From Paenibacillus sp. FSL R7-0337 (lineage in GTDB: Bacteria > Bacillota > Bacilli > Paenibacillales > Paenibacillaceae), in NCBI RefSeq assembly GCF_037969875.1, contig NZ_CP150218.1, positions 1,860,001 to 1,924,000 on the forward strand: a stretch of 64,000 nt of DNA, written 5' to 3'. A program made the translations under genes and the position numbers. Within the stretch, counting starts at the first letter, position 1; each line of letters starts with the position of its first letter. The notes below the pieces were generated by a model, which worked only from the letters and a program-made list of their open reading frames with translations, made no database searches and had not been told where the DNA came from. Below, piece by piece: positions 1-64,000 of this stretch.

Positions 1-324
1 GATGTTGAGAAAGAGACGCTGGCAGCCTACAAAGCTACGACTTGGAAGGATCTGTTCCCGAAAGAGGAAGAATTCAAGGAAAAAGCATACGGCGCTGCCT
101 GGAACATTGCTATCCCTGGCGAGGATGAAGTCTCCATCTTGGGCAATAAAATGAAGGATATTACGTGGAAGCGCATCCCGCAGGCGATTCTGGCCAAACC
201 GGCTGAATTCGATAAAATCTGGGATGATTACATGGCCGATCTGGAAAAAGCCGGCGTTAAGAAAATGGAAGCTGGCTATACCAAGTATGTGCAGGACCGT
301 GTGGAGCTGTGGACTAGCAAATAA
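1..324 (+). CDS. Extracellular solute-binding lipoprotein, C-terminal 107 residues (partial)
   Basis: Only the 3' end is present; the frame is open from base 1 to a TAA. The residues resemble the C-terminal helices of large LplA-type carbohydrate ABC transporter binding proteins (alternating acidic and lysine helices, a conserved ITWKRIP-like stretch, and an ending with a Tyr-rich helix then VELWTSK). In that family the lipoprotein captures oligosaccharides outside the membrane for LplB/YtcP-type permeases, which would lie upstream of this window. A strong hairpin terminator follows about 230 bp downstream, so this is the last gene of its operon. Family assignment rests on a short fragment and is moderate. 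Confidence 0.6.
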   Translation, partial: DVEKETLAAYKATTWKDLFPKEEEFKEKAYGAAWNIAIPGEDEVSILGNKMKDITWKRIPQAILAKPAEFDKIWDDYMADLEKAGVKKMEAGYTKYVQDRVELWTSK

Positions 325-353
325 GCTATTCAGATAGCTTGAGCTTAAATGCA

Positions 354-518
354 CAGATAAAGGAGCAGTCGCCACTGCGGAGATTTTGGACTTCCGGCCG
401 CTGTTGTTTCCAAATTTCTTGATTTATGCCGCTCTAAGCGGTAGAAATCCGGAAACAAAGGCGGGCGCTAGCGCTCCTACAGTTTCAAAATCTCCTCCGC
501 CGCTCCCTCCTTTATCTG
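354..518. repeat. Long imperfect inverted repeat, about 165 bp
   Basis: The stretch between the lipoprotein stop and its terminator folds back on itself. The left end begins CAGATAAAGGAG and the right end closes with CTCCCTCCTTTATCTG. GGAGATTTTGGA near 390 pairs with TTTCAAAATCTCC near 485, GTTTCC (406-411) with GGAAAC (451-456), and GCCGCT (428-433) with AAGCGG (436-441). It has no coding potential. It looks like a non-autonomous palindromic intergenic element or a long RNA hairpin in the 3' UTR. Confidence 0.7.
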
Positions 519-556
519 AGGATTTATAGTTCCACCTATATTTCATTGCAGAAGGA

Positions 557-589
557 CACCCGTGCGGGAAAATCGCACGGGTGTTTTTT
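557..589 (+). terminator. Rho-independent terminator
   Basis: A perfect 10-bp stem, CACCCGTGCG (557-566) and CGCACGGGTG (574-583), with a 7-nt loop and six T residues (584-589). It points rightward and ends the binding-protein transcript. The opposite strand lacks a good T-tract, so it serves the convergent regulator gene poorly. Confidence 0.9.
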
Positions 590-595
590 GCTGCG

Positions 596-1813
596 CTATA
601 AGGATAGTTTGTTATGCAGCTCGCGGTAAGTTTTGTTGATCATTTCGGTGTATATGGAAGGCGGGTATTCCTTCACTTGATCATAGGCGAACTGGGACAG
701 CCGCAGTGCTTCCTCCTTCATACCCCGGCGCATACAGATCTGTGCCCGGTAAGCAAAAGCTGTCAACAGGTTGCCGCGGTCAAGCGGGTGGTAGACCTGA
801 TCACCCGGCTCGGCCTTGGACAGGCAGATCAGCGCTTCATCGTCCTGCCCAAGATGATACCAGGCGATGCCGGACATGAGCTGAACGCTTGGCGCGTACT
901 GTTCATCCTCCTGCGGATACTGCTCTGCCAGCGCAAGAACCTTACCGTACTCTCCCTTAGCTACCGCGAGTCTGATCTCTCCGATCAACACCAGCTTCAG
1001 TGAATCCTGAGATTCGGTGAATTCTGCGAATGCTCTGGCCTTCTTCAAGGCCTCCTCTGCCGCCAAGGTCTCTCCTTCGGTCAGCGCCAGAATCCCGAGC
1101 ACCCGGTAGAGATGATCCGTCATATAGTAGATCCCCTCTTCCCGCGACACCTGAAGCGCCGCCAATGTAACTTCACGGCTTCCCGCATAATCCCCCAGGG
1201 CAGACAAGCTAACGCTCTCGGCATAATGAAGATCGATTTCAAAGATAAAATCATTCCCCACCTTGTTAGCCTCGTACTCCTTGCGGACCCGGCGGATCAG
1301 CTCCAGCCCTTCAGCGTACCTGCTCTGTGCGAAATTTAGGGCATAGGAAATATACTGCACCTTCGCCCGCTCCACGAATAAGCCGAAGCGTTCATAGATT
1401 AGCGCTGCCCGCTCCAGCTCCGCTTCTCCGCCTCCGTCTCCTGTATAGAAAAGGGAGCTTACATAGAACTCCAGCAGACGCGCAGCGTCAATCGTCATCG
1501 GAAGCATACGCTCCGTGAGCGGCTGGAGCCGCTGGATGACCTCCCTGTAATTCTTCGCCTTAAACTCGGCCTCCATCTCCCGGACAAGCGGAGCCAGCTC
1601 AGCCTCCTCCTCGCCTTCGAGGAAGTAGCCCGGGTCAACTCCCAGCCTGCCGGCCAGAACTTGCAAGCTGTTCATCGAGGGCAAGGCGCGTCCATTCTCG
1701 ATTTGACTCAGCATGCTCTTGGTCATATGGTCTCCGACGAGGTCCGTCTGCGTAAGTCCCTTAGACTTGCGCAATTGCTTGACTTTCTCTCCGATAGTTT
1801 GTTTGGTGGTCAT
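596..1813 (-). CDS. XRE-family regulator with TPR-like C-terminal domain
   Basis: 405 residues. Residues about 7-62 form a cro/CI-type helix-turn-helix (IGEKVKQLRKSKGLTQTDL, then a recognition segment ending in SQIENGRALPS). The rest is all-helical with tetratricopeptide-like periodicity. This is the layout of PlcR/Rgg-type (RNPP) and related regulators, in which the TPR part binds a peptide or small effector; an effector peptide gene was not seen here. It is divergent from the MFS exporter at 1987, with two similar near-palindromes between them, so the simplest reading is a local regulator of that pump and perhaps of itself. The start is the ATG at 1813; the ribosome site is weak. Confidence 0.85.
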   Translation of the reverse strand: MTTKQTIGEKVKQLRKSKGLTQTDLVGDHMTKSMLSQIENGRALPSMNSLQVLAGRLGVDPGYFLEGEEEAELAPLVREMEAEFKAKNYREVIQRLQPLTERMLPMTIDAARLLEFYVSSLFYTGDGGGEAELERAALIYERFGLFVERAKVQYISYALNFAQSRYAEGLELIRRVRKEYEANKVGNDFIFEIDLHYAESVSLSALGDYAGSREVTLAALQVSREEGIYYMTDHLYRVLGILALTEGETLAAEEALKKARAFAEFTESQDSLKLVLIGEIRLAVAKGEYGKVLALAEQYPQEDEQYAPSVQLMSGIAWYHLGQDDEALICLSKAEPGDQVYHPLDRGNLLTAFAYRAQICMRRGMKEEALRLSQFAYDQVKEYPPSIYTEMINKTYRELHNKLSL

Positions 1814-1891
1814 CTGCTTGCCAACTTTCCGGGTAGCTTTTCTTTTCAGTATAGCTTACCTATACCCTAAGAGAAAGCTGAAAATACGGTA

Positions 1892-1912
1892 AAGTTAAAT
1901 TAAATTAAACTT
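1892..1912. promoter_or_regulatory. Operator-like near-palindrome 1
   Basis: A 21-bp site with left half AAGTTAAATT, a central A and right half AATTAAACTT. It lies immediately upstream of the -35 box of the MFS promoter and between the two divergent genes. It matches the second site (1946-1966) at nearly every position. It is probably bound by the XRE regulator. Confidence 0.65.
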
Positions 1913-1916
1913 TTTA

Positions 1917-1945
1917 TTGCATTCCTGAACTTTTACTCATACAAT
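1917..1945 (+). promoter_or_regulatory. Sigma-A-type promoter of the MFS gene
   Basis: -35 TTGCAT (1917-1922), a 17-bp spacer and -10 TACAAT (1940-1945). The promoter is sandwiched between the two operator-like palindromes, so occupancy of both would occlude RNA polymerase. Confidence 0.65.
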
Positions 1946-1966
1946 AAGTTTAATTAAATTTAACTT
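1946..1966. promoter_or_regulatory. Operator-like near-palindrome 2
   Basis: Left half AAGTTTAATT, a central A, right half AATTTAACTT; it abuts the -10 box on its downstream side. Its centre is 54 bp from the centre of site 1, close to five helical turns, so the same protein face could contact both sites. Confidence 0.65.
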
Positions 1967-1986
1967 TTGACTAGGGGAGTGCTATT

Positions 1987-3333
1987 ATGTCTCAAATAAC
2001 ATCCGCAACCCATGATAAGGCAGCGACTAACCGTAACATATTCCTCTTCTTCGGCAGCAAGCTGATCTCTGTTCTCGGCTCCAGTATGTATACCTTCGTA
2101 GCCGGTCTGTACATTCTGAACGAGACTGGCTCAGGGAGCAGCTTCGCCGTTACACTGCTCTGCGGGCTGCTGCCCGGAATCCTGCTGTCCCCCTTCGCCG
2201 GTGTGCTCGCCGACAGAGTTAACCGCCGCAGACTGCTGGTCGGCTCGGACCTGGCCAGTGCCCTAATTATGTCCCTAGCCTTTCTGTTCGTCTCGCTGGA
2301 GGGATTGTTCCTATGGACTATCTATCTGTCGCTCATTCTATTATCTATCTGCTCTACCTTCTATAGTATTTCAGTCTCTTCCTCGATGATGATGCTTGTA
2401 GACAGCGGCTCCGTCCAGCGGGCCGGATCACTGAATCAGATTGCCGGATCGGCTGGCCACCTGCTGGCTCCAATTCTCGCCGGTCTTCTGTATGCCTTCC
2501 TTCCCCTTCAGGATTTCATGCTGCTGAACGCAGCAGGCTTCACCGTTTCGACCGTGATGGGCTGCATGCTGAGATACAAGCCGACTCCACGGCTTCAAGC
2601 TGCCGGTGAACCTGCCGAAGCCGCAGGCCCCCAGCCGCTCCGCGAACGTCTGGGCACTGCTGTTAACGGGGTCCGCACGAATCTGAAGGAAGGCTTCGCT
2701 TATGTGATCCGCCGTCCGGTCCTCCGCTCCCTGATGGGGATTGTGTTCTGGATTAATTTCTTCGTCGTCGCCCTGAATGTTGTGCTGCCCTACGTTGCAG
2801 TACAGACACTCGGACTCTCCTCGAAGCAATATGGAGTTCTCGAAGCGATGCTGGCGGCAGGCGTACTTCTGATGTCGCTGCTGCTTGCTGTACTTCCCCA
2901 GAGCAAGAGTCCAGTGAAGCCGATCCTCGGAGGCTTAAGCGCACTGGGAGTGTTATTCCTCGCGCTGGCAGTGCCGCTGCTGCTTGATTTCACCCCGAAT
3001 GCCACCTTCCTTCTCTTCCTGCCGCTGCTGATCCTTATCGGCGTCATGATTATGGTCATTAACATTCCGGTTCAGGTCTATCTGCAGCAGACTACCGAGG
3101 AAAAGTACCGTGGACGCGTATTCGGTCTGGTAGAGGGCACCGCCGGTTCCATCGCTCCGCTCGGAATGCTGCTCTATGGAGTCCTCCTCGACCGGCTTCC
3201 CGGCTCACTCATTCTGCTCGTCTCCGGTGCAGCTATTCTGGCGGTCACCCTCGCCGGACGGAGAAGCCTCATCCGCAGCGGTGCCGCAGAGCAGCAGGCG
3301 ACTCAGGGGAAGACAGAGCAGGCGGGAGCCTGA
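1987..3333 (+). CDS. MFS efflux transporter (DHA3/EntS-like)
   Basis: 448 residues, mostly hydrophobic, with about 12 predicted membrane spans. The motif between helices 2 and 3 is visible as GVLADRVNRRRLLVG (about 76-90). A longer charged loop after helix 6 (PTPRLQAAGEPAEAAG region) separates the halves. In this family the protein is a proton-driven exporter of drugs or siderophore-like molecules; the substrate cannot be read from sequence. The start ATG follows a GGGGAG ribosome site. It is divergent from the XRE/TPR regulator and carries a dedicated promoter flanked by paired operators, which suggests an inducible resistance or export unit. The C-terminal tail is hydrophilic and Gln/Ala-rich. 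Confidence 0.85.
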   Translation: MSQITSATHDKAATNRNIFLFFGSKLISVLGSSMYTFVAGLYILNETGSGSSFAVTLLCGLLPGILLSPFAGVLADRVNRRRLLVGSDLASALIMSLAFLFVSLEGLFLWTIYLSLILLSICSTFYSISVSSSMMMLVDSGSVQRAGSLNQIAGSAGHLLAPILAGLLYAFLPLQDFMLLNAAGFTVSTVMGCMLRYKPTPRLQAAGEPAEAAGPQPLRERLGTAVNGVRTNLKEGFAYVIRRPVLRSLMGIVFWINFFVVALNVVLPYVAVQTLGLSSKQYGVLEAMLAAGVLLMSLLLAVLPQSKSPVKPILGGLSALGVLFLALAVPLLLDFTPNATFLLFLPLLILIGVMIMVINIPVQVYLQQTTEEKYRGRVFGLVEGTAGSIAPLGMLLYGVLLDRLPGSLILLVSGAAILAVTLAGRRSLIRSGAAEQQATQGKTEQAGA

Positions 3334-3416
3334 ATGTCTGAATTGACCATAGCTGGCAAGCTTTCCTATTGATACGCTTAACACAGCAGAATTCATTCAA
3401 GGAGGCTGAACGCAAT

Positions 3417-4205
3417 ATGTACGCGCACCACAGACAGACACTGGAGAAGCTGGCGGAGAAGCTGGAGCAAGACCCTTCTTGTCTGGCGGCAATCACCAGT
3501 GGATCAGTAGCCAAGGGAACCGCCAGCGAGACCTCGGATGTGGATGTCCATCTGGTCTTCACCGATGAAGCCTATGCGGAATATGAGCGGAACGACAGGC
3601 TCTCCTATGTGGACCGCGAAGTCAGCACCTATGAAGGCGGATACGCCGATATCAAGGTAATTAACCGGCGGTTTCTGGAGCTTGCAGCCCGGCAGGCCAA
3701 TGAGCCGACAAGGTATGCTTTTACTGGTGCAGAGGTGCTCTTCTCCAGAATCCCGGAGCTGGATGAGCTGGTGGCCCGGATTCCCGTCTATCCTGAGGAG
3801 AACCGCGAGCGCAATTTGCAGGACTTTTGCGCCCAGATCTATCTATTCGGGCTGTATTTCGCCAAAGAGGCAACCCGGAAGGACGACGCCTACCTGCTCG
3901 CCCATACTGCCAGCAATCTGGTCTTCTTCAGCGGAAGAATGATCCTGGCTTATAACCGCATGCTTTTTCCAAGCCACAAGGGGCTGCTGGATGCCGTCGG
4001 TGCTGCGGAAGCCCAGCCGAAGAATTTCCGTACGCTGGCAACAGAGCTGCTGCAGTCGCCCAGCGCAGATAAGAGTGTACGCTTCGCCGCGAAGATGCTG
4101 ACATTCTATAATCACGGCCTTTCCTTCGAGCAGGCGCTGGGAATATATGTGCTGAACAACGAACGCTCCTGGACAGAGCAGCCGCCTTCGTTGCAGAACC
4201 GATAA
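3417..4205 (+). CDS. Nucleotidyltransferase-fold protein
   Basis: 262 residues from the ATG at 3417, chosen because AAGGAGG lies about ten bases upstream; an in-frame start at 3369 has no ribosome site. The N-terminus carries the polymerase-beta-type nucleotidyltransferase signature: G29-S30, then KGT, then SDVDV with Asp41 and Asp43 as the likely metal ligands. The C-terminal half is helical, as in aminoglycoside/lincosamide nucleotidyltransferases and related kanamycin-nucleotidyltransferase-like proteins. The family transfers NMP to a hydroxyl of a small molecule or protein; the target here is unknown. It follows the MFS exporter by about 80 bp on the same strand and may be co-transcribed. 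A terminator comes directly after. Confidence 0.75.
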   Translation: MYAHHRQTLEKLAEKLEQDPSCLAAITSGSVAKGTASETSDVDVHLVFTDEAYAEYERNDRLSYVDREVSTYEGGYADIKVINRRFLELAARQANEPTRYAFTGAEVLFSRIPELDELVARIPVYPEENRERNLQDFCAQIYLFGLYFAKEATRKDDAYLLAHTASNLVFFSGRMILAYNRMLFPSHKGLLDAVGAAEAQPKNFRTLATELLQSPSADKSVRFAAKMLTFYNHGLSFEQALGIYVLNNERSWTEQPPSLQNR

Positions 4206-4252
4206 CACACAAGCAGCGGCTCTCCGGTACCGGAAGTCGCTGCTTGTGTGTT
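4204..4252 (+). terminator. Rho-independent terminator
   Basis: The stem AACACACAAGCAGCG (4204-4218) pairs with CGCTGCTTGTGTGTT (4238-4252), followed by a few T residues. It is a relative of the hairpin at 6470-6501; together the two form part of the direct repeats that bracket the next cassette. Confidence 0.8.
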
Positions 4253-4308
4253 TAGACTATTGGCGGGTTTGCTTCACAGATAGACCCGGCGCTGCTGCGC
4301 CTCGGCCC
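4211..4308. repeat. Left copy of a ~98-bp imperfect direct repeat
   Basis: This terminator-plus-tail segment aligns with 6470-6568. AGCAGCGGCTCT matches AGCAGCGACTCT and CGCTGCT matches CGCTGCT. Then TGCTTCACAG, a variable base, TA and ACCCGGC match with one further change, followed by a GCTG-rich part. The pair brackets the TetR remnant, dehydrogenase and FrnE genes. Confidence 0.6.
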
Positions 4309-4312
4309 AGAT
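4266..4312 (-). pseudogene. Scrap of a Gfo/Idh oxidoreductase 3' end
   Basis: Read on the minus strand, this short stretch matches the last codons and stop region of the intact Gfo/Idh gene at 6540-7547: the CCGGGT and CTGTGAAGCA blocks align with a few substitutions. It lacks everything upstream. It marks the left edge of the cassette whose right edge is the intact gene, as expected if the cassette entered next to the Gfo/Idh gene with a local duplication. Confidence 0.55.
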
Positions 4313-4612
4313 TCAGGAGCTCTTCATTTGTAAGCCGTGATTAATGAAATGGATAACCGCAATAGTGAGCTGCTCAATATTATCATCCTCGTTTGTCTCA
4401 TACCAGTAGTAAGCAGCATTGTAAATGGCCGCACTTATCATGGCCGCGTTGATAGCTGCATGGACCGAATCCCCGCTTCTTCTCAAAAGAGATTCAATGC
4501 TCCGATGTAAAGTCCGCTTCATTGTACTATCAACTTGTGCGGCAACCATTTGTTCAGGGATCATGTTGTCAAAGGCCAGAGCTGTAATTTCTTCCAGCAA
4601 AGCAAATTTATT
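4313..4612 (-). pseudogene. TetR-family regulator remnant lacking its DNA-binding domain
   Basis: The readable part is about 99 residues and starts in NKFALLEEITAL, the point where a TetR protein leaves its helix-turn-helix (usually an F-K-N-K-x-x-L-L motif) and enters the ligand-binding helices. The C-terminal helices look normal, but an in-frame stop lies directly upstream (4613-4615). The remaining ~85 bp can encode only a KQQIM...ALK scrap in another frame, similar to the first helix of TetR proteins. The helix-turn-helix therefore appears deleted. A weak TTG at 4600 could give a fragment without DNA binding. It is divergent from the dehydrogenase, the usual position for its repressor. 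Confidence 0.65.
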
Positions 4613-4670
4613 TTAAAGCATCAAATTTCATAATCTGTTGCTTAACATACGTTTCGTGAATATCTGCTGG

Positions 4671-4699
4671 TTGTATTCATGGGAATATCGTACTAATAT
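4671..4699 (+). promoter_or_regulatory. Promoter of the dehydrogenase/FrnE unit
   Basis: -35 TTGTAT (4671-4676), a 17-bp spacer and -10 TAATAT (4694-4699), about 70 bp upstream of the dehydrogenase start. The operator-like palindrome begins nine bases after the -10 box. Confidence 0.6.
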
Positions 4700-4707
4700 C
4701 ATATCAA

Positions 4708-4731
4708 ACAAGTGTTGCCTAAACAACTTGT
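4708..4731. promoter_or_regulatory. TetR-type operator candidate
   Basis: An imperfect palindrome, ACAAGTGTTG and ACAACTTGT around a CCTAA centre, over the expected transcription start of the dehydrogenase. Position and size fit a TetR-family operator. The neighbouring TetR gene is broken, so the site may now be unoccupied. Confidence 0.5.
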
Positions 4732-4767
4732 GACTACTTATTTAAAAAGGAAGGAATGGATATAACA

Positions 4768-5738
4768 ATGAAAGCAATAGCTTTAACCGGCTTCGGAATT
4801 CCTGAATCGTTGGAGGAGCAGGAAGTGTCTGTTCCTGTAATTAAAGACACCCAGGTACTCGTGGAGATGCACGCCTCATCCATAAATCCTGGAGATGCTC
4901 ATTTACGCTCAGGTGCAATTGAGCAGGGTCCGATGGGGGCAATGTTTCAAGTCCAGTTTCCGTATATTCTTGGTTTCGATGTGGCGGGTATTGTAAAGGA
5001 AGTTGGCACATTGGTGCAGCATCTCAAACCAGGTGACCGTGTGATGGGGATGGTCCCCACTGGTTCTTACATGGATTATGTAGCTGTAGAAGAGGATCAC
5101 CTTGCTGTTATCCCGGAGAGTCTTTCCTTCGAAGAGGCTGGAGCCATACCTACGGTTACATTGACGGCCTGGCAAGCCCTGGTTGAGCATGGCAGACTTC
5201 AGCAGGGTCAGCGTATTCTTATTCATGGAGGCGCAGGGGGCGTAGGGCATGCCGCAATTCAATTAGCGAAGCAACACGGAGCGTATGTAATTACGACGGC
5301 GAGGGATTCCAATCGTCCATTCGTCATGGAATTAGGTGCGGATGAAGTAATTGATTATACAACAGATGAATTCGTAAACAAAATTTCCGAGCCTGTAGAT
5401 ATCGTTTTGGATACCATCGCGGACCCATCCACATTTGAAACAGGATTGCCAGGAGATACTGGAAATGAAAGCTATGCTGTTCTGAAGAATGGAGCAAAAT
5501 ATATTTCAATCGTTGCCTTTGGGATTGGACAAACTCCAAAGGTCCGGGACATAGACTCGGTTTTTTTTCAACAAGACCTAACCGTGCCGATCTGGAGACT
5601 ATAATCCGTAATATACAGGATGAGAAATTGCGCATTCATGTAGATGAAATATACCCATTTACCGCCCAAGGCCTATACCAGGCATACCGTAAAAGTGAGA
5701 TGCAGCCTAAACGCGGGAAAATCGTGATTAAGAAATGA
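4768..5738 (+). pseudogene. Zinc-less MDR quinone/alcohol dehydrogenase, frameshifted in a T tract
   Basis: The first frame (to 5604) encodes an MDR-superfamily NAD(P)H-dependent oxidoreductase: a GroES-like N-terminus with INPGDAHLRSG, then the Rossmann fold with HGGAGGVGHAAIQLAK. The family reduces quinones or enones, or oxidises alcohols, in the cytosol. The frame runs off at eight T residues (5561-5568). With one extra T the protein would continue as FFSTRPNRADLETIIRNIQ and end normally in GKIVIKK at the TGA at 5736, so about 45 residues are displaced. The cause may be a real mutation, transcript slippage or a sequencing error. The start was chosen at 4768 (MKAIALTGFG) with GGAAGG upstream; an in-frame ATG lies at 4756. 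Confidence 0.8.
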
Positions 5739-5745
5739 GGGTGAG

Positions 5746-6459
5746 ATGAAGATAAGAGTAGAAATATGGTTCGATTATACTTGTCCGTTTTGCTATATTG
5801 GGAAAAAAAAGTTTGAAGCCGCCTTGGAACAGTTTGATTATAAAAATGAGGTAGAAATCGTGCTCCACAGCTTTGAAATGGTGACTGGCTATTATCCGCA
5901 CGCAGGAGAATCGATTTACGAAACGGCTTCCAAACATGCAGGGATGAGTGTCTCCCAGGCAAAGCATGCCTATATGCAGGTTACTGATATGGCAAGAATG
6001 ACAGGCCTCGATTATCGATTTGATCAGACCATCCCGGCAAACACCTTTAACGCACACCGCCTAACACATTATGCGGCCGCCCATGGGAAAGCTTATGCAC
6101 TCTCGGAACGTATCTTCAAAGCCTATTTTACAGAAGGACTCAACATAAACGACCCTAGTACCCTTGCCTTACTGGCAGCAGAAGCGGGTCTGGATGGGAC
6201 GAAATCACTGGCGGTCCTGGAGAGTAACCAATACACAACAGAAGTGCATAAGGATGAAAAAGATAGCCGCCTTGCCTCCGTACGGGGAATGCCGTATTTT
6301 CTGTTTAATGAAACATATTCCATATCGGGTGCCCGGGATCAATCAGTATTCAAAGAGGTGCTGGATCAGGCATGGTCCAAGGTGGAGACTGTATCCGATG
6401 ATAATACCGAATCCGCCACCAGCCCCGGATGTCTGGATGGCTCCTGTCCTATCAGGTAA
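5746..6459 (+). CDS. FrnE/DsbA-family thioredoxin-fold oxidoreductase
   Basis: 237 residues. The thioredoxin-fold active site is DYTCPFC with Cys13 and Cys16 near the N-terminus, followed by the helical insertion typical of FrnE and HCCA-isomerase-like DsbA proteins (HRLTHYAAAHGKA, then FTEGLNINDP). The cis-proline strand is VRGMPYFLFN. No signal peptide is seen, so it probably acts in the cytosol on thiols or disulfides. A C-terminal tail with two further cysteines (PGCLDGSC) is present. It lies 7 bp after the reconstructed end of the dehydrogenase and is probably its operon partner; both are visibly lower in G+C than the flanks. Confidence 0.85.
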   Translation: MKIRVEIWFDYTCPFCYIGKKKFEAALEQFDYKNEVEIVLHSFEMVTGYYPHAGESIYETASKHAGMSVSQAKHAYMQVTDMARMTGLDYRFDQTIPANTFNAHRLTHYAAAHGKAYALSERIFKAYFTEGLNINDPSTLALLAAEAGLDGTKSLAVLESNQYTTEVHKDEKDSRLASVRGMPYFLFNETYSISGARDQSVFKEVLDQAWSKVETVSDDNTESATSPGCLDGSCPIR

Positions 6460-6469
6460 TCATGCCACT

Positions 6470-6514
6470 AGCAGCGACTCTTTGGTCAGGGGGGCGCTGC
6501 TGTGGCGTTTGTTT
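6470..6514 (+). terminator. Hairpin after the FrnE gene and right copy of the direct repeat
   Basis: AGCAGCG (6470-6476) pairs with CGCTGCT (6495-6501), followed by a T-rich run. The hairpin is the start of the right repeat copy (6470-6568), which continues into the 3' end of the Gfo/Idh gene. Confidence 0.55.
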
Positions 6515-6539
6515 CGGTCATCGTCGGTCTGCTTCACAG

Positions 6540-7547
6540 CTAAACCCGGCACCGCTGAGCCCCGGCCATGATCCGGGCTTGCAGCTGCACCCGTTCCCAG
6601 GTAGCGCCCAGACCCTCGGCTTGTTGCCCGCTCATGATCGCCGCAAAAGCCTCCAGCTGGCCCACATAATAGTTCAGCGGTTCGAATTCACATAGGGTGG
6701 TGCGGTTGTCCGGCAGATCATGCCGGATTTTGAGCTTGTAGAACCCTTTGATCGGCCGGAAGAAATCCGGAACCGTCAGCACCGTTTGGTCGAAATACAG
6801 GGTGTGCGAGGCCCGGTATGGCAGCTCGAAGGAAGTGAGGCACTCGGCCCTCAGCCCGTTCTTGTATTGCAGCGCTGCCTGAAAGGTCCAGTCGCAACCA
6901 TCCGGCCCGTCAAAGGCCGACTGCGCCAGGATCTCCTCCGGCTGAAGACCGGCAAGGGTCTGCACGAACTGCAGCCAATAGCAGCCCAGATCGGCAAAAA
7001 CACCTCCGCCCTTCCCCTTGACACTCCGGTAATTCCCGGCATGCCCGTTCTTGGCAGGAATGGAGATCCGGGTGCTGATCCTGCGCAGCGCGCCGAACTC
7101 GCCCGAATCGACGATGCCCTTCAGCGTCTGCTGCCATGGGTGACAGGCAATCATCATCCCCTCGGCGAGCTTCGGAGCAGCAGGGTTGTTCTTCGCCAGC
7201 CTTAACTGCTCCGCTTCTTCAGGATGGAGACAGATCGGCTTTTCCACCAAGACATGTTTGCCCGCATTCAAGGCCCGGATCACCCACTGCGCATGTAACT
7301 CATTGCTGAGCGCAATATACACTCCATCCAGCCCATCAAGCTCCAGCAGCTCCTCCAGACTACCAGCCACATAGGGAATCTGGTACGCCTCGGCCATGGC
7401 CTCTGCTTTCGCCAAGGTACGGTTGGCAATCGCCGTAATCTTCACCTTGTCCACTATCCGTGCCGGTTCCAGCATTGCTGGAACCGCAATATTCGAGGCG
7501 CCCAGAATGCCTAGCTTATAGGTTACCTGCTCTACCATACTGCTCAT
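6540..7547 (-). CDS. Gfo/Idh/MocA-family NAD(P)-dependent sugar or cyclitol dehydrogenase
   Basis: 335 residues. The N-terminal Rossmann fold shows GILGASNIAVPAM, and the family motif EKP appears in HVLVEKPICL at about residue 100. The C-terminal alpha/beta domain includes GGGVFADLGCYW, as in glucose-fructose oxidoreductase relatives. The family oxidises or reduces hydroxyls on sugars, inositols or sugar nucleotides. It is the last gene of a five-gene operon and overlaps the radical SAM stop by ATGA, so it is translationally coupled. A second in-frame ATG (residue 4, MVEQVTYKL) is also possible. In the proposed pathway it would tailor a sugar or cyclitol with the radical SAM enzyme and glycosyltransferase; the substrate is unknown. 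Confidence 0.85.
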   Translation of the reverse strand: MSSMVEQVTYKLGILGASNIAVPAMLEPARIVDKVKITAIANRTLAKAEAMAEAYQIPYVAGSLEELLELDGLDGVYIALSNELHAQWVIRALNAGKHVLVEKPICLHPEEAEQLRLAKNNPAAPKLAEGMMIACHPWQQTLKGIVDSGEFGALRRISTRISIPAKNGHAGNYRSVKGKGGGVFADLGCYWLQFVQTLAGLQPEEILAQSAFDGPDGCDWTFQAALQYKNGLRAECLTSFELPYRASHTLYFDQTVLTVPDFFRPIKGFYKLKIRHDLPDNRTTLCEFEPLNYYVGQLEAFAAIMSGQQAEGLGATWERVQLQARIMAGAQRCRV

Positions 7548-8737
7548 ACCTGAGCCAGCGCAGCATAGGTGTTCAAGTACAGCACATTACATTTGGAACA
7601 GGCGGGGGATAAGCCTTCATCCAGAATCCGCCGCAGCCGGTCGTAACGCGCAGAATTCCATATGTCTGTCAGCGTCTGCTCTTCCACATTGCCAATGGCC
7701 AGCTCGCCAAAAAATTTACACGCACTCACCATCCCGTTCGGGGCAATATCCACCCGGGTGCTGAGCGCCAGACATTTGGAGGTACTGCGGGACAGCATCG
7801 GCTTCCCGGCCACGAAATCCTCAATCTCATCAAAGTCCAGCCCCGGCTGATAGCGGATTCGGGTATTGCGCCAAGTGTTGCTGTTGATCCGCTTCAGGTC
7901 TTCGGTCAATCTGGTGATATTCTCCGGCTTAATATGGTATTTGAACGCATGCCAGCTGCTCCGGTGATCCGGCGGAAGCTCGGCCAGCCACTGGAAGTGT
8001 TCATCGTAGAAGCGGTCCATCGCAAGACTGGTGTCTTCCGAGATATACCAGGGGAAGCAGAGCAGAACCAGATCTACACCCTTGCGCTCAAAAAACTCCA
8101 CCAGCTCATACAATCGGCCGATCATATTATCATTAATGACATTGTGCACAGAGATCCGGCCCCGGAAGCGGCCCTGCTCGCGCAGCTCCAGCAGCCGTTC
8201 GACACATTGGACCACCTTCTGAAAGGACCCTTTGCCGCGCAGGAAATCATGCTCCTCCTGGAAGCCCTCGATTGGAATCAGCAGCTCCAGGTTGTCGGAG
8301 ATCGCGCACAGCTCCTCTTCAAACTTCGGGATCATATAGGCATTGGTGCAGATGGTCGTGTCCCGGGGATGCTCCTTCAGCAGCTCCAGAATCTCCTTGG
8401 CCTGCCGGTGAAACAGCGGCTCCCCTCCCCATAAATACAGGCGGGACTGCGCTTCGTCCGTCTCCTCCAGCAGCCTCTGGATCATTCCCAGATCCATATC
8501 CAGATTCTGCTCGGCGGTATCCATATCATGATGGTAGCCATCTTCATTCCATTGATAGCAATGCTTGCACCGCAGATTACAGCGGTTGGTCAGCTTGAGG
8601 GACATAATCTCCGGCATTACGGTCCGGAAGCCCGGATCAAGCTTGCGCTCTCTATGCGGTACCACGACATTTCGAATCGTACGCTTCAAAGCCTCGAAGG
8701 ACTTAGCGTCCAGGCTCACTCTACTGGTAGGTTGCAT
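7544..8737 (-). CDS. Radical SAM enzyme with SPASM/twitch-type C-terminus
   Basis: 397 residues. The radical SAM cluster motif is Cys53-x3-Cys57-x2-Cys60 (NRCNLRCKHC), followed by LYLWGGEPLFH, the SAM-binding GGE region. The C-terminus carries further cysteines (KCLALS, SACKFFGE, PACSKCN) spaced as in SPASM/twitch domains that hold an auxiliary 4Fe-4S cluster. Such proteins mature peptides or oxidise hydroxyls of aminocyclitols (BtrN type). No short precursor peptide was found beside it, and sugar-modifying enzymes surround it, so a BtrN-like dehydrogenase or another small-molecule role is more likely. It overlaps the glycosyltransferase stop by one base (TAATG). Confidence 0.85.
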   Translation of the reverse strand: MQPTSRVSLDAKSFEALKRTIRNVVVPHRERKLDPGFRTVMPEIMSLKLTNRCNLRCKHCYQWNEDGYHHDMDTAEQNLDMDLGMIQRLLEETDEAQSRLYLWGGEPLFHRQAKEILELLKEHPRDTTICTNAYMIPKFEEELCAISDNLELLIPIEGFQEEHDFLRGKGSFQKVVQCVERLLELREQGRFRGRISVHNVINDNMIGRLYELVEFFERKGVDLVLLCFPWYISEDTSLAMDRFYDEHFQWLAELPPDHRSSWHAFKYHIKPENITRLTEDLKRINSNTWRNTRIRYQPGLDFDEIEDFVAGKPMLSRSTSKCLALSTRVDIAPNGMVSACKFFGELAIGNVEEQTLTDIWNSARYDRLRRILDEGLSPACSKCNVLYLNTYAALAQV

Positions 8738-9858
8738 TAGCTTCTCCCTCCTGCTGTGGATAATTGTCCGGCATAGCTTGCCGCATAGTCCGGGTATTGA
8801 GCTCTAGCGGCTCTGAGATTATTCGCCAGCTTGCGCAGTTTATCATCATCATATCCTGACGCGGCCCACTCCCCGTAAGTGATGCCGTAACCAAGCCCGA
8901 CCCACAGATTACTGTTGATCTTCTCATGCGGGCCGAAGGGGTCGAGCAGCACAAGCGGTGTACCCGAAGCCAGGGAATCTATCAAAGCGCCGCCGCCCGG
9001 CTTGCTGATGACAGCGGACGCCTGCCGGATGACTCCGTACATCCCCTCCCCGTAGCTCTTGCAGGGCGGGAAACGCTCCGTCCGGTTACCGGTTACCTCT
9101 GCAAATGGCGGGAAGGTATACTGCCCGCTGCCGTCCTTCGTCCAGGTCCTCCACTGCGGATCATTCATATAATAACGTCTGCCGCGGACAGGCCCGCCGA
9201 TCTCCTGAGTGCTGTAAGCGGCAATATCCAGCTCGAACCCCGCCGACTCCAGCGCGTCAAATTTCTCGCGGAAGGTTCCGATCCCCCAGCCGCCCCCATG
9301 AACGACCAGCCGCCCGTTTCTCGCCGCAGCAGGCAGTGCTTCCCCAGATCCGGCATCGATGCTGAACAGAATCTCCTGCTTCCCGGGATCATACAGGCTT
9401 ACTTCACGGTAGCCTTCCGCGTAAGCCGGATTCAGCTTGCGCAGATTCTTCCACGATGGCGACAGGTCAGCGTCAATATACAGCAGGTCAGCATACACGC
9501 TTACCCCCGCCAGCTCACGGTACTGGTCCATGACATGCACCCAGTGCCCGGACAAGACGATGAAGTGCTGCCGTTCCTCCTGCTTCCATTGCTGCAGCAA
9601 ATGCTCAACGGCTGCGGGATCAAGGCTGCTTCTGATGTCGGACGGTATTTTTTGTGAAGTCAGGGCAACGGCGAAGCTATGCTGGTATGCCCTGCGGCTG
9701 TTGTCTGTCTGTTCTTTTTTGTGCTCAGGCATTAAGGTCTCGAACACCTCAATCTCCGCCTGAAGGCCCAGCGCGGTTAACTTGCGTTCCAGCAGCAGAC
9801 CAGGGACATAGAAGCCCAGGCCAAAGCCTGAGCATAGAATCGTCACGGTGTTATTCAT
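8737..9858 (-). CDS. GT-B-type glycosyltransferase (MurG/UGT-like)
   Basis: 373 residues from the ATG at 9858, chosen for the MNNTVTILCSGFGLGFYVPG start and the AAAGGAAC site upstream; the frame is open further 5' but would run into the preceding gene. The N-terminal glycine-rich loop and the C-terminal donor-site motif SKPGGGALIDSLASGTP, with DPFGPHE, are characteristic of nucleotide-sugar glycosyltransferases that spare the membrane. It would attach a sugar to the product of this locus. It lies 16 bp after the ATP-grasp gene and overlaps the radical SAM start by one base. Its weak similarity to textbook families makes donor and acceptor unreadable. Confidence 0.75.
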   Translation of the reverse strand: MNNTVTILCSGFGLGFYVPGLLLERKLTALGLQAEIEVFETLMPEHKKEQTDNSRRAYQHSFAVALTSQKIPSDIRSSLDPAAVEHLLQQWKQEERQHFIVLSGHWVHVMDQYRELAGVSVYADLLYIDADLSPSWKNLRKLNPAYAEGYREVSLYDPGKQEILFSIDAGSGEALPAAARNGRLVVHGGGWGIGTFREKFDALESAGFELDIAAYSTQEIGGPVRGRRYYMNDPQWRTWTKDGSGQYTFPPFAEVTGNRTERFPPCKSYGEGMYGVIRQASAVISKPGGGALIDSLASGTPLVLLDPFGPHEKINSNLWVGLGYGITYGEWAASGYDDDKLRKLANNLRAARAQYPDYAASYAGQLSTAGGRS

Positions 9859-9874
9859 TGGAGGGTTCCTTTCT

Positions 9875-11215
9875 TTATCGCAGGATAGTATAGCCCGTGC
9901 GCACGAGAGACTCGTCCAGCGTACGGATAAGCATGTGCTTGCTGTCTTCACTCCGGTAAGTCAGGGCCGCATACAGCTTGCCCTTCACGGAACCGGCAGT
10001 ACGGGCGGGGTCCAGCGGCTGGAGCGCGCTAGAGGTCAAGGGCATCACACCTTCCCCCGTCTCCAGCGAGAATAAAATCCCGGTTGCCTCCATCCTCTCC
10101 AGCAGCTCCTCATAATGAACCTTGCCCATAGCTGCCAGCGGCACCTGTATCAGGCAGGTGTGCATACCCTCCTGCTTGAACCGGCGGTCCACATAATGCT
10201 TAATCAGACTCATCGACTTGCGGGCATTGATCTCTACCAGAGGTGCCAGACTTCCGTCACGCAGCAGCATCGAATCGACACACACCTCACCGTAATATCC
10301 GTCAGAGTACAGCTCCCGTCCTATGCTGCGCATGGTCTCCCAGTAGCCTTCCTTGTCCAGCTTGTCCAGCAGAGACGGCTGCGGGGAGTGAGATTCTCCA
10401 AAAGCGAAGCCCTGGTTCACCAGCTGCTGAACAGACAACAGGTTGATCCGGCCTTCCGGTTCAATCTGAAACTGGCAGGAGAAGTCTGTCTCCCGGTCCA
10501 GCAGAGGCTCAAGGACAAACCGGATTCTTTTCCCCTGATTGCGGCTCGACTCCAGATGCCCGGCCATTCGGCGCAGCATACGCTCTGAATCCACCAGCTG
10601 ATTCCCTTTACCGGATACCCCATACTCGTCCTTGATCAGAAAAGCTCCCTTCTCCAGCAGCGCTTGTCCCGATTGCAGCAGCTCCTCCATACTGTTGACC
10701 ACTAACGCAATATTCGGCAGCCCCAGCCGGTCCCGCATCGCCGTTGAATAGCTCTTGGTATTCACTGCCCGTACAATATCTTCATTAGGCAACGTAGGCA
10801 AAAGCTTGTACCGGCTAACCGCCTCCTGTGTCCCGGGAAGCACGGCGAAGGGCTCCAGCAGCGCTCCTTCCGGTATTAAGCGGTCCGGTTCCTGCCCGGC
10901 GTCCATCCGGCCCAGCAGTTCAAATACATTCAGCGCCGCCTGTGCGGGAACAGATTCCTTCGCCTCCAGACTGAGCGTATCCATATTGGTGCTGAATGCA
11001 TAACCGAGCGATTGCAGATAGTCATATTGTGCCCGGTTCATCCCCTGGCGGGTTAAGAGAACATCGCCGCTCCCGCAAAAGACAAACAGCATTTCATCCA
11101 TCGCCTGCACGATAGCCAGCGCCTTCGCATCGGGAATGGCCGGCAAGGAGGCCAGATCCTCCTCCCGCCAGTACCGCTCCGACTCCAGGCTGCCGCAGTG
11201 CACAGCATTCCTCAT
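9875..11215 (-). CDS. ATP-grasp amino-acid/peptide ligase (BtrJ/PGM1-like)
   Basis: 446 residues. The central ATP-grasp fold shows the nucleotide-binding lysine strand FLIKDEYGVSGKGN and the metal-binding EINARKSMS loop. Upstream is a pre-ATP-grasp domain; downstream is a C-terminal domain with GILFSLETGEGVMPL, similar to the extra domain of PGM1-type peptide ligases. The family activates a carboxylate as acyl phosphate and couples it to an amine or thiol; in butirosin synthesis BtrJ loads glutamate onto the carrier protein BtrI. Its start overlaps the ACP stop (ATGA), the strongest sign that the two proteins work together. Proposed job: loading an amino acid onto the adjacent ACP. Confidence 0.8.
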   Translation of the reverse strand: MRNAVHCGSLESERYWREEDLASLPAIPDAKALAIVQAMDEMLFVFCGSGDVLLTRQGMNRAQYDYLQSLGYAFSTNMDTLSLEAKESVPAQAALNVFELLGRMDAGQEPDRLIPEGALLEPFAVLPGTQEAVSRYKLLPTLPNEDIVRAVNTKSYSTAMRDRLGLPNIALVVNSMEELLQSGQALLEKGAFLIKDEYGVSGKGNQLVDSERMLRRMAGHLESSRNQGKRIRFVLEPLLDRETDFSCQFQIEPEGRINLLSVQQLVNQGFAFGESHSPQPSLLDKLDKEGYWETMRSIGRELYSDGYYGEVCVDSMLLRDGSLAPLVEINARKSMSLIKHYVDRRFKQEGMHTCLIQVPLAAMGKVHYEELLERMEATGILFSLETGEGVMPLTSSALQPLDPARTAGSVKGKLYAALTYRSEDSKHMLIRTLDESLVRTGYTILR

Positions 11216-11454
11216 TGTACGGCAAGCCCGGCGACATAAGCGGAGAACCGGTCCACTGATTTCAGGTGCTCCAGATCAAAGGTGTCGAAATCTACCTCTA
11301 TATTGAATTCATCCTCGACTCTCAGAATAAAATTAATGATCTGCAGGGAGTCAAGTGCGGCGTCCAGGGTCAGGTCAGAAGCTCCGCTGAGCGTCTGAAG
11401 CAGGCCTGGTTCCTCCTTGATTTCGGCGATAATCTCAATGACTTTATGCTGCAT
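11212..11454 (-). CDS. Acyl carrier protein
   Basis: 80 residues from the ATG at 11454, preceded by AAAGGGG at good spacing; a longer in-frame start at 11496 lacks a site. The phosphopantetheine attachment motif is D35-S36-L37 in LDAALDSLQIINFIL, followed by the acidic recognition helix (RVEDEFNIEVDFD). It is first in a five-gene operon and overlaps the ATP-grasp ligase by four bases. No PKS, NRPS or fatty-acid genes are present, so this is a dedicated carrier for a small acyl or aminoacyl group. It would need a phosphopantetheinyl transferase encoded elsewhere. Confidence 0.92.
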   Translation of the reverse strand: MQHKVIEIIAEIKEEPGLLQTLSGASDLTLDAALDSLQIINFILRVEDEFNIEVDFDTFDLEHLKSVDRFSAYVAGLAVQ

Positions 11455-11529
11455 GTGTCTACCCCTTTCAGGTTGCATAATTGGAATGAATAGCATGAAT
11501 ATACCAAATTTTAAGTTGTTAATATATGG

Positions 11530-11558
11530 TTGAATACGCCAAAATATTGAGATATACT
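11530..11558 (+). promoter_or_regulatory. Promoter of the AraC/BtrH-like unit
   Basis: -35 TTGAAT (11530-11535), a 17-bp spacer and -10 TATACT (11553-11558), about 50 bp upstream of the AraC start. The region is shared with the divergent ACP operon, whose own promoter boxes are less clear. Confidence 0.6.
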
Positions 11559-11609
11559 AGGATGGATTCCAGTTGCCAACATAAGGAAACAGGAAACGGA
11601 GGTTTGTTT

Positions 11610-12530
11610 ATGGAAGCTTTTCCGGTATTCAGGGGGGATTATGTATTCGACTCCTGTTCACCCGTTCAAATGCTCCTGACTCAAAAAACGGTCACTTCCG
11701 TACGTCATCAGCACGACTTCGTAGAGCTGGCCTACGTGGTTCAAGGGACAGGCATTCATCTGGCTGGTGAGGATAAAATGCAGGTGACGCAGGGGGATGT
11801 GCTGGTGATTCCGCCGGGGGTGTCCCATGTCTTTCATCCGCAGGATCTGAGCGGTACCGAGCCGCTGCTGATCCTGAATTGTATGCTCAGGCCCGGACTT
11901 GACAAGGTGCTTAGAGAGCTGCCCGGGACTTTGTCCGAAGAGGTCCTCTTGCCGCTGCTGAAGCTTCTGGAGGTTCAGCATTGGTTCGGATACATGGAGA
12001 AGAACAAGGAAATCCTCTTCCTGCTCGGCCGGCTGCACGGGATGCTGAACTCTGGCCTGCTCATAGATGAGCAGCGGCTATACCCGCCGCTGCTGGAGCT
12101 GGCGAAGCTGATTATGACCGCAGCAGACCTTCCCTTCGAAGAACGCCCGGTCCTTCAGTATGACCCGCTGCATGATGTCCTCCTATATATGATCAGTAAC
12201 TATAGTGAGCGGATCACGCTGAATGAAATGAGCCGCCAGCTTGCGATGAGCTCCCGCCAGTTCCAGCGTCTGCTCAAGAATAAGACCGGCAGATCTTACA
12301 TCCAGATCTACCAGGAAATCCGGATGAAATACAGCTGCATCCTGCTCCTGTTCACGAAGCTTGGCGTGCAGTCCGTGGCCCTTGAGGTAGGCATTTACGA
12401 CATGAAATATTTCTACCGGCTCTTCCGCGAATTCAGCGGCATGACTCCCGCTTCTTATCGCGACCGGCTGCACAGCCACTTCTGCTCGGCGAAGGAGATG
12501 ATGAGCAGTGTTGAACATTGCTCCTGTTAA
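11610..12530 (+). CDS. AraC-family regulator of the ACP/ATP-grasp locus
   Basis: 306 residues from the ATG at 11610, which has GGAGG seven bases upstream. An N-terminal cupin-like sensor (VRHQHDFVELAYVVQGTGIH, then VLVIPPGVSHVFHP) is followed by a C-terminal pair of helix-turn-helices (MSRQLAMSSRQFQRLLKNKTG and the FYRLFREFSGMTPASYR ending). This is the standard layout of AraC activators that bind a small ligand. It sits between and divergent from the ACP operon, and its last codons overlap the BtrH-like gene by 23 bp, so it probably controls both arms of the locus. Confidence 0.85.
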   Translation: MEAFPVFRGDYVFDSCSPVQMLLTQKTVTSVRHQHDFVELAYVVQGTGIHLAGEDKMQVTQGDVLVIPPGVSHVFHPQDLSGTEPLLILNCMLRPGLDKVLRELPGTLSEEVLLPLLKLLEVQHWFGYMEKNKEILFLLGRLHGMLNSGLLIDEQRLYPPLLELAKLIMTAADLPFEERPVLQYDPLHDVLLYMISNYSERITLNEMSRQLAMSSRQFQRLLKNKTGRSYIQIYQEIRMKYSCILLLFTKLGVQSVALEVGIYDMKYFYRLFREFSGMTPASYRDRLHSHFCSAKEMMSSVEHCSC

Positions 12531-13494
12531 GAGTACCCCATACCCTAAGCTGCGCAGCTGTATTGATGACTGCATCCAGTCTGTAGCGCAGTGGCAGGGC
12601 CTGGACAGCAAAGGCATGTACGGCGATGCCTGGCAGATGTCCCTGGATGAGCCGCAAGCCCCGGACCAGCCGCTGATTGAGCGGATACGTCTGCCCCGGA
12701 TCAATACCAGCTACCTGTCTGCGTACCATGGCCTTACCTTCAGTTATATCGAACGGACTGAACCGGCGATGGATCGAAGCTACATACTTGACTTACTGGA
12801 GAATCAGCTGTCCTCAGGCATGCCGGTGCTGGTCGGCTTCGATTCCTATGACTGTCCCTGGTGTGTAGCCTACCGCAGTCTGCATACGAGCCATGCTTGT
12901 CTTGCCGTAGGTCTGGACCGGGAGAAGAACCTGATCTATCTGACCGATGCTTACTATGGAAGGGAACTTGAGGTAGTGGATTTCAGCATCCTTGAAGGAG
13001 CCTGTCATTTCTATGCTTTATTCGGGCGGTGCGAAACCTCCCGCTCCTGCTCAGATTGGCAGACGATCCTTCAAGAGGTGCTTGCCAGCCCAGCCCCTCA
13101 GATTCGTCCAGATCAGGTGGGTGTCCAGCTCAGGGCGTATGCCCAGGCCTATCTGGAGACCGGGATACAGCCTGATAACACTGCTGCAGCCAGTTCGGCC
13201 TTCAAAATCTATGCCAACGCCCTGCCGATCAGCCGAATCCGGTTCAGCCAGTTCCTGCAGCTGCTTGAGCGCGAAGGTCCGGCGCCTGCTCTCTCCCGGG
13301 CAGCTGAAGGCTACCGTAAGGCAGGCGAGAAGTGGGATCTGGTGAATCAGTTCATGATTAAGGGGATGTGCTCGGGTAACAAGCCCGCCGCGCGGGTGAA
13401 GCTTCACAGGAATATGTGTGAGATCATCCGCCTGGAGGAGCAGCTTTTGGAGGAGCTGGCAGATTTGACGAGGATAACGCAACCTAGCAGATAG
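12508..13494 (+). CDS. BtrH-like acyltransferase (cysteine-peptidase fold)
   Basis: 328 residues from a GTG at 12508, inside the AraC gene, with GGAGA ten bases upstream. The N-terminal half matches the layout of the BtrH N-terminal domain: candidate catalytic cysteines Cys18 and Cys22 (LRSCIDDCIQ), His129 in HTSHACLAVGLD and Asp147 in YLTDAYYG. This resembles the Cys-His-Asp order of C39/papain-like folds. In butirosin synthesis BtrH moves an acyl group from carrier protein to the aminoglycoside amine. Here, with an ACP and an ATP-grasp ligase next door, a parallel transfer step is proposed. The C-terminal half is helical and uncharacterised. Confidence 0.75.
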   Translation: MLNIAPVKSTPYPKLRSCIDDCIQSVAQWQGLDSKGMYGDAWQMSLDEPQAPDQPLIERIRLPRINTSYLSAYHGLTFSYIERTEPAMDRSYILDLLENQLSSGMPVLVGFDSYDCPWCVAYRSLHTSHACLAVGLDREKNLIYLTDAYYGRELEVVDFSILEGACHFYALFGRCETSRSCSDWQTILQEVLASPAPQIRPDQVGVQLRAYAQAYLETGIQPDNTAAASSAFKIYANALPISRIRFSQFLQLLEREGPAPALSRAAEGYRKAGEKWDLVNQFMIKGMCSGNKPAARVKLHRNMCEIIRLEEQLLEELADLTRITQPSR

Positions 13495-13517
13495 ATTCTC
13501 TACAATACAAAACAAAC

Positions 13518-13560
13518 AGAGCAGCGGTCCCCAACCGGGAACCGCTGCTCTGCTTTTGTT
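13518..13560. terminator. Bidirectional hairpin terminator
   Basis: AGAGCAGCGGT (13518-13528) pairs perfectly with ACCGCTGCTCT (13541-13551). T-rich runs flank it on both strands, so it can end both the BtrH-like gene and the convergent FBP gene. The same 11-bp stem recurs at 47939-47977. Confidence 0.85.
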
Positions 13561-13579
13561 AAACTAACTATTTATTCTG

Positions 13580-14227
13580 CTATTTGCGCACCGAGAGGAT
13601 GAACCGCTCCAGCGCACCTATATCCGTAATGCTCTGATTGCAGCCCTGACTATCCATACATACGTACTGGCCCACGGAAGCAAGATTATCTGCCGCCGCA
13701 AGCTCCGGCTTGGTCTTGACGTTCAGAAAGGCTAGCTCCTGCTGCCGGTTGCAGAACAGGCAGTAGCCCTTCTTGTGCAACGGCAGCATCCGGCCTTCCA
13801 CACCAATGAACTGCCCTTCATGCGGATAGACGATGAACAGCTTGTTCGCTGCGATGTCCATCCAGGCCAGATACGTGACATAGCGGAAATCAAATGACTG
13901 CAGGTCAGGCAGCTTCATCTTTTTATTCTTGGGAAACAGCTTCTGAATCTGCTTCAGCATAATCGGCGGAAACGGCTCCAGATAAGGCTCCAGCCCGCTG
14001 GTATACTGCTGGAAGTCCTCGGCCTTCTCGAAGGTGGAGATTGCCCGCAGCATCTGCTCTTGACCCTCGGTCAGTGAAGCAAAGGCCCCCGTCACGTTGA
14101 GCTCGGCGCTGTATCTTACAGTCTCCAGGACACGGCGGTCCGCTACCGAACGAAGTGTTTTCAGCACAAAATCTGCTTGTTTCTTAATATAATTATATTG
14201 ATGGTTTCTAATAAATGTTGGTTTCAC
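13580..14227 (-). CDS. FusB/FusC-type EF-G-binding zinc protein
   Basis: 215 residues from a GTG. A helical N-terminal half (residues 1-~110) is followed by a C-terminal treble-clef-type zinc-binding half with CLFCNRQQE and VCMDSQGCNQSI, giving a four-cysteine site. Both halves match the fibronectin-binding-like/FusB family, which binds elongation factor G, speeds its release from the ribosome and can confer fusidic acid resistance. Chromosomal copies in Bacilli are common and not always resistance genes. It is monocistronic, between the shared terminator and a ~350-bp upstream region with a structured leader. Confidence 0.8.
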   Translation of the reverse strand: MKPTFIRNHQYNYIKKQADFVLKTLRSVADRRVLETVRYSAELNVTGAFASLTEGQEQMLRAISTFEKAEDFQQYTSGLEPYLEPFPPIMLKQIQKLFPKNKKMKLPDLQSFDFRYVTYLAWMDIAANKLFIVYPHEGQFIGVEGRMLPLHKKGYCLFCNRQQELAFLNVKTKPELAAADNLASVGQYVCMDSQGCNQSITDIGALERFILSVRK

Positions 14228-14267
14228 AGCTCTTCAGCCCCTTATTATGATTGATTACAGCAATAAG

Positions 14268-14367
14268 GTGCAGAGCCTGCGATTAGAAACGATAATATCT
14301 GTTTGGGCGATCAAGATTGTCCTGCCGCACCCCACGCAAAGTATCGCCCCGGATCAGGCTCTGCATG
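14268..14367 (-). promoter_or_regulatory. Structured leader region upstream of the FBP gene
   Basis: An inverted repeat, TGCAGAGCCTG near 14271-14281 and CAGGCTCTGCA near 14356-14366, encloses a second one (GGCGAT and ATCGCC). On the minus strand this lies 40-140 bases upstream of the GTG start. It could be an attenuator of the EF-G-binding protein, as reported for some fusB genes, but no T-tract follows the hairpin. The rest of 14228-14582 shows no gene. Confidence 0.4.
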
Positions 14368-14582
14368 AGGACTGCCTAGCTAATGAGCAATTCGTAGCCA
14401 TCCGTGTAACCCCCTATCAAACTAACTTGTCAAAAGTATAGCAGGAAAATACGGACGGAACAATTCCATTTCCCTGAATGATTCTCAAGGTACTATGATA
14501 TGACAGGTGTGCAGAGCATAAGCCCGGTGGTAAAATAATGTGGTGTGCATCAGCGTTACAGCAGTGAGGAGGAAGGTCCGGT

Positions 14583-15365
14583 ATGGACATTCATACATAC
14601 GAACCGCTTGTGCCGAACATCGTGCTGTTCGTGGACCGCAGATCTTTTGCAGAGTGGGAGATTGTCAGCAGCCCTATCGATTTCCATGATCTGACGTTCA
14701 TTGTGGAAGGCAAAGCGGTCTATTCCATTAACGGGGAGCAGTTCCCGGTGGAAGCCGGTGATATTCTCTACGTCCCTTCCGGCAGTATCCGGGAAGCCCA
14801 TACGTTCGCAGAGGCACCTATCCATTCCTATGCATTCAACTTCTTTTGGGAAGGAGCGGACAATCCGGTACATCTGCCGTTTGCGGCCGTAACCAGGGGC
14901 TGGATGACCAAAGAAATCCTGGAGGATATCAGGGAGTTCTCGCATATCTGGATGGGCTCACAGCCGCTCTTCCGGATGAAGGCCCGGGCGATTTTTCAGC
15001 TGATTATCTATCGTCTGCTTAACATTGCCTATCATCAGAAGGCCCCGCTGCTTGATCCGCGAATCCATAAGGTAATGGCCTATATCATGGATCACTATTC
15101 GGAGGAGGTTACGATCAGGGATCTGGCGGAAGGCATCGGACTGAGTCCGGTCTATCTCGGCAAGCTATTCAAGCAGAATACGGGGTACACCTGCAAGGAG
15201 TTCCTGAACAAGATCCGGGTGAACAACGCCGAAATGATTCTGTCTGCGGGGGGCTTCAATGTATCGGAGGTGGCTGAGCATTGCGGGTATCACGATGTGG
15301 CGTATTTCAGCAATGTGTTCAAGAGCCTGAAGGGATATCCGCCGTCATCGGCTCTGAAGGGATGA
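14583..15365 (+). CDS. AraC-family regulator
   Basis: 260 residues; the ATG follows GAGGAGG by about ten bases. The N-terminal cupin sensor shows FIVEGKAVYSINGEQFPVEAGDILYVPSG, which holds the beta-barrel typical of sugar-responsive AraC proteins. The C-terminal double helix-turn-helix includes LAEGIGLSPVYLGKLFKQNTG and ends in FSNVFKSLKGYPPSSALKG. It is convergent with the GH42 gene, 42 bp away, and probably responds to a galactoside or related glycan and activates the GH42/ABC operon or a distant target. The link to GH42 is by proximity only. Confidence 0.8.
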   Translation: MDIHTYEPLVPNIVLFVDRRSFAEWEIVSSPIDFHDLTFIVEGKAVYSINGEQFPVEAGDILYVPSGSIREAHTFAEAPIHSYAFNFFWEGADNPVHLPFAAVTRGWMTKEILEDIREFSHIWMGSQPLFRMKARAIFQLIIYRLLNIAYHQKAPLLDPRIHKVMAYIMDHYSEEVTIRDLAEGIGLSPVYLGKLFKQNTGYTCKEFLNKIRVNNAEMILSAGGFNVSEVAEHCGYHDVAYFSNVFKSLKGYPPSSALKG

Positions 15366-15406
15366 CGGCGGCATGGTGGAGCTATTGTATAGCAAAAGTT
15401 CCCAGT

Positions 15407-17410
15407 CTATTTAATAATCATAACGCCCCAAGCATCAAGCGTCAGTTCCTGATCCTGCTCTACCGCATTGCCGGACAACAGCTCCTGACCCGCCTCATGC
15501 GGATATTTGAAGCTGAGCGGCTGGGCTGAGTAGTTGTAGTAGTAACGGATAGTGCGGCCCTGGCGGTTCACGCCGGACTTCACGATGAGCGGGAACGACA
15601 GCTGCTGATCCGCTCCCCATAACCCGGCCATCTGAAGCGTATCGCGCAGGATCTCCGCAAGTGCGGTAGGTCCGGTCATACAACCGATGTAGGTGGCTGT
15701 TCCTTCGCCGCAGGTATTACGGGTGACGGCAGCATATTCGCCCCACTGGGGATGATCGTAGCTGGCCAGCACCTCCGCTGAACCGGGAACAATCATCTCC
15801 ATCCAGGTGTGGACAGTGTGAACGCCTGCTTCGGCTCCCTCAGGGAACAGCTTGCCGGTAAGTCCCGTAACGGCATTCGGTGTGGCAAAATGACTGTAAG
15901 CAATCCCGCAGGCCTCACGAATGATCCCAGGCTGTGCCGTATGACGAACCTTCACCTGTTCATCAGTGAACCCGCTCTTGAAGGAATAGACCACATGGCC
16001 GCCGCTGCGGACGTAGTCATTCAACTGCTGGAGCGCTTCGTCCGAGGCGGCATACAGGGCCGGCACTACAACCAGCTCATACTCCTTCAGACGGGGGCTT
16101 CCCGGCTGGATGAAATCGCAAGCAATGTTCATCTTATAGAGTTCGTCGTACATCCAGCGGACTACATCGTTATAGATCAATCCGCCGGGCAGCTTGAACC
16201 ATTCGATCGCCGACAGCGCTTCATTGCTAACCATAACGGCTACCTTGCTGGTCTTCTTCAGTCCAATAAGCTGATCGCTTAGCCGCTTGAAGTCCGCGCC
16301 GATAGTCTGGGCTTCCTTATATACCGGATTCGGCAGGAAATCATGGCTGAGCAAGCCCTTCCAATAGGTCTCGAAGGAATTATGAATCGAATGCCAATGC
16401 CAGTAAGCGACCATCGAAGCGCCTGAGCCCAGATGACTGAACGCCAGCTGCCGCAGCTGGCCGGGATATGGCGTCCATTCGGGGAATGCTTGCGCCTGGG
16501 TCTCCAGCACGAAGTAGTTATCCTGCTTCAGCGAGCGGGTCATATCTCCCCCGAAGGCAATCTCTGCACCTGTAAGCTGATCCTGGGACGGGTGATAAAT
16601 ATCTGTACCGGCAATGTCAAAAGGCTGCGACGCCGCAAAATGATCCACCGAAGGCTGAACGCCGAACGAATAGCCCCGCCACTCGAAATCGAAATTATGG
16701 GTGGTGAACTGTCCCGGCTGCTTATACTCATTCACAATTCCGACCTGCCACGCCAGGAACTCATTCACCAGCCCCCGCTGGAACCGGGCGAACTCAGCCC
16801 CCAGGCTGCCGTTGATCGTCCCCACCACGGACGGGAAGTCCTCCCAGCTGTCGATCCGGTTACTCCAGTAATCCAGACCGAACTGGTGGTTGATGGCTTC
16901 GAGCGTTCCGTAGGTCTCCCTCATGTATTTGACGAATCTTAGCTGGACGTTCGGTCCGGCTGTCTCATAATGCTTAGTCTCATTATCGATCTGGTAGCCG
17001 ATGACTGCCGGATGCTTATGTACCACAGCCATCAGCTTGCGGATGATCCGCTCCGAGTAGAACAGATACGCCGGACTAGTGATATCCATAATCTGTCGGG
17101 CGCCATATTTCCCTTCCCCTTTCACAGTCACGGCCAGCACCTCCGGGTGCTCCTTGACCATCCAGGCCGGTACCGCATACGTAGGTGTTCCCACAATGAC
17201 ATGAATTCCGGCCTCATGCATCGCATCCAGCACTCTCTGTACAGAAGAGAAGTCGAATACCCCGTTCTGCGGCTCATGCGTGCTCCAGGTGGATTCCGCA
17301 ATCCGGACGGTATTAATACCCGCATCCTTCATCATTTGGATGTCCTGCGTAAGACGGTCATAAGGCATGTATTCATCATAATAAGCAACGCCGTATAACA
17401 AGTGATCCAT
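15407..17410 (-). CDS. Family GH42 beta-galactosidase
   Basis: 667 residues without a signal peptide, so cytosolic. The N-terminal TIM barrel starts with the GH42 hallmark GVAYYDEYMPYDRL...DAGINTVRIAE. The general acid/base is Glu144 in YQIDNETKHY and the nucleophile is Glu303 in YFVLETQAQ. Then come the trimerisation domain (VAVMVSNEALSAIEWFKLPG, with the glutamine-amidotransferase-like fold) and a small C-terminal beta-sandwich. It hydrolyses terminal beta-galactosides, often from galactan or arabinogalactan oligosaccharides. It is last in an operon after a binding protein and two permeases, so it probably acts on what that transporter brings in. Confidence 0.92.
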   Translation of the reverse strand: MDHLLYGVAYYDEYMPYDRLTQDIQMMKDAGINTVRIAESTWSTHEPQNGVFDFSSVQRVLDAMHEAGIHVIVGTPTYAVPAWMVKEHPEVLAVTVKGEGKYGARQIMDITSPAYLFYSERIIRKLMAVVHKHPAVIGYQIDNETKHYETAGPNVQLRFVKYMRETYGTLEAINHQFGLDYWSNRIDSWEDFPSVVGTINGSLGAEFARFQRGLVNEFLAWQVGIVNEYKQPGQFTTHNFDFEWRGYSFGVQPSVDHFAASQPFDIAGTDIYHPSQDQLTGAEIAFGGDMTRSLKQDNYFVLETQAQAFPEWTPYPGQLRQLAFSHLGSGASMVAYWHWHSIHNSFETYWKGLLSHDFLPNPVYKEAQTIGADFKRLSDQLIGLKKTSKVAVMVSNEALSAIEWFKLPGGLIYNDVVRWMYDELYKMNIACDFIQPGSPRLKEYELVVVPALYAASDEALQQLNDYVRSGGHVVYSFKSGFTDEQVKVRHTAQPGIIREACGIAYSHFATPNAVTGLTGKLFPEGAEAGVHTVHTWMEMIVPGSAEVLASYDHPQWGEYAAVTRNTCGEGTATYIGCMTGPTALAEILRDTLQMAGLWGADQQLSFPLIVKSGVNRQGRTIRYYYNYSAQPLSFKYPHEAGQELLSGNAVEQDQELTLDAWGVMIIK

Positions 17411-17443
17411 TATAGTCCTCCTGAAAGTTTTGATAATTTGAGT

Positions 17444-18268
17444 TTAGCCTTTTACCGCACCCGCTGTCACGCCCTTGGTGATCTGTTCGTTGAAAATAGC
17501 GTAGATGACAATGGCCGGGATCGATGTCAGCACCATGACCGCAAATTGTGAGCCGTAGTCTGAGGAATACTGGCCGGCGAAGTTCATGACCGAGAAGGGC
17601 AGCGTCTTCAGCGCATCTTTACTGAGGAAGGTCGATGCCATAATGAATTCATTCCAGCAGTTCAGGAATGTTGTAACGATGACCGTAACCAGAGCAGGCG
17701 CAGTAAGCGGTGCAATGATCTGGAAGACAATCCGGTAAATATTCGCGCCGTCTACTACTGCGGACTCCTCCATCGCCTTCGGAATACTCCGCATGAAGCC
17801 GGTCAGGATGAAGGTTCCCAGCGGTACAGACACTGCGGTGTATGGCAGAATAAGCCCTAGATAGGAATTCGTTAAGCCCAGCGCCTTGAAGATGGCAAAG
17901 TTAGGCAGAAGAGTCGCATGAATCGGAATCATAATCCCCAGCAGGATAATGGTGAAGAAGATGGGGCGCAGCTTCCACTGCATACGGGTAAAGGCATAGC
18001 CCAGCGTAAGGGACAGAATCACCGTTAACAGAATGGTTACTGAGGTAACGAAGGCACTGTTAATGAAGTAGCGCAGGAATTTACCGTCCACCCAGGCATT
18101 GATATAGTTCTGCCACTGCGGGTCACTTGGCCATTTCAGGACGCTGGAGGAGTAGAACTCATTGCTGCTTAAGAATGAGAAATCAATCAGCCAGATGAGC
18201 GGGAACAGCTGGACCAGGGCGACGATCAGGAAGAACACCCATAGTATGGTTTTTGTGCTTTTTGTCAT
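17444..18268 (-). CDS. Sugar ABC transporter permease (MalG/UgpE-like)
   Basis: 274 residues with about six membrane spans. The cytoplasmic EAA loop, which contacts the ATPase, is visible as EESAVVDGANIYRIVFQIIAPL. The terminus TKGVTAGAVKG is typical of CUT1 MalG-type permeases. It forms the channel with the MalF-type partner encoded 12 bp upstream. No ATPase is encoded here; in Gram-positives a shared MsmX-type ATPase usually energises such transporters. It lies 33 bp upstream of the GH42 gene. Confidence 0.93.
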   Translation of the reverse strand: MTKSTKTILWVFFLIVALVQLFPLIWLIDFSFLSSNEFYSSSVLKWPSDPQWQNYINAWVDGKFLRYFINSAFVTSVTILLTVILSLTLGYAFTRMQWKLRPIFFTIILLGIMIPIHATLLPNFAIFKALGLTNSYLGLILPYTAVSVPLGTFILTGFMRSIPKAMEESAVVDGANIYRIVFQIIAPLTAPALVTVIVTTFLNCWNEFIMASTFLSKDALKTLPFSVMNFAGQYSSDYGSQFAVMVLTSIPAIVIYAIFNEQITKGVTAGAVKG

Positions 18269-18280
18269 GGTGATTCCTCC

Positions 18281-19171
18281 TTAGAATTCCGTCGCATCAC
18301 TGCGGGTCAGTTTGTTGCTGAGATAGGTGGCAAGCAGGCAGACAATGATGAACAGAATCGAGATGGCGTTGGCATAACCATATTGGCTGGCCGAGAACGC
18401 CTTGTTATAGAGATACACGGCCAGGAATTGGGTGGAATCGCCGGGACCGCCGTTAGTGGTCAGGAACACGGTTTCCATCTGTTTCAAGGCGGTAATCATA
18501 GCCAAAGTAATCTGCACCGTAATAACCGGTGACAGCAGCGGAACTGTAATCCGCCAGTGCAATCGGAAGCCGGAGGCTCCGTCCAGTGAAGCGGCTTCAT
18601 ACAAATCATCGGGAATGCCTTTGAGTCCTGCATAATAGAACAGCAATCCCCAGCCGAAGCCGGCCCAGATCAGGATGAACAGCATGGAGATCAGCGCGGT
18701 GCTGCTATCCCCCAGCCAGGCATGCTTTAGCATTCCAAGCCCCAGGGAATCAAGCATTTTGTTGAAGGCGCCGAAGGTAGGGTCCAGCAGGGACAGCCAC
18801 ATTTTTGAAATAACGACTACAGAAATGACACATGGGATGAAGAAAATCGTTCTAAACCACTTCTCTGCCTTACCGCCCAGGCGGTCCAGCATAATGGCAA
18901 AAAAGATAGCAATCGGATGTTGGATCAGGATAAAGCCCAAACCGAGCAGTACGGCATTTCTAAGTGCCAGCCAGAACCGTGAATCGTGGAACAACAGCTC
19001 CGTATAGTTGGCGAATCCGATGAATGCCGAGGGCGTTCCCGGAGACAGGGTGTCTCTGAAAGAGTAATACGCGCTGAGTACAATCGGCACGAGAAAGGTC
19101 AGGGAGAACAGGAGAATCCCCGGAAAGACGAACAGAAAGATTGCCATTTTGTTGTTAAATACTTTTTGCAT
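18281..19171 (-). CDS. Sugar ABC transporter permease (MalF/UgpA-like)
   Basis: 296 residues with about six membrane spans, starting with a cytoplasmic MQKVFNNKM segment and a first helix (AIFLFVFPGILLFSLTFLVP). The EAA loop is visible as YEAASLDGASGFRLHWRITVPLL. In the CUT1 family it pairs with the MalG-like protein. A hairpin separates it from the upstream binding-protein gene. Nothing odd was seen. Confidence 0.93.
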   Translation of the reverse strand: MQKVFNNKMAIFLFVFPGILLFSLTFLVPIVLSAYYSFRDTLSPGTPSAFIGFANYTELLFHDSRFWLALRNAVLLGLGFILIQHPIAIFFAIMLDRLGGKAEKWFRTIFFIPCVISVVVISKMWLSLLDPTFGAFNKMLDSLGLGMLKHAWLGDSSTALISMLFILIWAGFGWGLLFYYAGLKGIPDDLYEAASLDGASGFRLHWRITVPLLSPVITVQITLAMITALKQMETVFLTTNGGPGDSTQFLAVYLYNKAFSASQYGYANAISILFIIVCLLATYLSNKLTRSDATEF

Positions 19172-19197
19172 GGAACTCCAACTCCATCCTTAAGATT

Positions 19198-19232
19198 AGA
19201 GAGGGGCAAGAATGCTTCCCGCCCCGTCTCCT
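19198..19232 (-). terminator. Intercistronic attenuator-like hairpin
   Basis: On the minus strand, AGAGACGGGGC pairs with GCCCCTCTCT around a GGAAGCATTCTT loop, in the 85-bp gap between binding protein and first permease. There is no long T-tract, so it is more likely to trim or partly terminate the transcript, keeping binding-protein mRNA in excess. Confidence 0.5.
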
Positions 19233-19256
19233 TTCACTCTCTATAGTGGTGATCTG

Positions 19257-20609
19257 TTATTGAGTTTCCGCAGCCTTTTGAAGATCGGCCAGCAGCTGCT
19301 CAGGTGTTGATCCGCCGGCGAAGAACTTGCCGAAGGCATTCTGTGCATCATCCTTGAACTTAGGTGTACCGGAGTCAAGGGCGATAGAACCTGCTGTGCT
19401 GGTAGCCCCTGTCAGAACCTCAGTCAGTTGCTTCTGCAGTTCGCTCTCTTTGCCGCTAAGCTCATATTTCTGTGCCGGTACAGCCGCTCCGGTATCCCAT
19501 ACAATCTTGGCCCATTGATCGGCGGACATCATATAGTCGAAGAACTTCTTGGCTTCTTCAGGATGCTTGGAGCTGCTGACCAGCGAGTATCCGCCGCCGT
19601 TCCAGGCCAGAAGGTCGGTGTTCTTGCCTTTACCGCCATCAACAACCGGGAATTTCAGTACATTCACATTGTTGCGGAAGTCTTCCGGCAGCTTGTCATT
19701 GGTAGCCATACCCGCTTCCCAGGAGCCCATATACCACATGGCTGCACGGCCTTGCGTGAACAGGTTCTGGGAAGCGCCGTAGTCCGCTGTCATGAACGAT
19801 TCCTGGAACAGCTTGGTGTCTCTGGCTTCTGCCAGCAGCTTGGCCGCAGCCAGGAAGTTCTCATCGCCGGTGAAATTCTTCTTCTTCGCTACCGCATCCA
19901 GCATCAGGTTCTGATCGCCGGTGAGGCGTACGACAAGATCCTGGAAGAAGGCCGCGAAGCTCCACAGGTCCTTACCGTTCATCGACATCGGCTCAATGCC
20001 TTTGGCACGGAACTGCTTGCCCGCTTCCAGCAATTCGGCGTAGGTGGTAGGAATCTTGATGCCATTGTCATCGAACAGCTTTTTGTTATAATAGATCACT
20101 TCATAGTCACTGTTGCGGGGCAAGCCATAGAGCTTGTCATTGAAGGTGAAGGATTTGTACACGCCCGGCAGGAATTTGTAAGTGTCTCCTTCGTATTCCG
20201 CAGGGTTCAGCTCTTTCACATAGCCGGCTTGTACCAGCGTATTCAGCTCTGCTCCGCCGTGAACCATCGTGACGTCCAGCGATTCGTTGGAAGCCATGTA
20301 CGCCTTCAGCTTGTTTTTGAACGGCTCCTCGGCGAGGGTTTCGATATCGATCTTGACATTGGGATTCGCTTTGATATAGTTATCGATTACCATTTGCTCT
20401 GCCAGCCCCTGGCCGGATTTACGGTCGGGAAGGTTCGAGAACAGACGCAGCGTCACTTCCTTGTCCGCAGAGCCGGCTGTACCGCCGTTCGTGCTGCTGC
20501 CTGCATTATTGTTCTTGTCATTACCGCCTCCGCATGCGCTAAGCACCGAGACTGCTGCAAGGGCCGTAACCAGCAGTATATTACGTGTGGATTTTGAATT
20601 CATAACCAT
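19257..20609 (-). CDS. Extracellular sugar-binding lipoprotein
   Basis: 450 residues. A lipoprotein signal peptide ends in the lipobox VLSAC with Cys26 as the lipidated residue, then a Gly/Asn/Ser-rich linker (GGGNDKNNNAGSSTNGG). The mature part is a bilobed family-1 solute-binding protein (YYNKKLFDDNGIKIPTTYAE and GRAAMWYMGSWEAGM are typical). It captures an oligosaccharide, presumably a galactoside given the GH42 gene, and delivers it to the two permeases. It is first in the operon with AGGGGG before the ATG, and divergent from a YesM/YesN pair that probably controls it. Confidence 0.92.
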   Translation of the reverse strand: MVMNSKSTRNILLVTALAAVSVLSACGGGNDKNNNAGSSTNGGTAGSADKEVTLRLFSNLPDRKSGQGLAEQMVIDNYIKANPNVKIDIETLAEEPFKNKLKAYMASNESLDVTMVHGGAELNTLVQAGYVKELNPAEYEGDTYKFLPGVYKSFTFNDKLYGLPRNSDYEVIYYNKKLFDDNGIKIPTTYAELLEAGKQFRAKGIEPMSMNGKDLWSFAAFFQDLVVRLTGDQNLMLDAVAKKKNFTGDENFLAAAKLLAEARDTKLFQESFMTADYGASQNLFTQGRAAMWYMGSWEAGMATNDKLPEDFRNNVNVLKFPVVDGGKGKNTDLLAWNGGGYSLVSSSKHPEEAKKFFDYMMSADQWAKIVWDTGAAVPAQKYELSGKESELQKQLTEVLTGATSTAGSIALDSGTPKFKDDAQNAFGKFFAGGSTPEQLLADLQKAAETQ

Positions 20610-20800
20610 GTCAATTCCCCCTATTTGTTATGGATCGTGGGTTGCTTTCTTTGTTTCTGAACACATCGTACCAGAGTACCAGAGCCAGGGTCAGTAGAGA
20701 AAAAGAGAGTAATGTTGAAAATTGTCGACTTCGAATGTCAGCTCCCTTGTGTATATTCGGCATTGCGCATAAGATAAAAAACAAAAAGGTTAGTGATCCT

Positions 20801-22609
20801 GTGCTGCGCTACTACTTGAATATGAACCTGCGATACAAGATAACCATACTGATCTTCCTGCTGATTACCGGGGTGGCCTGCACGCTGGGCGCATATTCCT
20901 ATAACATCTCCAAGCAGCAGATCATCAATAAGGTGAGCAACTCCAACCAGAGTGTGCTCAAGCAGATTGACAGTAATCTCGCCCGTATGCAAAAGACCTT
21001 AGCCGACTGGGTCACGGTATTCAGCCTCGCTCCAGTCGTTCAGGATACCCTGAGGAGCAATACCCCGGATTCGGCGAAGATCGAGAACCAGCTCTATAAC
21101 GGACCCACTGCGTCGATCATGAACCAGATGCTGGTGACCGGAAGCTTCGACTATCTGGCTCTGTACGGCAGCTTGTCCGAGCCGCTGTTTCAGGTTGCCA
21201 CCGATGACAGCAGCGGTGCGTATAGTTTGAGCAAAATTACCTCAAATGATACTTATAAACAGACCGTTGCCTTAAACGGTGCCTCCTACTGGTTCCCGCT
21301 GACGGAAGAGAACAATGTATTCATTCAGAGCAACCGCAATGACAAGCTTGGCATGACCCGGATTATCCGCGATATTGTGAACGGGAACCGGATCGGCTTC
21401 GTGTTCGTCGGCATTAATCTGGAGACCATCCGCAGAACCTATCTGACGAATCTGTATGACAAGGATCACGGCATCCTCATTCTGAGCGAACAAGGTACAC
21501 AGCTTCTGTCGGCAGGCAAAGAGACTTATAGCCCAGAAGCCGCACAGTTCGTAATGAAGCAAGCCAAGGCTGGCATTCGCTCCGGCAACACCATCGTCAG
21601 CCTGGAGGGCAAGGATACGCTGCTCAATTACAACATCAACCAGGATGGCTGGATCACCCTGTACAGTGTTCCGCTCTCTTCGCTGACTGGGGAGCTGAAT
21701 TCCATCAAATCGGCAGTGCTCGTGATGGTATTAGCCAGCCTGGTGCTTAGTATTCCTCTGCTCATGTTCTTCTCCTCCTTCCTGACAGCGCCGATCAAGA
21801 CGCTGCTGTTGTCCATGCGGCGCTTCCAGAACGGACAGTTCGAGGAGAAGGTGGACATCAAATATTGGGATGAGATCGGCCAATTGAGCCGGGGCTACAA
21901 TAATATGGTCAGCAACATCAAGACGCTTGTAGACGATGCCTATCTGCTGAAGCTGAAGGAGCAGGAAGCGGAGCTGAAGGCGCTGCAATCCCAGATTAAC
22001 CCCCATTTTCTCTACAACATGCTCGACACGATCTTCTGGGAAGCGGAGGCGGCAGGACAGGATAAGATCAGCGAGATGGTCATCAACCTCTCCCGGCTGT
22101 TCCGGTTAAGTCTGAACCAGGGCAAGAGCTTCACCAGTGTAGCCAAGGAAAAAGAGCTGATTGAGCTGTATCTGACGCTCCAGAAGATGCGGTTCCAGGA
22201 ATCGCTCGAGTATGTGATCGACATACCTGAGGAGCTGTACTCCTATGTCATTCTGAAGCTCAGCCTGCAGCCGTTCATTGAGAACGCGCTGATCCACGGC
22301 ATTGAACGCAAGCGCGGCGGCGGACGGGTAAGCATCAGCGGACAGCGTACCGGAGACCAGCTGAGGTTCGTGATTGAGGATAACGGGGGCGGGATGAGCA
22401 GCGAGACACTGCTGAAGATTCTTGCCATGCCTGACGAGACAGATGTGTACACTGCCCGGGATGTCGGCGGCTATGCGGTGCAGAATGTACAGGCACGGCT
22501 GAAGCATTTTTATAAAGGTGACTATGCCTTGAACTATACCAGTGTTCCCGGAGAGGGCACGCGCGTGGAGATCGTAGTACCGGTGATCGTAAATGACATG
22601 CAAGAATAG
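20801..22609 (+). CDS. YesM-type sensor histidine kinase
   Basis: About 602 residues from a GTG at 20801; the frame is open upstream to 20630, but that would overlap the divergent promoter, and ATG 20822 is also possible. A membrane span (ITILIFLLITGVACTLGAY) precedes a ~250-residue extracellular sensor, a second span (near LSIPLLMFFSSF), a HAMP-like linker and the His_kinase domain with QINPHFLYNMLD (phosphorylated His). The HATPase domain follows, with EDNGGGMSS. YesM-type kinases sense extracellular sugars or binding proteins and phosphorylate a YesN partner, the next gene. It is divergent from the GH42/ABC operon. Confidence 0.9.
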   Translation: MLRYYLNMNLRYKITILIFLLITGVACTLGAYSYNISKQQIINKVSNSNQSVLKQIDSNLARMQKTLADWVTVFSLAPVVQDTLRSNTPDSAKIENQLYNGPTASIMNQMLVTGSFDYLALYGSLSEPLFQVATDDSSGAYSLSKITSNDTYKQTVALNGASYWFPLTEENNVFIQSNRNDKLGMTRIIRDIVNGNRIGFVFVGINLETIRRTYLTNLYDKDHGILILSEQGTQLLSAGKETYSPEAAQFVMKQAKAGIRSGNTIVSLEGKDTLLNYNINQDGWITLYSVPLSSLTGELNSIKSAVLVMVLASLVLSIPLLMFFSSFLTAPIKTLLLSMRRFQNGQFEEKVDIKYWDEIGQLSRGYNNMVSNIKTLVDDAYLLKLKEQEAELKALQSQINPHFLYNMLDTIFWEAEAAGQDKISEMVINLSRLFRLSLNQGKSFTSVAKEKELIELYLTLQKMRFQESLEYVIDIPEELYSYVILKLSLQPFIENALIHGIERKRGGGRVSISGQRTGDQLRFVIEDNGGGMSSETLLKILAMPDETDVYTARDVGGYAVQNVQARLKHFYKGDYALNYTSVPGEGTRVEIVVPVIVNDMQE

Positions 22610-22660
22610 ACACAGCCAGGCGGATAAACAATACGAATACAGATCGGAGGGGATGGTCCC

Positions 22661-24259
22661 TTGTATAATATGATTATTGTGGATGATGAGGAGCGGGCGC
22701 GGGTAGGCATAACGACCCTGATTGACTGGCAGTCGCACGGCATCCATATTGTAGGCGAAGCCAGAGACGGCCTGGAGGCCCTTGAACTTCTGGATACCTA
22801 TGCGGTCGATATCATGCTAACGGATATCCGGATGCCGCAAATGGACGGACTGGAGTTAATTAAGGTTGTCTCCGAGAAATACCCCAGCGTCAAATCAGTC
22901 ATCATGAGCGGATACGATGATTTCGCCTATGCCCAGCAAGCCATACGATCCGGGGTCAGCAACTATCTGCTGAAGCCGAGCCGCCGACAGGAGATTCTGA
23001 GCACTGTGCTGGCCATCACGGAGCAGATTCAATCGGAGAAGCTGGAGATTACTTCGCTTGAGCATCTGCGGCAAGGCTTCCGGGAGAGTCTGCCCCTGCT
23101 GAAGGAGAAGACGTTAAGCCAGCTCATTCTTACCGAGAGTCCCTCGTATTCCAGGCTGCTGGCTAATCTGAAGATGAACCAGCTGGTTTTCCCTTATCTG
23201 CTGTACGGCATCATTCTGCTGCGGATCGACAATTTCCAGCTGCTGCATGAGAAGTATATGCATGAGGATACGGAACTGCTGAAGTACGGGCTGAAGAATA
23301 TTTGCGAGGAGTCGCTGCCAGAGGCTGTGCTATGTGTTGCCTTCGAGCATCAGGACGATATTGTGCTGATTCTGAATACGGATGAGCTGCCGGATCAGGA
23401 GGAATTAAGCGGTTATATCCGGATTATTCAGGAGAATATCGCCAGCTTCTTGAAGTTCACTGTGTCTGCCGGGATCGGAAGTATTGACAAGAATATTGAG
23501 CATCTGCGCCACTCCTTCGTGGAGGCCTGCCAGGCTTTGAATACAACCAACTACACCGGCATTGCTAAAATCGTGGAGTACAGCGGGGAATTCGATGCCG
23601 AGTCCTCTCAATCCTCCTATCCTCTGCATGAGGAGCAGGAGGTGCTGAAGGCGGTACGCGGCGGTTCTCCCGGCGACATTGCCGATAAGCTCACACTGTT
23701 CAATGTAGCCCTGCAGCCCGAGACCGTGTCCAGGGACCAGGTGATCAAGTCGAGCTTCGCCCTGTTCTTCGCCCTGTATAAATTATGTATTGAGAACAAT
23801 GTCAATGTAAATAAAGTCTTCGGGCAGAATCTGACCGAGCTGATCCATGTCCTGTCCCGCTCCAGTCTGGATAACCTGTTCCAGTCGCTGCTGGAGACAG
23901 CCCAGCGGGTCAGTGAGCATCTGACGTCCAAGAAGAACAGCAACAAGCTGCTCGAAGCGGCCAAGAGCTATATCGGGGAGCACTTCATGAAGGATATCAA
24001 CCGCGAGATCGTCGCCAGGGAGATCTATATTACCCCCGGATATTTAAGCCTGCTGTTCAAGCAGCAGCTTAAGATCAGCTTCATCGATTATCTGCACAAG
24101 GTCCGCATCGAGCATGCCTGCCAGCTATTTAAAGATCCCGGAATGCGGATCGAGGATATCGCTCTGCAGTCCGGGTATAATGATACGAAATATTTCTATC
24201 AGGTGTTCAAAAAGTATAAAGGGCTCACGCCCAATCAGTTCCGCAGCAATACGGAGTGA
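22661..24259 (+). CDS. YesN-type response regulator with AraC output
   Basis: 532 residues from a TTG with CGGAGGGGA eight bases upstream. The receiver domain carries acidic D8/D9 and the phosphoacceptor Asp55 (IMLTDIRMPQMDG). A long middle domain follows, then the AraC-type double helix-turn-helix at the C-terminus (EIYITPGYLSLLFKQQLK and YFYQVFKKYKGLTPNQFR). It is the partner of the kinase just upstream and probably activates the divergent sugar-binding protein operon. Its last 25 bp overlap the 3' end of the convergent GH115 gene. Confidence 0.9.
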   Translation: MYNMIIVDDEERARVGITTLIDWQSHGIHIVGEARDGLEALELLDTYAVDIMLTDIRMPQMDGLELIKVVSEKYPSVKSVIMSGYDDFAYAQQAIRSGVSNYLLKPSRRQEILSTVLAITEQIQSEKLEITSLEHLRQGFRESLPLLKEKTLSQLILTESPSYSRLLANLKMNQLVFPYLLYGIILLRIDNFQLLHEKYMHEDTELLKYGLKNICEESLPEAVLCVAFEHQDDIVLILNTDELPDQEELSGYIRIIQENIASFLKFTVSAGIGSIDKNIEHLRHSFVEACQALNTTNYTGIAKIVEYSGEFDAESSQSSYPLHEEQEVLKAVRGGSPGDIADKLTLFNVALQPETVSRDQVIKSSFALFFALYKLCIENNVNVNKVFGQNLTELIHVLSRSSLDNLFQSLLETAQRVSEHLTSKKNSNKLLEAAKSYIGEHFMKDINREIVAREIYITPGYLSLLFKQQLKISFIDYLHKVRIEHACQLFKDPGMRIEDIALQSGYNDTKYFYQVFKKYKGLTPNQFRSNTE

Positions 24260-27102
24260 GGGGTCAGGAAGCTCTCCTGAGGCCCCAGATAGGATGCCGG
24301 CAGCGGCCCGCGGGACAGCACCAGCTTCTGCAGGACTAGCCCGGCATCCAGGCCGTAAAAGCGCAAGGTATGCTGGCCCGGAGTCAGAGGGTGACGGGTC
24401 ACGGAGACATGGGCATTGTCCATTACTGCGCGGCACCATGGCCCGTTGCTGTGATTGCCGCCTTCGTAATCCGGCGGCAGCGCATCGGCGGTGACCGGCA
24501 CTTCCCCATCGAACCCGGCAGCATACTTCAGACCGCTGACCGGCGACAAATGATTCGTCGGCGCAAGATAGACGCTAAGCAGGTATTCACCCTCGTGCCG
24601 GATGAACAGCCGGTACTCCAGGTACGGGGCCTTCTCCGGCTGGCCGAAGGAGACGCCGGCGGGGAACATTTTGACAGCTGACAGTGTCCGTCCGTAGTTC
24701 TCGATAATCTTCCATTCCACCCCGCTGCGGGATACGCGGCTGATGGCATGCTCCGCTTCCATAGACACCACTCCATGAGCCTCAATGAAAGTCATCGGCA
24801 GGAACCCGGCAAGATCTGTCCAGTCCACAGCAACAGTAACCGTTACGCTTACTTCGGCACCTGTCAGGATAATCTCGCCTGTTGCCGCTCCCGTTACCTT
24901 CGTCCAATCTACAGATACGCCAATCTCCGCCCCGCTGTCTACCCAGCCCTGCTCCTGCTCCAGCCTGATCCAGTCTGCGCTGCTCACCGCCTGATACTGG
25001 AACCCTGCTCCGCCCGTGCTGACGGAAATCAGATATCGCTCTTGCAGCAGATTGGTGAACGGCGGGAGCGCGGCGGTCCCTGCGGTGTACCCCTGCTCTA
25101 CTCCCTCCACCCCTACAATCATTGCGGCCTTCGGGCCGGGAATGATCCTACTGACCTCGGGATAGCTCCACCCTTCCGCGTCCCAGCGGACATAGCCGAC
25201 ATGCGGAGAGCTCATCATGCCCTGCCATTTGCCATTCGAAATTCCTGTGTTATAGCGCTGCTCCAGCTGCTTGTCGCGCTGAATGGCCTCCTCTGCAAGA
25301 ACGGCATAGCTGTTCGCAAATACACTCCCGCGCCTTGCATGCAGCCTGCTCAGTCCGGCATAGATCTGCATGGCGTTCACATTGGCAGAAGCGGCTGCCG
25401 GATAATACACCAGCTGGTAATATGCATCCCTGAGCGCTTCAGGCAGCTCCAGCTCATACGCTGCCGCTGCCCGCTCCAGACGGAGCGCCTCTGCAAGCAT
25501 TCTCTGCGCCTCCTGATGATGCAGCAGGCTGAAGGTGTCCGGCCTGATAATCTCCGGCTTGCGGCGCCCGTTCATCCGGGTATAATCTGCAAGTACTTGG
25601 GCGATTCCGGCAACCGTCTCCGGCTGGGCTCCCGCCCCGAACTGCTGCCGGGTCCAGTGCTCCGTATACTCCGCCGTCCGGTTAACCGCATCTGTTCCCC
25701 AAGCCTCGTAATCATAAGCCAGGTCCAGGAAATAAGAGACCGGCAACTCCATCGGCTTCAGATCACCTACATTCACCACCCAGAGCTCACGGATGCCATA
25801 ATCGAACGCCATCGTCATCTGCTCCCACACCTTCTCCAGCGGAGTGGTATTCACCCATTCATAGGAGTGGGGACCGCCGTGATAGTCGAAATGGTAGTAG
25901 ATCCCCCAGCCGGGAGAGCGCTTTTGCTCATGCTTTTCCGGGATTTTGCGCAGATTGCCGAAGTTGTCGTCCGACAGCAGAATGATCACATCCTGCAGAA
26001 CATCCCAGTCCTTAAGCCCCTCCGCTTCGGATGTACCGTACCAGTAGGTCTCAACCTCCTTGTAGACGGCCAGAACCTGCGGCAGATGCTCCAGGTTATA
26101 CTGTTTCAGCAGCGCCTTCTGGGTCAGTATAATCTGCTTCAACAGCTCAATGTTCTCCTGGTCCGAGCCTTCCAGTGCCGAGTCGCTCTCGCCCCGCATG
26201 CCGAGCGTCACCAGACTCTCATACGCCCCATTGCGCTTGAGCCCATCCTCCCAGAACGCGGTAATCGCCTGGGAATTCCGGCGGAAATCCCACAGGTTAC
26301 TTGTCCCGAACTGCGCATAGACCTTCTGCCATTCACTGCCGGCCCGGAACAGCGGCTCATGATGCGAGGTGCCCATCACAATACCATATTCATCCGCATG
26401 CACCGCATTTGCGATAGGACTGCTTGCCCCGTTCAGGCTGAACTCCGCGCTCCACATCGCCGGCCACATGAAATTCCCCTTCAGCCTGAGGATCAGCTCG
26501 AATACCTTATCATAGAAATGCTCATTGAAGTCACCGAAGGCATGGGTTACCCAGGAGCCGAGCGAAGGCCAGTCATCATTCAAAAAGATTCCCCGGTAAT
26601 TCACAGACGGCTCTCTCGAGCTGCTGTTCAGCCTGCTTGCGGGAAGGGCCAGACGCTCCACCTGCTGCGGAACCACATCGGCAAAATACACCCACGGACT
26701 CACTCCGATCAGCTCAGAAATAGCGTACATACCGTAAATCGTCCCGCGTTTATCGCTACCCGCAACGACCAGCGCCCGCTCGACTCCCGGCAGAGGCTGC
26801 TCTATGATTTGCAGCCGGTAACATTCCCGCTTGCCTTCAATAGCAGCGACATCGAGACGGCGCTCTGCAATCAGCCTGCCGATCAGCCCATTCCCGCCGA
26901 CCGGCCCGGCGATAATAACAGTGCCCGTGAGCTGCTCTGCTTGGGTGAGTATTGCAGGTGCTATCCCGCTAACCAGTCTGATATCCGCGCACAAAGACTC
27001 CGCCACCCGGCGCAGCCCCTTATAGTCAGTCCCCTTCGGGTCCAGATATAGCTGAACCGCCCCTTCCGGGGCGGCAATGATAAATTCCTCGTTCGATGTC
27101 AT
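24235..27102 (-). CDS. GH115 alpha-glucuronidase-like enzyme
   Basis: 955 residues with no signal peptide. The N-terminal alpha/beta domain is followed by a catalytic barrel with GH115 landmarks: the GIFLNDDWPSLGSWV segment, FNEHFYDKVFELILRLKGNFMWPAMW, and an EYGIVMGTSHHEP loop. A C-terminal beta-sandwich follows. GH115 enzymes remove 4-O-methyl-glucuronic or glucuronic acid from xylan or its oligomers. It is the first of a set of uronate-glycan genes (27634-33713) on the same strand, though a 530-bp gap separates them. A TATAAT box lies at 27149-27144 in its upstream region. Confidence 0.87.
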   Translation of the reverse strand: MTSNEEFIIAAPEGAVQLYLDPKGTDYKGLRRVAESLCADIRLVSGIAPAILTQAEQLTGTVIIAGPVGGNGLIGRLIAERRLDVAAIEGKRECYRLQIIEQPLPGVERALVVAGSDKRGTIYGMYAISELIGVSPWVYFADVVPQQVERLALPASRLNSSSREPSVNYRGIFLNDDWPSLGSWVTHAFGDFNEHFYDKVFELILRLKGNFMWPAMWSAEFSLNGASSPIANAVHADEYGIVMGTSHHEPLFRAGSEWQKVYAQFGTSNLWDFRRNSQAITAFWEDGLKRNGAYESLVTLGMRGESDSALEGSDQENIELLKQIILTQKALLKQYNLEHLPQVLAVYKEVETYWYGTSEAEGLKDWDVLQDVIILLSDDNFGNLRKIPEKHEQKRSPGWGIYYHFDYHGGPHSYEWVNTTPLEKVWEQMTMAFDYGIRELWVVNVGDLKPMELPVSYFLDLAYDYEAWGTDAVNRTAEYTEHWTRQQFGAGAQPETVAGIAQVLADYTRMNGRRKPEIIRPDTFSLLHHQEAQRMLAEALRLERAAAAYELELPEALRDAYYQLVYYPAAASANVNAMQIYAGLSRLHARRGSVFANSYAVLAEEAIQRDKQLEQRYNTGISNGKWQGMMSSPHVGYVRWDAEGWSYPEVSRIIPGPKAAMIVGVEGVEQGYTAGTAALPPFTNLLQERYLISVSTGGAGFQYQAVSSADWIRLEQEQGWVDSGAEIGVSVDWTKVTGAATGEIILTGAEVSVTVTVAVDWTDLAGFLPMTFIEAHGVVSMEAEHAISRVSRSGVEWKIIENYGRTLSAVKMFPAGVSFGQPEKAPYLEYRLFIRHEGEYLLSVYLAPTNHLSPVSGLKYAAGFDGEVPVTADALPPDYEGGNHSNGPWCRAVMDNAHVSVTRHPLTPGQHTLRFYGLDAGLVLQKLVLSRGPLPASYLGPQESFLTPHSVLLRN

Positions 27103-27143
27103 GCTCTCATATCCTCCGCTTCTTTCGTCTTCGCATACTTATC

Positions 27144-27149
27144 ACATTA
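27144..27149 (-). promoter_or_regulatory. -10 box of the GH115 gene
   Basis: TATAAT on the minus strand about 40 bases upstream of the start codon. A matching -35 is not obvious, so regulated promoter activity (for example an activator) is likely. Confidence 0.45.
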
Positions 27150-27179
27150 TATCGGGAGAGCGGTTACAGACTCCATGGT

Positions 27180-27633
27180 CTAACTAGCAAGAGTTTGTAA
27201 TTTGTAAAGGAGGGGCGGGCGGGTGGACTGGGGGAAGTTAGGCGGATTGGGACGTGCAGGTGGATGAAAGAGATAGGGGAGCTTGGGGGTGTTGGGGAGG
27301 TTCGGGTAAATAGGGGCGTTCGAAGCGAATATTCGGTGATAGTTGTATTCTGTACATTTAAAAACAGTGAAAAGGACGGAATTACTCATCTAGTTGTATT
27401 CTGTACAGCTAAAACTGCCCCAATATGTGAAAACCCGATTATTGGGGCAGTTTAATTGTACGAAATACACCTAAACGGTTATTCGGCTATACATCAGACG
27501 ATTTAGTTGTACAGATGGCACTTATACATAGAGCTTGATTAGACTAATGAATGGGTTCAGAGACGAAACCACTTGCTATTTCCACTATATTAAATCCAAA
27601 GCCGACGTCCTATTGAAGATGCAGCTAATGTTC
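27180..27633. repeat. Intergenic region with related short repeats and a hairpin
   Basis: About 530 bp between GH115 and DUF2264 with no gene. The first part is G-rich on the plus strand. Then AGTTGTATTCTGTACA occurs near 27342 and again near 27391. Looser relatives follow (AATTGTACGAAATACA, AGTTGTACAGATGGCA), spaced about 50-70 bp. Between them AAACTGCCCCAATA (27412-27425) pairs with its complement (27440-27453), a strong hairpin with only a weak T-tract. Confidence 0.5.
27412..27453. terminator. Strong hairpin in the GH115/DUF2264 gap
   Basis: A perfect 14-bp stem, AAACTGCCCCAATA and its complement, with a 14-nt loop. The flanks are T-poor on the minus strand (TTTAGCTG) and T-moderate on the plus strand. 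It may end the DUF2264-side transcript or be part of the repeat element. Confidence 0.45.
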
Positions 27634-29520
27634 TTATTGTAACGGAATTATAATCTCTGACCCGCCAGTAGTGGTAATTGAAATGCGCTCCCCGCTGAAC
27701 TTAACCCTCAGCAGGTCTTCAGGCGATTGGTCCAGAATCGGACCGGGAGTGCGGATCTCATCCGCTGGAGAATCCGCCGAAGGATCACCGTACACGGCGG
27801 AGGCCAGCCAATGAACCCCAGGTTCTATAGTGGCTGTTAAGGTTGGCAGTACCGTACGGGGACGAAGCAGGTTCGTATTCGCATTCGGCCAGATCAGCTC
27901 GGCCTTCGAGTAGCCTGTTAGCCCCTTGATGCCGCTCGTTCCCCATGCTGTAGCTGCCGCTGCGCCAATTCCGCTGAGCTGCTGCGAAGGCTCCGCTTCC
28001 TGTCCCAGCGCGAACCCGCCCTCGGCAGCATCCAGCGCGCGCCCTGTCTCCAGCCGGTGAATGCGAATATGCCAGGGCAAGCCTGCGATTACCCAGGTGC
28101 GCACCTCAACGTCCGCCCAAGGCTTCCAGACCGACCGCAGGACGTTGTCCGTGATCTGAGATTCCAGGTTCCGGCGCCGTACCCGGTAGAGGTTATCTCC
28201 CCTTTCGCTCAGCGCAAGCATAGAATCATAGGCACCCTGTGACAATCCCCATTCTGAGCGGGGAACGCTGAATCCGAAGCCCGTGGAATAGACGAATTTC
28301 TCGTATTTGGCTGAGGTATGCGTATGCTCATTGGTAGATAGATGTCCGCTATTGAAGGCGGCCACATGACCGGAAGCCGGCTCGCGGACTAGAACAAGAT
28401 GCGGCGGATGCTGTACACTCACCGCCGGAAGCCCCGGCAGCTGCAGCTCCGGTTCGCTCCAGAACGGATGCTCCGCGCCGAGGGCGAGCGGCAGAAAGGT
28501 CTTCATCGCCCAGTAAGGCGAACCGGGAGCATTATAATTCTCCGCCATGACCAGATTCGGATACGTGTAACCGATCGTCAGCACACCTGCAGCATCGAAG
28601 ATGGGCTGGCGGAACCACCAGCGCAGGTTGCGCAGGATGATGCCTTTAACCACTCCGGCAGGGAAGCCCTCAACCTCTGCATAAGCCAGGGCGCTCCAGA
28701 ATGCAGACTGGGCGAACCGGTAGGCCAGACTGCGGCCGTAAGGAAGTGCAGCGCCGTCCGGGGCGAACCAGCCTATGAATTCAGCGGCGAACAGCCGGGC
28801 GCGTTCTTTGAACAGCCGGGAACGCTCCGGGTCTTCCCGTTCCATCAGCTTCGCATACAGCAGCGAATAGTAATGGATGGCGAAGGGCCCATAATAATCA
28901 CAGTGGCCGTTAACGCCGTCGCTGTACCAGCCATCCTCCAGATAGAACGCATCCATCCGTGTCAGGTTCCTCTCCAGCTGTAACGCATCATAAGGCCGTC
29001 CTACTGTGCGGAAGCCGACATTCACCAGCACATTGAAGAACAGCCAGTTGCAGTCGTAGCAGGGACGGGAATTGATCTGATTCAGCCAGTTGTATAGATG
29101 CTCTTGCTCCTGCGGAGCAAGCGGCGACCAGATATGCTCCGGCACAGCCGCCAGCGCGAAGCCGAAGGCAGCCATCTCGACCAGACGCTGGTCATAGTCC
29201 CTTACATCACCCCAATACTCCTCATGGGCCGGATCGGTGCCGTGCCGGATGCCGTCCAGCACAGTGGCCCATAGCTCATTGTTCCCGCCTCCGGCAAGCA
29301 ACGGGATCAGTCCCCATAGCACCCGGGAGAAGCCCTCCATTCCGGCGGTGGCTGCGGGATAGCTCGCTCCCGTAATCCCTATCTCAAGTCTGGCGCTTCC
29401 TCTGCTATAGAGCGGCCGAAGCGGCTCTGTCAGCTGGTCAAGGGCAGCGAGCAGATCGCCGCGAGACTTCAGCGGATTGCTCTGAATTGCCAGATTCCTC
29501 TTATTGTTCGTCATTGTCAT
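27634..29520 (-). CDS. DUF2264 protein (long form)
   Basis: About 628 residues from the ATG at 29520; GGAGGA lies just upstream, which also suits the ATG at 29514. The N-terminal alpha/alpha toroid-like domain carries DUF2264 landmarks (RPCYDCNWLFFNVLVNVG, DGWYSDGVNGHCDYYGPFAIHYYS), and a beta-sandwich C-terminus follows. The toroid fold is shared with uronyl hydrolases and lyases, and such genes co-occur with GH88 and heparinase-like genes, so a role in pectin or glycosaminoglycan breakdown is likely; the exact reaction is not established. Its start follows the GH88 stop by a few bases. Confidence 0.78.
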   Translation of the reverse strand: MTMTNNKRNLAIQSNPLKSRGDLLAALDQLTEPLRPLYSRGSARLEIGITGASYPAATAGMEGFSRVLWGLIPLLAGGGNNELWATVLDGIRHGTDPAHEEYWGDVRDYDQRLVEMAAFGFALAAVPEHIWSPLAPQEQEHLYNWLNQINSRPCYDCNWLFFNVLVNVGFRTVGRPYDALQLERNLTRMDAFYLEDGWYSDGVNGHCDYYGPFAIHYYSLLYAKLMEREDPERSRLFKERARLFAAEFIGWFAPDGAALPYGRSLAYRFAQSAFWSALAYAEVEGFPAGVVKGIILRNLRWWFRQPIFDAAGVLTIGYTYPNLVMAENYNAPGSPYWAMKTFLPLALGAEHPFWSEPELQLPGLPAVSVQHPPHLVLVREPASGHVAAFNSGHLSTNEHTHTSAKYEKFVYSTGFGFSVPRSEWGLSQGAYDSMLALSERGDNLYRVRRRNLESQITDNVLRSVWKPWADVEVRTWVIAGLPWHIRIHRLETGRALDAAEGGFALGQEAEPSQQLSGIGAAAATAWGTSGIKGLTGYSKAELIWPNANTNLLRPRTVLPTLTATIEPGVHWLASAVYGDPSADSPADEIRTPGPILDQSPEDLLRVKFSGERISITTTGGSEIIIPLQ

Positions 29521-29527
29521 ACTCCTC

Positions 29528-30664
29528 CTACTCCCAATAGAACGGGCCTGCTCCCTTGATCCGGGCCAGTGCCTCGACATAGAAGAAATCCCCGTAGATC
29601 AGCGGCACATCGATATTCCGGTCCTCAGGATAGTTGCTGGTGCCGTGAAGCAGCAGCCCCTGTTCGCCGGGATTATCCCAAGTTCCGTAATTGCGGTAGA
29701 GAGATTCCGTGATTCTAAGCGCCCCATTCCGGTAGATATGAGCCTCTGATTCTTCCACCAGCCCAGCCAGCAGCAGTAGACCGCTTGCCGCGCAGGAACC
29801 GGCAGAAGTATCGCGGATCTCCCCAACATCGCCGGGAGCGCGGAAATCCCACTGCGGCACCTGATCCTCAGGCAGACGGGTCAGGAAGAAATGCGCGACT
29901 TGCTTGGACGCATGCAGGTAGCTCAGCTTGCCGGTATGATGATAGGCCAGCGCCAGCCCGTATAGTGCCCAAGCCGCGCCGCGCGACCAGGCCGATTCCG
30001 GCGCATAGCCCTGTCCGCCCAGCTTCTCTGCCACTTCGCCCGTCTCCGGGTTGAAGTTGACAATATGATAGACGGAGCCGTCCGGACGGATAAAATGCTC
30101 CAGCACCGTATCCATATGTGCCTCCGCAATATGCCGGTAACGCGGGTCTCCGGTGACTTCGGAGGCCCAGAACAGCAGACTCGTGTTCATGCTGCAGTCG
30201 ATAATGGCGACCCCACTGTTGTCCTCGCCTTCTCTCCAGGGATTCCAGGCCCGGATATAGCGGCCCTTCAGGTTGAAACGGGCGGCCAGATAGTTGGCGG
30301 CCTTCAGCCCGCGGACGCGGGATTCTTCTCTGCCCGTCAGCTTGTAGTTGGCAACACTGGTCAGCAGCCACATGAAGCCAAGGTCATGGTCCAGCTTCAC
30401 ATAGCCGTCCAGCACCTCATCCAGCCGCTCCTCGCAGCGCTCAGCTACCGCTTTCAGGCTCTCCTCTCCGCTCCCGGCATAGAGCTGCCAGAGCATTCCC
30501 GGCCAGAAGCCGGCAGTCCACCAGCTCGGCACTTCCAGTACATACTTACCGCCTTGACTGGCATGCGGGAACTCAGCCCCGATGCTGATGCTGTTCGTTC
30601 TAGTTTTCTCCAGCGCCTTACTCCAAGCCTCATCTACCCATGTCTGATCTATGGTTCTGTTCAT
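29528..30664 (-). CDS. GH88-family unsaturated glucuronyl/galacturonyl hydrolase
   Basis: 378 residues, no signal peptide, an (alpha/alpha)6 barrel. The signature region PSWWTAGFWPGMLWQLY is present, and candidate catalytic aspartates lie in KLDHDLGFMWLL and IIDCSMNTSLLFW. The family adds water to the C4-C5 double bond left by polysaccharide lyases and releases 5-keto uronic acid. It is flanked by a DUF2264 gene and a heparinase II/III gene, matching a lyase-then-hydrolase pathway in the cytosol. The starting glycan cannot be read from sequence. Confidence 0.9.
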   Translation of the reverse strand: MNRTIDQTWVDEAWSKALEKTRTNSISIGAEFPHASQGGKYVLEVPSWWTAGFWPGMLWQLYAGSGEESLKAVAERCEERLDEVLDGYVKLDHDLGFMWLLTSVANYKLTGREESRVRGLKAANYLAARFNLKGRYIRAWNPWREGEDNSGVAIIDCSMNTSLLFWASEVTGDPRYRHIAEAHMDTVLEHFIRPDGSVYHIVNFNPETGEVAEKLGGQGYAPESAWSRGAAWALYGLALAYHHTGKLSYLHASKQVAHFFLTRLPEDQVPQWDFRAPGDVGEIRDTSAGSCAASGLLLLAGLVEESEAHIYRNGALRITESLYRNYGTWDNPGEQGLLLHGTSNYPEDRNIDVPLIYGDFFYVEALARIKGAGPFYWE

Positions 30665-30708
30665 TTGAATCCCGCCTTTATGTGAATGTAGTACCCGTGC
30701 CGTGCGTC

Positions 30709-32520
30709 TTACATAAACTCAAAAGTAAACACCAATACGCCCTCTGCCCCGGGCTGGAGAACCTGGAAGTCCAGACTATGCCACACCGTATCCTGGCCAT
30801 AATGGTCCTGATACACATGTGCAGTAATCTCCGGCCGGACGATCTGCGGATCGTAGGTTACCTGGACACCGCGTCCTTCAGTCCCTGGGAGCAATACTCG
30901 CCCTGAACCCGACAGCTCCGGTCTGCACCACGTTATGAACCGTTCCGTCCAGCTTGCCGGGGTCCCATCATACTGATAGGTGTCTGTCAGCTCCAGACGG
31001 GGCAGCTCTTCCTTATGCCAGACCAGCGAACGGACCAGGGATTGCAGTCCGGCTACCGGGTACGCCCGGGCCAGCTCCAGCGTCAGCTCATCCTTCGCCG
31101 ATGCTGCCGATGCATGCAGCACCGTAGCCTGGAACTCCCGTCCGGCTCCCTGGAACTGGCCGTCAATAATCGGCACGCTATGGCCCTGCGATCCGTTGCA
31201 GTCATAACCGTAACGGCCGGCACCGAAATAGTCCGCCGTATACTCTCCGCTGCCCAGATCGGCCGCGAAGATCTCCTCCCGGCCGCTCAGAATGAATTGG
31301 CCCAGGTCATTATGGTTATGCGGCTCGTCGTTGTGGCCGCCCTTGGCCGCGAAGCCGAAGGCACCCGCAGCAGAGACATGCCGCGATATGAGCCAAGCGG
31401 CATCAGGAAGATAGCTGCTGCCTGCCTCCCAGGACTCCTTTTCCTTCCCGGCCCTTGTCCAGATCAGATTGCGCAGCGCCGGTGCGAAGCGGCTGCAGTG
31501 ATCCTCCGTGAACGGGGCGCGCAGCGCAGACGGCGGGCGCAGGACATCCGGATAGACGTCCGCCAGATAATGGGAGAGTCCCATATGCACCCGTACGCGG
31601 GGGACGGAATCAGAGAAATTGGCGACATAGCTGCCGTCAATGAAGCATTGCTGCTGGAAGCGGGCGATCTGTGCCACCTTCTCCTGCTTGAACCAGTCCA
31701 GCCTGCCTCCGCTTCTTGCACGGAGCAGATCGCTGTAATAAGTGAAATAGCCGAACCCGTAATTCCAGTAGCCCAGCCCCTCCTGGCAGGCCCCGTCTGC
31801 CCCGAAGCCCTGCAGATAATAATTCATGCTTCTCTCTGTCTTAAGGAGAATCTCCGCCAGCATGTCCTTGTCCTTCACAAGGAGCAGTGCAGCCGCACCC
31901 ACAGAACCTGCACAGACCGCTGCCCAATTGTGAGTCGAGGTCTCCCAGAAATAAGGGCCATGCGCAAGGAACGGCTGGAAGATTCTGCGCTCTACCTCAC
32001 TGCGTATCCGGGAGCGGAGAAGCAGCGGGAGACGCTCCCCGAGCAGCAGCAGACATTCGCTTAAAGTAAAGCCTGTCTCGGAGGAGAACAGATCGATATG
32101 CCGGTTGATCTCAGCAGCATCATGCTTCTCAGGAAGATGAGCGGGAACACACCACGTGTACTCATCGCAGATCGCCCATAGAATATCTGTAAGCTGCTCC
32201 AGAGCTGCGGCGTTCTCCGGCTCCAGCAGACTAAGGAATACATACGTATTCAGCCTTCTTCTCCGTTCAAAATAAGGCCGCTCATACTCTAGTCTCGACC
32301 CCGTCTGCCGGAAAAGGGTAAACAAACGATACGTCAGCAGCTGTATAGGCTGCCCTTCCAGCCGATGTGCCTCTGCACGAATCTCACTGATACTGGCCTG
32401 CAAGACTTCAGAAGATGCCGACTCACTCCAAAAAGCAGCCGAATCCCCTTGCGGATAATATAAGCTGAGATCTGCCGGCTTCATGTTCTCTACGATTGCC
32501 TTAAGTTCCTGTATGTTCAT
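30709..32520 (-). CDS. Heparinase II/III-family polysaccharide lyase
   Basis: About 603 residues from the ATG at 32520 (MNIQELKAIV), which has GAGGAAG upstream; a longer frame overlaps the previous gene. An N-terminal alpha/alpha toroid (HGPYFWETSTHNWAAVCAGS) is followed by the beta-sandwich with the family hallmark GGHNDEPHNHNDLGQFILSG, carrying the histidine and asparagine near the catalytic site. The family cleaves uronic-acid polymers by elimination, making the unsaturated products that GH88 uses. No signal peptide is visible, so it probably acts on imported oligomers. It is 44 bp upstream of GH88. Confidence 0.85.
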   Translation of the reverse strand: MNIQELKAIVENMKPADLSLYYPQGDSAAFWSESASSEVLQASISEIRAEAHRLEGQPIQLLTYRLFTLFRQTGSRLEYERPYFERRRRLNTYVFLSLLEPENAAALEQLTDILWAICDEYTWCVPAHLPEKHDAAEINRHIDLFSSETGFTLSECLLLLGERLPLLLRSRIRSEVERRIFQPFLAHGPYFWETSTHNWAAVCAGSVGAAALLLVKDKDMLAEILLKTERSMNYYLQGFGADGACQEGLGYWNYGFGYFTYYSDLLRARSGGRLDWFKQEKVAQIARFQQQCFIDGSYVANFSDSVPRVRVHMGLSHYLADVYPDVLRPPSALRAPFTEDHCSRFAPALRNLIWTRAGKEKESWEAGSSYLPDAAWLISRHVSAAGAFGFAAKGGHNDEPHNHNDLGQFILSGREEIFAADLGSGEYTADYFGAGRYGYDCNGSQGHSVPIIDGQFQGAGREFQATVLHASAASAKDELTLELARAYPVAGLQSLVRSLVWHKEELPRLELTDTYQYDGTPASWTERFITWCRPELSGSGRVLLPGTEGRGVQVTYDPQIVRPEITAHVYQDHYGQDTVWHSLDFQVLQPGAEGVLVFTFEFM

Positions 32521-32558
32521 GCCTGAGCTTCCTCTCTGGTTCAGTCTGTCTCTATCCC

Positions 32559-33713
32559 TTATTCCAAAGCATGGTCCCGCATCACGTTCTCGCCGTCTGC
32601 GATTCTCCTTGCCGTCCATTTCATGTCCTCGCCCGACCAGAAGGGGTCAGCAGGAGGCAGGCCCAGCGGCAGAAAAACAGCGGCGCACAGATACAGACTG
32701 CCCGTATTAATGTAGCTCTCGGCCAGCTCCGGCTGATAGCCGTAGATCCCCGGCTGCAGCCAGCCGTTCTCATCCAGCGTGCCTGGGTATTGCATAATAC
32801 GGCTAATGACAGCGGTTAATGCGCAGCGCACCTGGGCCGGAGGCAGCGAGTCTTCCAGGAAATGCTGGAGCGCCGCCTGCGACAGCAGCTGAAACGCTCC
32901 GAACCGGTAGACAATCGAACGCCCGAGGAACGGATACGTCCCGTCCGGGGCGATGCTGCGCTCCAGCACGGATGAATATCTCTGCGCCCGCTGCAGGACC
33001 AAGGGTCTAAGCCGGGCATACTCCTCATTCTCCTGTTCGAAAAGGGTAACAACATCCACCAGCATCGGCTGAATGACAAAGCTGTTGTAATAATCCCAGT
33101 GAAAATCCTTCCCGTCCCCGTAGGCTCCGTCACCCTTGTACCAGTCCATGAACATGTGGACCGCATAGCCCACCCGCATCCGGTCATAATCCGGGTCGCC
33201 CAGCAGATATAAGGCTGCTTCCACCATCGCACTGAACAGCAGCCAGTTGCTGCCGCTCGGAGCAGTCCGCCGCGTCTGCTTGAGCGCTGCAATTAGATTG
33301 CCTGTGACCCGTGCGTCCAGCCGGGCTGTAACCGCTCTCGGTGCACGCACCAGTGCATGGGCCAGAAATGCCGCATCGACCAGTGGCTGGCCTTCGGTCT
33401 TGAATTCCATATAGTCAGGCGACTGCGGATCGACCGCCGCATCAATCGCTTCCAGCAGCAGCCCTGCATAACGGGCTCTTAAGCGCTCTTCTTCACCATC
33501 TAATCCCTCAAGCTCCAGCCAGGGAGCCATCCCGCAGGCCAGCCTCGCAAAAGCCTCCAGGTGAGCAAACTGGCTGCGCCCGCTATGAAACTCCGCAGGT
33601 AACCGTTCTTTGAGTTTCCGTGCGGCGAGCGCCTCCAGGACCGGTGTTCCAATCCGCAGCATCGTATCCAGCCAGTATTTACGCTGTTCTATCCCACTCA
33701 TCCCTAGTTCCAC
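32559..33713 (-). CDS. DUF2264 protein (short form)
   Basis: 384 residues lacking the C-terminal beta-sandwich of its long relative at 27634. Same landmarks: SGSNWLLFSAMVEAALYLLG, DGKDFHWDYYNSFVIQPM and GRSIVYRFGAFQLLSQAAL. The function is not established, but the alpha/alpha toroid and neighbours suggest uronic-glycan hydrolysis. A second in-frame ATG (residue 5, MSGIEQ) is a possible start. It is the first gene of the four-gene uronate block and divergent from an AraC regulator. Confidence 0.78.
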   Translation of the reverse strand: MELGMSGIEQRKYWLDTMLRIGTPVLEALAARKLKERLPAEFHSGRSQFAHLEAFARLACGMAPWLELEGLDGEEERLRARYAGLLLEAIDAAVDPQSPDYMEFKTEGQPLVDAAFLAHALVRAPRAVTARLDARVTGNLIAALKQTRRTAPSGSNWLLFSAMVEAALYLLGDPDYDRMRVGYAVHMFMDWYKGDGAYGDGKDFHWDYYNSFVIQPMLVDVVTLFEQENEEYARLRPLVLQRAQRYSSVLERSIAPDGTYPFLGRSIVYRFGAFQLLSQAALQHFLEDSLPPAQVRCALTAVISRIMQYPGTLDENGWLQPGIYGYQPELAESYINTGSLYLCAAVFLPLGLPPADPFWSGEDMKWTARRIADGENVMRDHALE

Positions 33714-33751
33714 CCTCTCAGGTATTCTTCTTCTCTAGTGTATTGTGGTAT

Positions 33752-33795
33752 TATTGCAATGTCTTTGCGAATAATGATGATTTATTGCATATGTT
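33752..33795. promoter_or_regulatory. Operator candidate between DUF2264 and AraC
   Basis: The divergent 109-bp gap holds TTATTGCAA near 33753 and TTGCGAATAA near 33768, an inverted repeat, and another TTATTGCAT further on near 33782. Such repeated half-sites are typical of AraC regulators. On the minus strand TACACT, upstream of the DUF2264 gene, could be a -10. Confidence 0.4.
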
Positions 33796-33822
33796 GTGAT
33801 CAACATGAAAGGGGCTGTGACG

Positions 33823-34653
33823 ATGAAGCATGCCCGGTATTATGAAACGTTCGACGGAGATATTCTGGCCGGTATCGGCAATTCTCCGATCTCTCCGACG
33901 AGGGATTTCCATATCCATGACCACTATGAAATCTTCCTGTTCCTGGGCGGCAGCGTGAACGGCTTCGTGGACCAGTACAGCTATCCGCTGGAGCGCGGCG
34001 ACGTCCTGTTATTCAACAATCATGAGATTCATAAAATCATCAACCGCTCCCCCGAGCCTTATGAGCGGCTGACCATTCATTTCAAAGCACCGCTGGTCTA
34101 CCCGTTCTGTACGGCGACCACGAATCTGCTGGCCTGCTTCCAGAACCGCCAGCCCGGGGAGAATAACCTGGCCCGGATGGAGGAGCCGCTGCTCTCGGAG
34201 TATACCGCCCTCTCCTCTCAGCTGATCACAGCCCTGGAGCGCAAGCAGTACGGCAGCGAGGTGCTGGCCCTGACGTATCTCATTCAGATTCTGGTGCTGA
34301 TCAACGAGCTGTACAGCCGCACCCGTTCCGCAGTGCCCAGCATTATCTCCTCCCATATTCAATCTGCTATGAGCTATATCGACAACCACCTGCACCTGAA
34401 TCTGTCGCTGGCGCACATCGCCGGGGAGCTGAATCTGGATAAATATTATCTCAGCCATCTGTTCAAGCAGCAGACCGGAGGCACCATCTACCGTTATGTC
34501 CTGCTCAAAAAGATCGCGTTATCCAAGCAGCTCCTGTCCGCCGGCAACTCCGTGTCTGATACCTGCTACCTGTCCGGCTTCAATGATTATGCCAACTTCA
34601 TCCGCACCTTCAAGAACATCACGGGCATTCCTCCGGGAAAATACGGCAAATAA
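33823..34653 (+). CDS. AraC-family regulator of the uronate block
   Basis: 276 residues from the ATG at 33823, with AAGGGG upstream. The N-terminal cupin sensor shows FHIHDHYEIFLFLGGSVNG and RGDVLLFNNHEIHKI. The C-terminal double helix-turn-helix is IAGELNLDKYYLSHLFKQQTG and FIRTFKNITGIPPGKYGK. It is divergent from the DUF2264/heparinase/GH88 operon and most likely activates it in response to a uronic sugar. A two-component pair follows convergently. Confidence 0.85.
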   Translation: MKHARYYETFDGDILAGIGNSPISPTRDFHIHDHYEIFLFLGGSVNGFVDQYSYPLERGDVLLFNNHEIHKIINRSPEPYERLTIHFKAPLVYPFCTATTNLLACFQNRQPGENNLARMEEPLLSEYTALSSQLITALERKQYGSEVLALTYLIQILVLINELYSRTRSAVPSIISSHIQSAMSYIDNHLHLNLSLAHIAGELNLDKYYLSHLFKQQTGGTIYRYVLLKKIALSKQLLSAGNSVSDTCYLSGFNDYANFIRTFKNITGIPPGKYGK

Positions 34654-34677
34654 AAACGGCAACGCCTATCCGCAGCG

Positions 34678-35442
34678 CTACCGTTCCCCTCCCCTATACT
34701 CCGTAGGACTTACGCCCGTATAATCCTTGAACACCTTGGAGAAATAGTGCTGGTCGCCGAAGGATAGCAGCTCAGATAGCTCCTTCACCTTCAGCTCCGG
34801 CCTCAGCGTAATCAGCCGGCAGGCTTCGGCTATCTTCAGCCGCATGCTGTAATGCACGAAGGTCTGGTGTGAGTACCGCTTGAAGATCCGGCTGACATAG
34901 GAAGGGCTTACGTGGAACTTAAGCGCGACTTCCGTAATAGAGAGCGGAGCGTAGAGCTGCTCCTGCAAATATTGCTCCAGCTGCCGGAACAACTCCTCGC
35001 TGCTCTTCGGCCGCTGCTGCCCAGGTGAGGGCAATCCCTCCGGCAATCCTGTTCTGCTGCCCTCCTGCTCCTGCAGATGGGCTACCAGCCGCTGCATCAC
35101 TTCAGCAAGCTGCTGCCGCTCCACGGGCTTCAGCAGATAATCGAACACCTGCAGATTCAGCGCCTTGCGCGTATACTCGAAATCGCTGTACCCGCTGATC
35201 AGCACCGCCTTGAGCGCCGGATTCACCAGCCTGCACTCCGCGATCAGCGCAAGCCCGTCCAGCTTAGGCATACGGATATCGGTCAGCAGAATGTCCACTG
35301 GGTTAGCCTTGATGTATTCCAATGCATCCAGTCCGTTCGGTGCGGTGGCGGCGATGCGGACAGGCAGCTCCATGGACTGCATAAGAGCCTCGATATTCCG
35401 CAGAATCGGCTTGCTGTCCTCGGCAATGATAGCGGTATACAT
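34678..35442 (-). CDS. Short YesN-type response regulator
   Basis: 254 residues: a receiver domain with Asp55 (ILLTDIRMPKLDG), then directly an AraC-type double helix-turn-helix (VALKFHVSPSYVSRIFKRYS and FSKVFKDYTGVSPTEYRG). The middle domain of longer YesN proteins is missing; short versions are common in Paenibacillus and are not evidence of damage. It starts 18 bp after the kinase gene, so the two form an operon. It probably controls the divergent ABC transporter at 37449. Confidence 0.88.
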   Translation of the reverse strand: MYTAIIAEDSKPILRNIEALMQSMELPVRIAATAPNGLDALEYIKANPVDILLTDIRMPKLDGLALIAECRLVNPALKAVLISGYSDFEYTRKALNLQVFDYLLKPVERQQLAEVMQRLVAHLQEQEGSRTGLPEGLPSPGQQRPKSSEELFRQLEQYLQEQLYAPLSITEVALKFHVSPSYVSRIFKRYSHQTFVHYSMRLKIAEACRLITLRPELKVKELSELLSFGDQHYFSKVFKDYTGVSPTEYRGGER

Positions 35443-35460
35443 AGCGGTCCCTCCCCGGTT

Positions 35461-37257
35461 CTAGTAGAAGTCTTTACTCATAGATGCGATAATCTGGACC
35501 GTAGCACCCTTTTCCCCGCCTAAGTGGTTGTAGATGTTGAAGAACAGCCGGTTCCTGTACATCAGCTTCAGCCGGTTCACCGTATTCACAATCCCCATAT
35601 TGCCAATCCCTGAGGTATCATGCCTAAGCTCGTTAACCCCGGAATCGGAGCTCTCAATGTTATCCAGAATGTCCCTGATCCTGCCCGGCGCGAAGCCTTC
35701 TCCGTTATCCCGGATTTCGATGGCCCACAGGCCGTTATATACCTTCACCCGCACCTCAATCCTCCAAGGAGGGTCCGTATTTTTAAATGCATGTTCAATA
35801 CAATTCTCCACGAACGGCTGGATCACCAGCCGGGGCAGCTCAATCTGCTCAAGCCCCCCGTCCCCGTCAATCTCCCACTCCAGATCGTCCTCGAAATTAT
35901 GCTGAATCAGGGACAAATAATGCCGGGTATGCTTCAGCTCCTCCGTCAACGCCACATGCTGATAAGGGGAGGACACAATATAACGCAGGCTGTCCGAGAG
36001 ATGCTTGCACATTTCGGTCACCACGCTATTCTTCCCTTCCTGGGCGGCAATACTGATCAGATACAGGACATTGTGGATAAAATGGGGCGCGATCTGGGCC
36101 TGCAGGGCGGAATTCCGCGACTTCACTTCTTCGTGCAGCGCAAGCTTTTCCCGTTCGATAGATTCCTGTAACCGTTCCAGCAGCTCCTGAAAAGCGCTAT
36201 TCAGTTGAATCAGCTCATTGTTGTGTGTACGCGGGCCCGCCTTCATATTCAGGTTGCTGTAGTTCATCCGCAGAATCTGGCTGCGCAGCTTGCGGATCGG
36301 AAGCAGCAGGTTCCGGGTTGAGAAGTAGATGAAGATGAACGAGAATAGAATCAGCGCGGTAATCAGCAGAATAGAGATGTATTTCACCGAATTGACCGGG
36401 CCCAGCACCACATTCCTCGGATTCACCACATAGGTGGTCCAGCCCGTCTCGGCAGAGCGGTGGTAAGCCACATAGTTCTGGCCGCTGCTCAGATAGATTC
36501 CGTTAGCTGCTGCAGATTCAGAGGGAGACGCTGCGAATTCAGGGGCCTTCTCCCCTTCCCGTAGTGCCGGGAAGCTTGCGACCAGCCGCTGGTCCTGATC
36601 CATAATATAGACCTTGCCGCCCGCCAATCCCGCAGCAGATCTGTTCAAGTACCGCTGGTCGAGCTGCACCGCCAGATAGCCGAATACCTGACCATTCTGG
36701 TTCCTGATCGCCCGCACAAAAGAGATGGCATCCGCCCCCTGCCGGTACAGCGCGTAACCGCTTGCATTCCAGGTCGGCAGCTCGCTGCTCTCTTCCAGGA
36801 ACGGCCTGAGCGAAGCCGGGCTATCAGCGTATCCGATATAAGAGGCCACCCGCTCCCCTGTCAGATCATAGATCATCATATCCTCAATGTTCAGACTCGG
36901 CCCCAGTGCCTGGAACATGATGTCTTTAAGCCTGCGGCTTCGGGTCAGCCCTTCAAGGGTAAGCTGTGAATAATCACTGGCAGACAGGAGCGTGAAAACC
37001 TCTTTGTTCGACAGAATCCGCTGGGAGAGCTGGTTCTGGTTATTGATATAGAGGTTCAGCTGATCGCTGACCTGGACAGCCGCCAGCTTCATTTCGTTCT
37101 CTGTCTTGTCCTTGAGCGGCTGGATCACCATATAATTCACATAGACCAGAAAGCAGCCCAGCACAATCAGCAGGAGCACCATGAAGGTGAAGAAGAACTT
37201 CGTTTGCAGACTGGCCTGAACCCTGCCTCCGCGCAATTTCTGAACAATAGTCGCCAA
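35461..37257 (-). CDS. YesM-type sensor histidine kinase
   Basis: 598 residues. A first membrane span (FFFTFMVLLLIVLGCFLVYV), a ~240-residue extracellular sensor, a second span (ISILLITALILFSFIFIYF), a HAMP-like linker, then the His_kinase core with QIAPHFIHNVLYL; the usual QINPHFLYN is slightly altered but the histidine is kept. The HATPase domain has RDNGEGFAPG. It phosphorylates the neighbouring short response regulator. A piece of its sensor domain recurs on the plus strand in the mosaic pseudogene at 47101. Confidence 0.9.
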   Translation of the reverse strand: MATIVQKLRGGRVQASLQTKFFFTFMVLLLIVLGCFLVYVNYMVIQPLKDKTENEMKLAAVQVSDQLNLYINNQNQLSQRILSNKEVFTLLSASDYSQLTLEGLTRSRRLKDIMFQALGPSLNIEDMMIYDLTGERVASYIGYADSPASLRPFLEESSELPTWNASGYALYRQGADAISFVRAIRNQNGQVFGYLAVQLDQRYLNRSAAGLAGGKVYIMDQDQRLVASFPALREGEKAPEFAASPSESAAANGIYLSSGQNYVAYHRSAETGWTTYVVNPRNVVLGPVNSVKYISILLITALILFSFIFIYFSTRNLLLPIRKLRSQILRMNYSNLNMKAGPRTHNNELIQLNSAFQELLERLQESIEREKLALHEEVKSRNSALQAQIAPHFIHNVLYLISIAAQEGKNSVVTEMCKHLSDSLRYIVSSPYQHVALTEELKHTRHYLSLIQHNFEDDLEWEIDGDGGLEQIELPRLVIQPFVENCIEHAFKNTDPPWRIEVRVKVYNGLWAIEIRDNGEGFAPGRIRDILDNIESSDSGVNELRHDTSGIGNMGIVNTVNRLKLMYRNRLFFNIYNHLGGEKGATVQIIASMSKDFY

Positions 37258-37390
37258 ACCCGAGCCCTCCTTGAACCTTATGATGCTCTACTTTACAACC
37301 AAACCGGCAAATCGACAAGCACCCCTACGAGTTCAGAATATTACACAGAAAGTGTCAAGTACAAACATGTACCTTGCGCGGTACTCATTC

Positions 37391-37416
37391 TATAATGGGC
37401 AATGTAAACGGATTCA
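37391..37416 (+). promoter_or_regulatory. -10 box and cre site of the second ABC operon
   Basis: TATAAT (37391-37396) is followed by TGTAAACGGATTCA (37403-37416), a full match to the CcpA consensus TGNAARCGNWWWCA, at the expected transcription start. CcpA bound there would block initiation, giving glucose repression. The -35 is weak, which fits activation by the neighbouring YesN regulator. Confidence 0.7.
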
Positions 37417-37448
37417 GTTCACAGAAAATTCACTACGGGGGCGATCAC

Positions 37449-38792
37449 ATGAATAGCAAACTGAAAAAAATTGCAACAGGCGTACTGGCCGGTGTAATGA
37501 CCTTATCGCTGGCGGCATGCGGGTCTGACAATTCAGGCTCCGGCAATGCTGCGGCTACCAACAGCGGCGGAAACGGAAACAGCGGCAGTGGCAGCAGCAG
37601 CGGCAAAAAGGTAACCATCGAGCTGGCCATCTCCAAAAGCTCGCAGGATTCGGCGTTCGTCGCCCAGGATGTGCTGGATGAGTTCGAACAGAAAACCAAT
37701 ATCAAAGTGAATCTGCAGCTGCTTCCGGCAGAGCAGACCGCCACCGTACTTCAGACCAAGCTGGCTGTCGACGAGGTGCCTGATCTGATTCAATACAATC
37801 TCGCCAGTGCGACTACGGACCTGAATTTGGAGCGTAATTTCGAGATTCTTGATAACGAGCCTTGGGTGAGCCGGCTGCTGAATAAGGATGTGCTCTCGGC
37901 TTACGATCATGTCTACAGCTTCCATTACAGCCAGGATACCGGGATGCAGGGAGTTGTCTATAACAAGGATATTTTCGCAGACCTGGGTCTTGCCATACCG
38001 AAGAATTATGAGGAATTCCTGGCCGTCTGCGAGAAGATCAAGGCCAGCGGCATCACGCCGGTCTTCATGCCGTTCAAGGACAACTGGGCGGCGAATATCT
38101 GGCCGGCGGCGGCTTTTGCCGACTGGGCTGCCAAGAACGAGCCGTCTCTGTTCGAGGACATTAATGCCGGCCGCAAAAAGTGGTCCGATGTTCCCGAATT
38201 CGCCACCTTCCTGGAGCAGCAGTATGAGGTCTACAAGAAAGGCTATACCAACACCGATATTCTCAGCGACAGCTACGATATGGCGGTGGGCAAATTCCTG
38301 AACAAGGAAACCGCGATGATGTTCATGGGCGACTGGCTGATTGTGAACGTGGCCGAGAAAGATCCGAATGTGCATCTGGGCCTGTTCGCCATTCCGTCTT
38401 CTGAAGACGCAAATCTCGGCGCAAGCCCGCTGGGCGGCCAGCTGTTCATCCCTAAGAAAGCCAAGCATATGGAAGAAGCGAAGAAATTCCTGGAGTTCCT
38501 CGCCAGCAAAGAGGTTGCCCAGAAAATGGTTGACAGCCAAGGCTCCGTCTCCAACTTCAGCGATGTGACGACACCGAAGCTCCCGGACTACAAGCAGGAG
38601 ATTGTCGATCAATATATCACACCGAAGAAAACTACGCTGACCACCGATGCTTACATGATCGTGGACCGCAGCGAGCTGTACCGTCTGCTTCAGGATGAGT
38701 TCGCCGGCGGTCTGGACGCTGCGGGCGTACTCAAGGCCTGGGATGAGAAATTCAGCCAGCTAATGAAGGACAAAGGCGTAGAGGGCTTTTAA
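37449..38792 (+). CDS. Extracellular sugar-binding lipoprotein
   Basis: 447 residues from the ATG at 37449, behind GGGGGCG. The lipobox is LSLAAC with Cys24 lipidated, followed by a Gly/Ser/Asn linker. The mature protein has the family-1 solute-binding fold. It is first in an operon with two CUT1 permeases and lies divergent from a YesM/YesN pair and close to the uronate-glycan block, so its ligand may be an uronate oligosaccharide. Positions 38149-38390 are partly duplicated, with frameshifts, at 47211-47448. Confidence 0.92.
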   Translation: MNSKLKKIATGVLAGVMTLSLAACGSDNSGSGNAAATNSGGNGNSGSGSSSGKKVTIELAISKSSQDSAFVAQDVLDEFEQKTNIKVNLQLLPAEQTATVLQTKLAVDEVPDLIQYNLASATTDLNLERNFEILDNEPWVSRLLNKDVLSAYDHVYSFHYSQDTGMQGVVYNKDIFADLGLAIPKNYEEFLAVCEKIKASGITPVFMPFKDNWAANIWPAAAFADWAAKNEPSLFEDINAGRKKWSDVPEFATFLEQQYEVYKKGYTNTDILSDSYDMAVGKFLNKETAMMFMGDWLIVNVAEKDPNVHLGLFAIPSSEDANLGASPLGGQLFIPKKAKHMEEAKKFLEFLASKEVAQKMVDSQGSVSNFSDVTTPKLPDYKQEIVDQYITPKKTTLTTDAYMIVDRSELYRLLQDEFAGGLDAAGVLKAWDEKFSQLMKDKGVEGF

Positions 38793-38876
38793 TTAGAGCG
38801 GATAACCATTACAACAGGCAGAATAAAGTCCGTCCGGGGCTTTATTCTGTTCCTGGCTATAGAGGAGTGTGAAGAG

Positions 38877-39749
38877 ATGAAAGTATCCAAGAGACTATAC
38901 TCGTATTACCTGATCTGGCCTGCGCTGTTGATCTATTCTGTGTTTTTCGTGCTGCCTGCGCTAACCGGACTCTTCTATTCCTTCACCGACTGGCGGCTGG
39001 ACCGGGAAGCAGTCAAGTTCATCGGCTGGGACAATTTTGAACGGATTTTCACAGATAGAACACTACTACTTGCTATGAAAAATACAGCGATCTTCGCCAT
39101 CGTTACCGTGCTCGGCAAAAATCTGCTCGGCATCGCGCTTGCGGTCGGCTTGAACATGAAGCTAAAATCCAAAAATCTGCTGCGGGCTATTTTTTATTCT
39201 CCGTCGATCCTAAGCGTTTTGGTTATTAGCATTGTGTTCACGCCCATGCTGCGCTCCGACGGAACGATTAACCGCATCTTCGAAGCTGTGGGCCTGCCTT
39301 CGCTGAGCCAGGCCTGGCTGACCAATCCGGCGATTGTCATCTGGACCGTAGCCTTTGTGTCCATCTGGCAGCATACCGGCTTCCAAATGGCGATCTACCT
39401 GGCCGGACTCCAGTCGATCTCCAAAGAATATTATGAAGCCGCCACCATTGACGGTGCCGGTTCCTGGCGCAGCTTCCGCAGCATCACGATTCCGCTGCTG
39501 CTCCCTGCGATCAACATCAATCTGATGCTCACCCTGATCGGCGGCCTCAAGGTGTTCTCCGAGGTATTCGTCCTCACCGGCGGGGGACCCGGCAACGCCT
39601 CCCAGGTGGTAGGTACGATCATCCTGCGCTCGTTCGGAGAGGGAAGCTGGGGGCTGGGCACAGCCGTCAACACCCTGCTGTTCGCTGCCGTAACAATCAT
39701 TGCCATTCCCCTGCTGATCTTCATGCGGCGTAAGGAGGTATCGGAATAA
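38877..39749 (+). CDS. Sugar ABC transporter permease (MalF/UgpA-like)
   Basis: 290 residues with about six membrane spans; the N-terminal helix is LIWPALLIYSVFFVLPALTG. The EAA loop YYEAATIDGAGSWRSFRSIT, which docks the ATPase, is intact. GAGGAGTG precedes the ATG. It is followed without a gap by the second permease (TAATG overlap). No ATPase gene is nearby, as usual for MsmX-dependent transporters. Confidence 0.93.
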   Translation: MKVSKRLYSYYLIWPALLIYSVFFVLPALTGLFYSFTDWRLDREAVKFIGWDNFERIFTDRTLLLAMKNTAIFAIVTVLGKNLLGIALAVGLNMKLKSKNLLRAIFYSPSILSVLVISIVFTPMLRSDGTINRIFEAVGLPSLSQAWLTNPAIVIWTVAFVSIWQHTGFQMAIYLAGLQSISKEYYEAATIDGAGSWRSFRSITIPLLLPAININLMLTLIGGLKVFSEVFVLTGGGPGNASQVVGTIILRSFGEGSWGLGTAVNTLLFAAVTIIAIPLLIFMRRKEVSE

Positions 39750-40579
39750 TGAGCTTTTCACGTAAAATGGCCTGGCGCAACTATGTAGTCGAAGGGCTGC
39801 TGATCCTGGCCTCCCTGCTGATTATCCTGCCGCTGCTGATTATGCTGTTCGGAAGCTTCATGACCAGCGCCGAGGTGCTGAAGTTCTCCCTGCGGCTCCC
39901 GGAGAAGTGGAACTTCTCCAACTATACAACGGTCTTCCGTGAAGGGGGACTGGGACGCGCGTTCCTGAACGGGATGTTGATTACCGGCGTCTCCTCTATT
40001 CTGAATATCTTCACCTCGTCAGCGGCCTCCTTCATTCTGGTGCGCCGGGAGACCAAGTGGTCGAATTTCCTGTACATGTTCTTCTTCATGGGCTTGATCG
40101 CGCCGATGTCCACGATCACCACGATCCGTGTCGTGCAGTGGATGGGCTTCTACGGCAGCATCACCAGCGTCATCCTGATCTACGCCTCGCTGAATACGGC
40201 GTTCAGCGTGTTTCTGTACAGCGGATTCATCCGGTCTATTCCGAAGGCGCTGGATGAGGTAGCTTTTCTGGAGGGGGCGAATACATTCGATGTGTTCTTC
40301 AAGATCGTTACCCCGCTGATCGTCCCAGTGAACGCCACCGTAGCGATTATGGTGTTCATGTCCGTCTGGAACGACATTACCATTCCGCTCTATTTCCTGA
40401 CGGACAGCTCGGACTGGACGATGCCGCTCTCAGTGTACAATTTCTACGGCAAGTACAGCCGGGACTGGAATCTGATCTTCGCAGACCTGGTGTTAACTTC
40501 CCTTCCCGTGCTAATCCTGTATATCTTCTGCCAAAAGTACATTGTTAGCGGACTCACTGCGGGTGCGGTGAAGGGGTAG
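39749..40579 (+). CDS. Sugar ABC transporter permease (MalG/UgpE-like)
   Basis: 276 residues with about six membrane spans; the EAA loop ALDEVAFLEGANTFDVFFKI and the C-terminal SGLTAGAVKG are typical. Its start overlaps the upstream stop by one base. The last ~146 codons recur at 47478-47921 with an identical protein sequence and only synonymous base changes, so the gene end serves as the left direct repeat around the RiPP island. A terminator follows. Confidence 0.93.
   Translation: MSFSRKMAWRNYVVEGLLILASLLIILPLLIMLFGSFMTSAEVLKFSLRLPEKWNFSNYTTVFREGGLGRAFLNGMLITGVSSILNIFTSSAASFILVRRETKWSNFLYMFFFMGLIAPMSTITTIRVVQWMGFYGSITSVILIYASLNTAFSVFLYSGFIRSIPKALDEVAFLEGANTFDVFFKIVTPLIVPVNATVAIMVFMSVWNDITIPLYFLTDSSDWTMPLSVYNFYGKYSRDWNLIFADLVLTSLPVLILYIFCQKYIVSGLTAGAVKG
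40108..40579. repeat. Left direct repeat flanking the RiPP island
   Basis: The end of the permease gene matches 47455-47921. By eye I count about fifteen to twenty substitutions over some 465 bp, clustered at the last codons, plus one 9-bp deletion in the right copy near its start. The right copy lies in the same orientation. Confidence 0.85.
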
Positions 40580-40617
40580 TAAGAGTGTGGAGAATAGGTT
40601 TTGTCAACCTGTGATGC

Positions 40618-40669
40618 AAAAGGAGCCATCCCAACAGCCATGAAATAGTTGCTGGGATGGCTCCTTTTT
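40618..40669. terminator. Bidirectional terminator
   Basis: AAAAGGAGCCATCCCA (40618-40633) pairs with TGGGATGGCTCCTTTT (40653-40668). It has A residues before and T residues after, so it ends both the permease transcript and the convergent RiPP operon. Confidence 0.88.
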
Positions 40670-40677
40670 AGTGAAAT

Positions 40678-42507
40678 TCACGTGAGCATTTCCCCCTGAA
40701 TTGCTCGCTCTCTTTGAAAGGCTTCTGCTTCATCAGAAAATAGTTTATAATAAATCCCTCGTTTAACAATTAATTGTTGGTGTGTTCCGCATTCTACTAC
40801 CTGACCTTCATTTAACACAATAATCCTATTAGCATATAAGACAGATGTATACCTATGCGATATGTATACACCTATCTTCCCTTCTATATAATTTTGGAAT
40901 TGCAGAAATACTTGTTTTTCCGATTCCGGATCAAGAAAAGAGCTTGGTTCATCCATAATATATAGATCAGCATCTTTAAAGAAAGCTCTTGATATGGCTA
41001 TTTTTTGCCATTGCCCACCAGAAATTTGAACCCCACCTTCAAAATTTCTACCTAGCTGTTGATCTATTTGATTGGGGAAACTTTTAATTAGTTCATCTGC
41101 ACCAGTAAGTTGGGCCGAATTCCATATTTTAGAGGTATTATCCATCTTTTCGAGGTCACCAAACCCAATATTTTCTCTAACAGTAAAATCAAATTGGATA
41201 AAATCTTGAAATATAACACCAATTTTTTTGTATAATGTATCTTTACTATAATTATGTATTGATATTGAATTAATTAATATTTCACCTGTAAAATCATCAT
41301 ATAAGCCTGTCATTAATTTAATTATCGTTGATTTCCCCGATCCGTTTCTTCCAACAAATGCAACAGAGTCATTTGTTTGTATTTTGAAATTGAGGTCTTT
41401 TAGCGCGTAAACTGTTTGACCAGGATAAATAAAGGAGACATTTATAAACTCTATGCTTTCTATTTTATCCATTTTAACGAAACTCTGCTTTAACAGTATA
41501 TTTTCATAACTTTTTTTACTTTTATTTAGAAATGAGAATAATTCATCCAAGTATAAATTATTCTCGCACAAGGAAATTAATCCTTGAGAGATAGCATTAA
41601 TATTCTGGTTTGTAAGCAATACTGCTTGTACCAAACCATATATACTACCTAAGAGTAGACTCTCTTGAAATGACACATATACAATAATATAAAGAACTAT
41701 CGAGATAAAAAGAGTACTAATTATTTGAAAGAATAGATATAAAACTGTTCGTCTTTTTGATAGGTCTTTATCCTCCTTATAAAATCTATTAAAAATATCT
41801 TTGTACCTAATACTTAAATAGTCATTTAAGTGATATAGTTTAATTTCTTTGAATGCCTTATCATTCGTTAACAAAAAATTAATATAACTTGCTTTCCTTT
41901 GCAATGGAGATCTTTTTCTTTTTGAAATATATTGAATTTGTGCGAACTTCAATAACGAATAGAATGAAAATAAAGGTGACACAAGAAGAATAATCACTAA
42001 CCACCACTTGAAATTCAGTATAATAACAATACTAGAAATCAAAGTAATAATTGAGCTTATAAGATTAATTAATACCTTATATACTTGGATGGGCCGGTCT
42101 ATCGAATCTTGCATAACTCTTCTTAGTTGATTATGAATTTCAGGATCTTCATAATCACGAAGCATAAAATCAGAGGTTTTTGTTACTATTGAAACTTGCA
42201 AGTGGTTTATTAATAATAGCTGATATAACTTTTCAAAGTGTTCAAGAATAGACGTAACAAAGAGACTACAAATCAGAACAAAAATTAAAGGCAGAATTGG
42301 GTATATCATCACGTTGAATGATCGCTCTTCGATTTTCATCACTAAAAATTGAATGGAAAAAAGATTTATTATTGGTAAGAAACCTTTGATTATATAACAA
42401 AAAATAATTAATGAAAAATAACTTCTTTTTGCCCTCCATAATAATTTCCCAAGTTCCGGCCAGTACCGAAATGATGCAAATATAGTTTTGATATTGATCC
42501 CATCCAT
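40678..42507 (-). CDS. ABC exporter (fused membrane and ATPase domains)
   Basis: 609 residues from the ATG at 42507, behind GGAGGG. The N-terminal part carries about six membrane spans (for example YPILPLIFVLICSLFVTSI and LFQIISTLFISIVLYIIVYV). The ATPase domain shows Walker A GRNGSGKST, signature ISGGQ, Walker B LYIMDEPSSFLD and the H-loop region SHRY. There is no N-terminal C39 peptidase domain, so leader removal, if any, must come from elsewhere. It is the last gene of the A+T-rich RiPP operon and the likely exporter of the mature peptide. Codon use is clearly A+T-rich compared with its left neighbour. Confidence 0.9.
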   Translation of the reverse strand: MDGINIKTIFASFRYWPELGKLLWRAKRSYFSLIIFCYIIKGFLPIINLFSIQFLVMKIEERSFNVMIYPILPLIFVLICSLFVTSILEHFEKLYQLLLINHLQVSIVTKTSDFMLRDYEDPEIHNQLRRVMQDSIDRPIQVYKVLINLISSIITLISSIVIILNFKWWLVIILLVSPLFSFYSLLKFAQIQYISKRKRSPLQRKASYINFLLTNDKAFKEIKLYHLNDYLSIRYKDIFNRFYKEDKDLSKRRTVLYLFFQIISTLFISIVLYIIVYVSFQESLLLGSIYGLVQAVLLTNQNINAISQGLISLCENNLYLDELFSFLNKSKKSYENILLKQSFVKMDKIESIEFINVSFIYPGQTVYALKDLNFKIQTNDSVAFVGRNGSGKSTIIKLMTGLYDDFTGEILINSISIHNYSKDTLYKKIGVIFQDFIQFDFTVRENIGFGDLEKMDNTSKIWNSAQLTGADELIKSFPNQIDQQLGRNFEGGVQISGGQWQKIAISRAFFKDADLYIMDEPSSFLDPESEKQVFLQFQNYIEGKIGVYISHRYTSVLYANRIIVLNEGQVVECGTHQQLIVKRGIYYKLFSDEAEAFQRERAIQGEMLT

Positions 42508-42551
42508 ATTACCCTCCAAAGCTTAACCTTCTCCCATTATTTCGCACTAAA

Positions 42552-43709
42552 TCAATCGTTAATGGTAAGTTTTTGACGACGACTTTCCGTATAGATATTC
42601 ATTGGGTTTTCTTCAAGTGTTTTTTTGATCATTTGATGTTTCAAGAGATTAATATTATCCTTTGAAGTATCCGTACCATTAGTTAATATGTAATCTATCC
42701 ATTTGCTTACCCAGTCAAATCCATAATTAAAATCTAGCAGTTTGTTAGAATATATGTTAATGATCAATTGGTCACGATTCTTCATCATGACTTTTGGTTC
42801 AATAGAGGATACAGCATAACGTTGAGTAATTTCTAAAGAGTAGCGCTTTGGAGCTATATGAAGCCCATCAGCTAAATTGTATAAATAATCTATAACAACA
42901 CCGAACTTCTCAGCCCTATCCCTACTCATTCCTTTGTAATGGACCTGTGTTGTTCCAATTTTTATAATATTAAATTCATTACTTTCAAGCCGCTTATCAT
43001 GCGTATATTCATAGATACGTATGCCACTAAATAGACACAACGCAATTCCAACGGTTAACCACGTAATCAGACTTTTCTTCCCACCTCCTCGACGATACGA
43101 AAATATAGTTGCCATTCCATAAAACAATAGAACCGCAGCAAAAATCGATATAATATTTCTAAAGTTTATTAGGTAGGGATTGTAAATATTAAGCACTGGA
43201 GATACATATCTGAATTTTTCGTGTAGCGTCCATGGAATTAATCCAATTGTTAAATATAAAGTAATCAGAACCAGTATTCCTAAACCATGCTTGCGGATTA
43301 CTTCTCCTACCAAAAGACCTGATACAACAGCAAAAAGGCCGGAAAAAAGGGCAATAAGCCCAATATTAAAGTCTGGAACATCCCCAAACCAGATACGTAA
43401 TGTGACCCATATTATTATTATCACAGGTGAAGTTATGATTACTGCTACAATTCCTTGATTAAAAATTTTACGATTGGTAGAGATTATTGACAAAAATACA
43501 AATTGCTCTGCTTGATATCTTTTGCTTAAATTAGCCGCTTGCAGTGCAAACAAAGCAATAAATAATAAATCCAGGCTAATTTTCAAAATTAAATCTTCAT
43601 TCATTTGAAAATTAAAATATACTATTACCATTAAAGAAAACAGGTATATTCCTGTATTGGCCTTGCCAAAGAAAAGAAGCAACCAAAATCGTATTAGATT
43701 TAAGTTCAT
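42552..43709 (-). CDS. Membrane protein with large extracellular or cytosolic C-terminal domain
   Basis: 385 residues from the ATG at 43709 (AAGGGGGAG upstream). About six N-terminal membrane spans (residues ~5-235) are followed by a soluble domain of ~150 residues (FNIIKIGTTQVHYKGMSRDR onward). I do not recognise the C-terminal domain; no HEXXH or other metal motif is visible. The membrane part looks like ABC-2-type permeases. Its start overlaps the previous stop (ATGA), so it is coupled with the adjacent permease and ATPase, probably as part of an immunity or export complex. Confidence 0.65.
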   Translation of the reverse strand: MNLNLIRFWLLLFFGKANTGIYLFSLMVIVYFNFQMNEDLILKISLDLLFIALFALQAANLSKRYQAEQFVFLSIISTNRKIFNQGIVAVIITSPVIIIIWVTLRIWFGDVPDFNIGLIALFSGLFAVVSGLLVGEVIRKHGLGILVLITLYLTIGLIPWTLHEKFRYVSPVLNIYNPYLINFRNIISIFAAVLLFYGMATIFSYRRGGGKKSLITWLTVGIALCLFSGIRIYEYTHDKRLESNEFNIIKIGTTQVHYKGMSRDRAEKFGVVIDYLYNLADGLHIAPKRYSLEITQRYAVSSIEPKVMMKNRDQLIINIYSNKLLDFNYGFDWVSKWIDYILTNGTDTSKDNINLLKHQMIKKTLEENPMNIYTESRRQKLTIND

Positions 43710-44392
43710 AATCTCCCCCTTGCTTTCCACAGACGATTGCTAAAATACATTAGAATTAATGCAATACACAATATAAAAGTTCTTCCAACAAAAAAAGACG
43801 AGTCAAAAAAATGACTGGTAATCCAATCCGGGTTAAACCATATCGAAAAGGCCGGAGAATTCACTGACATCCCTATAACAAGAAAAATAATATTAAATAT
43901 ATTTACGTATACTTGTTTTTTTAATAATAAGCTCAAAAGAGCAGCAATTTGAACGGATATACCAATTGTCGTAAACGAGGTGTAAATTAACGGAAGTATT
44001 AAATCAAAAAAGTTGACTCCATAAAATAACACATGACCTCCGAGAATAAGGATTAAGCAACTGGATTGTGACAGAAAGATAATCCCCCACAAAACACAAA
44101 CTTTACATACAAGATATAGGTAGTTTGAATGCAATTTAGGAATAATGGTTGAATAGATCATCGCTTGCTTATCATCGTCATAAAGAAAAGAATATAGAAT
44201 TGGCATTGCTAAAATACAGAAAAATAATTGTCCGTGCAACAAGAATACCCACATTTCTTTATCCTTTGTACCGGTAGATAAATACAGAAACATAGGTATC
44301 AAAAAAGTGATCAGGAAAACCAAAATGTTATATAATAAATTTTTCTTTAACAACAGTATTTCAAATCGAACTAAAACTTTCACCTCCCTCAC
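43706..44392 (-). CDS. ABC-2-type membrane permease
   Basis: About 228 residues from a GTG at 44392, chosen because it follows the ATPase stop and has GAGGGGG upstream; GTG 44383 is an alternative. About six membrane spans (LVFLITFLIPMFLYLS, LLHGQLFFCILAMPILYSFL, VCVLWGIIFLSQSSCLILI and others) and very few charged residues. It sits next to an ABC ATPase gene, so it is most likely the channel partner. Together with the 392-residue-frame protein downstream it would form a heteromeric transporter, typically for self-protection in peptide operons. Confidence 0.7.
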   Translation of the reverse strand: MREVKVLVRFEILLLKKNLLYNILVFLITFLIPMFLYLSTGTKDKEMWVFLLHGQLFFCILAMPILYSFLYDDDKQAMIYSTIIPKLHSNYLYLVCKVCVLWGIIFLSQSSCLILILGGHVLFYGVNFFDLILPLIYTSFTTIGISVQIAALLSLLLKKQVYVNIFNIIFLVIGMSVNSPAFSIWFNPDWITSHFFDSSFFVGRTFILCIALILMYFSNRLWKARGRL

Positions 44393-44396
44393 TCTA

Positions 44397-45278
44397 TTAA
44401 GGCCCCCTCTCATTATCGGATATATACAGATAAGCATCTTCCAGGTTTGGAGTCTCTAGTGTATATTCCCCATATTTTTCTGGAGGACTATTATCTAGCA
44501 AACGAACTTGCATTAACCCCCTTTTCCTAACAACAGATATGATACGGCTTTCATTACTTAATTGTTGCAACTGCCTTTTATCCACTTCAACTAACCATAT
44601 TTTCCCTTCCACTTTATGGATAGCCTCATCAACACTCCCATTATAAAGACAGCTTCCTTTCTTTAAAATAAGTACATTGTCACAGGTGCTTGAGATATCC
44701 GGTACAATATGCGTAGATAACAATACAATGCGATCTTCCGAAAAACTGTGAAGCAAGTTTCTAAAAGCAATTCGCTCCTTTGGATCAAGCCCCACCGTAG
44801 GTTCATCAATAATTAACAACTGGGGAAGGTTTAACATAGCTTGAGCGATACCAAATCGTTGTTTCATACCGCCTGAAAGTTGCTTGATTTTTTTATGAGC
44901 ATGTTCTTCAAGACCCACTTCAATTAGTCTTTGTGAAATTTCTTCCTGTATTCTTCGTTGACCTATTAACCCCTTTAAAGCAGCAAAATAATTCATGGAT
45001 TCAATGATTGTTGCATCAGGGAAAAAGTCAAAACTTTGTGGAAGATATCCTAACATGGCACGAATTGCATCAGGCTCTTTTCTTAGCGAATATCCAAACA
45101 TACTTACATCGCCCTCGTTAAACCCTAGCAGTGTTGCTAGAATTTTCATTAAGGTAGTTTTACCAGCACCATTATCACCAAGCAAACCAAAAATCCCCTT
45201 ATTAATTTGAAAACTTAACTGATTAATGACTTGATTACTGCCGTATTTTTTACTCAATGCTTCCACTTCAACTGACAA
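44397..45278 (-). CDS. ABC transporter ATP-binding protein
   Basis: 293 residues from a TTG, with AAAGGAGGAAG upstream. Walker A GDNGAGKTT, Q-loop near YLPQSF, signature QLSGGMKQR, Walker B LLIIDEPTVGLD, and H-loop STH are intact. A ~90-residue C-terminal extension (NGSVDEAIHKVEGKIWLVEV) is typical of bacteriocin-immunity and ABC-2 drug-export ATPases (BcrA/CcmA type). It overlaps the maturase gene by 11 bp and precedes the permease genes. Confidence 0.9.
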   Translation of the reverse strand: MSVEVEALSKKYGSNQVINQLSFQINKGIFGLLGDNGAGKTTLMKILATLLGFNEGDVSMFGYSLRKEPDAIRAMLGYLPQSFDFFPDATIIESMNYFAALKGLIGQRRIQEEISQRLIEVGLEEHAHKKIKQLSGGMKQRFGIAQAMLNLPQLLIIDEPTVGLDPKERIAFRNLLHSFSEDRIVLLSTHIVPDISSTCDNVLILKKGSCLYNGSVDEAIHKVEGKIWLVEVDKRQLQQLSNESRIISVVRKRGLMQVRLLDNSPPEKYGEYTLETPNLEDAYLYISDNERGP

Positions 45279-46680
45279 TCATTTCTTCCTCCTTTATCAT
45301 CTTGTTATTAAACAATTTATCTTTATCCTCCTCGTCCAACCTCAAGTATAATCTGATGCAATCATTTATTGCACTTCTAGTAAACTCACAGGAAATTTCT
45401 AGCGGATCTTCTATAGCTCCAGTGTTCTTTAAATTTTCATGTGGGCAATCTCCACCACATAGGTTAATTGCCCAACATTCCCTACACTTTGTTCTTTCTT
45501 CTAGACTAAATTCATTTAATATTTCCTTCTCCCTAAGGCGGGAAACTCCTTCATTCACATTTCCTAGAGAATAATTTTTTTCACTAACAAATCTTTGACA
45601 TGGATACAAATCTCCATGAACATCAACAGCTAGCATATGGGAAGCAGCCCCACAATAATAATGCCGTTTGGAAGATGAATGAACCCTTCTTAGATATTTA
45701 TATATATTTGAGATTTCCCGAGCCTTCTTATACTCCTTACTATGTATTAAAGTCTCAAAATAATTTACCAGTTTGGTGAATTCAAGTGAGTAATCCTCAT
45801 AATCCTTAACATCAAGCATCTGAACTGCAGGATACATAGCAACATTTCGGAATCCAATTTCATTTAAATGTTTTAATGTATAGGTAATATCCAGTTGAAC
45901 CGGTGAGACAGTAGCTCTCGCTGAGATCATTCCATTCTTTCTTAATTTCTCAGTCCTATTAAGAATAAGATCATAGCTGCCTTCTTTATTCTGAAAATAG
46001 CGGTTAAAATCATGAGTTTTCTGATCTCCATCCAGACTCACTTGTATTGCTACCTGATGCTCCATTAAATAGTCAACAACGTCTTTGGTAAGCAAGGTTC
46101 CATTGGTGGTCATACTATACCTTACTCTTTTCCCTGTTAGTTTTTCTTTGCTTTGGACATAAGGAATGATATCCTGAATGAGTTTATAATTAAGTAATGG
46201 CTCTCCACCGAAAAAACAAATGCTTAGTTCTTCCTCCAAAGCTTGATTAAATAAAAAATCTATAGCTTGGGTAGCTGTATCCATGTCCATCCTGCCACGG
46301 TCATTGTATTCTCCATTAACACCATAACAATAAGAACATCTCAGATTACATTCTTGAACCAGCATAAGAATCAGAGAAGAGACCCCGTTTGTCTCTTTTG
46401 TACAAGCACAGGAATCTGTATTAATGTCATCCACTAAATCTTGCACAAGTAAAACTCCTGCTTTCTCTAGCGTAGTAAGTAATTCACTTAACTCTTCCAT
46501 GGTATAATTATTTTTTAGAAGTTGGTAAAGTTCTTCAATAGTTTTCCCGTCACTGTTGCAAATATCTACTATTGTGTCATCGACTTGAAATATCCCGCTA
46601 TTCTCAACATTATATAGATATAAATTATCTTGCTCTTCAAAAAATTTTACAGCTTTAATTTTTATTGGACTATTAAACAT
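45268..46680 (-). CDS. Radical SAM/SPASM peptide maturase (PapB/CteB-like)
   Basis: About 470 residues from the ATG at 46680; a GTG at 46692 sits too close to AAGGAA to be preferred. Residues ~5-80 form an RRE/PqqD-like winged-helix domain (KAVKFFEEQDNLYLYNVE onward) expected to bind the precursor leader. The core motif is ECNLRCSYCYG, with FFGGEPLLN following. The C-terminal SPASM domain has cysteines in YYCGAASHM, LYPCQRF, TKCRECWAINLCGGDCPHE and ISCEFT, enough for two auxiliary clusters. Such enzymes make Cys-to-carbon thioethers in ranthipeptides. The precursor gene lies directly upstream. Confidence 0.92.
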   Translation of the reverse strand: MFNSPIKIKAVKFFEEQDNLYLYNVENSGIFQVDDTIVDICNSDGKTIEELYQLLKNNYTMEELSELLTTLEKAGVLLVQDLVDDINTDSCACTKETNGVSSLILMLVQECNLRCSYCYGVNGEYNDRGRMDMDTATQAIDFLFNQALEEELSICFFGGEPLLNYKLIQDIIPYVQSKEKLTGKRVRYSMTTNGTLLTKDVVDYLMEHQVAIQVSLDGDQKTHDFNRYFQNKEGSYDLILNRTEKLRKNGMISARATVSPVQLDITYTLKHLNEIGFRNVAMYPAVQMLDVKDYEDYSLEFTKLVNYFETLIHSKEYKKAREISNIYKYLRRVHSSSKRHYYCGAASHMLAVDVHGDLYPCQRFVSEKNYSLGNVNEGVSRLREKEILNEFSLEERTKCRECWAINLCGGDCPHENLKNTGAIEDPLEISCEFTRSAINDCIRLYLRLDEEDKDKLFNNKMIKEEEMIVS

Positions 46681-46709
46681 TAATAACTTCACTTCCTTCT
46701 CAAAATATT

Positions 46710-46741
46710 AGAAAGCCTAAGAATTGCTTCTTAGACTTTCT
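46710..46741 (-). terminator. Attenuator hairpin between precursor and maturase
   Basis: AGAAAGCCTAAGAA (46710-46723) pairs with TTCTTAGACTTTCT (46728-46741) with one mismatch and a short loop. On the minus strand it lies after the precursor stop and is followed by AATATTTTG, a weak U-tract. Such hairpins let precursor mRNA exceed maturase mRNA. Confidence 0.65.
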
Positions 46742-46764
46742 TTTGTTTATAGATGAAAATTCAA

Positions 46765-46920
46765 TCAATCCCCATCATTACGAATACACCAACCACTCTC
46801 GTTGTTTCCACAAATAAAGTCAAAAGCATCACAATCTACGCATTTGTCTCTTGCATCGCATGTTATGCAAAACATAGGTGAGACACTGCCACTTGCAACG
46901 ACATTAACAGGTTTAAACAT
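46765..46920 (-). CDS. Ranthipeptide precursor with six CX3D/E motifs (freyrasin/PapA-like)
   Basis: 51 residues, too short for many gene finders, starting at an ATG with AGGAGGT seven bases upstream. The leader is MFKPVNVVASGSVSPMF. The core carries six cysteines at 18, 21, 27, 30, 37 and 45. Each has an acidic residue four positions later: D22, D25, D31, D34, E41 and D49. That is the repeated CX3D pattern of PapA, precursor of freyrasin from Paenibacillus polymyxa, in which the radical SAM enzyme PapB links Cys sulfur to the Asp beta carbon. The adjacent radical SAM/SPASM gene completes the pair. The fifth motif uses Glu. Codons were checked one by one. Confidence 0.9.
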   Translation of the reverse strand: MFKPVNVVASGSVSPMFCITCDARDKCVDCDAFDFICGNNESGWCIRNDGD

Positions 46921-47097
46921 TCGACTACCTCCTATATTTTGGAATTATGTAATACTAAGTTAGTTTAGCTCGTTCGTTCTCTTTTATCTATATATAAAAA
47001 GAATCTTTTTTGAATATTTTGTAAATACCTTTAAATTAATGTATTTTTTTAACTAACAGAGATCATGTTCGGCTTGGTTATTATCAAACGGAATGCA
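46921..47097. promoter_or_regulatory. A+T-rich upstream region of the RiPP operon
   Basis: About 180 bp with no gene. On the minus strand it reads through TTTACA, TTCAAAAAAGATTC and TATATATAG tracts that could form a promoter, for example -35 TTCAAA, 17 bp, then ATAGAT, but no assignment is confident. The right part, from about 47100, changes abruptly to the mosaic pseudogene with high G+C. Confidence 0.4.
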
Positions 47098-47100
47098 TGG

Positions 47101-47921
47101 ACGTAGCGGTTGGTCTCCAACTCCCCCGCATTGCGGGAAGGAGAAAAGGCTCCGGCATTCGCAGCATCTGCATCTGTTAACGGAATCCATCTGAGCAGCA
47201 GCCTGGGCCGTCCCTGTTCGAGGACATTAATGCCGGCCGCAAAAAGTGGTCCGATGTTCCCGAGTTCGCCACCTTCCTGGAGCAAACAGTATGAGGTCTA
47301 CAAGAAAGACTACACCACGACATTCTCAGCGACAGCTACGATATGGCAGTAGGCAAATTCCTGAATCAAGGAAACGGCGATGATGTTCATGGGCGACTGG
47401 CTGATTGTGAACGCGGCCGAGAAGGACCGAATGTGCATCTGGGCCTGATTGCCCCGATGTCCACGATCCGTGTCGTGCAGTGGATGGGCTTCTACGGCAG
47501 CATCACCAGCGTTATTCTGATCTACGCCTCGCTGAATACGGCGTTCAGCGTGTTTCTGTACAGCGGATTCATCAGGTCTATTCCGAAGGCATTGGATGAG
47601 GTCGCTTTTCTGGAGGGGGCGAATACATTCGATGTGTTCTTCAAGATCGTTACCCCGCTGATCGTCCCAGTGAACGCCACCGTAGCGATTATGGTCTTCA
47701 TGTCTGTCTGGAACGACATTACCATTCCGCTCTATTTCCTGACCGACAGCTCAGACTGGACGATGCCGCTCTCAGTGTACAATTTCTACGGCAAGTACAG
47801 CCGGGACTGGAATCTGATCTTCGCAGACCTGGTGTTAACTTCCCTTCCCGTGCTAATCCTGTATATTTTCTGCCAAAAGTACATTGTTAGCGGACTTACG
47901 GCTGGAGCGGTGAAGGGATAA
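47101..47921 (+). pseudogene. Mosaic pseudogene: kinase, binding-protein and permease fragments
   Basis: Three fused pieces on the plus strand. (1) 47103-47205 matches the sensor domain of the kinase at 35461-37257 (ALREGEKAPAFAAS; NGIHLSS). (2) 47211-47448 matches binding-protein codons around 38149-38390 with small insertions and deletions that break the frame. (3) 47455-47921 matches the 3' end of the permease at 39749-40579; the encoded 146 residues are identical. Open frames of up to 192 codons exist but are chimaeric, with no ribosome site or membrane N-terminus, so no functional product is expected. It is a collapsed second copy of the YesM/ABC region. Confidence 0.88.
47455..47921. 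repeat. Right direct repeat flanking the RiPP island
   Basis: Same orientation as 40108-40579. The substitutions I can count are all synonymous (for example CGG/AGG for Arg, GCG CTG/GCA TTG for Ala-Leu), so this copy diverged as a working gene before it was truncated. Confidence 0.85.
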
Positions 47922-47938
47922 TGAATTCCTCTAAACAC

Positions 47939-47982
47939 AGAGCAGCGGTCCTCCCATAGCCGGAGAACCGCTGCTCTTTTTT
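47939..47982 (+). terminator. Rho-independent terminator
   Basis: AGAGCAGCGGT (47939-47949) pairs with ACCGCTGCTCT (47967-47977), followed by six T residues. It is the same stem as at 13518. It faces rightward; the GH59 gene is convergent and ends about 20 bp beyond. Confidence 0.88.
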
Positions 47983-48002
47983 ACTTTATAGTTAGTTTGA
48001 AA

Positions 48003-51000
48003 TTACATATGCTCCAGCAGATTGAAGATGACCTGTGCGCTCTCGGCGCGGGTCATAGTCGCCTGCGGCGCAAATTGCTGATTGCCGCGTCCCTTGATCA
48101 GCCCTGCCTGATCAGCGGTGCTTACAGCATTCTTAGCCCAGTCACGAATCAGGGTATGATCACTGAACGAACTGGAAGCTGATTCACTGCTGCTCTTGCT
48201 TCCCTTCAAATGTTCATATGCCCGGACTATCATTACTGCCATCTCCTCACGGGTAATGAGTTCATTCGGAGCGAAGGCGTCCTTGCTGCGTCCAAGCACG
48301 ATGCCCGCCTCATTCACTGCCGCTACGGATTCGGCATACCACAGCCCCGAGTCCACATCAGCAAATATGGATGGGCTTCCCGTCTTCAGCCCAAGCGCAC
48401 GTGCAATCATCGCGGCGAATTGTGCCCTTGTGACTTCCCCTAGCGGCTGGAACTCGGAGCTGGAGATGCCTTCAATAATATGTTTCGCAGCCATAGATTT
48501 AATAACGCCGCTGGCCCAGCTGTTGCTGCTGACATCCGAGAATGTCTTGTCATATTCGAGTACCGCATACTGGCTGAAATGACTTATTCCGGCGCTAAGC
48601 TTACTGTCTGTCAGCCTGCCGCCCATGTATTCAAGGGCACCATTGGCAGCAATATAGTAGATACCCAGTACGCTGCGGTTAGCACCAGGATCAACCGTGA
48701 AGGTAAGCGTCAACGGCTCATTGAACGTTGCGACCGGTACGGCAGTTCCATCCGCAGCAACAGTTTCCAGGCCAAAGCGGATCACATCACTTGCCGCCGA
48801 TAACCGGACGGACCCGCTCAGCGCAGGGTTATTGATCAGCTGCTCCGCAGCTGTTCTCGCTGTCTTCACTGCGGAGAGCCGGATTGCCATTCCCTCTGGC
48901 TGTCCTCCAGCACCGGCTGTCTTTTCCCGGATGCTCTTCAGCACTTCCGGACTCAGATCAACAGTAAATGTGTGCCAGGCAAGATGCAGGGTGTTCTCTC
49001 CTATAATTCCGGCTAAACCGGCTGGAAGCAGTACCGATTCTGTAGCATCTGTAAGCTGAACGGTTATAGCCCCACCAGCCGGTGCCGGGAAATCAGCCGC
49101 TGTAAGAACCTTCTCCTTCTGCGGCGAAGGGGATGGTGCTACTGTTGGCGAAGGCGTTGCAGCCGGTGCTGATATCCATACTGGCACTTCTGCAGGAGCC
49201 GGTGTTGCTGTCGGTACCGGAGTTGGCGCCTTGGTTGGATTCACTTCCGGCGGCTGCTCCTCTTCTCTTACTGTGACCGTTCTTGTCACTTCAGCAGCCG
49301 CATTGCCTGCTGTATCAGTCACATTATAGTGATAGACATAGCTGCCTGAGGCCGAAGTGTCCAGCGCCGGCACTGTCTCCCCACCCTGCGTAATCGTTGC
49401 GACGATACGCTCTGTAATATCACCGTCTCGATCATCCGCCGCTGTAGCTCCGGCATCTGCATAGCTTGCACCCTTTTCCAATTGAACAGTTGCTTCACCC
49501 AGCAGAGTAATTACCGGCTTCGTTACATCCGGGTCCAGCGCAACTACGACCCGTCTGGTTACCTCAGCAGCTGTGTTGCCTGCCTTATCAGTGACATTAT
49601 AATGGAAGGTATAGATATCTTCCTTGGACGTATCCAGCTCCGTCAAGCCATATACTTCACTAGTCACCGTTGTCGTAATACGGCCAGTGATATCTCCGTC
49701 CTGATCATCATAGGCCGTAGCTCCGGCATCGGTGTATTCTGCACCGATTGGCAGATTGACTGTCGCCTCGCCGATGAGGGTAATAACCGGCGGAACCGTA
49801 TCCGTTACCGGCAGTGTGATTGTTCCGCTGGCAGTGGCTTCTGCCGCTGCTTCTCCCTTGCTTAGGGTTACCGAGAAAGTGAAGCTGCCCTCTGTATCCT
49901 CAGTGGCTGCCTGGAAGGCAGACAAGGTAATGTCCCCCAGGGTAACCCCGGTGCCCTTGAAGCCCGGCATCCCGCTAATGGTCTGCGCCAGCCAGCTCCG
50001 TACAGCTTCTTCACTATTCGCTTGCGCCTTCTTGACGCTGTAAGACGCTCCTTCAATTATGCTCTTCGCTTCAGCAACAGCTTGCTCATTCTCCACACTG
50101 GTCTTATCTCTTGCTACAGCCAGATAGCTGATTAGCGAGGCTTGGCTGAACGTATTGTTCACCGAGTATTTCACCGTACCGTTGACCGGCAGTGTGAAAT
50201 TGTATTGAACACCCGCCCCGCCCGCACCGGCAACAAGGCCTGTCTTCACCGTCTCGGTCACAATCTCTCCCTCAGCGTCAGGATAGCTGAGTGTAATATC
50301 CATCGTCCGGTTCAGGTTATTCCACCAGTCCAGATGATAGGAAGTAACCGTGTATTTGCCAGCACTCAGAGGCAGATTATAGACCAGCGGCGTATTCTTC
50401 GTATTCGAGCTGTACACTCCGGTCTGGGCTTTATTGGTGGTGACTACATCCCCGCCCAGCCCTTTGACACTATAGTTTGTGCCTGTATTCGTATGTCCCC
50501 ATACAGTATCCCCTGTGGACAGTTGATCCGCCTTGTGATTCAGCAGGCTGTCGCCTGCGAGATCCCGGATGGCTGTATACGGCGGGGTGTCGCTATCTCC
50601 GGCAAGACCCATGTCCAGGAAGTACACCAGCCCCGCTGGAACCACTTCAACATAGGCAATGGTCTTCAGGCTTCCATAGGTGCCGGTGACCGCTACCCGT
50701 TCATATGGAGTATCAAAGCTGACCGCATCGAGATTCCACTTCACCGCCACCTGTGTGGTCGTACCGTCTGCAAGTGTGGCCTCTACCTTGGCCGGAAGCT
50801 CCGGCACTTGACCTGCGTAGGTAGCCCTATCTGGAATGGACGCAAGCTCTCTCACATCTCCCAACAGCAGAAGATTAAGGGCAGAAGACAGACGTTCCGC
50901 CAGCTGCGTTGCCCCTTCCTGGTCCAGCCGGTAGAGAACCGGATCATTCAGTGCTGCCTGGGCGGTATCCAGGGCATTCTTGAACATCCTCCAGTCTTGC

Positions 51001-54000
51001 TCCGGGTAGTCGTCTTCCCTGCTGACCGCAACAGCAGCACTCACCGCCTGCTTAAGCTCCGCTGTATCCGGGTTGCCTGCGCCTTCCCCGCCAATGACCG
51101 CTACGGAATCCACAGCGAGGGTTCCGCTCAGCACCTTGATCTGAACCGTATGCTCACCGTAATTCAGTCCACGGATCGTGAAAGTCTGGTACAGCTCCTT
51201 CGCTGCGCCCGCAGCGCCCGAGACTACCAGCGTCTCACCGTCCACCACGGCTTCCAGCTTCGCTGATCCGTCGTTCGGCCCCAGAATATCAAGGCCCGTG
51301 CCGGTAAAACTATACTTCAGCACCGCACCAGCGCCTTGGCTGGTAGAGAGAGAACGCTGATAGACATACATGCCTTTTCCATTCTCATGGGCCCAATTGC
51401 CTTCATAGACCAGCTTCGCACGAGGGACTTCTGCCAGATCAGTCATCTCCAGATTATCCAGTTGCTCGGAGTAATAAGGGGTGTGACCATCTACTTTCTC
51501 TACCTTCAGATTATCGAAGCGGACATGATAGAAGCCGCTGGCGAGCTGCACGCGCCCGGATAGCTTCGCATTCGAATCGGTATAGGAGGCAAGCTCCACC
51601 TGATCCAGATATGCAGTGACCGTGTCACCAGCTACCTGAATGGCAATGTTATGCCACACGTCATATGCCGTATTGAAATCAGGAATCTTCACACCGCCGG
51701 TGCCGGTTGCTGCATTGCCGCTGGCCACAACGGTCCCGCTGGACAGTAGCTGCCAACCGCCATCGAACCAGAACTTGAGCGCATAAGGGGTGCCGTTAAT
51801 CGTCTGCGGTCCGCCCTGGTATCTGGCTCCAACCGCTGCGTAATTGTTCCCTCCATACGTGCTATTCTGTTCAAAAGACACATCGGCACTCGCCTTATAA
51901 TTGGTCCAGCGGTAATCCCCGATAGCAGTAACCGGGTCACCACCATTCCAGGCCCCTCCTACTCCGGTGGTCGTCTGGTCCAGCTGCTGCCGCAGCACAT
52001 AGTTATCCGTGCCATCGACCAGATACCCCTCGAACGCTCCGTTAAGATCCTGCGTATAACGCGGCATGACGCTGTAAGGCCCGCCGCGAGAGCTGACATA
52101 GCTCTGCTCGCCGGTAATCTGTCCGCCCTCTCCAATCACGGGAACGCTCCGGCTGCCGTAATTGAAGTCATCCGCATACAACCACTGGTCTTCCGTATTC
52201 TGCACGGACCCTGTGGCATCGGTATCCAGCACGATACGTTCGCCCTCCACCGGAAGCGGTGTGCTGAACCCTTCCTTATTGCGGTTATCCAGCGTGGTGA
52301 CAGTGACAATAGAGAACGGCTTCACACGGATGGTATACACACCGCTGCCGTCTGCCTGAACATCTCCAATATCTTTCATATAGTTGCTGTTAAAAGCCTG
52401 ACCTGACTCCGCCGCACGGGTCTCCCATATCTCCAAGGAAGGATTGCCGGTATAGGCCATGTTGACAGCCTGAAGCTTGTAGATCTTCTCAACCTCGCTG
52501 TCATTGATAATCACAGTCGAGAAATCCTGCTTGTCAGGTGAAGCCAGGGTCATATAGCTCGGAGTCCCGTTGCGCCCGCTTACCGGGTTCGTGCCGGTTG
52601 CTCCGGTGTAGCTCGCCTGGGGAACGGCCCGCCAGATGCCTGCCGTATTGTCTTCGTTCTCCCAGCCGGTCTTGGCGAACCCGCCAAAATGCTTCAGGAC
52701 CAGCAGTCCCGCGTCATAATGAATGAAGCCCGACCACGGGTCGCGTGCGCTGAGCAGCTCCTTGAACGAGTACTGCCCGCCTTCATAGAAGGAGCCGATC
52801 GCCGGCTGATAGATGAAATGCGTCCGGCGCGAATTCACAAAGCCCTTAATAATGGTATTGCCCATCTCCAGCGGTCCGCCGGTGCCGCCGATCCCCGTCC
52901 CGGGCACAGAAGGGTCCTTCATATTATTGTGAGGACGGAAGGCCGAATTACTGAAGGTGGCCTGTGCTTCACTATTCCAGATCTCCTTGTCGAACTCATC
53001 CGCCAGCCGCTTGAAATTGCCTTGGCTGTCGTCATCGGTGTTGTAATGATACCCGGCAGCGGCCACAGCTTCCCGCAGTGACAGGTCATTCACCAGCGCA
53101 TCGCCGAAGGAGCCGATGCCTACTTCATCGGAAATAACCAGCTTGATGCTGTGATACAGTTCCTTTTCCTGCTCATCCTTGAAGTCTGACGCATCCGCTT
53201 TGACCCTCTCGCCATACTCCTTCGTCCAGGCCAGATCCGGCGCGTGCTCATTGATATGGGGATTCACATAATCCACCATATAGCCGTACTGGCGGTAAGC
53301 AGCCAGTATGGTCTTCTTGTACCAGGTATAAATCTTGTCGTTATTGTTAGCCCAAGCCGGAGCATTCCAGCGCAGGAAGCTTACCTTGACCGCCGGATTG
53401 ACAGCCTTGGCATCGGCCGCAAGCTGGAAGCCGGGGTGCCGGGCTACATTGGCCTCTTCATCTTCCGTGCGCATCGTTGAAGGGTCGGGACCAGTAGAGT
53501 TATTGCGGTCATTGCCCATCTCAATCTTGACATGGTCGATCAAGGGGCGGTCGCCCCCGAACAGAATCTGCAGCAGCTGCGCATAGGCCTCCGGCTGCTC
53601 GGACTTATAGTCCATCAGCAGGGCGCTGGTACTGTTGCCGCTAAGTACGCCGAAGCCCTTGAAGGTCAGCCCGTTAACATTCCCGTCCTTGATGTCCTTG
53701 CCGTCCAGCTGAATTCGGACCGTAGAAGCAGCCGTCTCGCGGGCATTGTCTAACTTCTGCTTGATCGCGCCCTTGGCAACAGCGAACCAGCTAAGGATCG
53801 GCTTCTCCCCGCCGACATTGGCATAGGTTAGTGTCATCGAACTGCTGGTGTCAATATCTCCAGGAACGGTAAATTCACCGGAGATGAACTTCGTCTTGTT
53901 CGTGTTGAACGGTGTAAAAGAAATCGTCTGGGCGACTCCTGCCGTATTCACATATTCCAGCCGTGGCTGAATGGCCCGGTCACGGGTGCCGTACCAGTCA

Positions 54001-54659
54001 TAGAAACCGCTGCTAAGGGTATATACTCCGGATTGAAGCGCTTTCAATTTATAGATAATATCGTTGCTTGCAGGGTCTGCGCGCAGTCCTACCACCCATA
54101 GGCTTGGATCAGTGGCGGGATCGGTGAGGTTGCCATTCTTAGAATTTTTCACTTTATGGATGGAATCATCGAATCCCCAGTCAGTGGTTCCAGCGACATA
54201 TTTCTGGTCCGGCGACGAGTTAAGCAGTTCACTGCCAGTCAGTGTTCTGACCGCTTCATACAGTGGTGAGGGAGCCGGTCCATAGCCAAAAGAATCGCCT
54301 CCTCTGCCGCTGTCCACGAAGTAGACGAGCGGACTGTCCGCTGGCGGAATGACTTCCACACTTGCGGTAACCGGGCCGCCATTTGCAGTTCCGGTAACTG
54401 CCACCGTATCATACGGCACATCGAAGGTATCTTCTCCGATATTCCAGCTCACCGGCGCCTCCTGTCCTCCAATACGGACACTGGCTGGCAGTGTGGTCCC
54501 TGCTGCCGACTTCGCGCCCATATAAGCCGCAGCATAGACCGGATCAGCGGCAGCCGCAGAGGCTACAGGCATACCAAGTGCAGGGAACATTCCGGCTACA
54601 AGTGCAGTCGATAACAGCACGGAAAATAGCCTTTTCTTAACGCGGTTCTTTCTATTCAC
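48003..54659 (-). CDS. Giant SLH-anchored GH59-like glycoside hydrolase
   Basis: About 2,218 residues from the GTG at 54659 (GAGGAGATGAGATA upstream). In order: signal peptide (LLSTALVAGMFPALGMPVASA); Ig-like segment; a CBM-like unit (LVYFVDSGRGGDSF); a GH59-type barrel (FKGFGVLSGNSTSALLMDYK) with candidate acid/base Glu471 in NPHINEH and nucleophile Glu564 in IWNSEAQ; a lectin-like beta-sandwich; a helical FIVAR-like region; an Ig-like segment and second CBM-like unit (LVYFLDMGLAGDSD); two HYR/DUF5011-like repeats (DTVPPVITLIGEATVNLPIG); a Pro/Thr linker; a ~200-residue domain; and three SLH domains. GH59 enzymes cleave beta-galactosides. It would act at the cell surface before import by the adjacent ABC transporter. 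Confidence 0.8.
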   Translation of the reverse strand: MNRKNRVKKRLFSVLLSTALVAGMFPALGMPVASAAAADPVYAAAYMGAKSAAGTTLPASVRIGGQEAPVSWNIGEDTFDVPYDTVAVTGTANGGPVTASVEVIPPADSPLVYFVDSGRGGDSFGYGPAPSPLYEAVRTLTGSELLNSSPDQKYVAGTTDWGFDDSIHKVKNSKNGNLTDPATDPSLWVVGLRADPASNDIIYKLKALQSGVYTLSSGFYDWYGTRDRAIQPRLEYVNTAGVAQTISFTPFNTNKTKFISGEFTVPGDIDTSSSMTLTYANVGGEKPILSWFAVAKGAIKQKLDNARETAASTVRIQLDGKDIKDGNVNGLTFKGFGVLSGNSTSALLMDYKSEQPEAYAQLLQILFGGDRPLIDHVKIEMGNDRNNSTGPDPSTMRTEDEEANVARHPGFQLAADAKAVNPAVKVSFLRWNAPAWANNNDKIYTWYKKTILAAYRQYGYMVDYVNPHINEHAPDLAWTKEYGERVKADASDFKDEQEKELYHSIKLVISDEVGIGSFGDALVNDLSLREAVAAAGYHYNTDDDSQGNFKRLADEFDKEIWNSEAQATFSNSAFRPHNNMKDPSVPGTGIGGTGGPLEMGNTIIKGFVNSRRTHFIYQPAIGSFYEGGQYSFKELLSARDPWSGFIHYDAGLLVLKHFGGFAKTGWENEDNTAGIWRAVPQASYTGATGTNPVSGRNGTPSYMTLASPDKQDFSTVIINDSEVEKIYKLQAVNMAYTGNPSLEIWETRAAESGQAFNSNYMKDIGDVQADGSGVYTIRVKPFSIVTVTTLDNRNKEGFSTPLPVEGERIVLDTDATGSVQNTEDQWLYADDFNYGSRSVPVIGEGGQITGEQSYVSSRGGPYSVMPRYTQDLNGAFEGYLVDGTDNYVLRQQLDQTTTGVGGAWNGGDPVTAIGDYRWTNYKASADVSFEQNSTYGGNNYAAVGARYQGGPQTINGTPYALKFWFDGGWQLLSSGTVVASGNAATGTGGVKIPDFNTAYDVWHNIAIQVAGDTVTAYLDQVELASYTDSNAKLSGRVQLASGFYHVRFDNLKVEKVDGHTPYYSEQLDNLEMTDLAEVPRAKLVYEGNWAHENGKGMYVYQRSLSTSQGAGAVLKYSFTGTGLDILGPNDGSAKLEAVVDGETLVVSGAAGAAKELYQTFTIRGLNYGEHTVQIKVLSGTLAVDSVAVIGGEGAGNPDTAELKQAVSAAVAVSREDDYPEQDWRMFKNALDTAQAALNDPVLYRLDQEGATQLAERLSSALNLLLLGDVRELASIPDRATYAGQVPELPAKVEATLADGTTTQVAVKWNLDAVSFDTPYERVAVTGTYGSLKTIAYVEVVPAGLVYFLDMGLAGDSDTPPYTAIRDLAGDSLLNHKADQLSTGDTVWGHTNTGTNYSVKGLGGDVVTTNKAQTGVYSSNTKNTPLVYNLPLSAGKYTVTSYHLDWWNNLNRTMDITLSYPDAEGEIVTETVKTGLVAGAGGAGVQYNFTLPVNGTVKYSVNNTFSQASLISYLAVARDKTSVENEQAVAEAKSIIEGASYSVKKAQANSEEAVRSWLAQTISGMPGFKGTGVTLGDITLSAFQAATEDTEGSFTFSVTLSKGEAAAEATASGTITLPVTDTVPPVITLIGEATVNLPIGAEYTDAGATAYDDQDGDITGRITTTVTSEVYGLTELDTSKEDIYTFHYNVTDKAGNTAAEVTRRVVVALDPDVTKPVITLLGEATVQLEKGASYADAGATAADDRDGDITERIVATITQGGETVPALDTSASGSYVYHYNVTDTAGNAAAEVTRTVTVREEEQPPEVNPTKAPTPVPTATPAPAEVPVWISAPAATPSPTVAPSPSPQKEKVLTAADFPAPAGGAITVQLTDATESVLLPAGLAGIIGENTLHLAWHTFTVDLSPEVLKSIREKTAGAGGQPEGMAIRLSAVKTARTAAEQLINNPALSGSVRLSAASDVIRFGLETVAADGTAVPVATFNEPLTLTFTVDPGANRSVLGIYYIAANGALEYMGGRLTDSKLSAGISHFSQYAVLEYDKTFSDVSSNSWASGVIKSMAAKHIIEGISSSEFQPLGEVTRAQFAAMIARALGLKTGSPSIFADVDSGLWYAESVAAVNEAGIVLGRSKDAFAPNELITREEMAVMIVRAYEHLKGSKSSSESASSSFSDHTLIRDWAKNAVSTADQAGLIKGRGNQQFAPQATMTRAESAQVIFNLLEHM

Positions 54660-54744
54660 TATCTCATCTCCTCGGGTATAAAAATACCTGGCAAACTGCA
54701 AAAAGCTGCAACTGCCAGGCTGTTACTCAACTAACCTCAATCCA

Positions 54745-55584
54745 CTATCCCTTAATTCCCGAAGCAGCAACGCCCTGCACAAAGTACTTCTGAAGCGCCA
54801 GGAACACAATCACTACCGGAATGATTGACACCACACTCGCCGCCATAATTAATCCGTATTCCGCGGAGTACTGTGAGATGAACATCCGCAGACCGATCTG
54901 GATGGTCTTGAGCTTCGTATCGGTCAGATAGATCATTGGCCCGAGGAAGTCATTCCAGGTGGCGACAAAGGTGAAGATAGTCAGCGTGGACAGCGCAGGT
55001 TTGGATAGCGGAAGCATAATTCTCGCCCAAATTCCATATTCGCTCAGTCCGTCAATCCGGGCGGCTTCACATAATTCATCCGGCACCCCTTGATAGAACT
55101 GGCGCATCATGAACACCCCGAAGGCCGAGAAGGCTTGCAGCAGAATGATTGCCAGGTGGGTATTGTTCAAGCCCATATAGCGCATCAGAATGAACTGCGG
55201 CACCATGTAAGCCTGCCAAGGAATCGCAATCGTCGCGATGTATCCCAGGAAGATCACATTCTTGCCCCTAAAATGCAGCTTGGAGAAAGCATACGCCGCG
55301 AAGCTGGAAGTCAGCAGCTGCAGGATCGTGACAATAATTGATAATTTCGCTGTATTGTAGATGAAGCGTCCGAGTGGAATCCGGGTCCAGATATCCTGGA
55401 AATTCTCCCAGCGCGGATTCGCCGGAATCCACTGCATCGGGAAGGAGAAGACATCCTTATTCAGCTTGAGTGAAGACGACAGCATCCAGATATACGGCAC
55501 CAGCATCGCCAGCACGGTCAGAATTAACAGGGCATATACAAGCACCATTAAGCTGATTTTAAGTCCTTTACTTTTACCAACCAT
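54745..55584 (-). CDS. Sugar ABC transporter permease (MalG/UgpE-like)
   Basis: 279 residues with about six membrane spans; EAA loop ELCEAARIDGLSEYGIWARI and C-terminal VQGVAASGIKG. It lies downstream of the MalF-like gene (15-bp gap) and 85 bp upstream of the GH59 gene on the same strand. CUT1 family, cytoplasmic membrane; energised by an ATPase encoded elsewhere. Confidence 0.93.
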   Translation of the reverse strand: MVGKSKGLKISLMVLVYALLILTVLAMLVPYIWMLSSSLKLNKDVFSFPMQWIPANPRWENFQDIWTRIPLGRFIYNTAKLSIIVTILQLLTSSFAAYAFSKLHFRGKNVIFLGYIATIAIPWQAYMVPQFILMRYMGLNNTHLAIILLQAFSAFGVFMMRQFYQGVPDELCEAARIDGLSEYGIWARIMLPLSKPALSTLTIFTFVATWNDFLGPMIYLTDTKLKTIQIGLRMFISQYSAEYGLIMAASVVSIIPVVIVFLALQKYFVQGVAASGIKG

Positions 55585-55599
55585 ATCTTATAGATCCCC

Positions 55600-56538
55600 C
55601 TATTGTCCGTATTTCTTCTCGCCGCGGAACTGGACGATGGTGATGCCGAGTACCAGCAGAAAGAGTACAATCGCCATGGCACTGGCATATCCGTAATCAA
55701 GCGAGCGGAACGCCGTGTTGTAGATCTGATAGACCATGACCCGTGTAGCATTGTTGAGCTGGTTATCCGCGCCGGCGAACAGGTTGATGAAGATATCGTA
55801 GACCTTGAACGAGTTGATGACCAGAATCATCAGGACAAAGAAGGTGGTTGGTGCCAGCTGCGGCACAGTCACGTTGCGGAATCTTCTCCACGGGCCTGCG
55901 CCGTCCAGCTCAGCAGCCTCATACAGCTCCGGGTTAATCCCCTGGAGACCGGCCAGATAGATGACCATGTAGTAGCCCATATTTTTCCACACGGTGAAAA
56001 GCACTACCGTAAACATCGCCCACTGCTTATCCGCCGCCCAGCGGGGCAGGTCCTCCAGCGGAATGCCGGTAATCAGGTGCAGGATGTTGTTCACCGGACC
56101 CATGGTCGGGCTGAAGATGAAGTTCCATACCGCCGCAACCGCTACCAGCGAAGCCACGTAAGGGAAGAAGAAGACCGTTCTCATGAAATTACGGCCCATG
56201 ATCTTCTGATTGAGCAGAATCGCCAGCGCCAGCGCTACGATCATGGTCAGCGGCACGACACCAATGGTGTAGACAATCGTATTCCACAAGGCTTTGTGGA
56301 AGGTGGTATCCGAGATCAGCCGGGAGAAGTTGTCCAGCCCGATGAACTTCATCGGATTGGCCCCGTCCCATTTCACAAACGCCAGAATAAAGGCAAAAAT
56401 CATCGGTACCAGGGTGAACAGGGCAAATCCGATAAAGTTCGGCGCAATAAAGCTATACGCGACCAGGTTATCCCGGAGTCCGCGCGACAACCGGCTTTTT
56501 GGGCTCTTATTTGTACGCAATATGGTTTCGTTCTGCAT
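55600..56538 (-). CDS. Sugar ABC transporter permease (MalF/UgpA-like)
   Basis: 312 residues. A hydrophilic N-terminus (TNKSPKSRLSRGLRDNL) precedes about six membrane spans, and the EAA loop LYEAAELDGAGPWRRFRNVT is intact. RBS GGAGG lies upstream of the ATG. It is preceded by a strong GC-rich hairpin after the binding-protein gene. Partner of the MalG-like protein. Confidence 0.93.
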   Translation of the reverse strand: MQNETILRTNKSPKSRLSRGLRDNLVAYSFIAPNFIGFALFTLVPMIFAFILAFVKWDGANPMKFIGLDNFSRLISDTTFHKALWNTIVYTIGVVPLTMIVALALAILLNQKIMGRNFMRTVFFFPYVASLVAVAAVWNFIFSPTMGPVNNILHLITGIPLEDLPRWAADKQWAMFTVVLFTVWKNMGYYMVIYLAGLQGINPELYEAAELDGAGPWRRFRNVTVPQLAPTTFFVLMILVINSFKVYDIFINLFAGADNQLNNATRVMVYQIYNTAFRSLDYGYASAMAIVLFLLVLGITIVQFRGEKKYGQ

Positions 56539-56633
56539 TCGTTCTCCTCCAAACCTTATCTAACATCCCCGTAAAGTGGGATTTACATCGATGCCTGTTA
56601 ATGTGAGTGCTGTGAGGTCCGCTATTTATATGA

Positions 56634-56656
56634 AAGGCGGGCCTCCGCCCGCCCTT
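56634..56656 (-). terminator. Intercistronic hairpin after the binding-protein gene
   Basis: AAGGCGGGC and GCCCGCC with a 4-nt loop in the ~150-bp gap between binding protein and permease. On the minus strand a short T-containing run follows (TTTCATATAAATAG), so partial termination is plausible. Confidence 0.6.
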
Positions 56657-56686
56657 CCTTCAGGACACTAACGTTACACGTTCACC

Positions 56687-58030
56687 TTAATTGTTCAAAA
56701 GCTGGCCTACACGGTCATTCATATCCTTCAAGCCTTCGTCAATCGTAGCGTTCTTGGTCATGATGTTGTCATGCGCTTCATTCAGAATAACCTCAATGTC
56801 CGCACTCTTCTCATGAATCGGCATTTCCAGATAAGTCTGAACGGTATTCAGTGCAGCCTTACTGTTATCATCTGCCGGGAAGCCGTCGATGGAGGTGATG
56901 GAATTGATAACTTCGTCATTCTTAATCGCCGGAATCGTACCGGTAGAAGCGATCACCTTAGCGCCTTCCGCACCCGTTACGAAGTTCATGAAATCAAGAG
57001 CTGCTTCCTTATGCTTCGACTTCTGGTTAACGGCCAGGGAAGTAATCGTTCCCAGAGTCGTCCCAGCTTCAACGCCGTCCGGATGAGGATACTTCACGAT
57101 ACCCCATTCCTTCGACTGGGATTCCCCGCTCTTCACCTTCTCAATCTGGGTGGCAATGAACCAGCTGCCCATGTTCATCATCGCAACAGAGTTGTTGTAG
57201 AATACGCCGGAGTAATGCGTGCTGGAGGTCTTAAGGGTAGCGTAATCCATAACGATGCCATCTTCCTGCTCCTTCAGAATCCGCTCATAGGTAGGCTTCA
57301 GGAAGTCATAGTTGCCGCCGACCACAGTGTTCTTGCCGTCCAGGATACCGAACAGTTGAACCGCGCTTCGCCAGGTGTGGTAGTGGGCGCCGTATACCTT
57401 TTCGGAGCCGCTGCCGGAGGTCATCTTGCGGGCCAGCTCATCATATTGGTCGAAGGTCATATCGTTGGTCGGATAATCTACACCCGCTTTGTCGAACAAG
57501 GCTTTGTTGTAGTAGATCAGCCAAAAGTCACTGCGGAACGGAAGCGCATACACCTCGCCGTTCACTTCAATTTGCTCGACCGTACCGCCGTATACCGAAG
57601 GATCGATGGATTTGTCACCCATGTAGGTCTTCAGCGGCTCCAGATGATTCTGCTTCACAAGGTTTGAGTAGCCCGGAATGTCTTTGATTGTCAGGACATC
57701 CAGATCCGCCCCGCCCGAGAGCTGTGTGCTGAGCATGGTCATATAGTCGGTGGAGCCCAGATCGACGTATTCAATGGTTACGTTCGGATGTGCAGTCTTG
57801 TAAGCATCGATCAGCGGTTTGTAGTATGCAGTCGCTTCCCAGTCCCACAGCGCCCATTTCAGTGTTACCGGCTCCTGGCTTGGTTCGGAGGAAGCGGTTG
57901 CAGCGTTGCCCGAAGCAGGTGAGGCCGTTGCAGCGGCGTCTTTCGTATTGTTATTGCCGGAGCATCCGGCCAGCATGCTCACGGAGAGCGCAGTGGCAAG
58001 GGTCATGCCGTATAATCTTTTCAAGTTCAT
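56687..58030 (-). CDS. Extracellular sugar-binding lipoprotein
   Basis: 447 residues. The lipobox is MLAGC with Cys23 lipidated, followed by an Asn/Thr/Ala-rich linker. The mature part has the family-1 binding fold (YYNKALFDKAGVDYPTNDMT; NSVAMMNMGSWFIA). RBS AAAGGGG. It is first in an operon with two permeases and the GH59 enzyme, so its ligand is probably the GH59 product, a galactoside. It is divergent from the YesM/YesN pair. Confidence 0.92.
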   Translation of the reverse strand: MNLKRLYGMTLATALSVSMLAGCSGNNNTKDAAATASPASGNAATASSEPSQEPVTLKWALWDWEATAYYKPLIDAYKTAHPNVTIEYVDLGSTDYMTMLSTQLSGGADLDVLTIKDIPGYSNLVKQNHLEPLKTYMGDKSIDPSVYGGTVEQIEVNGEVYALPFRSDFWLIYYNKALFDKAGVDYPTNDMTFDQYDELARKMTSGSGSEKVYGAHYHTWRSAVQLFGILDGKNTVVGGNYDFLKPTYERILKEQEDGIVMDYATLKTSSTHYSGVFYNNSVAMMNMGSWFIATQIEKVKSGESQSKEWGIVKYPHPDGVEAGTTLGTITSLAVNQKSKHKEAALDFMNFVTGAEGAKVIASTGTIPAIKNDEVINSITSIDGFPADDNSKAALNTVQTYLEMPIHEKSADIEVILNEAHDNIMTKNATIDEGLKDMNDRVGQLLNN

Positions 58031-58219
58031 GTAAGTATCCCCTTTATCTTCTTATGGTCTATCATAGCCGGCACGTTTGCTTATCCGGCCTTAGTTCAAA
58101 GTGTAAGCCTTTTCAGACCCGATGGGGATGCAAAATCAAACACAGTTCATTCACTATTCTGTGCTTTTCTCCGCACGGCCTGCCCCGAACCTGTAATTTC
58201 TTATCCGAAACCTGTAAAA

Positions 58220-58289
58220 TTCTCAGCTTCTCCCCCTGACTCTATAATGAAACGCAGGAATATGCTATGGTAGTTGAAAACGCTTTATA
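58220..58289 (+). promoter_or_regulatory. Promoter and cre site of the third YesM/YesN pair
   Basis: TTCTCA (58220-58225), a 17-bp spacer and TATAAT (58243-58248) form a plausible promoter. Downstream, TTGAAAACGCTTTATA (58274-58289) matches the CcpA cre consensus except at the final two positions. Located after the -10 it would act as a roadblock under glucose. Confidence 0.55.
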
Positions 58290-60091
58290 TAGGTCCAGTT
58301 ATAGATGAAGGAGTGTTCACCACGGTACGTAAATCTACTATTAAAAGCCGCATTATTCTGCTCATGACCGCCTTTGCACTGCTGATTGCCACGCTGCTGT
58401 CCTGGTTCAGCTACGAACTGATTACGTATTACCAGCGCAAAACGACGATCCAGGCGACGGAATTCAACCTCCAGCTCGTCTCCCATATTATTGAACAGGA
58501 TCTGATTGATCTGACTACGCTGGCGATGACCAGCAGCACTAACTCGTCTACGAACACCCTGCTTACCGAATATTTCGGGTCGGCGGAGGCCAGCCCCAAG
58601 CAGGCGCTGAATGTGTTCAACGCGATGCAGGACGATGTGCGGATCAACCGCTCCTACAGCTATGTACGCCGCCTGATTGCCACGGATAACAGCGGAAAGT
58701 TCCTGCAGGTGGAGAATTTCGGCACCTCCGTTCCGCTAACGATCCATAATATCGGTCAAGTCACCGGTCTGACGAATGAGGCCGAAGAGCAATGGGACCG
58801 GGTCATTAAGGACCCGCTCTCCAATTCCTACGGAATTCCCTTTGTGTTCCCGATCTACGGCCGGGGGGCCACCCGGATGGGCACCGTCTACCTGCTCGCG
58901 AATACCTCCGTCATTACGGACAAGCTGAAGGGCTATGCCCTGCCGGAGCATTCCCGGCTGCTCCTCACGCTCGGCGAGCATCATTATCAGCTTACCGGCG
59001 ATCAGGTCAAAGCCATTGAAGAGCCGTATGAGCCGGTAGCCTATACCAGTGACAAGCCTGTCGGCCCGGGTACCGAGCTGTCCATGGTGAAAATGCAGAA
59101 TGATCGGGAAAGCCATATCGTGGTATCGTATCCGGTACGCAGCGGTGTCATGCTCTCGCAGACCTTGTCCAGCGACCAGTTCGCGCCCCGGAGCAATATA
59201 TGGATTCTCGTCCTGCTCGGTGTCTGTCTGCTCGTGCTTGTCTTAAGCGCGATCATTACGCTGTATTTGACCCGCACAATCAGCCTTCCGGTGGAGAAGT
59301 TGAAGAAACGCATGGACAAGATTGCCCAAGGCAACTTCCTGCTGGACTCGGGTATTGAATGGAACAGCGAGCTGGGCGATGTCGGCCGGGGCATTAACCG
59401 GCTGTCCCAGGATATCGTGGCCCTCATGGACAGCCGGCTCGCAGACGAGAAGCAGAAGCAGGAGCTGGAGTACCGGATGCTCCAGAACCAGATTAATCCG
59501 CATTTCCTGTACAATACCCTGAATTCGATCAAATGGATGGCTACGATCCAGAACGCCACCGGCATTGCAGAGATGACGACCTCCCTGTCCCGGCTGCTCC
59601 GCAGCATCGCCAAGGATAACCGGCGGCTGATGCCGCTGAAGGATGAGCTGAGCCTGCTGGATGATTATTTCCTGATTCAGAAATACCGGTACGGCAGCAC
59701 GGTTACCATGGTCACAGAGATTGAAGAGGAAGCGCTGCTCGCCGGGCTTATTCCGCGCTTCACCCTCCAGCCGCTGGTCGAGAATGCGATCTTCCACGGC
59801 ATCGAGCCCAAAGGCCGGGGCGATATTGTGGTCCGGGTCACGAAGAGCGGCTTCGCGGATCTGCTCATCACGATCGAGGACAATGGGGTCGGGATGAAGG
59901 AGGAGCAAATCTCCACCATCCTAACCGTTCCCGGGGACGAGGCTAAGGGAATGCTGGAGAATATCGGGCTGCGCAGTGTGAACGAGCGGCTGCAGCTTGC
60001 TTTTGGCGGGGAGTACGGCTTGTCGATTGAGAGCGAGGTCGGCCGTTACACCAAGATGAAGCTGCTGCTGCCCTTCCGGCAGAGAGAATAG
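58274..60091 (+). CDS. YesM-type sensor histidine kinase
   Basis: About 592-605 residues; the start is unsettled. A TTG at 58274 overlaps the cre-like site and has a poor ribosome site, while the GTG at 58313 is immediately preceded by AAGGAG. A span (IILLMTAFALLIATLLSWFSY), a ~240-residue extracellular sensor, a second span (ILVLLGVCLLVLVLSAIITLY), HAMP-like linker, QINPHFLYNTLN (phospho-histidine) and HATPase domain (EDNGVGMKE) follow. It senses an extracellular sugar signal and pairs with the response regulator just downstream. Confidence 0.88.
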   Translation: MKTLYIGPVIDEGVFTTVRKSTIKSRIILLMTAFALLIATLLSWFSYELITYYQRKTTIQATEFNLQLVSHIIEQDLIDLTTLAMTSSTNSSTNTLLTEYFGSAEASPKQALNVFNAMQDDVRINRSYSYVRRLIATDNSGKFLQVENFGTSVPLTIHNIGQVTGLTNEAEEQWDRVIKDPLSNSYGIPFVFPIYGRGATRMGTVYLLANTSVITDKLKGYALPEHSRLLLTLGEHHYQLTGDQVKAIEEPYEPVAYTSDKPVGPGTELSMVKMQNDRESHIVVSYPVRSGVMLSQTLSSDQFAPRSNIWILVLLGVCLLVLVLSAIITLYLTRTISLPVEKLKKRMDKIAQGNFLLDSGIEWNSELGDVGRGINRLSQDIVALMDSRLADEKQKQELEYRMLQNQINPHFLYNTLNSIKWMATIQNATGIAEMTTSLSRLLRSIAKDNRRLMPLKDELSLLDDYFLIQKYRYGSTVTMVTEIEEEALLAGLIPRFTLQPLVENAIFHGIEPKGRGDIVVRVTKSGFADLLITIEDNGVGMKEEQISTILTVPGDEAKGMLENIGLRSVNERLQLAFGGEYGLSIESEVGRYTKMKLLLPFRQRE

Positions 60092-60124
60092 CCCCCGGCG
60101 CCCTGCAAACTGAGCAAGGATGTG

Positions 60125-61753
60125 ATGAGCTTGATCAAATTATTAATCGCAGATGATGAAGCCCTGGTCTGCATCGGACTACAGTCCATGCTGAAATGGG
60201 AGCAATATAACATTGAAATCGTCGGCATCGCCCACAACGGTGCGCAGGAGGAAGAGATGATCGACACCCTCCGCCCGGACATTGTAATCAGCGATATCAA
60301 AATGCCGATCAAAAGCGGCCTCGAGGTCGCCGGCTCGGTCCGCCGCAAGTACGGGCGGCTTCCGCTGTTCATCATGCTGACCAGCTACGAGGAATTCCAG
60401 TATGCGCGCGGAGCGATTGAGGTCCAGGCCACCGATTACCTGGTGAAGCTGGAGCTGACCCCGGAGGCGCTGGCCGAATCGATCCGCCGGGCCATTAGTA
60501 TCCTGGAGGAGTACCAGACCATGGAGAGCTATCCGAAGCTGGTCCACCGCGGCAATCTCCAGGCCCAGCGGGATAAATTCTTCATCCGGCTGTTAAGCGG
60601 TCTGTTCGAGAACAAGAACCAGTATCTGCTGCAAAAGGAGGATCTGGAGGTGGACCTCTCCGCGCCGGCCTATCTGGTCTGTACCTGCCGTATTCTCGGG
60701 CCGGACACCGTCCCGCCGCGCGGGGATAAGCTGGTAGCCTTATGCTCAAGCACGGTACAGATGGCGAAGGATACGCTCTCTTCGCTTAGCGCCTGCTATG
60801 TAACCAGTCTGGATCTGCGTAACTTCGCGCTGATTCTGCCGGTTGCTGGACCCGATCCGCAGCTCTGGATGCCTGACATCCAGAATTTGCTGGCGGATAT
60901 GGCTTCCGTGCTGCATAATTATTTCAATGTGACCATTATCGGGGCGATCGGCTTCGCGGCGGAAGATCCGTTTTTGCTGCAGGGGAGCTATCTCGCTGCC
61001 CGGAAGGCGCTGCCCGCCGCCGTGAAGGAGCGCTCCTTCGTCTTCTTCACGGAAGGCGAAGCCCCGCTGCAGGAGCAGCTTCTGTTTGATTTCTCGGAGT
61101 CTCGGCTGGAGATCCGCAGAGCTTTTGAAGAAATGGATACCCGCGCCCTGCACAGTATTATCTCCCGGATGATCGAGAGCTTCGACGGACGGGACGACCT
61201 GCTCGTTCCCGCCACCGATGCTGCCTGCAACATTCTGTACATGGCGACCTCCCTGCTAGCGGACGGCGAGAACATGGTGGAGCAGATCTTCGAGCAGGAG
61301 CCGGAGGGCTACCGGGCGATCTACCAGATGCATACGATTGAGGAGATTATCGGCTGGCTCGTCCAGTTTCGGGATGGCTGCGTCCGGATGCTCGCCACCC
61401 GCAGACAGAGCTATAAGGAGCAGGTGGTCAAGAATGTCCAGGAGTATATCAAAAGAAATCTCGGTACCAAGCTCTCGCTCAACCAGGTGGCGGATGTGTT
61501 CAACTTCAGCCCCAACTATCTGAGCCACCTGTTCTCCAAGGTCGCCAAAGTAAACTATGTTGAGTATATCACAGAGACCAAAATCACCGCCGCCAAGGAG
61601 ATGATGGTCCGCGGCGAAGGCCGGATCTACGAGATCTCCCAGAAGCTCGGCTATGAGAGCGCCTTCTATTTCAGCAAGGTGTTCAAGAAGGTCACCGGGC
61701 TCTCTCCCCGGGATTATATGCAGCAGATTGAAGGGAATACAGAAAGCAACTAA
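60125..61753 (+). CDS. YesN-type response regulator with AraC output
   Basis: 542 residues from the ATG at 60125, though a GTG directly before it is also possible. The receiver domain carries Asp57 (DIVISDIKMPIKSG). The long middle region may be a sensor or dimerisation domain. The C-terminal double helix-turn-helix is ADVFNFSPNYLSHLFSKVAK and FSKVFKKVTGLSPRDYMQ. It is the partner of the kinase 33 bp upstream and probably activates the divergent GH59/ABC operon. Confidence 0.9.
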   Translation: MSLIKLLIADDEALVCIGLQSMLKWEQYNIEIVGIAHNGAQEEEMIDTLRPDIVISDIKMPIKSGLEVAGSVRRKYGRLPLFIMLTSYEEFQYARGAIEVQATDYLVKLELTPEALAESIRRAISILEEYQTMESYPKLVHRGNLQAQRDKFFIRLLSGLFENKNQYLLQKEDLEVDLSAPAYLVCTCRILGPDTVPPRGDKLVALCSSTVQMAKDTLSSLSACYVTSLDLRNFALILPVAGPDPQLWMPDIQNLLADMASVLHNYFNVTIIGAIGFAAEDPFLLQGSYLAARKALPAAVKERSFVFFTEGEAPLQEQLLFDFSESRLEIRRAFEEMDTRALHSIISRMIESFDGRDDLLVPATDAACNILYMATSLLADGENMVEQIFEQEPEGYRAIYQMHTIEEIIGWLVQFRDGCVRMLATRRQSYKEQVVKNVQEYIKRNLGTKLSLNQVADVFNFSPNYLSHLFSKVAKVNYVEYITETKITAAKEMMVRGEGRIYEISQKLGYESAFYFSKVFKKVTGLSPRDYMQQIEGNTESN

Positions 61754-61780
61754 ACGAAGGAAGAAAGGAAGAAAAGTCAA

Positions 61781-62308
61781 ATGAACAAAGGACAAATCGT
61801 ATTTCTAAACGGAGTTACCAGCTCCGGCAAAACCTCAATAGTCGAAGCCATACAAGCGAGATCACCGGAATTCTTTTATGTGGTAGCGAATGATCTGTTT
61901 GAAGAAACGATCGGGGAACGCTACCTGCGTGAAGATTACTGGAAGTACCTTAGCGAAGCGATTATCATGATGTACCACACTGCGAAAGTATTCTCGGATC
62001 ATGGCAAGCATGTGCTGATTGACGGCATTATCGTGGAACGTCCCGGACTTGCGCCTCATTATGAGAAGGTAAAGGAGATTTTCAGTGGATACCCGTTATC
62101 CATTGTTGAAGTATTCTGTCCTCTGGACATCTGCCGCCAGCGCAACCTGGCCCGGGAGCACCGGAGTGAAGACCAGTCGGAGGAGCAGCACAAGCTAATG
62201 GCCCGGGACATCGGGTATAGCTTCAAGGTGAACACGCATGAGAACACTTCTGAGGAGTGTGCGGATCTGATTGTGGGGCATTTATTCGGTGAGCGTACCG
62301 CAGAATGA
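61781..62308 (+). CDS. Chloramphenicol phosphotransferase-like kinase
   Basis: 175 residues. P-loop GVTSSGKTS (Gly11-Lys17-Thr18) lies at the N-terminus, and an aspartate follows in VVANDLFEE, the position of the catalytic base in CPT. The family phosphorylates the primary hydroxyl of chloramphenicol, but related P-loop proteins have other substrates, so resistance should not be assumed. It starts 27 bp after the response regulator and may share its transcript; a terminator follows. Start ATG with AGAAAGG upstream. Confidence 0.78.
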   Translation: MNKGQIVFLNGVTSSGKTSIVEAIQARSPEFFYVVANDLFEETIGERYLREDYWKYLSEAIIMMYHTAKVFSDHGKHVLIDGIIVERPGLAPHYEKVKEIFSGYPLSIVEVFCPLDICRQRNLAREHRSEDQSEEQHKLMARDIGYSFKVNTHENTSEECADLIVGHLFGERTAE

Positions 62309-62345
62309 TAGGGATGAGATAGAGTAATAATGTGGAAAAGTGGAG

Positions 62346-62371
62346 AGGCTGCCGTTATAGGCAGCCTTTTT
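62346..62371 (+). terminator. Rho-independent terminator
   Basis: AGGCTGCC (62346-62353), loop GTTATA, GGCAGCCT (62360-62367), then five T residues. It ends the kinase transcript. Confidence 0.88.
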
Positions 62372-63817
<1,446 letters not shown>

Positions 63818-63933
63818 CGCAGTCCGGCTGCACGGCAATCGTAGATTGTTTTTTCCAAGGTATCCGTAGAAGTAAGGCTCAAGTTGGTCCAGATATCCGG
63901 ACCTTATTCCAATACACAAGGAGTGTTATGATC

Positions 63934-64000
63934 ATGAACATTTTTGCAGACGAATCGCAAGGGCTGTTTCACCTTCAGTCCAAGGACACCAGCTACATCA
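63934..64000 (+). CDS. Alpha-galactosidase (GH36), N-terminal fragment
   Basis: The first ~22 codons run off the window edge. The start chosen is the ATG at 63934, ten bases after AAGGAG; the ATG at 63928 is close behind. NIFADESQGLFHLQSKDTSY matches the conserved N-terminal strand of GH36 enzymes (FHLQTKDTSYI-like). It follows a LacI regulator, which fits raffinose or galactoside use. Only the start is visible. Confidence 0.6.
   Translation, partial: MNIFADESQGLFHLQSKDTSYI

Follow-up and report, generated by a model that had tools for sequence, protein, structure and literature searches.

A stretch of 64,000 nucleotides from Paenibacillus sp. FSL R7-0337 (NZ_CP150218.1, positions 1,860,001 to 1,924,000; referred to as the window) carries a cluster that we consider, with a probability of roughly 85%, to be of the freyrasin type. 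Its PapB-family enzyme would close six thioethers on a small precursor peptide, of which five would be attached at Asp beta-carbons and one, the fifth in order, at the gamma-carbon of Glu41. The freyrasin-like ranthipeptide proposed for this locus in an earlier sequence-only reading is well supported in silico by the PapB-family neighbour, by homologues that keep the Cys/acid pattern and by coding signals.

The papA-like precursor gene lies at 46765..46920 on the minus strand and encodes 51 residues with six cysteines, as the sequence-only reading had claimed without giving a strand; the plus-strand reading of 46765-46920 is interrupted by a stop. The cysteines at positions 18, 21, 27, 30, 37 and 45 are followed at +4 by D, D, D, D, E and D, again as claimed, and the test for freyrasin-type motifs accordingly counts five CX3D and one CX3E. 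The motifs described as interlocked (CITCDARD and CVDCDAFD) proved to be two overlapping CxxCDxxD pairs. A putative leader covers approximately residues 1-16, and the core carries the six CX3D/E motifs. An acid stands at +4 of 6/6 cysteines, compared to 0-2 of the six for every other downstream offset between 1 and 8 in the same 51-residue peptide, and 15 of 1,000,000 shuffles of the 34-residue core reproduced the six-of-six pattern. Open reading frames of 25-120 aa served as further controls. The window contains 575 of them, and among the 76 with at least four Cys the precursor has six CX3[DE] motifs and the runner-up two. The outside control comprised 9,202 such frames around other radical SAM enzymes (loci L011-L089), where the highest count was three among 1,020 frames with at least four Cys. 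These loci derive from a related-locus scan in which 80 of 397 relatives were kept; except for P. ottowii (L010), their enzymes are 28-33% identical, and L011-L089 were used as ORF control. Based on the shuffle count and the ORF controls, the six-motif pattern of the precursor is not due to chance.

The Shine-Dalgarno sequence AGGAGGT (46927..46933, minus strand) is located 6 bases 5' of the precursor ATG and is also present at locus L129 in genome G240, the sole other genome found in this analysis with the CX3E form. Between the two genomes, the precursor gene shows three synonymous and no non-synonymous codon differences. Both observations point to a coding frame, and not to the untranslated one for which the sequence-only reading had allowed.

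The next gene after the precursor (45268..46680, minus strand) encodes the maturase, with 470 aa from the ATG at 46680 or 474 aa from a GTG at 46692. It scored 412.5 bits against the PapB-family model NF047865, above the cut-off of 340. For PapB from P. polymyxa, the cluster cysteines are given as C119/C123/C126, C352/C370/C421 and C408/C411/C417/C440 (PMC10470005), and the exchange of R372 for Ala is reported to abolish activity (PMC9413430). In our alignment, the numbering of the PapB of locus L121 fits that of the published P. polymyxa PapB at the ten cysteines and Arg372. All ten, comprising three radical SAM and seven auxiliary-cluster cysteines, are retained in the window maturase (C115, C119, C122; C347, C365, C416; C403, C406, C412, C435), as is the essential arginine (R367), all in the 474-residue numbering. 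The AlphaFold2 model of the maturase reached a pLDDT of 86.6, and its best solved match is 5wgg, the structure of CteB, the thermocellin maturase. At the N-terminus of the model, residues 9-77 form four short strands and three helices, presumably a leader-binding RRE domain judging from the topology; the Pfam PqqD match of the maturase was found only at an E-value of 0.2. Sequence identity amounts to 39-40% with PapBs of the PapA type and 59% with the P. ottowii type.

Regarding the class, assignment as a SCIFF ranthipeptide was rejected (258.2 bits for the maturase versus a TIGR03974 cut-off of 425), and a sactipeptide, which would carry S-Calpha links, appears unlikely as the maturase scored far below the RumMC-family cut-off (128.2 bits versus 720). 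The precursor itself scored 26.5 bits against the freyrasin-family precursor model NF037957, or 22.3 bits in the six-frame search, and does not reach the cut-off of 30; we therefore base the label “freyrasin-type” on the maturase and on the pattern of motifs. Among ten relatives scanned with this model, three of the PapA type passed with 55-65 bits and the other seven missed the cut-off with 11-29 bits; L136 passes in the six-frame search with 34.6 bits. In a word-based search, the window precursor as query retrieved one relative (P0001), and a query of 14 precursors retrieved 13.

A second radical SAM/SPASM gene is located at 7544-8737, in a row of genes (6540-11215) together with a GFO/IDH/MocA oxidoreductase and two proteins for which the thresholds applied gave no match. 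For this second radical SAM protein, 25 families were listed, none of them with a score over its cut-off.

PapB genes over the cut-off were detected in 15/394 same-family genomes (own included), with 16 genes in total, and a Cys/acid precursor lies directly upstream of 15/16 of these. No precursor was found beside L133, whose enzyme is shortened and has an incomplete radical SAM Cys motif. Homologues do keep the Cys/acid pattern, the lack of which would have spoken against the sequence-only reading by its own account. Within the class, the precursor profile matched in 2/398 genomes, one being the window's own; the profile is insensitive, since G232, which has a four-Cys precursor, was sampled yet remained unmatched. 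In the order of L023 (Lachnotalea glycerini), 4/295 genomes contain an over-cut-off PapB, three of them with a recognisable precursor. A Cys/Asp-rich match to the precursor profile in G199 (L134) contains a stop, in a genome with no over-cut-off PapB, and was not counted.

An alignment of 14 Bacilli precursors, from which the clostridial ones were excluded, revealed ten invariant columns: Met, Asn at position 6, C18, C21, D22, D25, C27, C30, D31 and D34. The invariant core is thus CxxCDxxD twice, i.e. two overlapping pairs. Subtype i (PapA; L121, L122, L124) adds one ring before and one after this core, subtypes ii (window, L129, P0001, L125-L128) and iii (L130-L132, L136, P0123, P0125) continue it with two rings, and subtype iv (L119, L120, L123) has no added rings. 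In the four-Cys, PapB-linked precursors of subtype iv, Asp follows the last Cys at X5 (and at X0) instead of X3, and in two of L119, L120 and L123 the second Cys has Asp at X4; judged by their sequences, these three are natural departures from CX3D. The clostridial PapB-linked precursors L174, L175 and L176 contain 3-5 Cys, with CX3E at the third Cys of L175.

In 9/9 distinct precursors of subtypes ii and iii, the fifth Cys is followed by Glu and never by Asp, with CX2E in three, CX3E in two and CX4E in four, whereas each of the nine has CX3D at the remaining five positions. Left out of this count were P0126 (44 aa, stopping right after the Glu) as well as P0122 and P0124, which are extended versions of L127/L128 and L125. 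The Glu variant at Cys37 noted in the sequence-only reading is therefore a kept feature of position 5, but its exact CX3E spacing is not, the nearest relatives having X2 or X4. A different carbon attachment at this Glu, as had been suggested, fits expectation but is not new, because attachment to the gamma-carbon of Glu by PapB is published: on PapA with Asp-to-Glu changes, PapB is reported to form S-Cgamma links (PMC8172795; PMC9413430). In vitro, it is described as accepting CXnD with n of 0-6, and Glu, and as favouring CX3D over CX0D/CX6D where motifs overlap (PMC9413430).

The evidence on the origin of the Glu position points in two directions. In the enzyme tree (16 rows), subtype ii is grouped at 100/99 support, and the deepest split separates ii + iv from i + iii at 94/92, which is below the mark for firm support and carries a long-branch warning; as this split separates ii from iii, it disfavours a single origin. 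Both membrane proteins encoded downstream of the maturase, by comparison, were matched in 6/6 subtype ii loci and 3/3 subtype iii loci (L130-L132), and matches were absent from three subtype i loci, three subtype iv loci and L133 (16-18 kb stretches in each case). The membrane proteins thus accompany the nine Glu-bearing loci tested and 0/7 others, which favours a link between ii and iii. We lean towards a dedicated Glu staple having evolved, in which the gamma-carbon chemistry of PapB would be used in a secreted peptide for one ring of X2, X3 or X4 next to five rings fixed at X3, exploiting the tolerance of the enzyme. If the size of one ring is indeed evolved, the in-vitro tolerance of PapB would already be exploited in nature to vary a loop on the two-pair core.

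A small Cys/Asp-rich metal-binding protein with two CxxC pairs, adjoining a radical SAM gene by accident, is very improbable: CITC and CVDC do resemble metal-binding pairs, but neither the +4 acid rule of the precursor nor the adjoining of such a precursor in 15/16 loci of the maturase family is in line with this explanation, which was set aside on the acid rule and the maturase partner. The main doubt within the freyrasin type is whether Cys37 is linked, as its partner slides; since the spacing of ring 5 is unconserved, this cysteine may remain unbound or have a different partner. The product would then have five rings, with Cys37 free or engaged in a disulfide or as a ligand and Glu41 present for another reason. 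We regard this as unlikely. The Glu slides across X2, X3 and X4, but the spacing of the five CX3D motifs is constant in 9/9 precursors, which speaks for five rings, as does a review reporting PapB to be strict for X3 in full PapA (PMC8172795), whereas the fifth Cys with a Glu within 3-5 residues is kept in 9/9 distinct precursors and the reported in-vitro range of PapB covers both the other spacings and Glu (PMC9413430).

For the preferred six-ring product, we propose the following route. The short leader (M[FL]xxxN...) would be bound by the N-terminal domain of the enzyme, and radicals would form on the side-chain carbon adjoining each carboxylate. As published for PapB, each radical would be trapped by a Cys thiolate bound to an auxiliary cluster. 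This would yield the overlapping rings C18-D22/C21-D25 and C27-D31/C30-D34, and then the single rings C37-E41 and C45-D49. The calculated monoisotopic mass of the full precursor, Met included, is 5550.37 Da, which six thioethers would lower to 5538.27 Da. No protease was recognised in the cluster with Pfam/NCBIfam, and we therefore propose that the leader is cut by another enzyme of the cell.

The precursor gene comes first in the cluster and is followed by the hairpin and by the genes for the maturase, the ABC ATPase, membrane proteins 1 and 2 and, last, the ABC exporter. The hairpin between precursor and maturase (46710..46741, minus strand) consists of 14 pairs and a T-rich tail. The motif scan found one such element versus 0.3 expected, and its fold has a z-score of -5.72, with 0/200 shuffles equally stable; a stem-loop was also predicted in the precursor-maturase gap of 14 folded relatives, there without shuffle controls. 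The hairpin is probably an attenuator, which would keep the precursor in surplus over the enzyme. A scan of 40500-48100 against Rfam matched nothing. The sigma-70-like promoter scan of 46500-47200 gave one weak plus-strand site, below the 2.7 from shuffles, and for this reason no promoter is claimed.

The end of the maturase gene is overlapped by the gene for an ABC transporter ATPase (44397..45278, minus strand; PF00005), which is 71% identical to its counterpart in the P. ottowii cluster. Membrane protein 1 (43706..44437, minus strand), with matches in subtypes ii and iii, is probably the permease of this ATPase, and membrane protein 2 (42552..43730, minus strand; alignment A3) is probably a permease with a C-terminal soluble domain. 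Neither had a Pfam/NCBIfam match at an E-value of 1, and no immunity family was matched; a fold assignment for membrane protein 2 was discarded because the model was too poor (pLDDT 56). The last gene (40678..42519, minus strand) encodes, according to its domain matches, an ABC exporter with fused permease and ATPase, which is 61-63% identical in relatives and likely exports the peptide. No peptidase domain was matched in it with Pfam/NCBIfam.

The cluster forms an AT-rich island spanning 40678-46920, with a G+C content of 28-35% in 1-kb bins compared to 51-55% in the flanks and 47-50% in the bins straddling its ends. In six relatives, the site lies between the sugar-transport operon and a gene related to the large one at 48003-54701, and the cluster is missing between those flanks in the 18-kb stretches compared. 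Compared to G240, the cluster bins of the window are 97.7-99.0% identical, while the left flank (30-41 kb) shows 91.6-94.6% and the right side 82.8-92.0% (49-54 kb) or 93.7-95.0% (55-60 kb). Differences at fourfold sites amount to 2-12% in the cluster genes versus 21-25% in the adjacent operon, and the cluster proteins of the two genomes are 97-99% identical. Since the island is more alike in the two genomes than its flanks, fourfold sites included, it was moved or exchanged recently.

On its right, the island is bounded by a partial and broken copy (47204-47921) of the sugar ABC operon on its left, in which a binding-protein piece is fused with a permease end; the counterparts are at 38139-38384 and 40089-40578. 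The island sits between two repeats, as these sequences include a direct repeat of 300 bases with 95% identity. In G202 (L165, 6840-12294), where the site is empty, the gap between sugar operon and next large gene contains four ORFs of 323-389 aa, three of which start similarly.

Judging from the gene neighbourhood, a role in competition between bacteria would be likeliest because of the exporter and the putative self-protection genes: secretion of the product would fall to the ABC exporter, and protection of the producer to the ATPase with the two membrane proteins. It is less likely that the product is instead a signal or surface peptide and not antibacterial, with the three-gene ABC unit acting as a second exporter or a sensor and not in immunity. 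Quorum sensing by ranthipeptides derived from SCIFF is the subject of a paper cited in a review (PMC8326336), and membrane proteins 1 and 2 matched no immunity family; both points are in favour of a signal, but the mobile island and the patchy occurrence of PapB (15/394 genomes) suit a competition factor slightly better.

In the literature searched, which did not include Hudson 2019 and Precord 2019 (the two primary freyrasin papers, which may already list Glu-bearing homologues), two features appear to be new: a two-pair core that stays fixed while the additions to it vary, and a conserved Glu whose spacing drifts. Class, enzyme and Cys-Glu chemistry had been known before, and QhpD is described as making Cys-Glu S-Cgamma links naturally (PMC11002830). 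PapB is in use as a peptide-stapling tool, and work with engineered substrates has shown that it tolerates Glu and further spacings (PMC9413430). If confirmed, a natural family that keeps the Glu with varying ring size would point to selection for this tolerance, and it would supply PapB homologues pre-adapted to Cys-Glu links. The family would also help to widen NF037957, which misses the window peptide and 7/10 of the relatives scanned.

Freyrasin (PapA/PapB, Paenibacillus polymyxa) shares with the window cluster six Cys with an acid at +4, an adjoining SPASM enzyme of the PapB family that contains the ten cluster Cys and the Arg, a similar leader start and the CxxCDxxD two-pair core. The comparison with PapA-type precursors drawn in the sequence-only reading was only broadly right: the order of rings is unlike that of PapA (single, pair, pair, single in PapA; pair, pair, single, single in the window), and because the additions flank the core differently, the rings of the two peptides do not correspond one to one. 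It further differs by the Glu at position 5 and an enzyme of 39-40% identity, and three PapA-type loci had no match to membrane proteins 1 and 2. The cluster of the P. ottowii type (L010 = L125, L126-L128; enzyme P0004 from Paenibacillus sp. LX16) has the same six-gene order, with maturase and ATPase 59% and 71%, membrane protein 1 47-49%, membrane protein 2 40-41% and exporter 61-63% identical; the flanks of these loci are unlike the window's, with a best flank match of 31% identity. Its precursor has the same length of 51 aa and the same ring order, but CX2E at position 5 where the window has CX3E. The 52-aa precursors of Paenibacillus/Lysinibacillus (L130-L132, L136, P0123, P0125) share the order pair, pair, Glu, Asp, and in L130-L132 the ATPase and two membrane proteins follow as well; they differ by CX4E at position 5, and the L130-L132 enzymes are 38-39% identical to the window's and do not form its nearest branch. 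P0126, a CX4E relative, bears the NCBI name “freyrasin family ranthipeptide”. CteB (SCIFF, thermocellin maturase) provides the best solved structure match (5wgg) within the ranthipeptide class, but is reported to form a Cys-Thr S-Cgamma link (PMC11002830). QhpD of quinohemoprotein amine dehydrogenase is a related SPASM enzyme for which natural Cys-Asp S-Cbeta and Cys-Glu S-Cgamma links are described (PMC11002830); its substrate, however, is an enzyme subunit and not a small peptide of the window's kind.
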